A stretch of 35,221 nt of DNA from an uncultured Flavobacteriales bacterium. Lineage in GTDB: Bacteria; Bacteroidota; Bacteroidia; Flavobacteriales; UBA7312. Both the position numbers and the translations under genes were made by a program. A model generated the notes under the pieces. That model had not been told where the DNA came from. It ran no database searches and saw only the letters and a list, made by a program, of their open reading frames with translations. The stretch covers positions 1 to 35,221 of the forward strand of contig CAJWHN010000008.1 in the NCBI GenBank assembly GCA_913041085.1. Direction: 5' to 3'. Below, one piece after another: positions 1 to 35,221 of the stretch. Position 1 is the first letter of the stretch; every line of letters starts with the position of its first letter.

Positions 1-781
1 TATCCGTTCTGAAATTAAAACAGATGACAGCATCACCGTTTTTGATTGTTGCTACGGGTTCATTTTTATCATTGACACAAACTATGGGTTTTATAAATTC
101 ATCTGTAACACCATCGTCATAAGAATTTTGAATACTCTGTACTATATCTTGTGTCGGTTTTCCTTGACCTTTCGTTAATAAATCAAAGGCTAGTTTCACA
201 CGTTCCCAACGATTATCTCTGTCCATAGCGTAATACCTGCCACAGACTGAAGCTATCTTTGCACCAAAAAGGTTGTTTTCTAATTCTTCTAAAAATCCTT
301 TACCACTTTTTGGGTCGGTGTCTCTACCGTCGGTAAAGGCATGAACATAGACTTCTTTTACTCTAGCTTTTTGTGCTAAGCGACATACTTCGAATAGATG
401 TTGGGAATGGGAGTGGATACCGCCATCTGAAATGAGCCCCATTAGGTGCAAAGCTTTATTATGGTTTTTAGCATAGTCAAAGGAAGCTTGTAAGCTTGGC
501 ATTTGCTCAAGAGTATCTTCAGCGCATGCTTTATTGATTTTAGCTAGGTCTTGATATACAATTCGTCCTGCGCCAATATTGAGGTGTCCTACTTCAGAGT
601 TTCCCATTTGTCCTTCAGGCAAGCCTACTTCCAAACCATCGGTTTGCAGTTCAGCATTGGGGTAATTGTTGTAAAGTGAATCTATAAATGGGGTGTTGGC
701 ATTGTAAATAGCATCGGATTTAGTCTTATCACCATGCCCCCAACCGTCTAAAATCATTAAAACCGTCTTCTTTCCTCTCAT
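1..781 (-). CDS. gpmI: 2,3-bisphosphoglycerate-independent phosphoglycerate mutase, N-terminal part (runs off window start)
   Basis: Minus-strand translation from ATG at 781: [25 protein letters not shown]...[19 protein letters not shown]...[10 protein letters not shown]...FTDGRDTDP...CFNFRTD, characteristic iPGM motifs. Not in the ORF track because it is truncated. Confidence 0.95.
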
Positions 782-787
782 AGAGCA

Positions 788-795
788 CAAAGATA
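788..795 (-). promoter_or_regulatory. Bacteroidetes -7 box (TATCTTTG) for gpmI, about 6 nt from the start codon
   Basis: Reverse complement matches TAnnTTTG; position implies an almost leaderless transcript. Confidence 0.4.
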
Positions 796-858
796 ATGGC
801 TTTATTGTCAATTTTAAACATGAAAGTAAGGAAAAGTGAGACTTATAGATTCATTAGC

Positions 859-1386
859 TTATAGCAAAATTCGTTTTAAGGTATTTTTCTTGTTTTTGAT
901 ATAATGTTTAATTACTCCTGCTACATGAGCAAACACTAATATTATCATTATTAAAGCTAATAGTTCGTACCCACCTAGTGCTTTGATGTCTTGTTCAGCT
1001 TTGATGTACTGAATGTATTGACTTTCAAGTGCTTCAACATAACCACCACTAAACATGGATGCTATTCCACTTATTGTTATGGCAAATAGTAAAATATAAA
1101 ACAGATTATGAACCCATACAATCAACTTATCGTTAATTTTAGAGTTGCTCTTCTGATCGGCTGGTCTTATACTTTTGAAAAACAACTAAGTTCTTATTAG
1201 GGTTAATATTAACACTTCTAGTCCTAATAAAGCATGGGTTTGAATTAAACTTAACTTCTCTTCACCTTCAATGCCAGTCGTGTACTTGTCCAAAGGAAAT
1301 AATATTAAAATTAGGATAGTACTAATCCAATGAATAGCTTTTGTAGAAGTAGAATATTTTTGATTGAGATCATATGTTGTTTTCAT
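859..1386 (-). pseudogene. Cytochrome b561-type protein interrupted by one in-frame TAG stop (1186-1188)
   Basis: ORFs 1186-1386 and 859-1185 are adjacent and in the same frame: ...HALLGLEVLILTLIRT*LFFKSIRPADQ...WVHNLFYILLFAITISGI... Together they give a normal ~175-aa cytochrome b561 architecture. Confidence 0.75.
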
Positions 1387-1405
1387 GGTTTTGGTATTTA
1401 AGGGG

Positions 1406-1783
1406 TTAGGGGTATAAAAGTCGTTCTAATTGTTTCAACTCTTTAGGGACTAAGGTGTAGTTTTTGCCATAAAGTTGATAGTCTATTTTACATAAAGTAT
1501 CTGAATTCCAATCTTCTATGCTTTTGTATGCAAACACCATTAAGGTATCGCCTTTCTCAAAGTTTTCAGGTTTTATACTGTAGTTCAAAACCTTTTGATG
1601 TGCTTTTATGGATTGTATTTTAAAAGATGAATCATTGGCTGGAGCAATGCATTGAAAACGATAATTCGTGCCACTGCCCGTTTCAGGTCGTCCACCAATC
1701 CAATGTTGGTATGTGGAAGAAATTATAAAGTCTTGAGTGTTGCAAGAAAAAAGAATAACCAAGAAAAATAAGTGCTTTTTCAT
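1406..1783 (-). CDS. Hypothetical lipoprotein
   Basis: 125-aa ORF with signal peptide and lipobox-like MKKHLFFLVILFSC. Confidence 0.6.
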   Translation of the reverse strand: MKKHLFFLVILFSCNTQDFIISSTYQHWIGGRPETGSGTNYRFQCIAPANDSSFKIQSIKAHQKVLNYSIKPENFEKGDTLMVFAYKSIEDWNSDTLCKIDYQLYGKNYTLVPKELKQLERLLYP

Positions 1784-1865
1784 ATGACAAAGTTAATAAA
1801 AAACACGTAAAAAAATTATTTTAAAATTTATTATTTAAAATTAGTCTAAATAAAAATAATGTATT

Positions 1866-1873
1866 TATCTTTG
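1866..1873 (+). promoter_or_regulatory. -7 box TATCTTTG upstream of the porin gene
   Basis: Exact TAnnTTTG match 27 nt before the ATG. Confidence 0.45.
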
Positions 1874-1900
1874 CCAAAAATTAAACACAAAAATTAAAAA

Positions 1901-3031
1901 ATGAAATTAAAATCACACATATTATTTGCTTTGAGTTTTCTAGCAATACCTTTAATACAGGCTCAAAATACGGCTGAGAATATTTTAGGTGCTAAAGAAG
2001 GTTTGATTATTGGAGGTTATGGTCAAATTGATGGAAACTTCAATTTAGACGATGACAACAAAATGAATTCTAATGGTAAACTTGATGTTCACCGTTTAGT
2101 AACCTTTTTAGGTTATAAGTTTAATGACAAAGCTACTTTTGTTTCGGAATTAGAGTACGAACACGTTGTAGAGCTTTATGTTGAACAAGCCTTTTTAGAC
2201 TATAAAATTAATGACAATATGAGTCTTCAAGCTGGTTTGATGCTTATTCCTATGGGGATTCAAAATTTATATCACGAACCTCCAACATTCAATGGTGTTG
2301 AACGTACTAACGTAGACAAATACATTGTTCCTACGACTTGGAGAGAAATTGGCGTTGGAATTAATGGTCGCTTAGATGAGCAATCCATTAACTATCAGTT
2401 GATGATGGTCAATGGTCCATTAGGATACGACAATGGTTCAGCTAATTTTAGTGGTAAAAAAGGTCTTAGAGGTGGTCGTCAGAAAGGTGCAGAAGCGACT
2501 GTTTCGGACTTTGACTTTGCAGGTAGATTATCTTACTTCGGTATGTTAGGCTGGAACTTTGGAGCATCTTTTTATAAGGGTAATTCTGAAACTTCTGATT
2601 TTGAAGCAGATTCTACTCAAGTTGGCATAACTATGATGGGAGTTGATGCGAGATATAACAACGGTCCTTTCCAAGCTAGAGGTCAGTACATTCTTGCCAA
2701 TTTAGAAAATACGGCTGAGTATAACGCTAAGACTGGTGCTGATGTGGGCTCAAAATTATTAGGTTATTACTTAGAAGCTGGATACAATGTTTTAGATGGT
2801 AAATCTGAAAATGAGTTAATTGTATTCGGACGTTATGAGAATTATAATACACACGAAGAAACAGATGGTTTTCACGCTAATGCTGATTACGATAGAACTG
2901 ATAAGACAGTAGGTCTGACTTACAAGTTAAATCAAGGTGCTGCTATTAAAGCGGACTATCAGTTAAAAAGTACTGAGGCATCATCTGAAGAAACAAAACA
3001 CCTTAACCTTGGCGTTGCCGTTTGGTTCTAA
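1901..3031 (+). CDS. Outer-membrane porin (phosphate-selective porin O/P-like)
   Basis: Signal peptide, GGYGQIDGNFN..., beta-barrel-like alternation, C-terminal aromatic residue (VAVWF). Confidence 0.75.
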   Translation: MKLKSHILFALSFLAIPLIQAQNTAENILGAKEGLIIGGYGQIDGNFNLDDDNKMNSNGKLDVHRLVTFLGYKFNDKATFVSELEYEHVVELYVEQAFLDYKINDNMSLQAGLMLIPMGIQNLYHEPPTFNGVERTNVDKYIVPTTWREIGVGINGRLDEQSINYQLMMVNGPLGYDNGSANFSGKKGLRGGRQKGAEATVSDFDFAGRLSYFGMLGWNFGASFYKGNSETSDFEADSTQVGITMMGVDARYNNGPFQARGQYILANLENTAEYNAKTGADVGSKLLGYYLEAGYNVLDGKSENELIVFGRYENYNTHEETDGFHANADYDRTDKTVGLTYKLNQGAAIKADYQLKSTEASSEETKHLNLGVAVWF

Positions 3032-3065
3032 TTTTAGAAAATTGGTTAATAAAATTTATAATCAA

Positions 3066-3569
3066 ATGCTTATCAAAAGAGTTGTACCTACCATACTGGT
3101 TGGTATACTCTTTTTAGTGCTTTATGCTAATAAGGCATATGCTCAGTGGGTGCCCTCAGAAAAGATGTTGTCCAAAGCAGAGCTTAGTGTTCAGAAGCAG
3201 TTTAATATTGATTATTCCAAATCAGCTATCGATTTGAACCCTAATTATTATGAGTTAACTACAAACGATAGCATCATTGGTTATATGTGTTTACAACAAG
3301 CGCCTAGTAAGCACGATATGTTTGATTTTTTAGCCATTTACTCTAGTGATATGAAATTGCTTAAGCTTCAAATTTTGGCTTATAGAGAAAATTATGGTGG
3401 TGAAATTGCCAATAAGCGATGGCTAAAACAGTTTTTGACACGCCCTACAGAAAAAGTCCAAGCCATTTCTGGAGCAACTATTTCTGTAGAATCTATGAAA
3501 ATGGTCGTATCTTCGCTGAGCCAAAAAATGAAAAATTGGTATCAAGTACACCACATAACAAGCAAATAA
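3066..3569 (+). CDS. FMN-binding domain protein (RnfG/NqrC-type, covalent flavinylation motif)
   Basis: Start placed at internal ATG (MLIKRVV...), since the 3009 start overlaps the porin. Contains VQAISGATISVESM, an SGAT flavinylation-type motif; signal peptide. Confidence 0.7.
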   Translation: MLIKRVVPTILVGILFLVLYANKAYAQWVPSEKMLSKAELSVQKQFNIDYSKSAIDLNPNYYELTTNDSIIGYMCLQQAPSKHDMFDFLAIYSSDMKLLKLQILAYRENYGGEIANKRWLKQFLTRPTEKVQAISGATISVESMKMVVSSLSQKMKNWYQVHHITSK

Positions 3570-4057
3570 TGGATTTCAAACTTCAGCAATTACCCAAAGC
3601 CCTCAGAATATCTTTATCTGTTTTTTTGCTGACGCTTTCTTTTGGTTACTTTTCGGGTTTAGATTTATTAAAGCATACTACAGATTTCAAATCTAAGGGC
3701 ATACAAGAAAATGTACTTGGAAACGAATTTAACGAAGAAGCAGAGGAGTTGCATTTTAAGATGTCTGAAAGAGAATTACACGGTATAATTCATAGTCATG
3801 TAATAACTATTTCTATACTATTTGCTATTTTATCTTTTATGGTATTTTTTACTGGTTTACCTAGTGGAATTAAGTCCTTTTTAATGATAGAGCCTAACGT
3901 TTCTTTAGTAGTTACCTTTGGTGGTTTGTGGCTACTTTGGTTAGGGCATACATGGGTGAAGTATGTAATAATGATATCAGGTATTTTGATGCATTTGTCC
4001 TTAATACTACTGGTTGTAACGCTGTTATGGCAATTACTTTTGAAAAAAGACAATTAA
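3569..4057 (+). CDS. Small multi-span membrane protein, candidate partner of the FMN-binding protein
   Basis: Start placed at ATG 3569 (TAATG overlap with upstream stop): MDFKLQQLPKALRISLSVFLLTLSFGYFSG...; several hydrophobic spans with intramembrane His. Confidence 0.6.
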   Translation: MDFKLQQLPKALRISLSVFLLTLSFGYFSGLDLLKHTTDFKSKGIQENVLGNEFNEEAEELHFKMSERELHGIIHSHVITISILFAILSFMVFFTGLPSGIKSFLMIEPNVSLVVTFGGLWLLWLGHTWVKYVIMISGILMHLSLILLVVTLLWQLLLKKDN

Positions 4058-4497
4058 ACTTTGGCTTCTTTCCAATATTTAAAGGGTACTATCAGCATTC
4101 CAAAACAAGATCCATCTTCTTTTACTAGACTTTTATGATGCACTTTATGTGCTTTTCGTATAGCTTTAAAATATGGTATACGTGTGCGCTTGAATAGCTT
4201 TATGCGTTGATGAATGAAGACTTCATGAACGATAAAGTAGGCAAAACCATAGAGCGTAATTCCAATTCCAACATAAAGAAGGGTTGAACCAATAACCATA
4301 AAGGCAGCGCCAGGAATAGCAAAAATTAGAAAGAAAGCATCGTTGTTTTCAAGGATTCTATCTTTATTGACTTGGTGATGGTCTTTGTGTAATTTCCATA
4401 AAAATCCGTGCATAACATATTTATGCGTTGCCCAAGCGATGAATTCCATTAGCCAAAATGTGACAATAACGATGGAGAAATTTAATATTAAGCTCAT
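4054..4497 (-). CDS. crtZ: Beta-carotene hydroxylase
   Basis: 147 aa; His motifs HKYVMHG, HKDHH, HEVFIHQR, HKVHH; in carotenoid operon. Confidence 0.92.
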   Translation of the reverse strand: MSLILNFSIVIVTFWLMEFIAWATHKYVMHGFLWKLHKDHHQVNKDRILENNDAFFLIFAIPGAAFMVIGSTLLYVGIGITLYGFAYFIVHEVFIHQRIKLFKRTRIPYFKAIRKAHKVHHKSLVKEDGSCFGMLIVPFKYWKEAKV

Positions 4498-4506
4498 GAA
4501 TTGAAA

Positions 4507-5049
4507 TTAAGCAATTAAAACTTCTTTTTTTTCGGTTGATGTTGTTTTCAAAACTCTGTCAACACAGATTTTAAACCATGGTGTAAAAGTATGAGGATTT
4601 TCGTTGATTTCCTGTATTAAGTCGTTTGAATTTATATATCTATAATCTCCAACTTCAGATGGGTTAGGCTTAGGTTTTTCATCAGAGAAGCCGATATAAA
4701 CGTGATCAAGTTCATTTTCAATAAGTCCATTATCAAACGAAGCACGATACAAGAAATTGAAAGCATAAAACACATCACATTCTATTCCCATTTCTTCTTT
4801 CAGTCGTCTTTCTGCAGCACGTTTTACTATTTCATTAATTCTAGGGTGGCTACATGCTGTATTGCTCCACAGAGCTGGTGTATGGTATTTGTGTGAGGCT
4901 CGTTTTTGGAGTAACATTTCTCCTTTGCTATTAAAAACAAAAACAGATATAGCACGATGTAATAGCCCTTTTTGATGTGCTTCTAATTTACCTATTTTAC
5001 CAATAGAGTTGTCATTTTTATCTACCAGTATAACTTGTTCTTCCATCAT
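4507..5049 (-). CDS. idi: Isopentenyl-diphosphate delta-isomerase, type I
   Basis: LLHRAISVFVFNSKGEMLLQKRASHKYHTPALWSNTACSHPR; Nudix-fold IDI signature. Confidence 0.95.
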   Translation of the reverse strand: MMEEQVILVDKNDNSIGKIGKLEAHQKGLLHRAISVFVFNSKGEMLLQKRASHKYHTPALWSNTACSHPRINEIVKRAAERRLKEEMGIECDVFYAFNFLYRASFDNGLIENELDHVYIGFSDEKPKPNPSEVGDYRYINSNDLIQEINENPHTFTPWFKICVDRVLKTTSTEKKEVLIA

Positions 5050-5509
5050 TTAATGTTTTGAAAATTGGTATTATAAATTGTTGTAGTTCTTCTGAACTTG
5101 TAAAAATGTTATTCTTAATAAATTGTCTGTCCTCCTCCGTATTGAGTTTGTAATCTAAAATAGCAGGTGTGCCGTCTTGTACACAAAAACGTAAAAATCT
5201 TAGTTCAATATCTTTAGGGTATTGGCTAATCACCTTCTCTAATTGTTCTTTACCTTCTCCAAACAACTTAAGTTTATCAAAAGGATTTAAAGAAAATTTA
5301 CTCTGAAGTAAAATGGCGATAGCGTGGTATGAAAAATTCTTATAATCGCTTTCAATTGAGCTATTTTTTGTCAGTTCATACAGTTTGTTAGCCTTATCTT
5401 CTTCAAATGAGGCTTCTATGTACAATTCTCTAAGCTCCGAAAGATTCAGCTCTTGTGCTTGACTATTAGCTACAGAGAACAATAAGGATATGATAATCCA
5501 AAATCTCAT
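5018..5509 (-). CDS. Hypothetical exported protein within carotenoid operon
   Basis: 163 aa with signal peptide; sits between crtB and idi on the same strand, overlapping both neighbours. Confidence 0.7.
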   Translation of the reverse strand: MRFWIIISLLFSVANSQAQELNLSELRELYIEASFEEDKANKLYELTKNSSIESDYKNFSYHAIAILLQSKFSLNPFDKLKLFGEGKEQLEKVISQYPKDIELRFLRFCVQDGTPAILDYKLNTEEDRQFIKNNIFTSSEELQQFIIPIFKTLNDGRTSYTGR

Positions 5510-6345
5510 ATCAAATTAAATTGATTTTTGACCATAGATTGTAGCATCAAACTTATTTTATTAGAATTAGGAATTCTGATACGCTCTTGTAAAATTCTTG
5601 AAGACGGTAAGGATTTAATCTTACGGAATAAATTGTAATAATAGATATAAGCCAAATAGACCCCACCTCTAGAACTCAATGGTAGTTTTTTAATTCCAAC
5701 AAGAGCTTCTTCGAAATCAATTTCTATATCTTCTTCTATTTTTTGTTTATCTTCTTCTGAGAAGTTTACCATATTAACTCCTGGAAAATAGGTTCTTCCA
5801 AGGTAAGAGAAGTCGCTGTTAGCGTCTCTAAGAAAATTAACTTTTTGGAAAGCCGAACCTAAACTCATAGCACTAGGTTTAAGAGCTTCATACTGTTCCT
5901 CATTACCCTCAACAAAGACTTTTAAGCACATTAAACCAACTACTTCTGCTGAACCTAAAATGTATTTATTGTATTTGTCGGTATCATAGGTTTGCAATTC
6001 ATCCAAATCCATTTCCATACTATCTAAGAAAGTATTGATAAGTTCCCATTCAATATTGTAATCGTGTACTACTTTTTGGAAACTATTTAAGATAGGGTTC
6101 AAACTAATCTTAGATTCAATAGCATCTATAGTATCTTCCTTGAATTTGTGAAATAAACGGTTTTTGTCGTAGTCGTGAAAGGTATCTACTATTTCGTCAG
6201 CAAAACGCACAAAGCCATATATGCCATAAATAGGGGCATGTAATCTTTTGTCTAGGGCTTTGATGCCAAAGCTAAAGCTTGTACTATAAGCTATTGTTGT
6301 CAGCTTACTACATTTGTCAGAGACATTATCAAAAATATACTTCAT
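5506..6345 (-). CDS. crtB: Phytoene synthase
   Basis: YGFVRFADEIVDTF; LRDANSDFSYLGRTYFP (DxxxD motifs). Confidence 0.95.
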   Translation of the reverse strand: MKYIFDNVSDKCSKLTTIAYSTSFSFGIKALDKRLHAPIYGIYGFVRFADEIVDTFHDYDKNRLFHKFKEDTIDAIESKISLNPILNSFQKVVHDYNIEWELINTFLDSMEMDLDELQTYDTDKYNKYILGSAEVVGLMCLKVFVEGNEEQYEALKPSAMSLGSAFQKVNFLRDANSDFSYLGRTYFPGVNMVNFSEEDKQKIEEDIEIDFEEALVGIKKLPLSSRGGVYLAYIYYYNLFRKIKSLPSSRILQERIRIPNSNKISLMLQSMVKNQFNLI

Positions 6346-6347
6346 AA

Positions 6348-7820
6348 TTAGTTAAGGTTGGATTCTACAATGTGTTTTGCAACGACTTGCCCTGAAATAA
6401 TAGAAGGGGGCACGCCAGGTCCAGGCACTGTCAATTGACCTGTGTAGAATAGGTTATTTATTTTCTTGTTAATGATTTTAGGTTTAAAATTTGCTGTTTG
6501 AAGAAGTGTATTTGCTAAACCGTAAGCATTGCCTTTGTAAGCGTTGTAGTCGTTTACGAAATCGTTAACACAATAACTTCTTTTATACTCAATATGTTCT
6601 CTAATTGTCTGTCCTGTATAGTTTTCAAGACGCTTAAGCATTATGTCAAAATATTTTTCTCTGACACTTTCACTGTCTTTAAGCCCTGGTGCGATAGGCA
6701 TCAAAAAGAAGATATTTTCTTTACCTTCTGGAGCTACATTTGGATCTGTTTTTGAAGGACAACAAACGTAAAATAGGGGTTTGTTTGGCCACTTTGGATC
6801 AGTATAAATTTCATTGGTGTGTTGCTCAATATCTTCATCAAAAAATAAATTGTGATGAATAAGTTTATTGAGTTTTCTGTTTACACCAACATAAAACAAC
6901 AAGCTAGAAGGTGAGAAGGTTCTTTTTTGCCAGTAGCTATCGTTGTAGTTTCTGTATTTTGGTGGCAGTAATTTGCTGTCAACGTGGTTGTAATCTGCTG
7001 AACCGACTACAATATCCGTTTCAAATGTTCTTTTGTCTGTGACGATTGATTGGATAGTTTTATCTTCAATATTGACGGATTGTACAGCTTCATTGGTATG
7101 AAATTCAACACCTTGTTCTGTACAAATTTCTTTGAAAGCATCAATAACTTTTCCAAAACCTCCCATTGGGTAGAAAGTACCTTTTTTAATGCCTGAATAA
7201 GTCATTAGACTATATAAGGCTGGAGTTTGGCTAGGTGCAGTTCCTAAAAATAGTACTGGAAATTCCAACAACGATTTTAAATATGGATTTTTAAAATACT
7301 TAGCTACATGCTTTCTATAAGAAGTAAATACTTGTAGCTTAAATACATTAGTAAACAACTCAGGCTTACACACCTCTGAAAGAGATAGGCCAGGTTCGTA
7401 AACCAATTGGTTGATGCCGAAGTCATATTTAAATTCGGCTTCTTTCATGAATTCTTCTAACTTTTTAGATGAACCTTTTTCAAAATTCTCGAACATTTCA
7501 CAAACCTCTGACCAGTCAGAAGATAGTTTCATAGTTTTGTCTTGTTCGAAGATGATTTGAAAACCAGGATCTAATTGAATGAGCTCAAAGTAGTCACTTG
7601 CTTTTTTGCCAAATTGAGCAAAAAATTTATCGAATACATCTGCCATCCAATACCAGCTTGGCCCCATATCAAATGTGTAGCCTTCAGCTTCAAATTGTCT
7701 AGCACGACCACCGATACTTGTGTTTTTTTCAAAGACACTAACTTGATGTCCTTCTTTAGCAAGAAAAGCAGCAGTGCTTAATCCTGAAAAACCACTTCCT
7801 ATGACTGAAATTTTGCTCAT
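6348..7820 (-). CDS. crtI: Phytoene desaturase
   Basis: GSGFSGLSTAAFLAKEGHQVSVFEKN (dinucleotide fold), C-terminal YTGQLTVPGPGVPPSIISGQVVA. Confidence 0.95.
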   Translation of the reverse strand: MSKISVIGSGFSGLSTAAFLAKEGHQVSVFEKNTSIGGRARQFEAEGYTFDMGPSWYWMADVFDKFFAQFGKKASDYFELIQLDPGFQIIFEQDKTMKLSSDWSEVCEMFENFEKGSSKKLEEFMKEAEFKYDFGINQLVYEPGLSLSEVCKPELFTNVFKLQVFTSYRKHVAKYFKNPYLKSLLEFPVLFLGTAPSQTPALYSLMTYSGIKKGTFYPMGGFGKVIDAFKEICTEQGVEFHTNEAVQSVNIEDKTIQSIVTDKRTFETDIVVGSADYNHVDSKLLPPKYRNYNDSYWQKRTFSPSSLLFYVGVNRKLNKLIHHNLFFDEDIEQHTNEIYTDPKWPNKPLFYVCCPSKTDPNVAPEGKENIFFLMPIAPGLKDSESVREKYFDIMLKRLENYTGQTIREHIEYKRSYCVNDFVNDYNAYKGNAYGLANTLLQTANFKPKIINKKINNLFYTGQLTVPGPGVPPSIISGQVVAKHIVESNLN

Positions 7821-7828
7821 TTGTAGTC

Positions 7829-8521
7829 TTATGATTTTACGAATTCATAAAATTCATTTCTTGTTTTATTGGACTTAATGAATTCTCCAGTTAATTTGGA
7901 GGTTTTCATAGATGTGCCTTGATGTCCTACACCTCTACATTGTACGCAGTTGTGCGAGGCCTCAATCATAACTGCCACACCTTTGTTATTCTCGACAATT
8001 TTATTGATAGCATCGTGGATTCTAACTGTAAGATTTTCTTGAATAGCACCTCTACGTGCATAATGTTCAACAATTCTATTCAGCTTACTTAAGCCAATAA
8101 TTTCTTGGTTGATTTGAGGAATATATGCTATGTGTGCTTTGCCCATAATGGTTTGATGGTGGTGTGAACACATAGATATAATAGGAATATTACCCTCAAA
8201 GATGATACCGTCATATTCGTAATTAGGAAAAGTTGTAATTTTAGGAAAAGCATTGTAACGCCCTGCCCACAAGTCATTGACATAAGCTTTAGCAACTCGT
8301 TTTGGAGTTTCCATAGAATTGGGGTCGTTTTTCCAATCGCAACCCAAAGCATCTAAAAACTCACCAAACTTAACGGCTGCTTTGTCAATCATTTCAAGCT
8401 TTTCTTCTTCGGTTAAAGCACCGTTGATATTTATGCCATCAGCGTAGCCTATGTTTCTAAGCTCAGGATTTAACTCTATTATTTGAGTTGATGAGCCATT
8501 TATAATTTTGTTATTATCCAT
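7829..8521 (-). CDS. folE: GTP cyclohydrolase I
   Basis: SMCSHHHQTIMGKAHIAYIP...GLSKLNRIVEHYARR...SHNCVQCRGV. Confidence 0.95.
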   Translation of the reverse strand: MDNNKIINGSSTQIIELNPELRNIGYADGININGALTEEEKLEMIDKAAVKFGEFLDALGCDWKNDPNSMETPKRVAKAYVNDLWAGRYNAFPKITTFPNYEYDGIIFEGNIPIISMCSHHHQTIMGKAHIAYIPQINQEIIGLSKLNRIVEHYARRGAIQENLTVRIHDAINKIVENNKGVAVMIEASHNCVQCRGVGHQGTSMKTSKLTGEFIKSNKTRNEFYEFVKS

Positions 8522-8930
8522 AATATTCTACATAGTTGTTTTCTGTTTCATACAATTTTACGCTGTACAGATTGTTGCCTGTAGCTTGTATGTCTCTTTC
8601 TAATTCTTCATAAATCTTTATGGAGATATTTTCAGCAGTAGTTATAGTATCTTTCATAAAATCAACCTCAAGGTTTAAGTTTTTGTGGTCCATTTTGTCA
8701 ACTATTCTGTTTTTGATAATATCGCTCAATATTTTTAAGTCTATAACATAACCTGTGTCGGGGTCAACAGTCCCTTCAACAGTTACAAATAAGGTATAGT
8801 TATGTCCGTGCCAATTTTTATTAGCACACTTTCCAAATATTTGCTCATTTTTTTCGTCAGACCAGTTTGGATTGAACAAACGATGGGCAGCATTGAATCT
8901 TTCTCTACGGATAACTTGTACGGTTTTCAT
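8514..8930 (-). CDS. 6-pyruvoyl-tetrahydropterin synthase (animal-type PTPS)
   Basis: Start placed at Met12 of the listed ORF (ATG 8930), because the upstream part overlaps the operator. FGKCANKNWHGHNYTLFVTVEG...DHKNLNLEV...LYETENNYVEYYG. Confidence 0.85.
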   Translation of the reverse strand: MKTVQVIRRERFNAAHRLFNPNWSDEKNEQIFGKCANKNWHGHNYTLFVTVEGTVDPDTGYVIDLKILSDIIKNRIVDKMDHKNLNLEVDFMKDTITTAENISIKIYEELERDIQATGNNLYSVKLYETENNYVEYYG

Positions 8931-8931
8931 T

Positions 8932-8963
8932 TTGTATAAACTTACGAGGCTAAAATTATACAA
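8932..8963. promoter_or_regulatory. Operator-like inverted repeat, site 1: TTGTATAA-N16-TTATACAA in the divergent PTPS / SDR promoter
   Basis: Half-sites 8932-8939 and 8956-8963 (extend to TTTTGTATAA/TTATACAAAA, 8930-8965). Same sequence and spacing at two other loci in the window. Confidence 0.8.
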
Positions 8964-8970
8964 AAATGCT

Positions 8971-8978
8971 TAGCTTTG
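8971..8978 (+). promoter_or_regulatory. -7 box TAGCTTTG for the SDR gene
   Basis: TAnnTTTG match, 7 bp after the right operator half-site and 10 bp before the ATG. Confidence 0.5.
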
Positions 8979-8988
8979 CAAAAAAAAG

Positions 8989-9654
8989 ATGAAAATATTA
9001 TTAATTGGTTCTTCCAGCGACATCGCTCGCTATCTAGTAGAAAACACAAGTTCTGAGTTTGAATTTATCGAACTAACTTCAACACCAACCTTAGCCAATC
9101 AACACCAAATTGATGTTCAAAATGAGGAAAGCTACCCTCAAATTGATGGCGAAATCAATGGAATAGTCTATTTTCCTGGCTCAATAAACCTTAGACCTTT
9201 TTCAAGTTTGAAGCTGTCTGATTTTCAGACGGATTATGAAATTAATGTATTGGGTTTGATAAAAACATTGAAACATTATCATAAACAATTGGCTTCGGAT
9301 TCATCGGTTGTTCTTATTAGTTCAGTTGCAGCATCAGTTGGTATGCCTTATCATGCTTCTATTTCGATGTGCAAGTCGGCAATTGAAGGGCTTTGTCGTT
9401 CTCTTGCTGCCGAGTGGTCGCCTAAGGTTAGAGTTAATTGCATAGCACCATCTGTTGTACAAACTAAGCTGTCTTCTCGTTTGTTTAGAACCGATGCTCA
9501 GGTGGAGCAAATGAATGCCCGTCACCCTTTACAAAAGGTCGGTCAGCCCAAAAATATATCAGACGCCATTTCTTTCTTATTGTCTGATAAATCTTCTTGG
9601 ATTACGGGACAGACTTTGCACATCGATGGTGGACTTTCTAGCTTAAAAAAATAA
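8989..9654 (+). CDS. Short-chain dehydrogenase/reductase
   Basis: LLIGSSSDIARYL, VVLISSVAAS, RVNCIAPSVVQT, ITGQTLHIDGG; active-site Tyr region is atypical (see findings). Confidence 0.85.
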   Translation: MKILLIGSSSDIARYLVENTSSEFEFIELTSTPTLANQHQIDVQNEESYPQIDGEINGIVYFPGSINLRPFSSLKLSDFQTDYEINVLGLIKTLKHYHKQLASDSSVVLISSVAASVGMPYHASISMCKSAIEGLCRSLAAEWSPKVRVNCIAPSVVQTKLSSRLFRTDAQVEQMNARHPLQKVGQPKNISDAISFLLSDKSSWITGQTLHIDGGLSSLKK

Positions 9655-9656
9655 AT

Positions 9657-11732
9657 ATGTTTTCATTCATTTGGCGGTTTAAATACCTGCTTTCCATTGT
9701 CTGCTTAATATTATTTGCCTTTTGTTTTAAGCAACTGCTCAATGCTAATATTTATTTTGATTCTGAAAGGATTATAAATGAATTGGAAGCTGCCAATGTG
9801 GATATTAATATCTTAGACGATAACAATTTAGTATTCTTTGGACTTTCTTTTGAGGACAGTTTAAGCTATCAAGATATGTTAGATGTTACGGCTTTTCATA
9901 AATCCTTGAAAAAGTCAGCCTATGTAAAGCGTGTTTTTAGTCTTGTAAATGACCGTCAAATTATAAATACGGGCTTGTTTCCAATTTCCAAAAAAGTATT
10001 GAAAGTTAGTGATAAAGAATCCTACATAAAGTCTATTAAAAAAATAGATGCTAATGGAAATAACTTCATATCGTCTGATGGAAAGAAGTTACTTTTCTTA
10101 GTAGAAAATGCGTCTGGTCTTAGCAAAGATGATAGTCGAATCTTTATCAACTCTTTGTATGAAACGGATTTGAACGAAAACATGACTGAAGTGTTTGTTA
10201 GCGGCCGTTCGCCTAGTGAATTATATTTTGAGAAGAAAGTCATTCAAGAATTCATAATACTTACCTTAGTTAGTGGGTTTTTATGCTTTTTGTTTTTATT
10301 GTTCATTACAAAAAACCTGAAGTTAGTTGTGCTAACTGTCTTTAGTGTCATCGCCAGTATAGTTGTGAGTCTAGGGCTTTCTCAAGTTTTGTTTGGAGGT
10401 ATAGAATTGGTAATGATAATTACACCAGCAATCTTATTTATTGTTTGTCTTTCTGACATAATGCATTTTACCAATAAGCAATCCAATGTTACCTCTTCCA
10501 AAGGAGCATTCTTTCTTATGCGAATGGATACGGTTGGTAAGGCTGTTGCTTTAACTTCTATAACTACGGCCATGAGCTTTTTAACATTTTTGGTTAATGA
10601 TATAGTACCTATTCTTCGTTTTGGCTTAATCACATCAGTAGGCGTTGTTTTCACACTTTTTATTGCCATCTTAGTTTATGCCATAAGTGTAGATAAGAAC
10701 TTTAACGAATCGAGCCCAGTGAAAGTAATTCAACAATTTACAGATGCTATCATAAGCTTTTTGAAAAATGGGCAAAGGTCTAAGTCTTTTCATTTATTTA
10801 TGGCGATTCTAATTGCCGTTGGTTTGTATGGGGTGGCTAATGTTCAAATAGATAATTATCTGACTGATGAAATCAACAAAAAGTCAAAGATTTATCAGCA
10901 GACAGCTTTTTTTGACAGTCATTTTGGAGGTATTAAGCCCATCACTATATTTTTAGATAAAGAAAATGTGAGTGATTTAGAGGTGTTGTCACAAGTCGAA
11001 AAATCCATTAAAGGATTGGGTTTTGTTGTTGATTTTTCTAATACTAATACGACCTCCATGATGTTAGAGCAACTGGGTTTCGCTGACCAAGATTTAGTCA
11101 ACAAATACTTTTATATTTGCCGCTCTAGCGATGAAGGTTCGCTAGCAACTTTAGAAAAATTAAAGTCTTTAGAGAATGAATATACGTCAAGTGGTCTAGA
11201 ATTTAATTATTCTGGTGCTGGATATTTGTTTGATATTCTAGGTAATGACCTCACTAGACAGCTTATTTTCGGCTTACTTATTGCTATTTTTTCTATTGGC
11301 TTAGTGTTCTTTTTATTGAATAAGTTTGACTTCAATTATTTCATTATTGCTATTGTCCCTAATTTAACTCCTATCGTTGTTTGTGTAGGCTTATTATATT
11401 TGAATGGCTTTTACTTTAGTCTGTCAAATTCCTTCATTTTTACTATAGTTTTTGGATTAATAATTGATGACTCTATTCATCTTATTAGTGCCTATGCCAA
11501 TGCTAGAAAAAGAAAAATATCAAAGCTAGAATCTTTGGATTTAGTCGTTAGTAAAACAGGTGACGCTATTCTTAAAACTACTTTGATTGTTATTATCTGT
11601 CTTTTTCCTCTTTCCTTTTCGGAGTTCAAGTCTGTTTCTCAGTTATCGGTCATTACGATATTGAGTGCTTTTATTGCTGTCTTTTTCGATTTGGTTTATT
11701 TACCCTTAATTATCAAAAGACTAACTAAGTAG
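9657..11732 (+). CDS. RND/MMPL-family transporter
   Basis: 691 aa, two multi-TM blocks, GLIIDDSIHLI and CLSDIMHF motifs typical of RND/Patched-like permeases; 2 nt after SDR. Confidence 0.8.
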   Translation: MFSFIWRFKYLLSIVCLILFAFCFKQLLNANIYFDSERIINELEAANVDINILDDNNLVFFGLSFEDSLSYQDMLDVTAFHKSLKKSAYVKRVFSLVNDRQIINTGLFPISKKVLKVSDKESYIKSIKKIDANGNNFISSDGKKLLFLVENASGLSKDDSRIFINSLYETDLNENMTEVFVSGRSPSELYFEKKVIQEFIILTLVSGFLCFLFLLFITKNLKLVVLTVFSVIASIVVSLGLSQVLFGGIELVMIITPAILFIVCLSDIMHFTNKQSNVTSSKGAFFLMRMDTVGKAVALTSITTAMSFLTFLVNDIVPILRFGLITSVGVVFTLFIAILVYAISVDKNFNESSPVKVIQQFTDAIISFLKNGQRSKSFHLFMAILIAVGLYGVANVQIDNYLTDEINKKSKIYQQTAFFDSHFGGIKPITIFLDKENVSDLEVLSQVEKSIKGLGFVVDFSNTNTTSMMLEQLGFADQDLVNKYFYICRSSDEGSLATLEKLKSLENEYTSSGLEFNYSGAGYLFDILGNDLTRQLIFGLLIAIFSIGLVFFLLNKFDFNYFIIAIVPNLTPIVVCVGLLYLNGFYFSLSNSFIFTIVFGLIIDDSIHLISAYANARKRKISKLESLDLVVSKTGDAILKTTLIVIICLFPLSFSEFKSVSQLSVITILSAFIAVFFDLVYLPLIIKRLTK

Positions 11733-12092
11733 CCATAAGTCGTTAAGCTCGGCTTTGAAAAAAGACCATAAGTTGTCGGGTAGATTATCTTTTTCAAAAA
11801 AATCGAAGTGGTCATTCTCGTGATTGAGTAAAATGTCACTGCCTTTAGTTTTCGACTGATAAAACCAATAATCATCATTATCAAAAGTGCAGTGTTTTAC
11901 GAATTGAGGGTTATCTAACTCTATGTTAGTTTCTTCTTTGGTTTCTCTTATTACAGCTAGATTTGATTTTTCGTTGGGCTTTATTTTGCCAATAACTGGT
12001 GTCCATATACCTGGGTAAAAGGGATTGGTTAAAGTCCTTTTTAATAGAAGTACTTTATTATCTTTGAATATGAAGTGGACACAATATTTCAT
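11721..12092 (-). CDS. Nudix hydrolase
   Basis: Nudix box GKIKPNEKSNLAVIRETKEETNI. Start placed at ATG 12092 (ATGA overlap with upstream stop). Confidence 0.85.
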   Translation of the reverse strand: MKYCVHFIFKDNKVLLLKRTLTNPFYPGIWTPVIGKIKPNEKSNLAVIRETKEETNIELDNPQFVKHCTFDNDDYWFYQSKTKGSDILLNHENDHFDFFEKDNLPDNLWSFFKAELNDLWLLS

Positions 12093-12883
12093 TTTTGAAC
12101 TTTTGGGCAATACCAACTCTTTCTCTGGTCAGAGGTTGTGCTACTTATAACTTCATTGCCATATTCATCTACTTTCTTGCCATACACTTTAAGTTCAAAT
12201 TTTGAGACGTGAAAAGGATTTTTGAAATCTTTGAGTTCGGCACCGCCACTTACATAACTGCTTTGCATGATGTCTTTAGTAGCTAGTAGTAGTTCTTTGA
12301 GTTTTTTAGAAGACAGTTTGCCCCATTGTTTTTCAGGATGTAATTTGGCGGCATACAAGACTTCAGATTTGATGTAGTTGCCAACACCGGGAAAGAAGCG
12401 TTGGTCCATGAGTGTTGAACAAACAGACTTACTTTGACTGACTTTTTGTTTGAGGTATTTCAGGTGCTCGTCGAAGTCATAATCTTCATTAAGAAAGTCA
12501 TAAGTGTTGAAATGCTTTTGTTGAATTTGTTCTTTATTGAGAATTCTCATTTTTCCAAACTTTCTGACATCTCTAAAGAACAATTCTCTGTCTTCTGCGC
12601 TAACTTTAAAATGACAATGTTTTATATTATTCTCGCTCCAACCACCAGTCATACCGAGGTGGAAATTAAAATATTGTCCATTGGAAAGGGGTAAAAAAAT
12701 ATTCTTTCCTATGGTGAATGTGGCTTGAAAATCTTTTGGGTGATATTGCTTTACACATTCAAATACGTCTGCATACTTTTTTTCATAATATTCAGTCAGT
12801 ATTTCAAATGTGATATTTTTTGCTCCTTCAAAAAACGAATTATAATAGGAAGATGCTATTTTAACCTCGGGTCCTTCAGGCAT
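12089..12883 (-). CDS. Fpg/Nei-family DNA glycosylase
   Basis: MPEGPEVK N-terminus, FFPGVGNYIKSEVLY (H2TH region); C-terminal finger lacks the Cys4 set. Confidence 0.85.
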   Translation of the reverse strand: MPEGPEVKIASSYYNSFFEGAKNITFEILTEYYEKKYADVFECVKQYHPKDFQATFTIGKNIFLPLSNGQYFNFHLGMTGGWSENNIKHCHFKVSAEDRELFFRDVRKFGKMRILNKEQIQQKHFNTYDFLNEDYDFDEHLKYLKQKVSQSKSVCSTLMDQRFFPGVGNYIKSEVLYAAKLHPEKQWGKLSSKKLKELLLATKDIMQSSYVSGGAELKDFKNPFHVSKFELKVYGKKVDEYGNEVISSTTSDQRKSWYCPKVQK

Positions 12884-13437
12884 TATTTTAAAATAACAAT
12901 AACTTCGTTTCTTCTATTCAAAACTTTGTAAGGCGAGTCGTAAACTAACAATTCAAATTCATAGGTATATGCGATATCGTATTTTTCAAGTGTATCAATT
13001 AATTCTTGTTTTTTACGCTTTACCTTAGTGCTGTTGGAGTATCCTGAAAAGCGAATAGCAGCTACTTTTCTTGAATCCATTTTTATTATGTCTATCTCAT
13101 TGGAGTTAGGTGTAGGCAAACTCTCCATTTCATAGCGTTCTGGCATAAGGAACATCATTTCTTTATTCTTTGAGGATAAACGCATATTAACAGGTGAAGT
13201 CATACCAATTTGTTCGTTTTTATCATTTCCACCAAATATATAATTGGCAAGTACTCTAAATTGAGAGTTATTGCCTGATTGCGAAAAGTGACTGGCATAT
13301 ATAAGTGCGGGATACTGCCTTATTTCGACAGAATCTATAGTTCTAATGATATTGTAGTTTTCAGTTTTACTCACGCTAAAAGAAAATAGGGCATATACAG
13401 TAAGTATAGCTATGGTTAAAAATAATAATTTTTTCAT
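12883..13437 (-). CDS. SOUL-family heme-binding protein
   Basis: VEIRQYPALIYAS..., ANYIFGGN...IGMTSPVNM, IRFSGY..., all typical of the SOUL family. Confidence 0.85.
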   Translation of the reverse strand: MKKLLFLTIAILTVYALFSFSVSKTENYNIIRTIDSVEIRQYPALIYASHFSQSGNNSQFRVLANYIFGGNDKNEQIGMTSPVNMRLSSKNKEMMFLMPERYEMESLPTPNSNEIDIIKMDSRKVAAIRFSGYSNSTKVKRKKQELIDTLEKYDIAYTYEFELLVYDSPYKVLNRRNEVIVILK

Positions 13438-13964
13438 TATTTCAGTTTTTCAATAATTTGCTCATCTAGTGGATTTACGCCACTTTTGAAACAAGCAATT
13501 AACTCTCCGTCACCGTTTATCAAAAATTTATTGAAGTTCCATGACACCTCAAAATTATCTAATCCGTTTTGCTCTTTGTTAGTCAGCCAAGCATAAAGAG
13601 GGTGCTGATTTTTTCCTTTGACATTTACTTTTTCCGTCATAGGAAATGTAATATCAAACTTACTTTCACAAAATGTTTTTATCTCTTTTTCGCTTCTTGG
13701 CTCTTGTGACCCAAACTGATTGCAAGGGACGCCTAGCACTACCAGTTGATTAGCGTATTTCTGACTTAGCTTTTGCAAATCGGCATACTGTGAAGTATAG
13801 CCACAATAGGAGGCAACGTTTACTATTAGAATGTATTTGCCTTTGAAATCTGACATCTTGATTTCTTTATTTTCTATAGATGGTATAGATAATTCGTAGA
13901 AAGATTGAGAATAAGTTGAGTTCATAATAAATACTGAAAATATAAGTAGAATATAGGGTCTCAT
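13437..13964 (-). CDS. Glutathione peroxidase family (Cys type)
   Basis: LIVNVASYCGYTSQYADLQKL, VLGVPCNQFGSQEP, FEVSWNFNKFLI. Confidence 0.9.
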   Translation of the reverse strand: MRPYILLIFSVFIMNSTYSQSFYELSIPSIENKEIKMSDFKGKYILIVNVASYCGYTSQYADLQKLSQKYANQLVVLGVPCNQFGSQEPRSEKEIKTFCESKFDITFPMTEKVNVKGKNQHPLYAWLTNKEQNGLDNFEVSWNFNKFLINGDGELIACFKSGVNPLDEQIIEKLK

Positions 13965-13983
13965 ATTATTGTTATGTTAAAAA

Positions 13984-14011
13984 AAGTGAGAGAGTTTTCA
14001 CTCTCTCACTT
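13984..14011 (-). terminator. Intrinsic terminator for the fasciclin/cupredoxin gene
   Basis: 12-bp perfect stem AAGTGAGAGAGT / ACTCTCTCACTT with TTTC loop, followed on the minus strand by a T-run. Confidence 0.85.
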
Positions 14012-14039
14012 AAAAATCAAATTAACCTTGATTTACAAT

Positions 14040-15377
14040 TTACTTGCGTAGATTGTATCTTTTTATACTTGTTCCGTTAGAATAGATGTCAACTAAAATC
14101 TTCTCTTTTGAATCACTATCGACTAATTCACCTAATAGGTTTATGGTGTATAAATATTCTACATCTTTTTCATTTAAAAACGTATTTATTGATGTAGGCT
14201 CATCATCTGCTACTAATACAGCATTAATGACATGTACTACTCCATTGTTAGCTACAATATCAGGCTGAATGACTGTTGACATATCAATCATTACGCTACC
14301 AGCATCTATACTGACAACTAATACATCATCGTTTAATGTTGGTACTTGCATGCCATTAGATAAGTCTGTTGATAGTACATTTCCAGAGTGAACATGGTGT
14401 TTCAATATTTCAGTTAAAAGAGGAATATCAGCAAGTAAGTCGTCTAATGCTCCTGCGGGCAATGCATCAAAAGCATCGTCTGTTGGTGCAAATACTGTAA
14501 ATGGACCATCACCTGAAAGTGTTTCGCCTAATCCTGCGGCATCAATTGCTGCTTCCAAAGTAGTGTGAATTGGAGAAACCTCAATAATACTGTAAACGGT
14601 TGTGTCCTCTTGCCCAAAATCGGGTAATAATACTTTGTCAATAACGTGTACCACTCCATTACTAGCTGTTAAATCAGCTTGTGTAACTGTAGCAAGATCA
14701 ATCATTACAGTCATACCATCAATCGATACAGTAAGTTCAGTCTCATTAAGTGTTGGTACCATCATACCATCAGATAAGTCTGTTGATAACACATTGCCAG
14801 AGTGAACGTGATTCAATAATAAATCTGTTAATTGCTCGGTATTAGCTAAGATTAAATCTAAAGCACCAGCAGGTAAGCCATCGAATGCGTCGTCAGATGG
14901 TGCGAATACAGTAAAAGGACCATCACCTGAAAGTGTGCCATCTAGTTCAGCAGCTAGTACAGCTTCCTCTAAGATTGTATGTGCTGGCGAATTAGCAATA
15001 ATATCAACTACTGAGCCAAGCCCAGAGTTAACAATAATAGTACCAACCATACCTTGAAGTGCATGATTGCCAACAGAGCAATCGTAGTTATAAGTACCTT
15101 CTATATTAAACACGTGCGTGTATATAGTAGCTCCAACAGTACTAGTTGAAGGAGAATCAAAACTTTCTGGGTTGTCAAAGCTATTACCAGTTATAGAATT
15201 AATGTTACCGTTAACATCGTGTGTGCCGCCATCATTAATCCAAACAACTGTATCGCCAACATTAATTGTTAGTTCACTTGGAGTGTAAAAGAACATTCCA
15301 GAATTAACCTGATGTATAGTAGCAAACGCTGTTAATGAAATTAGGGATAAAAATAGAGCGCTTAGTAAATATTTCAT
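14040..15377 (-). CDS. Secreted cupredoxin (plastocyanin-like) + two fasciclin (FAS1) domains + T9SS-like C-terminal domain
   Basis: Copper-ligand pattern GGTHDV...YDCSVGNHALQGM; two repeats of LSGDGPFTVFAP(S/T)DDAFD(G/A)LPAGALD; C-terminal LYTINLLGELVDSDSKEKILVDIYSNGTSIKRYNLRK. Confidence 0.85.
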   Translation of the reverse strand: MKYLLSALFLSLISLTAFATIHQVNSGMFFYTPSELTINVGDTVVWINDGGTHDVNGNINSITGNSFDNPESFDSPSTSTVGATIYTHVFNIEGTYNYDCSVGNHALQGMVGTIIVNSGLGSVVDIIANSPAHTILEEAVLAAELDGTLSGDGPFTVFAPSDDAFDGLPAGALDLILANTEQLTDLLLNHVHSGNVLSTDLSDGMMVPTLNETELTVSIDGMTVMIDLATVTQADLTASNGVVHVIDKVLLPDFGQEDTTVYSIIEVSPIHTTLEAAIDAAGLGETLSGDGPFTVFAPTDDAFDALPAGALDDLLADIPLLTEILKHHVHSGNVLSTDLSNGMQVPTLNDDVLVVSIDAGSVMIDMSTVIQPDIVANNGVVHVINAVLVADDEPTSINTFLNEKDVEYLYTINLLGELVDSDSKEKILVDIYSNGTSIKRYNLRK

Positions 15378-15404
15378 AATTTTTTTTGTTTAGTTAAGAT
15401 GGTA

Positions 15405-15412
15405 CAAATATA
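15405..15412 (-). promoter_or_regulatory. -7 box TATATTTG for the fasciclin/cupredoxin gene
   Basis: TAnnTTTG on minus strand, 28 nt before the start; operator site 2 lies over its -33 region. Confidence 0.5.
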
Positions 15413-15426
15413 TAACTTTTTTAAAT

Positions 15427-15458
15427 TTGTATAAAATTTTTGTCACAATGTTATACAA
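15427..15458. promoter_or_regulatory. Operator-like inverted repeat, site 2: TTGTATAA-N16-TTATACAA in the regulator's own divergent promoter
   Basis: Half-sites 15427-15434 and 15451-15458; identical spacing to sites 1 and 3. Confidence 0.8.
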
Positions 15459-15464
15459 AAAGCA

Positions 15465-15472
15465 TATATTTG
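15465..15472 (+). promoter_or_regulatory. -7 box TATATTTG for the regulator operon
   Basis: TAnnTTTG, 7 bp after the right operator half-site. Confidence 0.5.
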
Positions 15473-15522
15473 CATAATAATTTATGACTATAGTGTCTAC
15501 AAAACTTTTAATAATTGGTACA

Positions 15523-15687
15523 ATGCCAAGAAAGAAGAAGCAAAGAATTTCAATAGAAGAAATTAAAAAAAGAACTCCAAAAATTATCTTTTACACAGAT
15601 AAAATGAAAATCAACCTAAAGTCGATGAGTAGTCTAGATTTTTGGTTTAATAAATATCCAAACGGTAAATATATAGTTAATGACTAA
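15523..15687 (+). CDS. Small basic protein of unknown function, translationally coupled to the CarH-like regulator
   Basis: MPRKKKQRISIEEIKKRTPKIIFYTDKMKINLKSMSSLDFWFNKYPNGKYIVND; 8-nt overlap with the next start. An upstream ATG at 15484 is an alternative start. Confidence 0.6.
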   Translation: MPRKKKQRISIEEIKKRTPKIIFYTDKMKINLKSMSSLDFWFNKYPNGKYIVND

Positions 15688-16561
15688 GTATAGTATAGAC
15701 CAGTTTTCACAAATCACGGGTATTACAAAATTTGTGTTGAGGACCTGGGAAAACCGATACGGTTTTCTCAAGGCTCAACGTACTGACACAAAGATTCGCT
15801 TCTACACTGACGAGTTACTTGTTCGTGCTTTAAATTGTAATTACCTGTTAGAAAATGGGTATAAAATTTCGGCTATTTCTAAACTATCTCATGACGAAAT
15901 ATCAACTAAGGTAGACGAAATTAAAAACAGTGCTGAAGATAATTCGATAGAGTCCTACTACATTGCCAAGTTGATAAAGTCAGCTCTTGATTTTGATTCT
16001 AATTTATTCAATTCAACTTATGAGAAAGGTGTTCAGGAGTTGGGTATTCTTGAATTTTACAAGTCGGTATTATTAGTTGCCTTTTCTAAAATTGGGATTT
16101 TTTGGCTCACTAATAGAATTGCCCCTTCACAAGAGCATTTTTTATCGGAATTAGTAAAACAAAAAATTGGTGCAGCAGCCGATTCAGCTTCTAATGATGA
16201 AATTAAAAAGGACACGTGGCTTTTATTTTTGCCAGAAAATGAATTCCACGAAATTGGATTAATTTTTGCTAAGTTTTTATTAATCAAAAACGGATTTGAA
16301 GTGGTTTATTTAGGTGCTAATGTGCCTTATGGTTCTTTATTGCAATTAGCAGAGAAAAAACATATAGATAATGTATTGTTCTTTTCTGTTTCTAATACAT
16401 CGAAAAGCAATTTAGATTTTACCATTAATTATTTGAATAAATCATTTCCAAAGTCTAAACATTTTCTAGTTGCTAATAGTTTAGATATTAATTTCCTCAC
16501 AAAGGAACATGATATCACAATACTAGATAATCTAGATGATTTTGTTCAAATTATTTCATAG
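15680..16561 (+). CDS. MerR-type regulator with cobalamin-binding domain (CarH/LitR-like, putative B12 photoreceptor)
   Basis: MerR HTH (YSIDQFSQITGITKFVLRTWENRYGF...), Wx9EH motif (W-LTNRIAPSQ-EH), ExHxxG B12-binding motif (EFHEIG) followed by NGFEVVYLGANVP. Confidence 0.9.
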   Translation: MTKYSIDQFSQITGITKFVLRTWENRYGFLKAQRTDTKIRFYTDELLVRALNCNYLLENGYKISAISKLSHDEISTKVDEIKNSAEDNSIESYYIAKLIKSALDFDSNLFNSTYEKGVQELGILEFYKSVLLVAFSKIGIFWLTNRIAPSQEHFLSELVKQKIGAAADSASNDEIKKDTWLLFLPENEFHEIGLIFAKFLLIKNGFEVVYLGANVPYGSLLQLAEKKHIDNVLFFSVSNTSKSNLDFTINYLNKSFPKSKHFLVANSLDINFLTKEHDITILDNLDDFVQIIS

Positions 16562-16961
16562 AAATATTTCTACATTCAATAAACTTTCGAATAAATCTTT
16601 TGTGGCCTTTATTGTCTACAACATTTAATTTTATCGTGTAATTATTTATTTGGACCTCTAGTAATCCATCGTTATTCAAAAAGCTGATTTGATTGTAGCG
16701 TGACATTAAAACATATTCCTCATTTTTATGTCTAAAATATACCGCTACTCCTTTGGCTCGTAGCTCAAATGTACAATAAACTAAATCTGTATATTCCGCA
16801 AAATCTATCTCAAAATTCTTTGGTCTTATTTTTAATAATAGGTATTTGGGAGAACCATAAAAACCATTTTTGATTTTTTGAACTAAGGTGTAGGGATTGC
16901 CGCAAATAGCGAATAAGTTTTCTCGGATTTTTTTCTGATTTTGACTTGTTTTAAATAGCAT
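16551..16961 (-). CDS. Conserved-looking hypothetical protein, divergent from the photolyase operon
   Basis: Start placed at ATG 16961 (MLFKTSQNQKK...); longer ORF start would run through the operator. Confidence 0.6.
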   Translation of the reverse strand: MLFKTSQNQKKIRENLFAICGNPYTLVQKIKNGFYGSPKYLLLKIRPKNFEIDFAEYTDLVYCTFELRAKGVAVYFRHKNEEYVLMSRYNQISFLNNDGLLEVQINNYTIKLNVVDNKGHKRFIRKFIECRNISMK

Positions 16962-16971
16962 AGTTGTATAT

Positions 16972-17003
16972 TTGTATAACAAAATTAATAAAAAGTTATA
17001 CAA
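16972..17003. promoter_or_regulatory. Operator-like inverted repeat, site 3: TTGTATAA-N16-TTATACAA in the divergent promoter of the photolyase/carotenoid operon
   Basis: Half-sites 16972-16979 and 16996-17003 (perfect to 9 bp: TTGTATAAC/GTTATACAA); extra partial half-site TTGTATA at 16964-16970. Confidence 0.8.
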
Positions 17004-17044
17004 GTTTATCATTTATTTGAAAAATTGAGTTTATACACTAGACT

Positions 17045-17506
17045 ATGGCACACTACCAACTTCGAAAAGAACAGTTTCTAAAAACAGATATTGACACTAT
17101 TTGGGATTTTGCATCATCTCCAGCCAATCTGAAGGAGATTACTCCCGATTATATGTTATTTGATATTACATCAAAAGGCCTGCCAGAAAAGATGTATCCT
17201 GGAATGATTATTTCTTACAAAGTTTCCCCTTTGTTAAATATTAAGATGAATTGGGTAACAGAAATAACACAGGTAAAAGACAAACATTTTTTTATTGATG
17301 AGCAACGTTTAGGTCCTTACAAAATGTGGCATCATCAGCACTTTTTCGAAGAAAAAGATGGTGGTGTATTAATGACTGATATTGTCACTTATATTCCTCC
17401 CTTTGGTATACTTGGTGATATCGCTAATGTTGTGCTTATCAAAAAACAACTAAAAGGCATTTTTGACTATAGATTTAAAGTAATGGATGAAAAATTTAAT
17501 CAATAA
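17045..17506 (+). CDS. SRPBCC-superfamily ligand-binding protein
   Basis: MAHYQLRKEQFLKTDIDTIWDFASSPANLKEITPDYM...; START/SRPBCC-like pattern. Confidence 0.7.
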   Translation: MAHYQLRKEQFLKTDIDTIWDFASSPANLKEITPDYMLFDITSKGLPEKMYPGMIISYKVSPLLNIKMNWVTEITQVKDKHFFIDEQRLGPYKMWHHQHFFEEKDGGVLMTDIVTYIPPFGILGDIANVVLIKKQLKGIFDYRFKVMDEKFNQ

Positions 17507-17508
17507 AT

Positions 17509-17988
17509 ATGAAAAGACCCTGGAATATAATTAGCCCACCAGTTTATAGTTTATTGACTTATGACGAACAAGGGAAAGTCAATATGAATATATGTACTTA
17601 TGTTTCGGCAGTAAGTATGAAGCCTAAAATGTATTCTATAGCCATAGATTACACCACCAAAACCTATAAAAATTTAGAAAAATCATCTAAGGTGGTTCTT
17701 CAATTGTTAAGTGCTTCTAACCTCAAGGTAATAAGGAAGTTAGGCAAAATTAGTGGTAAGCTTTTTGATAAAGACCGTTACCTCAACTCATACAATTTAC
17801 TTCAATCTTGGAAAGATTACAATGTGCTAAAAGATACTTGTGCATTAATTGAATTAGAAAAAAAATCGGTGGTCAATAATCACGGAGATCATGCTATTTT
17901 TTTCTTTGACGTTACTGGTTTTAAGACCATTTCTGAAAAAAATGTCCTTTCATTTCAGGACTTAGTAGATAACAGAATAATACTATGA
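17509..17988 (+). CDS. Flavin reductase-like (FMN split-barrel) protein
   Basis: NIISPPVYSLLTYDEQGKVNMNICTYVSAVSMKPKMYSIAI...; split-barrel flavin reductase pattern. Confidence 0.7.
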   Translation: MKRPWNIISPPVYSLLTYDEQGKVNMNICTYVSAVSMKPKMYSIAIDYTTKTYKNLEKSSKVVLQLLSASNLKVIRKLGKISGKLFDKDRYLNSYNLLQSWKDYNVLKDTCALIELEKKSVVNNHGDHAIFFFDVTGFKTISEKNVLSFQDLVDNRIIL

Positions 17989-17991
17989 TAT

Positions 17992-18624
17992 ATGCACCTT
18001 ACAAAAGAGCAGATACAACAAACTTCACGAATCAAGCGTCTCAATATAATTAACTCTATTACTGGAGTTAAGCCTGCAAATTTAATTGGTAGTATTTCTG
18101 AGAATGGGCATAGTAACTTAGCTATTTTTAGCTCTATAGTTCATTTGGGAAGCAATCCTGCTCTTTTGGGTTTTATCTTACGACCTCAGCACGAGGTTAG
18201 GAGAGATACATATGATAATATTATGCAAACGAAATATTATACCATTAATCATATTTCCTCTGACTATGTTGAAAACGCCCATTATACATCGGCTAAATTT
18301 GACAAGGAAGATTCAGAGTTTGAAAGGTGCAAGTTTACCGAAGAATATTTATTTGATTTCGATGCGCCTTTTATTAAAGAAAGTCGTGTTAAGATAGGAT
18401 TAAAGCTAGAAGAAATGTTACCTATCGAGCTGAATAAATGTGTAATGGTTATTGGTTCCATACAGCATTTATGGGTTGATGATGTGGCAGTCGAAGACGA
18501 TGGTCAAATCAATTTAGAATTGATAGATGATGTTGGAATAGGAGGTTTGAATAGTTACTATAAATTAAAGCGTATTGCTCAGTTTCCTTACGCAAGAGTA
18601 AATGAATTACCTGATTTTGAGTAG
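17992..18624 (+). CDS. Flavin reductase-like (FMN split-barrel) protein, second copy
   Basis: LNIINSITGVKPANLIGSISENGHSNLAIFSSIVHLGSNPALLGFILRPQHEVRRDTYDNI. Confidence 0.75.
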   Translation: MHLTKEQIQQTSRIKRLNIINSITGVKPANLIGSISENGHSNLAIFSSIVHLGSNPALLGFILRPQHEVRRDTYDNIMQTKYYTINHISSDYVENAHYTSAKFDKEDSEFERCKFTEEYLFDFDAPFIKESRVKIGLKLEEMLPIELNKCVMVIGSIQHLWVDDVAVEDDGQINLELIDDVGIGGLNSYYKLKRIAQFPYARVNELPDFE

Positions 18625-18627
18625 ACA

Positions 18628-18768
18628 ATGAGAAAGCCTCTGCCACATAAAAACTGTTTGGTTTGTCAGAAACCTTTTTCTTGGCGTAAAAAGTGGGAAT
18701 GGGTTTGGGAAGACGTAAAATATTGCAGCGAACGTTGCAGAATAAATAAAAATAACAAGAATGAATAG
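18628..18768 (+). CDS. DUF2256-like small zinc-ribbon protein (46 aa), photolyase-associated
   Basis: Read by eye (below ORF-track cutoff): [46 protein letters not shown]; CxxC...CxxxC; overlaps next start by 8 nt. Confidence 0.85.
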
Positions 18769-20248
18769 TGTAAATATAATTTTTCCTAATCAGCTTTTTA
18801 AGCACAGCGATTTATTGGATAATACTTATCCTGTATATCTCGTTGAGGAATATTTATTTTTTAATCACTATCAATTCCACAAGCAAAAATTAGCCTTTCA
18901 CAGAGCAAGTATGCAGTTTTATAAATCTTACCTTCAAGATTTGGGTAAGACGGTTCATTACATTTCGGCTACAGACTCTAATTCTGATACCCGTAGGCTT
19001 TTAGAAAAGTTAATTGGTGAGGGTATTCAAGAAGTTCATTTCATTAATCCCGTTGACAATTGGTTAGAAAAACGAATTTCAAATGCTACTAAAGATATCA
19101 AATGTGTCGTTTATGAAAGCCCTTATTTCATTAATCAGTCCGACGAGTATTCTGAATTTTTCAAAACAACTAAAAAGAAGTTTTTTCAAACCTCATTTTA
19201 TATTGAACAACGTAAAAAATTAGGTATTTTACTTGAGAAAAATGCTTCGCCAATAGGGGGCAAGTGGAGTTATGATGCAGAAAATAGAAAGAAATATCCA
19301 AAAGGTAAAACGTCACCCAAAATTACTAAACTTGAGTCCAATGATTTTTATATTGAGGCGGTAAGTTATGTCAAAAGTAATTTTTCTGATAACCCTGGGG
19401 AGTTGTCTCAGACTCCAATTTATCCCAATGATTATCAGCAATCTATTGAATGGCTCAATGATTTTTTAGACCAACGATTTCATGACTTTGGTGTTTATGA
19501 AGATGCTATCGTAGATTCAGAACATTTCCTTAATCACAGTGTTCTTACACCCATGTTAAACGTCGGTTTGCTGACACCCTTGCAAATTATTGATAGCGCA
19601 TTAGAATATGTTGCACAAAATGATATACCTTTAAATTCTTTGGAGGGATTCATACGACAAATCATTGGTTGGAGAGAGTTCATTAGAGGTATTTATGTAG
19701 CTAAAGGAACAGAAGAAAGAAATCGCAATTTTTTTCAGCACAAACGAAAAATACCACCCTCTTTTTATGATGGCACAACAGGCATTATTCCCATTGATAC
19801 GACCATACGTAAATTATTAAAAACAGGCTATGCTCATCATATTGAGCGACTAATGATTTTAGGTAATTTTATGTTATTATGCGAGTTTGACCCTGATGAA
19901 ATATACCGTTGGTTTATGGAGCTATTCATAGATGCCTACGATTGGGTAATGGTACCTAATGTATATGGCATGAGTCAATTTGCTGATGGTGGTCTAATGT
20001 CCACTAAGCCGTATATTAGTAGCAGTAACTACTTAAAAAAAATGAGTAATTACAAAAAGGCTCAATGGCAAGAAATATGGGACGCTTTGTATTGGCGTTT
20101 CATCGATAAGCATAGAGAAGTTTTTAATAAAAATATTAGAATGAAACTTATGGTTTCTATGTATGATAAAATGTTGACTGAAAAGAAAGAAAAATTCATC
20201 ATTATTGCAGACAATTATTTTAAGTCTTTAGACGTTGAACTCAATTAA
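18761..20248 (+). CDS. Cryptochrome/photolyase-related protein (PhrB/CryB/DPRP type), apparently without 4Fe-4S cysteines
   Basis: [74 protein letters not shown]; only two Cys in 495 aa. Confidence 0.9.
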
Positions 20249-20265
20249 AAAATAAATTACAATAC

Positions 20266-21513
20266 ATGGCTAGAATTATCTTCACAACAGTACTAATTGG
20301 TTTCATTTTAAGTCTTGACCTTTACGTATGGTCAGCTTTCAAAACACAACTCATTGAAAGACCATTCTTGAAATATGCGTTTTGGACAATTACTTTACTG
20401 ACTATAATTTTTATGTATTATCCAGCCATAAATACCAATATGACACTATATCCCAATTATATGGTTATTATTTTTGGCTTTATATTTACCATTATTGGTT
20501 CAAAGTTAGCTATGGTTCTTCCATTACTAATTGATGATTTATTACGCCTTTTCAAATACGTATATCAAGCTGTTTTTGTCCAAAAAAGTCTTTCCTTAGG
20601 AGGCCAGCCCATAAGCAGATTGGCCTTCTTAAAAAATACAGCTTTAGGTTTAGGAGCATTGACCTTCTCTAGCTTTGCTTACGGTATTCTTGTTGGTCGT
20701 TTCAATTTTAAAAAGCACTTTGTAGACTTAGCATTGAAGAATTTTCCAAAAGAGGCAAAACCGTTGAAAATTGTTCAAATATCAGATTTACATTTAGGAA
20801 GTTTTCAGAGAAAAGATAAGCTAATGGAAGCCGTTGAATTGATAAATGAAGAAAATCCAGATTTTATTTTTTTTACAGGAGATTTGGTAAACAACCATGC
20901 TTCAGAGGCTGCTCCTTTTGTAGAGGTTCTCAAAAAGCTCAAAGCTAGATATGGCAAATATGCAGTTTTAGGTAATCACGATTATGCCGACTATATTGGT
21001 TTGGATTTGAAGTCTGATGAAGGAAGGTCAAAGTGGCAAAGGAATTTTGATGAAATACAACAGCATTTTACTAATTCAGATTTTAACCTTTTACTGAATG
21101 AAAGCCGATTAATAAATGTTGATGGATTAGAAATAAATGTTGTTGGTGTAGAAAATTGGGGCGATGGTAGATTTTCAAAATATGGTGATTTAGAGAAAGC
21201 GATGCTATCTGTAAAAGAAGGATTACCAACTTTTTTACTCTCTCATGACCCCACCCATTGGACTAACAAAGTTTTACCATTCTCAAAGCATGTGGATTTG
21301 CAATTGGCTGGTCATACTCACGGCATGCAATTCGGGATAGAAATAGGTGGAATCAAGTGGAGTCCTTCTCAATGGAAATATAAATTTTGGGCTGGTCTTT
21401 ATCAAAACAAGGAGCAATACCTTTATGTTAATAGAGGTATAGGTCATTTGGGTTATCCAGGGCGAGTAGGTATTATGCCTGAAATTACAGTATTAAACGT
21501 TCAATCAACTTAA
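20266..21513 (+). CDS. Membrane-anchored calcineurin-like metallophosphoesterase (YkuE-like)
   Basis: ISDLHLGSF, FTGDLVNNH, VLGNHDYADY, LAGHTHGMQFG. Confidence 0.9.
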   Translation: MARIIFTTVLIGFILSLDLYVWSAFKTQLIERPFLKYAFWTITLLTIIFMYYPAINTNMTLYPNYMVIIFGFIFTIIGSKLAMVLPLLIDDLLRLFKYVYQAVFVQKSLSLGGQPISRLAFLKNTALGLGALTFSSFAYGILVGRFNFKKHFVDLALKNFPKEAKPLKIVQISDLHLGSFQRKDKLMEAVELINEENPDFIFFTGDLVNNHASEAAPFVEVLKKLKARYGKYAVLGNHDYADYIGLDLKSDEGRSKWQRNFDEIQQHFTNSDFNLLLNESRLINVDGLEINVVGVENWGDGRFSKYGDLEKAMLSVKEGLPTFLLSHDPTHWTNKVLPFSKHVDLQLAGHTHGMQFGIEIGGIKWSPSQWKYKFWAGLYQNKEQYLYVNRGIGHLGYPGRVGIMPEITVLNVQST

Positions 21514-21523
21514 TAAACTATAT

Positions 21524-23905
21524 ATGAAGTATTACTTTTCATTAATATTATTTCTTTTATCTCTTAGTTTACATTCTCAAACGGTTAGGGTTTATGGTAG
21601 TGTCAAGAACGCACTCAATAACGAGCCTATACCTTTTGCTAATGTAGTAATAGACGGCACTTCCAAAGGAACAACCACAGATATTTATGGTAATTTTGAG
21701 TTATTAGAAATTGAACCAGGTCTGTATAATTTTAAATGCAGTTACATAGGTTTCAATACAGACTTGAAAGCTGAAATACAATTAACGCCCAATAAGAATT
21801 TAAGGTTAGATTTTGCATTAACAGAAAATGCTCAAATCATTGATGAGGTACAAGTGACTGCCAATACCTTCAACAAAACAGAAGAAAGTCCAACCAGTTT
21901 GCGAACAATAAACGCTTCAGAAATCCTGAGAAGCCCGGGAGGAAATCGAGACATTTCAAAAGTAATAGCCAATTTACCAGGTGTTTCAAGTTCGCCATCT
22001 TTTAGGAATGATATTGTTATACGAGGTGGTGCGCCTAACGAGAATCGTTTTTTTCTCGACGGTGTAGAAATTCCTAATATCAATCACTTTGCAACACAAG
22101 GTTCTTCAGGAGGACCTGTTGGGATTTTAAACGTGAATTTTATACGAGAGGTGGACTTTTATTCAGGTGCTTTTCCTGCCAATAGGGGCAATGCCTTGAG
22201 TTCTGTAATGGAGCTCAAACAAATCGAAGGAAGTGACGAAGACTTTAGTGCCTCATTTATGCTAGGTTCTAGTGATGCAGGACTTACTATTAATACGCCT
22301 TTGTCCGAAAAGTCAAGTCTATTGTTATCTGCTAGACGCTCGTACTTACAATTTTTATTTAAGGCTTTACAATTGCCTTTTTTGCCGACTTATAACGATA
22401 TACAATTGAAATATACTTTTAAGCCTAATCCTAAAAATCAATTCAATGTGATAGGTTTAGCAGCTATTGATAACTTTACCTTAAATCCAGAGGCTAATGA
22501 AGGTATTGATGACCCTCAGAAGTTAGCTCAAAACGAATACACACTCAACAATTTGCCTGTCAATGAGCAGTGGAATTATACTCTAGGTGGAACGTGGAAA
22601 CGCTTTTTTGATAATTCTAATTTGTTTGTGGTAATGAGTCGTAGTCACCTTAATAATACTGCCGTAAAGTATGAAGATTATGCCGATTTGTCTTCACCAA
22701 AAATTATTGATTACGAATCACAAGAAATAGAAAATAAATCTAGAATAGAATATAATTTTAGAGAAAATAACATCAAGTTTAATGTTGGTTTAAACTTAGA
22801 AGACGCTACTTATTTAAATTCTACACAGCGAATTTTAACCTCAGGCGATTCTATTTATACTAAGTTGGTAGAAACTGACATACACTTTATAAAATATGGT
22901 GCTTTTGCTCAATTGAGTAAGACCTATTTAGTCGATAGATTAGTTACTTCTATAGGTTTTCGAATGGATGGTAATAGCTTTACCGAAAATACGACCACTC
23001 CTAATTTTTCACCACGTCTTTCCTTATCCTACAACCTTTCAGGCAAGTCTAGTTTGAATGCCAATTTAGGACGATATTATCAGTTGCCAGCTTATACTAT
23101 TTTGGGCTATGGTATAAACAATAACTTTTTCAATCAAGACGCCGAATACATACAATGTGACCATGCTGTTTTAGGCTTAGAATATAATCCGTCTAATTAC
23201 AGTAAAATAACAATAGAGGCATTTTATAAGCAATACGACAATTATCCTTTTTCAATAATTGACAGCATTTCTCTAGCCAATTTAGGCGGTGACTTTGGTG
23301 TAATCGGCAACGAAGATATTTCTTCCATTTCACATGGTAAAAGTTATGGGGTTGAGTTTCTTGCACAACAAAAATTAAGTTCATCAATTTATGGTATTAT
23401 GTCCGTGACGTATTACAGAAGTGAGTTTGAAGATAAAAGCGAAGAGCTTATTCCTTCGGCTTGGGACAACCGTTTTATTTTTAACATGACAGCAGGTAAA
23501 AAGTTCAAAAGGAATATAGAGTTAGGTTTGAAGTTCCGTTACTCAGGTGGAGCTCCTTATACGCCTATTGATTTAGCAACTTCTAGTAATATGGCTATTT
23601 GGAATATCAATCAAAGAGGAGTGTTGAATTATAATGCATTGAACACAGAGCGACTCAAAAATGTTCATGGCGTAGATTTGCGATTAGATAAGAAATGGTA
23701 TTTTAACAAATGGAGTTTAAACGCCTACATTGATGTGGAAAATCTATATAATTTTAAAATACAATTGCCTTCAGAAGTTGGTATAGATTCAGAAATAGGA
23801 GAACAAATATATACCGCTCAAAATGCTGGAGAATATTCACTTTATGAAATCATTAATGAGTCAGGAACAGTACTACCTAGCATTGGACTTTTAATAGAAT
23901 TTTAA
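21524..23905 (+). CDS. TonB-dependent receptor with N-terminal carboxypeptidase-like regulatory domain
   Basis: VRVYGSVKNALNNEPIPFANVVIDGTSKGTTTDIYGNFEL; plug LPGVSSSPSFRNDIVIRGGAPNENRFFLDGVEIP; C-terminal beta-barrel ending in F. Confidence 0.9.
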   Translation: MKYYFSLILFLLSLSLHSQTVRVYGSVKNALNNEPIPFANVVIDGTSKGTTTDIYGNFELLEIEPGLYNFKCSYIGFNTDLKAEIQLTPNKNLRLDFALTENAQIIDEVQVTANTFNKTEESPTSLRTINASEILRSPGGNRDISKVIANLPGVSSSPSFRNDIVIRGGAPNENRFFLDGVEIPNINHFATQGSSGGPVGILNVNFIREVDFYSGAFPANRGNALSSVMELKQIEGSDEDFSASFMLGSSDAGLTINTPLSEKSSLLLSARRSYLQFLFKALQLPFLPTYNDIQLKYTFKPNPKNQFNVIGLAAIDNFTLNPEANEGIDDPQKLAQNEYTLNNLPVNEQWNYTLGGTWKRFFDNSNLFVVMSRSHLNNTAVKYEDYADLSSPKIIDYESQEIENKSRIEYNFRENNIKFNVGLNLEDATYLNSTQRILTSGDSIYTKLVETDIHFIKYGAFAQLSKTYLVDRLVTSIGFRMDGNSFTENTTTPNFSPRLSLSYNLSGKSSLNANLGRYYQLPAYTILGYGINNNFFNQDAEYIQCDHAVLGLEYNPSNYSKITIEAFYKQYDNYPFSIIDSISLANLGGDFGVIGNEDISSISHGKSYGVEFLAQQKLSSSIYGIMSVTYYRSEFEDKSEELIPSAWDNRFIFNMTAGKKFKRNIELGLKFRYSGGAPYTPIDLATSSNMAIWNINQRGVLNYNALNTERLKNVHGVDLRLDKKWYFNKWSLNAYIDVENLYNFKIQLPSEVGIDSEIGEQIYTAQNAGEYSLYEIINESGTVLPSIGLLIEF

Positions 23906-23906
23906 G

Positions 23907-24815
23907 ATGGCAGAAAAAGTACTCATAACAGGAGCTGGTGGGGCATTAGCCCAGCGAGTAAAACATCTTCTTTTGGAAAAGGGATATGATGTTATTACGC
24001 TCACGACAAATAAAAAAAAGGTAAATAGTAAAGATGTTTTTTATTGGAATGTTTCTAAAAAAATAGTTGACCCTAAAGCCTTAGTCAATTGCAGTCATAT
24101 AGTTCATTTATCTGGATATAGCATTATGAAGCCTTGGACTACTGCGAATAAAAAGCTGATGTATGAAAGTCGTATAGGTGCTGTCCAATTGTTGTATTAC
24201 TTGTGTAAAGATTTGGGAGTTAAACCTAAAACTGTCATTTCTGCTTCAGCTATGGGCTATTATGGTATAGATGCCAAAGAACTCATGTCGGAAGATGATG
24301 CCCCAACACAAGATTGGCTTTCACAGATGTGTGTTGATTGGGAAAAAGCTACACAAAGCTTTCAATCCTGGGGTAGTAGAGTGGTCCATATGAGAATATC
24401 CTTACTGTTGAGTAAAGACTCTGGTTTTTTACAACCAACTATGTTATCAATGCGACTAGGTGCTGGTGTTGTTTTTGGAAGTGGAAAACAGAATATTGAA
24501 TGGATACATATTGATGATGCCTCAAAATTTGTATATTATACTATTGAAAACCAGTCCATTACTGGAGCCTATAATTTGGCAACAGAGCAAAAATGGACAC
24601 AATACGAATTCATGAAGTTCGTTAAAAGAAAAGTAGCTTTTTATGCATTATTGATAAAGTTGCCATCTTTTGTTTTAAGACTGATTTTTGGAGGAAGAAG
24701 TGTTATCCTTGAGGGCGGTTGTGCACTATCAGTAAACAAACTGAAAGCCACTAACTTTGAGTATGATTATCCAACTTTAGATAGCGCTATCGATAAAGAA
24801 ATGTATAAGTCATGA
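23907..24815 (+). CDS. TIGR01777-type NAD-dependent epimerase/SDR
   Basis: VLITGAGGALAQRV..., IVHLSGYSIMKPWTTANKKLMYESRIGAVQLL, ISASAMGYYG. Confidence 0.85.
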   Translation: MAEKVLITGAGGALAQRVKHLLLEKGYDVITLTTNKKKVNSKDVFYWNVSKKIVDPKALVNCSHIVHLSGYSIMKPWTTANKKLMYESRIGAVQLLYYLCKDLGVKPKTVISASAMGYYGIDAKELMSEDDAPTQDWLSQMCVDWEKATQSFQSWGSRVVHMRISLLLSKDSGFLQPTMLSMRLGAGVVFGSGKQNIEWIHIDDASKFVYYTIENQSITGAYNLATEQKWTQYEFMKFVKRKVAFYALLIKLPSFVLRLIFGGRSVILEGGCALSVNKLKATNFEYDYPTLDSAIDKEMYKS

Positions 24816-26113
24816 GATATAATTTAAGCGTATTTTGGTTCAGACGGGACTTAAGATTACACGATAATCATGGTCTTTTTCAGGCTTTAGATAAGTCAAA
24901 ATCGGTACTTCCTATTTTTATTTTTGATACCAATATCTTAGACGAGCTAAACGAAAACGATAGACGTGTAAGTCTTCTTTTTGACCGTTTAAAGGAGCTC
25001 AACGTAGAGCTTGCCAAACAAGTAAAAAAAATCCATGTATACTATGGTGATCCTAAACTCATATTCAATGAGCTTTATAATAAATTACCCTTTGATGCGG
25101 TATTCACAAATACAGATTATGAACCCTACGCTACAAAAAGAGATAAGTCGATAAAATTTTCTTTAAGCAAGAAAAAAGTAAAATTCCGTTCGTTTAAAGA
25201 TCAGGTCATTTTCGAAAAAGATGAAATACTAACAGCTGAAGGTAAGGTCTATGGAGTTTACACTTATTATATGAAAAAGTGGAAGAGTATGTTTAGAGCT
25301 TCAATGATTCAACCCTTTCCTTCAGACACCTTATTGCATAAATGTATAACTTCAGATGTTATGCCTTGTGTTAAAAGTATTGACGAAATTGGTTTTCTGC
25401 AAACAGAATATATTTTATATAAGCCCAATTTAACCTATCGCTCACTATTGGACTACGAAGAAAGTAGAGATAACCCCAATTTAGAAGGCACTAGCAATGC
25501 TTCGGTTCATTTACGCTTTGGGTTTTTAAGTATTAGAGAAGTTGTAAAAATAGCCTATCAATATTCAGATGGTTTTTTGAATGAGTTGATTTGGCGTTCC
25601 TTTTTTGCTCAAATATTATGGAATTATCCGAGAGTTGTTGACAGTTGTTTTAAAGAAAAGTACAATAATATACGATGGAACAACAACGACTTACTTATCA
25701 AGTGGAAGTACGGAGAAACGGGTTTTCATATTGTGGATGCTGGTATGCGTCAGCTTCTCGAAACAGGTTATATGCACAACCGAGTGCGTATGATAGCGGC
25801 CTCATTTTTAGTTAAAAATCTAGGTATTGATTGGCGATTGGGTGAGGCATATTTTGCATCTACTTTGATGGATTATGACCTAGCATCAAATAATGGCAAC
25901 TGGCAATGGGTGGCAGGTACAGGTTGTGATGCTGCCCCATATTTTAGAGTCTTTAACCCTAACACACAGAGAGAAAGATACGACCCTAATTTCGAATATT
26001 GTGGCAAATGGATTAATGAATTAGAAGAGAACGGCAAGTACAGAGTGTCTAAAATTTTAGATGCTAAAAAATCTAGGCTTGAGGCGATTGATAGATATAA
26101 AAGATGCGGTTGA
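24812..26113 (+). CDS. Deoxyribodipyrimidine photolyase (class I-like)
   Basis: LSVFWFRRDLRLHDNHGL; DYDLASNNGNWQWVAGTGCDAAPYFRVFNPNTQRERYDP. Confidence 0.93.
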   Translation: MRYNLSVFWFRRDLRLHDNHGLFQALDKSKSVLPIFIFDTNILDELNENDRRVSLLFDRLKELNVELAKQVKKIHVYYGDPKLIFNELYNKLPFDAVFTNTDYEPYATKRDKSIKFSLSKKKVKFRSFKDQVIFEKDEILTAEGKVYGVYTYYMKKWKSMFRASMIQPFPSDTLLHKCITSDVMPCVKSIDEIGFLQTEYILYKPNLTYRSLLDYEESRDNPNLEGTSNASVHLRFGFLSIREVVKIAYQYSDGFLNELIWRSFFAQILWNYPRVVDSCFKEKYNNIRWNNNDLLIKWKYGETGFHIVDAGMRQLLETGYMHNRVRMIAASFLVKNLGIDWRLGEAYFASTLMDYDLASNNGNWQWVAGTGCDAAPYFRVFNPNTQRERYDPNFEYCGKWINELEENGKYRVSKILDAKKSRLEAIDRYKRCG

Positions 26114-27588
26114 GTAAATCCAAAAAAGTTGCAGTAGTTGGAGCAGGTGTAGGAGGATTAGCAACTGCTATACGTTTATCTATCAAAGGCTATTCTGTCG
26201 AAGTTTTTGAATCCAATTCATACATAGGTGGTAAATTATCACAAATTGAATCTAAAAATTTTCGCTTTGATGCTGGGCCTTCTTTATTTACTATGCCAGA
26301 GCTTGTAGATGAGTTGTTTGAATTGGCTAACAAAAATCCAAGACAGTATTTTAATTATCTTCAGTTAGTAGAAAGTTGTCGTTACTTTTATCCTGACGGA
26401 ACTTTTTTAAGAGGCTATTCCGATGTCCATAAGTTTGCCGAAGAAGCGGCTAAGCAAACTGGTGTGAATCCAAAAAAAGTAAAAAAGCACTTAGAAAAAA
26501 GTGCCTACATATACGATTCTACAGCCTTCCTTTTCTTAGAACGTTCCTTGCACAAATGGAGGTCATACCTATCTTTTAGGGTTTTGAAATCCTTTTTTAA
26601 GTTACCTTTTTTAGGCGTCTTTTCAAGTATGCATAAGGCTAATTCTAAAGCATTAAACAATGAAAAGATGACTCAGCTTTTTGATAGATATGCTACTTAT
26701 AACGGGTCTAACCCTTATGTAGCACCTTCCATCTTAAATATCATTCCTCATCTAGAATTTAATAAAGGAGCCTTTTTCCCAAAGGGAGGAATGTACTCTA
26801 TTGCCTTATGTTTATTTGAGTTAGCGAAGTCTTTGGGAGTTAAGTTTCATTTGAATTCAAAAGTCAGCAGAATTATTGAAAATAATGGTCAGGTTTTGGG
26901 TATTGAGGTCGATGGTATTCATAATAATGCTGATTATATAGTTTGCAATTTGGACATTCATTTTGTTTATAAAAACTTATTGCAGGGCTATAAAAAACCG
27001 ATTAAAACCTTGACTCAAGAACGTTCTACTTCGGCTCTAATTTTTTATTGGGGGATTAATAAAACATTTGACAATTTAGATTTGCATAATATCTTTTTTA
27101 GTGAGGATTACAAGCAAGAGTTTGAATATTTGAGACAAGGAAAAAAACTTTATGACGACCCTACAATTTATGTAAATATCACTTCAAAAAAGAATAAGTC
27201 CGATGCTCCCGAAGGCTGTGAAAATTGGTTTGTTATGATAAATGTACCATCTAATACCGGACAAGATTGGGATAGCTTAATTGTTGGAGCAAGGCAGTCT
27301 ATTTATCGAAAGTTGTCTCAACAATTGGAAATTAACCTAGAATCTCATATCTTAACAGAGCGAATTTTAGAACCAAGAACGATTGAATCTAAAACAGCCT
27401 CTTATCAAGGGTCGTTGTATGGGTCGGCATCAAATAACAAGATGGCAGCTTTTTTTCGTCATTCTAATTTTTCTAACGATATTAGAGGGCTATATTTTTG
27501 TGGGGGTAGTGTTCACCCTGGTGGTGGTATTCCTTTAGCACTTTCTTCTGCGAAAATTGTAGATGGTTTTTTTCAAACACTTAACTAA
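26104..27588 (+). CDS. crtD: Carotenoid desaturase, CrtD-like (CrtI superfamily)
   Basis: VAVVGAGVGGLATAIRLSIKGYSVEVFESNSYIGGKLSQ; C-terminal FCGGSVHPGGGIPLALSSAKIV; next to cruF. Confidence 0.8.
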   Translation: MRLSKSKKVAVVGAGVGGLATAIRLSIKGYSVEVFESNSYIGGKLSQIESKNFRFDAGPSLFTMPELVDELFELANKNPRQYFNYLQLVESCRYFYPDGTFLRGYSDVHKFAEEAAKQTGVNPKKVKKHLEKSAYIYDSTAFLFLERSLHKWRSYLSFRVLKSFFKLPFLGVFSSMHKANSKALNNEKMTQLFDRYATYNGSNPYVAPSILNIIPHLEFNKGAFFPKGGMYSIALCLFELAKSLGVKFHLNSKVSRIIENNGQVLGIEVDGIHNNADYIVCNLDIHFVYKNLLQGYKKPIKTLTQERSTSALIFYWGINKTFDNLDLHNIFFSEDYKQEFEYLRQGKKLYDDPTIYVNITSKKNKSDAPEGCENWFVMINVPSNTGQDWDSLIVGARQSIYRKLSQQLEINLESHILTERILEPRTIESKTASYQGSLYGSASNNKMAAFFRHSNFSNDIRGLYFCGGSVHPGGGIPLALSSAKIVDGFFQTLN

Positions 27589-28220
27589 TGAGTTGGACTA
27601 AGGTCAACATTATTATCATTTTGCTTTTTATTCTTCATTTAGTTGGAGGGGTGGCTCTTTCTATTGAAAGTGTTAAGTCTATTTTTCTTGCACTTACGCC
27701 ATTTAATCTTGCACTTACTTTTGGGTTATTGATTTGGGGAAACGATGACTTTTCTTTTAACTTTTTCAAGGTAATTTCTGTCCTTTTTCTGATTGGATTT
27801 TTTGTTGAAGTACTCGGAGTATATTCTGGTTTTTTATTTGGCGAATACCATTATGGCAAAACTTTAGGTTTTCAGTTTCTTGAAGTGCCACTTATTATTG
27901 GCGTGAACTGGGTACTGCTAGTAGTGTCATCTTTTGCTGTTAGCTCCTATTTTGTGTCTAATTCCATTTTAAAAGTTGTATTATCTTCTATTATTATGGT
28001 TTTATTAGATCTTATGATTGAGCCTGTGGCTATACGCTTAGATTTCTGGCATTGGCAAGCAGAGGTTATCCCATTGCAAAATTATCTTATGTGGTTTTTA
28101 GTGGCTTTATTAATGAACTGGATTCTGACTTTCAATCGGTTCAAGTTTAATGTGAAATTAGGTTTTGGCTTATTGATTTCTCAAGTTCTTTTTTTCACTT
28201 TACAATCGTTTAATTTTTAG
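27588..28220 (+). CDS. cruF: Carotenoid 1,2-hydratase-type membrane protein (CruF/DUF422 family)
   Basis: FFVEVLGVYSGFLFGEYHYGKTLGFQFLEVPLIIGVNW...DLMIEPVAIRLDFWHWQ. Confidence 0.85.
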   Translation: MSWTKVNIIIILLFILHLVGGVALSIESVKSIFLALTPFNLALTFGLLIWGNDDFSFNFFKVISVLFLIGFFVEVLGVYSGFLFGEYHYGKTLGFQFLEVPLIIGVNWVLLVVSSFAVSSYFVSNSILKVVLSSIIMVLLDLMIEPVAIRLDFWHWQAEVIPLQNYLMWFLVALLMNWILTFNRFKFNVKLGFGLLISQVLFFTLQSFNF

Positions 28221-28222
28221 TA

Positions 28223-28918
28223 ATGGGGTTTTTAGAGCATCATTTTTTCTATTTCATTTTAATGTTATTGTCACTAGCTTATCCTCTTGCTCAGAGTTTC
28301 GAAAGACGAATTTATTATTATAAAAAGTGGCATCTTCTATTGCCTTCTATTCTTTTGATGATGCTATTGTTTATCCCTTGGGATATATGGTTTACTCATT
28401 GGTCAGTCTGGCAATTTAACAGCGACTACATATGTGGCCTAAAAGTGGTTTTATTGCCTATTGAAGAATGGTTATTTTTTATCATTATTCCTTTTGCTTG
28501 TGTATTTATTCATGAGGTATTAAATTATTTTTTTAACAAAGAATTAGAGTCTAATGCTTATGTTAAAATTTCATTCGTACTTGCTTTAATACTAGCAGTA
28601 TCATCTGTGATATGGTCAGAAAAATTATATACACTAGTTTGTTTTAGCCTAACTTCAGTTTCCCTTTTTATATTATCTATTTATCAGCCAAAATGGATAG
28701 GTTCTTTTTTTAGAACGTATTTAGTTTCCTTAATTCCTTTTTTAATTATCAACGGTTTTTTGACAGGTAGTTTCAATGAAACACCCATAGTCAGTTATAG
28801 CTCAAACCACATAATTGGCGCTAGAATTCTGAATATTCCTATTGAAGATAGTATGTATTGTTTGTTGATGCTTTTGATAGTAATTGCTGTTTATGAAAAA
28901 AAATCGACATTAAAATAA
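28223..28918 (+). CDS. crtYcd: Lycopene beta-cyclase, fused CrtYc-CrtYd type
   Basis: Two lycopene-cyclase repeats, with PIEEWLFFIIIPF and PIEDSMYCLLMLL motifs. Confidence 0.88.
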   Translation: MGFLEHHFFYFILMLLSLAYPLAQSFERRIYYYKKWHLLLPSILLMMLLFIPWDIWFTHWSVWQFNSDYICGLKVVLLPIEEWLFFIIIPFACVFIHEVLNYFFNKELESNAYVKISFVLALILAVSSVIWSEKLYTLVCFSLTSVSLFILSIYQPKWIGSFFRTYLVSLIPFLIINGFLTGSFNETPIVSYSSNHIIGARILNIPIEDSMYCLLMLLIVIAVYEKKSTLK

Positions 28919-28992
28919 ACAGAAAAATGTCATTTTTACTTTAAGACTTAATATTTCATGTGATGTTAGTGTTGTTTTTACACTTTTTAACA

Positions 28993-29000
28993 TATATTTG
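28993..29000 (+). promoter_or_regulatory. -7 box TATATTTG for the glycolytic operon
   Basis: TAnnTTTG, about 20 nt before the inferred ATT start. Confidence 0.5.
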
Positions 29001-29020
29001 CTGAAAATATACATTTAGAC

Positions 29021-29992
29021 ATTAAAAAAATTGCAATCATAACATCGGGAGGAGATTCTCCGGGCATGAATGCAGCGCTTAGAAGCGTTGTTCGTTCAGC
29101 CAATTATCACGGCATAGAGTGTGTAGGATTTTATCGTGGTTATCAAGGCATAATAGAAAATGATTTCAAGCCACTTGAAATGCGTTCAGTTAGTAATATT
29201 CTTGAACTTGGTGGAACTGTTTTAAGAACGGCACGTTCATTAGATTTTCATAAATCTGAAGTTCGTGAAAAGGCTTACCATAATCTAAAGTCACAGAATA
29301 TTGACGCATTAGTTGTTATTGGCGGTAACGGTTCAATTACAGGTGCTAATGTGTTTGCTAAACAATTTGATTTTCCTTGTGTAGGTATTCCAGCCTCAAT
29401 AGATAACGATATATATGGTACTGATTGCTCTATTGGTTTTCAGACAGCCTTACAAACCATAGTTGAGTCTGTAGATAAAATTAGAGATACAGCCCGTTCT
29501 CACAATCGATTATTCTTTGTCGAAGTGATGGGTAGAGACAATGGTAATTTAGCACTTTACTCAGCCATCGCCTCTGGAGCATGTTTTGTGATAATTCCAG
29601 AAAAAGAATTTGAGATAACTAATCTTGCTGAGCGATTGAAAACAGGTAAGTCTATGAGTAAATCATCAAGTATCGTTATTGTAGCAGAAGGGAATAATTA
29701 TGGTCCTTCCTACAAAATTGCTGAAGACTTAACAGAAGTATTTGATGAGTACGAATCTAAAGTTACTATTCTTGGACACTTACAAAGAGGAGGTTCGCCA
29801 GTGGTAATGGATAGGCTAATAGCAAGTCGATTAGGTTTGTTTGCAGTTCAAGCATTAATGTCTGAAAACTATGGTAATATGGTTGGTATAATTAAAAACG
29901 AAACCGTATTGATTCCTATGCAAGATGTAGTAGATAAACAGAAAACAATAAACGAAAATTTATATATGTTAAACAAAATTATTTCAAGATAA
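29021..29992 (+). CDS. pfkA: 6-phosphofructokinase; apparent ATT start codon
   Basis: ATT AAA AAA ATT GCA ATC ATA ACA TCG GGA GGA GAT TCT CCG GGC ATG encodes (M)KKIAIITSGGDSPGM before the annotated ATG at 29066. No ATG/GTG/TTG occurs in frame between the upstream stop (28988) and 29066. Confidence 0.85.
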   Translation: MKKIAIITSGGDSPGMNAALRSVVRSANYHGIECVGFYRGYQGIIENDFKPLEMRSVSNILELGGTVLRTARSLDFHKSEVREKAYHNLKSQNIDALVVIGGNGSITGANVFAKQFDFPCVGIPASIDNDIYGTDCSIGFQTALQTIVESVDKIRDTARSHNRLFFVEVMGRDNGNLALYSAIASGACFVIIPEKEFEITNLAERLKTGKSMSKSSSIVIVAEGNNYGPSYKIAEDLTEVFDEYESKVTILGHLQRGGSPVVMDRLIASRLGLFAVQALMSENYGNMVGIIKNETVLIPMQDVVDKQKTINENLYMLNKIISR

Positions 29993-29993
29993 A

Positions 29994-31004
29994 ATGACAA
30001 AAATTAAAGTAGCAATTAATGGATTTGGAAGAATAGGTAGAAATTTTTTCCGTCAAGCACTCGAATCCGATAATATAGAGGTCGTAGCAATTAACGACTT
30101 AACAGATGTAAAAACTTTAGCACATTTATTAAAGTATGACTCTACGCATGGCGTGTTGACTAACAACGTTAGTCCTTCAGATAACAAGATTTTAGTAGAT
30201 TCTACTGAGATACCAGTTTATTCATGTCCTAACCCTCAAGAATTACCTTGGAAAGCATTAAATGTTGATGTAGTTTTAGAGTCTACAGGTCGTTTCTTAA
30301 AGAACGAACAAGCCTTACAACACGTAATAGCAGGAGCTAAAAAAGTTGTTGTTTCAGCGCCTTCACCTGATGCTAAAACAGTCGTATTGGGTGTAAATAA
30401 TGAGGTGATTACTGAGGAAGACTTTGTATTTTCAAATGCTTCTTGTACAACCAATTGTTTAGCGCCTATGGCAAAAGTTATTAATGATAACTTCGGCATA
30501 AAATCAGGTTACATAACGACTACACATGCTTTTACGGCAGACCAAAGTCTTCAAGATATGCCTCACAAAGATTTGAGAAGGGCACGTTCAGCAATGAATT
30601 CTATTATTCCTACTAAAACAGGTGCAGCATCTGCAGTTGGTAAAGTATTGCCAAGTTTGAATGGTAAATTAGACGGTATAGCTTTACGAGTGCCTGTGGC
30701 ATGTGGCTCAATTACCGATTTCGTATGCGTTACTGAAAAAGAAACCACTGTTGAAGAAGTCAATAACTTGTTACAAGCAGCGTCCAACACATCAATGCAA
30801 GGCATCTTAGCCGTTAGCTCAGAACCTTTAGTTTCTATTGATATTGTTGGTAGAAAAGAATCATCAATTATTGATGCAGAATTAACTAAAGTTGATGGGA
30901 ATTTGATTAAATTAGTTTCTTGGTACGATAACGAGACTGGATACTCGGCACGTTTAATAGATTTTTGTTCAATCGTTACCGAAAAAGAACTAACAAAAAT
31001 TTAA
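29994..31004 (+). CDS. gapA: Glyceraldehyde-3-phosphate dehydrogenase
   Basis: INGFGRIGRNFFRQAL, SNASCTTNCLAPMAKV, SWYDNETGYSARLIDF. Confidence 0.97.
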   Translation: MTKIKVAINGFGRIGRNFFRQALESDNIEVVAINDLTDVKTLAHLLKYDSTHGVLTNNVSPSDNKILVDSTEIPVYSCPNPQELPWKALNVDVVLESTGRFLKNEQALQHVIAGAKKVVVSAPSPDAKTVVLGVNNEVITEEDFVFSNASCTTNCLAPMAKVINDNFGIKSGYITTTHAFTADQSLQDMPHKDLRRARSAMNSIIPTKTGAASAVGKVLPSLNGKLDGIALRVPVACGSITDFVCVTEKETTVEEVNNLLQAASNTSMQGILAVSSEPLVSIDIVGRKESSIIDAELTKVDGNLIKLVSWYDNETGYSARLIDFCSIVTEKELTKI

Positions 31005-31008
31005 TATC

Positions 31009-31425
31009 ATGAGTAAAATAGCAGTAATAGCCCACGATAATTTCAAACCTAACCTTTTAGAATTCCTTAAGGGGAAAAAATCATGGTTTTTTGGTAGAGA
31101 AATTGTTGCTACGGGAAGAACTGCTGAATTTTTAGAAGCTGGCGATTTAAATTTGCCCCTTTTGCACGTCAATAAAGGGTCCGATGGCGGTTACCTTCAG
31201 ATTACTGAAATGATAAAAAATGGTGAAGTCGGTATTGTATTCTTTTTTAGAGATGCGACTATTGTTCAACCTTTTCATGAAGACATCAGTAAACTGCTAA
31301 ATACTTGCGATTTAGAAAATATCCCCTTGAGCACTAATCAGGCTGGAGCAGAATTGTTAATCATAGGTAAAATAAGAATGGAAGCTTCTGAAAAAGCACA
31401 ATCTAAACTTAATTCAAATCAATGA
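31009..31425 (+). CDS. Methylglyoxal synthase-like paralog with degenerate active site
   Basis: MSKIAVIAHDN...; SGPxGGD motif replaced by KGSDGGY; PHDPD region replaced by PFHED. Confidence 0.8.
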   Translation: MSKIAVIAHDNFKPNLLEFLKGKKSWFFGREIVATGRTAEFLEAGDLNLPLLHVNKGSDGGYLQITEMIKNGEVGIVFFFRDATIVQPFHEDISKLLNTCDLENIPLSTNQAGAELLIIGKIRMEASEKAQSKLNSNQ

Positions 31426-31787
31426 AGATAGCAGTTATTGCACACGACGGGACAAAAGATCGCCTCAGGGGTTTTATACAATCTAAAATTAACATGATTT
31501 CTAATCATACCATCGTTTGTACTAAAAGCACTTCTAAGATTGTCAAAGAATTTAATTTAGATGTTAGTGCAGTCGAATCTGGGCCACTAGGGGGAGATGC
31601 GCAAATAGCTGCACAAATAGTAAGTAATGAAATAGAGGCTGTTCTCTTTTTGAGAGATCCATTAGGTAAGCACCCTCACGAACCAGATATAAATATGTTA
31701 TTGAGATTGTGCGATGTGTACCAAGTTCCACTAGCAACCAATTTTAAAACAGCAGAGATTTTATTAAACCATTTTAAAAATCTTTAA
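31422..31787 (+). CDS. mgsA: Methylglyoxal synthase
   Basis: IAVIAHDG..., ESGPLGGDAQIAAQI, LRDPLGKHPHEPDINMLLRLCDVYQVPLATN. Confidence 0.9.
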   Translation: MKIAVIAHDGTKDRLRGFIQSKINMISNHTIVCTKSTSKIVKEFNLDVSAVESGPLGGDAQIAAQIVSNEIEAVLFLRDPLGKHPHEPDINMLLRLCDVYQVPLATNFKTAEILLNHFKNL

Positions 31788-31791
31788 AAAG

Positions 31792-32730
31792 ATGAAAGTA
31801 GTAGGAGTAGATATTGGGGGAACAAATACAGAATTAGCTGTAATAGATTCTAAAGATGGAATTCTTAAAATGAGCGCTTTCAAAACCAAAGCAAGTGATT
31901 CCTTCGCTGAGTATATTGATGATTTAAGTTGTCAAATTGAAGTATTAACATTGGAGTATTCAATAGATTCAATTGGTATAGGTGCGCCTAACTTTGATTC
32001 TAAGGCTCAAACGTTTTGTCCAGTAAATTTTCCTTGGGATGACCTAAAGCCGTTTAATTTAAAAGCTCATCTAGAGAGTTTTTTAAATATTCCAACCTTT
32101 TTAATTAATGATGCCAATGCCTCTGCTATGGCTGAAAATCGTTATGGTGCTGGTAAAAAATACAAAGATTTTTCACTTATTACTTTAGGTACTGGTTTAG
32201 GTGGTGGTATCATTATCAATAATCAGCTTTTTGAAGGTGCTTTCGGATATGCCGGTGAATTTGGTCATACCAAAATAGAGGGTTTAGATAGACAATGTAA
32301 TTGTGGGGGTGTAGGATGTTTAGAGACTGTTGTTTCTGCTAACGGTATTAAAAAGTCATATGCTGTTAATATGAAAGAAATTAAAAGTAGTGTTCCTACT
32401 CAAATTCCTTCGGTTAAAACCATTTTTGATAAAGCTAAAAATGGAGATAAAAGATGTCAGGTGATTTTAAACTACACATTTGAAAAGTTAGGTCAAAAAA
32501 TGGCTGATTTTATACACATACTAAATCCAGAAGCTATTATTTTCTGTGGAAATATTGCCAAGTCTATGGAGAGTTATTTACCTATTATTTCTGATTTTTG
32601 CGAAGAGCAATTACTTGATGACTTTAAAGGTAAAATACATTACGGAATATCCGAATTGCTAGATGACAAAATGAATGTTTTAGGACCAGCCTCATTAGCA
32701 TTTACAAAGGCCGAAGAGTTAGTTAGCTAA
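31792..32730 (+). CDS. ROK-family sugar kinase (glucokinase-like)
   Basis: GVDIGGTNTELAV, TLGTGLGGGIIINNQL, ROK zinc motif CNCGGVGCLE. Confidence 0.92.
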   Translation: MKVVGVDIGGTNTELAVIDSKDGILKMSAFKTKASDSFAEYIDDLSCQIEVLTLEYSIDSIGIGAPNFDSKAQTFCPVNFPWDDLKPFNLKAHLESFLNIPTFLINDANASAMAENRYGAGKKYKDFSLITLGTGLGGGIIINNQLFEGAFGYAGEFGHTKIEGLDRQCNCGGVGCLETVVSANGIKKSYAVNMKEIKSSVPTQIPSVKTIFDKAKNGDKRCQVILNYTFEKLGQKMADFIHILNPEAIIFCGNIAKSMESYLPIISDFCEEQLLDDFKGKIHYGISELLDDKMNVLGPASLAFTKAEELVS

Positions 32731-32736
32731 ATCCTT

Positions 32737-33432
32737 TTATTGTTGGTTGAATTTGTAAAGCTCAGCAGGTTTGTGAGAAACACCCTTTTGCTTTTCGTTG
32801 GTTTTCTCTAATATCCCTTTGTTTATAATCTGTTTTCTGAAGTTTCTTTTATCAAGCTTCTCATTCAAAATTATCTCATATAGCTCTTGTAGTTGCGATA
32901 AAGTGAACTTTCTTGGAAGTAATTCTGAAGTTACCTCATGATTTATCTCTGTTCTTAAGAACTGAATAGCATCATTAACAATTAAGTTGTGGTCAAATGC
33001 CATTTCTGGAATATTTTCTATATCTGTCCAACACACATCGTGCGCAAAATAAGAGGCTTGAGGATTGTAGTCTTCCATTCTTACAATAGAAACGTATCCA
33101 ATTGTAATTACTCTTTCATTGGGGTCAGCTCTAAAATTTTCTAACCACTCTTTATCTTTTTCTTCTTGAACACGTGTTGGATTACCAAAGGTTTTAAATT
33201 GCTTTAGATATAAGTTGTCTAATTTTGTTAAGCTAAAAAGAATTCTATTGGCAGCATCGTCAATGTCTTCGTCAAGTTCTATGAGGTCGCCAGGAATAGC
33301 GAACTGTGTTTTCTTACGGTCTTGTTTTGAAAAAGGGTTTACCTTTTTTTCAATAGTTAAAACTTTTATTTTTTTTTCAGTATCATCAAAACCGAAAATT
33401 ACACAATCGACAGAAACATTAATCTTAGACAT
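32737..33432 (-). CDS. NrtR/AraR-like regulator: degenerate Nudix domain + winged helix
   Basis: SVDCVIFGFDD...FAIPGDLIELDEDIDDAANRILFSLT...; C-terminal FTLSQLQELYEIILNEKLDKRNFRKQIINKGIL. Confidence 0.85.
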   Translation of the reverse strand: MSKINVSVDCVIFGFDDTEKKIKVLTIEKKVNPFSKQDRKKTQFAIPGDLIELDEDIDDAANRILFSLTKLDNLYLKQFKTFGNPTRVQEEKDKEWLENFRADPNERVITIGYVSIVRMEDYNPQASYFAHDVCWTDIENIPEMAFDHNLIVNDAIQFLRTEINHEVTSELLPRKFTLSQLQELYEIILNEKLDKRNFRKQIINKGILEKTNEKQKGVSHKPAELYKFNQQ

Positions 33433-33451
33433 AATTTGTTTAGTGTTTAAC

Positions 33452-33459
33452 CAAATATA
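33452..33459 (-). promoter_or_regulatory. -7 box TATATTTG for the NrtR-like regulator
   Basis: TAnnTTTG on minus strand. Confidence 0.4.
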
Positions 33460-33471
33460 TTAAATAATTAG

Positions 33472-33490
33472 TTTAAAGATAGTCTTTAAA
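33472..33490. promoter_or_regulatory. Perfect palindrome TTTAAAGA-TAG-TCTTTAAA, candidate operator of the NrtR-like gene
   Basis: 8-bp perfect inverted repeat, 3-bp spacer, upstream of the regulator's -7 box. Confidence 0.5.
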
Positions 33491-33531
33491 TGTCAAAATT
33501 ATACTTTGATTATATAAATACAATTAAAAAA

Positions 33532-33906
33532 TTAATAATTGACTTTATAATGAATAAATAAATTAGCCCAAATAATTTTTGAAAGATGGAATATATAAGG
33601 AGTGCCTACGGTTAATATTACTCCAACAAAAATCAAAATTTGAAGCATAGATGCTTGTAAATCAAGAATCCAGTTAGATAAATAAGTTGCAACGAAAATT
33701 GCAATGCCTATAGCATACGAAACATACATTGCTCCAAAATAAAAGCCGGGCTCTTTGCTGAATTTTATTTTACAATTTAGACAGTGTTTATACAACTCGC
33801 CAATTTTTTTAAAGTTATATGCTGATGAGGTGAAGAATTCGCCTTCGTGGCACTGAGGGCATTTAAATTTAAGTATACTATATAATTTCGCTCCCTTTTT
33901 TAACAT
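33532..33906 (-). CDS. DUF983 family membrane protein
   Basis: LKFKCPQCHEGEFF...HCLNCKIKFSKEPGFYFGAMYVSYAIG. Confidence 0.85.
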   Translation of the reverse strand: MLKKGAKLYSILKFKCPQCHEGEFFTSSAYNFKKIGELYKHCLNCKIKFSKEPGFYFGAMYVSYAIGIAIFVATYLSNWILDLQASMLQILIFVGVILTVGTPYIFHLSKIIWANLFIHYKVNY

Positions 33907-34989
33907 TTAGGAAAGGTAAAAAACTAAGCCTAAAAAGCTTAAGTAAAATCCAATTACAATTATTGATCGGTAAAAATTTATTCCTTTAAACCAATAAATT
34001 ATAGTAATGGGGATAGAGAATACGATTAAAAATATGGACGATAAGAAAACAATGTTATTGTTTTTGCTTGTTGAAGTTGTTGATATTACATCTATACCAT
34101 TGACCATTAGATATACAAGAACAGGTAGTCCTATGCCTATGCAGATATCAAATATATTACTGCCATATGCATTTGAAAAAGCATCTTTATATTTTTCGTT
34201 TTGGGCATCTTTGACTGATAATATTGTATCTGGAATGCTTGAGGCTACGGCAGCAATAAAAAAGGTGATGAAAAATAAGTTCATATTCAGTTGCTCCGAT
34301 AGCTGTTCACTACTAGTTACAAGTTCTTTACAAGCTAAAGAGATAATAACTAAGGAAATAACTAAGATTAAACTAGCCTTCCAGGTGTTCAATTTAGATT
34401 TGTTTAATATTAATCCTGCAATGTTAATATTGATTATTTTTTTAAACAATCCAGTTTCTTCAATGTAATCTTCTTTGTTATTTTGTGATGTACGGGCTGT
34501 ATTTGTCAAGTTTTTATTATTTCTTTTTTTAAAAACTAAAACAATATAAATACAGTAAAGAACAATGAGAATTGTAGCAAGGTAAATGGATATGCCACCG
34601 AAGTATAGCCCTGCTAACAAAGCAATTTCTGTGACGATTAAGAAAAAGCCATCTTGTTCTATAATTTTTTTATCAGTAGGGAACAAGGGAGTGCCATACT
34701 TGTAATATATAACTAAGAATGAAACTGCTGGTATTATAGCGATATTAAATATAGAGCTTCCAATAATGGTGGCATAACCTGCTGAAAAACCCTCAAGGTC
34801 ACCAATGTAAAAGAGAAAGAAAAAAGAAATGAGTAGTTCGGGTAAAGAACTCGCTATTGCATTTATAGTTGGTCCTTTTATTCCCTCGTTAAGATTACGA
34901 GTGAGGTAGGAAGAAGCAATGTCAAAAGATTCGCTTGCTTTCCAAATTAAGTAAGTGGAGAGACATATTAAACTAAATGATAATATCAT
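33907..34989 (-). CDS. CaCA-family sodium/calcium exchanger-like protein
   Basis: NAIASSLPELLISFFFL...IIGSSIFNIAI; second repeat AAVASSIPDTILSV...NAYGSNIFDICIGIGLP. Confidence 0.88.
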   Translation of the reverse strand: MILSFSLICLSTYLIWKASESFDIASSYLTRNLNEGIKGPTINAIASSLPELLISFFFLFYIGDLEGFSAGYATIIGSSIFNIAIIPAVSFLVIYYKYGTPLFPTDKKIIEQDGFFLIVTEIALLAGLYFGGISIYLATILIVLYCIYIVLVFKKRNNKNLTNTARTSQNNKEDYIEETGLFKKIININIAGLILNKSKLNTWKASLILVISLVIISLACKELVTSSEQLSEQLNMNLFFITFFIAAVASSIPDTILSVKDAQNEKYKDAFSNAYGSNIFDICIGIGLPVLVYLMVNGIDVISTTSTSKNNNIVFLSSIFLIVFSIPITIIYWFKGINFYRSIIVIGFYLSFLGLVFYLS

Positions 34990-35106
34990 TTTGCAAAACT
35001 ATATAAATAAACGCATTTCTTTAATCTATTTTTATTTATCGTATATATCTATATAAACATTATACAATCTTACTCAAAGCCGTTATCTAAATATTGACTA
35101 AAATGC

Positions 35107-35145
35107 AAAAAGACCTCACATCTACTAGATAAGAGGTCTTTTTTT
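35107..35145 (-). terminator. Intrinsic terminator downstream of tRNA-Phe
   Basis: AGACCTC (35111-35117) pairs with GAGGTCT (35133-35139), with A/T runs on both sides. Confidence 0.75.
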
Positions 35146-35221
35146 TGGTGGTGCTACCAGGATTCGAACCGGGGACACAAGGATTTTCAGTCCTTTGCTC
35201 TACCAACTGAGCTATAGCACC
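35146..35221 (-). tRNA. tRNA-Phe (anticodon GAA), CCA encoded
   Basis: Minus strand folds as GGTGCTA TA GCTC AGTTGGTA GAGC A AAGGA CTGAAAA TCCTT GTGTC CCCGG TTCGAAT CCTGG TAGCACC ACCA, 76 nt; ends exactly at window edge. Confidence 0.95.

Follow-up and report, generated by a model that had tools for sequence, protein, structure and literature searches.

Three inverted repeats at promoters of pigment and DNA-repair genes in a 35,221-nt stretch of DNA from a marine flavobacterium, Flavobacteriales UBA7312 (contig CAJWHN010000008.1, assembly GCA_913041085.1; genome 1.46 Mb), the whole of which is referred to here as the window, are very probably docking sites of a vitamin-B12 light sensor. Comparative sequence analysis makes it highly likely that they are operators of the adjacent class-I CarH/LitR protein, acting by repression in the dark and release in the light. 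The repeats, the surrounding genes and the predicted promoter elements are arranged as follows.

4054 to 8930, minus strand: PTPS-folE-crtI-crtB-hyp-idi-crtZ operon, at operator 1; the PTPS ATG at 8930 is one base past the arm
8932 to 8963, no strand: candidate operator 1, TTGTATAA-N16-TTATACAA, in the gap between PTPS (minus) and SDR (plus); arms kept and spacer divergent in 7 f1-family genomes
8971 to 8978, plus strand: -7 box TAGCTTTG of the SDR promoter, 7 bp past operator 1; kept in 7 genomes
8989 to 11732, plus strand: SDR and RND/MMPL genes, at operator 1
13984 to 14011, minus strand: terminator-like hairpin past the fasciclin gene, 12-bp stem
14040 to 15377, minus strand: fasciclin/plastocyanin-like gene, at operator 2; fasciclin follows the operator in both CarH clades
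15405 to 15412, minus strand: -7 box TATATTTG of the fasciclin promoter, 14 bp beyond operator 2
15427 to 15458, no strand: candidate operator 2, in the gap between fasciclin (minus) and small ORF-carH (plus); putative carH autoregulation
15465 to 15472, plus strand: -7 box TATATTTG of the small ORF-carH promoter, 6 bp past operator 2
15523 to 15687, plus strand: small ORF, 54 aa, conserved and basic; its stop overlaps the carH start
15680 to 16561, plus strand: carH, 293 aa, MerR DNA-binding domain and cobalamin-binding domain (profile, motif and structure evidence)
16551 to 16961, minus strand: hypothetical gene, at operator 3; likely start ATG at 16961
16967 to 16974, plus strand: -7 box TATATTTG of the SRPBCC promoter, overlapping the operator 3 left arm; kept in 6/6 genomes
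16972 to 17003, no strand: candidate operator 3, in the gap between the hypothetical gene (minus) and the SRPBCC operon (plus)
16980 to 16987, minus strand: -7 box TAATTTTG of the hypothetical gene, within the operator 3 spacer; kept in 5/6 genomes
17045 to 28918, plus strand: SRPBCC-FlavRed1-FlavRed2-DUF2256-photolyase-metallophosphatase-TonB-SDR-photolyase/cryptochrome-crtI2-carotenoid synthase-crtYcd, at operator 3

The original prediction placed the repeats at 8932/8956, 15427/15451 and 16972/16996 in divergent intergenic gaps, and all three were found there with zero mismatches, the 24-bp offset and the divergent placement (3/3). Each spans 32 bp, with a full arm of nine bases (tTTGTATAA / TTATACAAa) and a spacer whose centre carries little information and is not conserved. 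A search of the whole genome returned exactly three sites with 0-1 mismatch, all in the window cluster, and four further sites with two mismatches; two of these four look like decayed members because one precedes a photolyase-fold gene (C6:15986) and the other a rhodopsin gene (C45:9074). Allowing up to three mismatches, the window holds five matches against 1.48 expected, a count reached in 0/100 shuffles. Comparison with related genomes revealed that the arms are kept in orthologous promoters while the spacers have diverged: operator 2 is exact or has one mismatch in 7/7 f1-family carH promoters, and operator 3 is exact in 6/6 f1-family orthologues.

By its domains, motifs and predicted fold, the protein encoded at 15680 is a bona fide class-I CarH with MerR and cobalamin domains. 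The N-terminal MerR winged-helix domain matches PF13411 (E 4e-14), and the four-helix bundle and Rossmann cobalamin domain match PF02607 above the cut-off. The light-sensing Wx9EH and cobalamin-binding ExHxxG motifs are intact as FWLTNRIAPSQEHF and EFHEIG; among 12 relatives W142, E152 and H153 are invariant and H190 nearly so, and the GxxW motif is also kept. With the AF2 model (pLDDT 88.7) as query, CarH/LitR chains from Thermus make up the top 26 Foldseek matches (TMt of the CBD about 0.83), and the fold matches 5c8d with E 4e-14. A small ORF had been predicted before carH and is real, being kept in the family. The genome also encodes a cobalamin adenosyltransferase (PF01923), making a supply of AdoCbl possible, and methylmalonyl-CoA mutase. 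By analogy with homologues, AdoCbl-CarH would bind in the dark as a tetramer.

The distribution of the sites in relatives was assessed in 398 order-level genomes with the reversed pattern as control, all counts being raw and uncorrected for relatedness. Exact sites of the window type number 47, in 25/398 genomes, versus 2 for the control, and the exact TATACA-type site is absent from the 312 genomes outside families f1, f7, f11 and f15. Within the TATACA-arm CarH clade, 24/28 carH promoters carry the site with at most two mismatches. A second CarH clade retains the 24-bp offset with different arms, TTGTTTAA-N16-TT(A/G)AACAA, having TAAACA/TGAACA cores, and this type occurs in 108/398 genomes (control 13). 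On the CarH tree the arm type changes a single time (support 100/100), the recognition helices of the two clades read ITKFVLRTWENRY versus IKAHTIRIWEKRY, and a TnnACA core is common to both arm types. The sister-clade site is found in 62/73 CarH-containing versus 0/4 CarH-lacking genomes of f3 and in 37/64 versus 0/12 of f8; for the exact site in f11 alone, the association with CarH presence is not significant (8/26 vs 2/26, p = 0.08). In carH and rhodopsin loci picked independently of geometry, the inverted N16 arrangement accounts for 12/19 and 18/23 of the inverted pairs, respectively, and no enrichment of direct pairs was found in these loci. A site within two mismatches is present in 26/36 proteorhodopsin promoters. 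The rhodopsin loci assessed do not include L265. These patterns suggest that CarH operators throughout the order Flavobacteriales share the inverted N16 geometry, each of the two CarH clades having its own arm code, and that operators of this kind may also control proteorhodopsin.

Another conserved light or stress regulator could bind the sites, CarH being merely one of its targets. Consistent with such a regulator, seven genomes have an exact TATACA-type site and no detected CarH (the three from f1 are just 54-74% complete), some CarH genomes have no exact site (11 in f3), and several sites sit before unrelated genes. However, the arm sequence switches together with the CarH clade, no CarH-less f3 or f8 genome bears the site, and the TnnACA core is identical to the CarH repeat core; moreover, most genomes have the site in their carH promoter, and, among the matches listed, two Peribacillus species have it in the litR-crtI gap. 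We therefore regard a different regulator as very unlikely. The original assignment of the sites to CarH, autoregulation included, is well supported at the sequence level by the restriction to CarH lineages, the co-variation of arms and clades, the shared core and the recurrence at the same genes.

The same sites overlap promoter elements of the carotenoid genes and of carH. It had been predicted that a -7 box lies to the right of each site, which holds for SDR and carH (6-7 bp past the right arm) but not for site 3, where the proposed box 'TTTATTTG' is not conserved and the box conserved in 6/6 genomes is the one overlapping the left arm. Relative to the operator, -7 boxes occur at -37, -27, -16, -5, +5 to +8 and +14/15, some of them arising partly from arm sequence. 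This varied placement favors dark repression by occlusion, as steric repression allows many -7 box positions and a fixed-spacer MerR activator does not. Tandem operators have offsets of 32-35, 39-46, 53-54 and 63-64 bp, with a single case at 107, which hint at helical phasing without following it strictly; strict phasing is thus not claimed.

Alternatively, CarH might bind the sites and work as a light- or dark-dependent activator that distorts the -33/-7 spacer in the manner of MerR. Activation is common among MerR relatives, and one arm is situated within the -33/-7 spacer, 5-7 bp upstream of the -7 box, in the promoters of SDR, carH and f1 rhodopsin. At other promoters, in contrast, the operator overlaps either the -7 box or the start, or its end is 14-15 bp upstream of that box, and such differences within one set disallow a fixed spacer-distortion mechanism, ruling out that geometry; furthermore, the CarH/LitR proteins characterized so far are repressors (PMC8156234, PMC9758184). 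Activation by CarH is accordingly highly unlikely. The chance that the repeats are fortuitous or belong to a structural or mobile element (hairpin, terminator, transposon end) is negligible: the genome is AT-rich and the arms can pair mutually, but three exact copies stand against essentially zero expected, the genome-wide and reversed-pattern controls rule out a chance repeat, and the conservation of arms flanking unrelated spacers in orthologues already contradicts this explanation.

In the dark-repression model, each divergent promoter would have its -33, -7 or start covered by bound CarH, which would repress the genes for carotenoids, pterins, photolyases, SRPBCC/flavin reductases and fasciclin as well as carH itself; light would cleave AdoCbl, CarH would leave and the genes would be turned on. 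The proposal of a regulon comprising essentially all genes between 4.05 and 28.9 kb was too strong, because the terminator lies between fasciclin and the GPx-SOUL-mutM-nudix genes and shields 11.7-14.0 kb; 28.9 kb is a plausible end point, as a separate TATATTTG box belonging to pfkA is present in the gap. Nor is the candidate regulon limited to the ~25 kb first suggested, as it also includes the photolyase-fold gene and proteorhodopsin on other contigs. Recurrent targets among relatives are carH, crtI, fasciclin, SRPBCC, folE, photolyases and, outside the window, proteorhodopsin; the photolyase that is part of the SRPBCC operon here lies behind a separate operator copy in G006/G009.

Canonical MerR operators are compact palindromes inside or overlapping one promoter spacer. 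The window operators resemble them as inverted repeats predicted to be bound by MerR-type winged-helix domains and differ in their 32-bp span and varied placement. Known class-I CarH operators consist of three or four tandem 11-bp direct repeats, nnnnTnnACAn, with TnnACA as the repeat core (PMC8156234, PMC9304148), and the TATACA present in both window arms corresponds to this core. The system shares with class-I CarH/LitR of Thermus thermophilus, Bacillus megaterium and Myxococcus/Cystobacter the domain architecture, the Wx9EH and ExHxxG motifs, the fold, carotenoid gene neighbors, the TnnACA core and a site over promoter elements, whereas the arms here are inverted with a 24-bp offset and an unconserved center, and the targets include proteorhodopsin, fasciclin and SRPBCC/flavin reductases. 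Among the modes of DNA binding by class-I CarH, only that on tandem 11-bp direct repeats is known in detail; no such repeat is conserved at the window operators, and the inverted pair is not directly explained by a tetramer on direct repeats. A hidden middle half-site was ruled out by the low spacer information and the lack of direct-pair enrichment. Class-II LitR of Pseudomonas (PplR1/PmlR2), with a regulon of phrB, folE and cryB (PMC9758184), likewise uses a widely spaced pair of TGTACA/TATACA-type hexamers; its consensus, T(G/A)TACA-N12-TGTA(C/T)A, has 18-bp spacing with everted asymmetric variants, compared with the inverted 24-bp offset here, and the regulator has no B12 Rossmann domain, the light signal in P. 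mendocina coming from a short LOV protein. Among the matches listed, the exact pattern also lies between CarH/LitR and crtI in Peribacillus (L123, L153); this genus is of another phylum, and in one of the two species a further TnnACA repeat lies 11 bp away from the right arm. The other database-wide exact matches listed outside Bacteroidota look mostly like chance. MliR, a MerR-like protein of Bizionia, was rejected as a prior description, being an iron regulator without an effector domain.

For light induction of proteorhodopsin and photoprotection in marine flavobacteria, the searchable literature names no regulator, and we found no paper tying CarH to proteorhodopsin in Bacteroidota in the open-access literature. 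The operator offers a named candidate, CarH, and a testable switch, and the same type of mark precedes the gene for proteorhodopsin, a proton pump driven by light, in many related bacteria. It is likely that, across Flavobacteriales, proteorhodopsin is under direct dark repression by CarH, exerted at an operator whose inverted pair differs from the direct repeats described so far, that light and B12 jointly set phototrophy, pigment and DNA-repair expression, and that arm codes were swapped with geometry and regulon kept. An inverted geometry, for which the published CarH-DNA structure gives no direct explanation, would be added to CarH operators, and the two arm codes on a conserved geometry would constitute a natural specificity swap for studies of evolution. 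Lastly, pigment, repair and rhodopsin genes would be tied to vitamin B12, a nutrient that many marine bacteria can obtain only by import.

Scanning of the genome (1.46 Mb, 93 contigs, 95% complete) for the inverted repeat proposed as the operator of the adjacent CarH gene returned matches with 0-1 mismatch only at the three exact repeats named in the original prediction, all present as described, and matches with 2 mismatches at four further sites. The repeats, with their predicted targets, and the regulator gene are:

8932-8963, operator 1, TTGTATAA-N16-TTATACAA, zero mismatches; PTPS-folE-crtI-crtB-hyp-idi-crtZ and SDR-RND
15427-15458, operator 2, TTGTATAA-N16-TTATACAA, zero mismatches; fasciclin and 54-aa ORF-carH
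16972-17003, operator 3, TTGTATAA-N16-TTATACAA, zero mismatches; a hypothetical gene and the SRPBCC-to-crtYcd run
15680-16561, carH, product of 293 aa

At ≤3 mismatches the window holds 5 matches against 1.48 expected, a number reached in 0 of 100 shuffles. The predicted regulon extends outside the window, because two of the four 2-mismatch sites precede a photolyase-fold gene (PF03441; contig C6, 15986-16017) and the sole rhodopsin gene of the genome (PF01036; contig C45, 9074-9105). The orthologous photolyase-fold promoter of genome G003 carries an exact site with an almost unchanged spacer.

Essentially all genes from 4.05 to 28.9 kb had been assigned to the regulon, an assignment that stands for the runs served by operators 1-3, falls short of the predicted regulon beyond the window, and probably fails for GPx-SOUL-mutM-nudix. 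A terminator with a 12-bp stem lies downstream of fasciclin, and GPx-SOUL-mutM-nudix behind it is therefore probably outside the regulon; as a counterpoint, in genome G007 fasciclin is followed by GPx behind an operator. The gene pfkA (29066) has its own TATATTTG box. A 46-aa DUF2256 gene at 18628-18768, flanked by flavin reductase and photolyase genes and absent from the earlier gene list, fills the larger gap in the SRPBCC-crtYcd run. A basic 54-aa ORF (MPRKKKQRISIEEIKKRTPK..., 15523-15687), whose stop overlaps the carH start, is kept across family f1 and matches no Pfam family.

Two Pfam domains were recognised in the carH product: MerR (PF13411, E 4e-14) and B12-binding_2 (PF02607). Among twelve relatives W142, E152 and H153 (FWLTNRIAPSQEHF) do not vary, and H190 (EFHEIG) almost never does. 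Of the relatives with a solved structure, Thermus CarH scores best in sequence comparison (1e-12), and Thermus CarH/LitR chains make up the 26 best structural matches of the AlphaFold model (pLDDT 88.7). By family membership the protein is thus an ordinary class-I CarH, its photochemistry being a prediction. Since the genome encodes a cobalamin adenosyltransferase (PF01923, E 5.5e-60) and methylmalonyl-CoA mutase, it should be able to form adenosylcobalamin from cobalamin.

Across 398 genomes of the same order, 47 exact sites were found in 25 genomes, against 2 matches for the reversed-pattern control. All 25 belong to families f1, f7, f11 and f15 (86 genomes together), including 10/10 genomes of f1 with 1-4 sites each, and the exact site is absent from the remaining 312 genomes of the order. 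In orthologous promoters both arms are kept while the spacers change (for operator 1: ACTTACGAGGCTAAAA, ACTTGAGTTGTTAAAA, ACTTTCAGCGATAAAA, ACTTTCGTTGTTAAAA, ATTTCAGAGGTTAAAA), and a symmetrised count across distinct sites gave nine-base arms, tTTGTATAA/TTATACAAa, and a centre without conservation.

The arms follow the regulator. Of the 28 carH promoters from the window's clade, 24 have a best site within 2 mismatches of the pattern and two more have one at 3. The same promoter scan of a sister CarH clade of the order (31-37% identity) revealed the same geometry with different arms, TTGTTTAA-N16-TT(A/G)AACAA, a pattern present in 108/398 genomes (reversed control, 13), nearly all in f3, f8, f4, f5 and f14. 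This TAAACA-type site occurs in 62/73 genomes with CarH versus 0/4 without in f3 (p 0.001), and in 37/64 versus 0/12 in f8 (p 2e-4); overall, a large odds ratio was obtained, uncorrected for relatedness. In a tree inferred by maximum likelihood for 48 CarH proteins, one branch divides the two arm types with support 100/100. When arm pairs of whatever spacing and orientation were counted in loci picked for carH or rhodopsin independently of geometry, N16 accounted for 12/19 and 18/23 of the inverted exact-arm pairs, and direct orientation was rare. The TnnACA core of the 11-bp repeat to which Thermus and Bacillus CarH bind (PMC8156234, PMC9304148) recurs in both arm types.

Gene kinds adjoining sites in both clades are carH, crtI-crtB-idi-crtZ, PTPS/folE, fasciclin, SRPBCC, SDR(-RND), flavin reductase-like genes and photolyases. 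The DPRP photolyase, part of the SRPBCC operon in the window, lies elsewhere in genomes G006 and G009, also behind an operator. Single-lineage neighbours comprise YceI, plastocyanin, PAS-UbiA, 2OG-Fe(II) oxygenase and heme oxygenase plus phytochrome-like genes. At two loci (L290, L293) a TAAACA-type site precedes the latter pair, which hints at possible control of one photoreceptor system by another.

CarH-type operators also occur at Flavobacteriales proteorhodopsin promoters (G000:C45:8304-8987, locus L110; L254-L266; L302-L325). With rhodopsin genes collected by Pfam family, the pattern not being used, a site with ≤2 mismatches was found in 10 of 13 assessable promoters of the window's clade (≤3 in 12/13), at near-constant position in f1, and in 16 of 23 sister-clade promoters (10 exact) versus 5/920 shuffles. 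In the TAAACA clade, rhodopsin promoters often have a pair of operators at a distance of 44-46 bp. Loci L081, L096, L102, L104-L108 and L306-L323 have operators in tandem, with offsets of 32-35, 39-46, 53-54 and 63-64 bp, possibly reflecting cooperative binding of two oligomers, or one tetramer on four arms. No tie between CarH and proteorhodopsin was found in the open-access literature, to which the search was confined, so the link is only provisionally new.

The predicted operator, an inverted pair with a 24-bp offset, is new relative to known CarH operators, which are tandem direct repeats; in the Thermus CarH complex the repeats run in the same direction, 11 bp apart. The nearest described operator is the Pseudomonas class-II LitR consensus, T(G/A)TACA-N12-TGTA(C/T)A, with targets phrB, folE and cryB (PMC9758184), which overlap those of the window; its spacing is different, however, and class-II LitR lacks the B12 Rossmann domain, unlike the window's CarH. 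Flavobacterial genome papers mention a MerR gene upstream of crtI, without a site. Among the matches listed, Peribacillus simplex (L123) and Peribacillus muralis (L153) have the exact TTGTATAA-N16-TTATACAA pattern between litR/carH and crtI, so the geometry, as a sequence pattern, is not restricted to Bacteroidota and occurs in Bacillota too. A CarH-like protein of ~219 aa in f11 (L037/L326, L329, L332, L333; genera g30, g64, g41) retains the MerR domain together with the helical bundle; its Rossmann cobalamin domain and EH-motif histidine are lost, and the protein is apparently B12-blind, like Pseudomonas class-II LitR. Its promoter at L326 holds a perfect inverted repeat with a 24-bp offset and arms TTGCATAA/TTATGCAA.

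Operator position was measured against the Bacteroidetes -7 box, TANNTTTG. The box lies 5-8 bp downstream of the operator end in SDR, f1 carH and f1 rhodopsin promoters, and 14-15 bp downstream in fasciclin and some carH and rhodopsin promoters; in the remainder the operator overlaps the box, some of whose overlapping positions are partly made up by the arm letters themselves, or sits downstream over the start. MerR-type activation by spacer distortion does not tolerate such varied positions. They are compatible with occlusion by a repressor, and characterised CarH/LitR proteins are repressors (PMC8156234, PMC9758184). Because of both, the most likely mechanism is one in which CarH at the operator would repress the promoter in the dark and light would relieve that repression.
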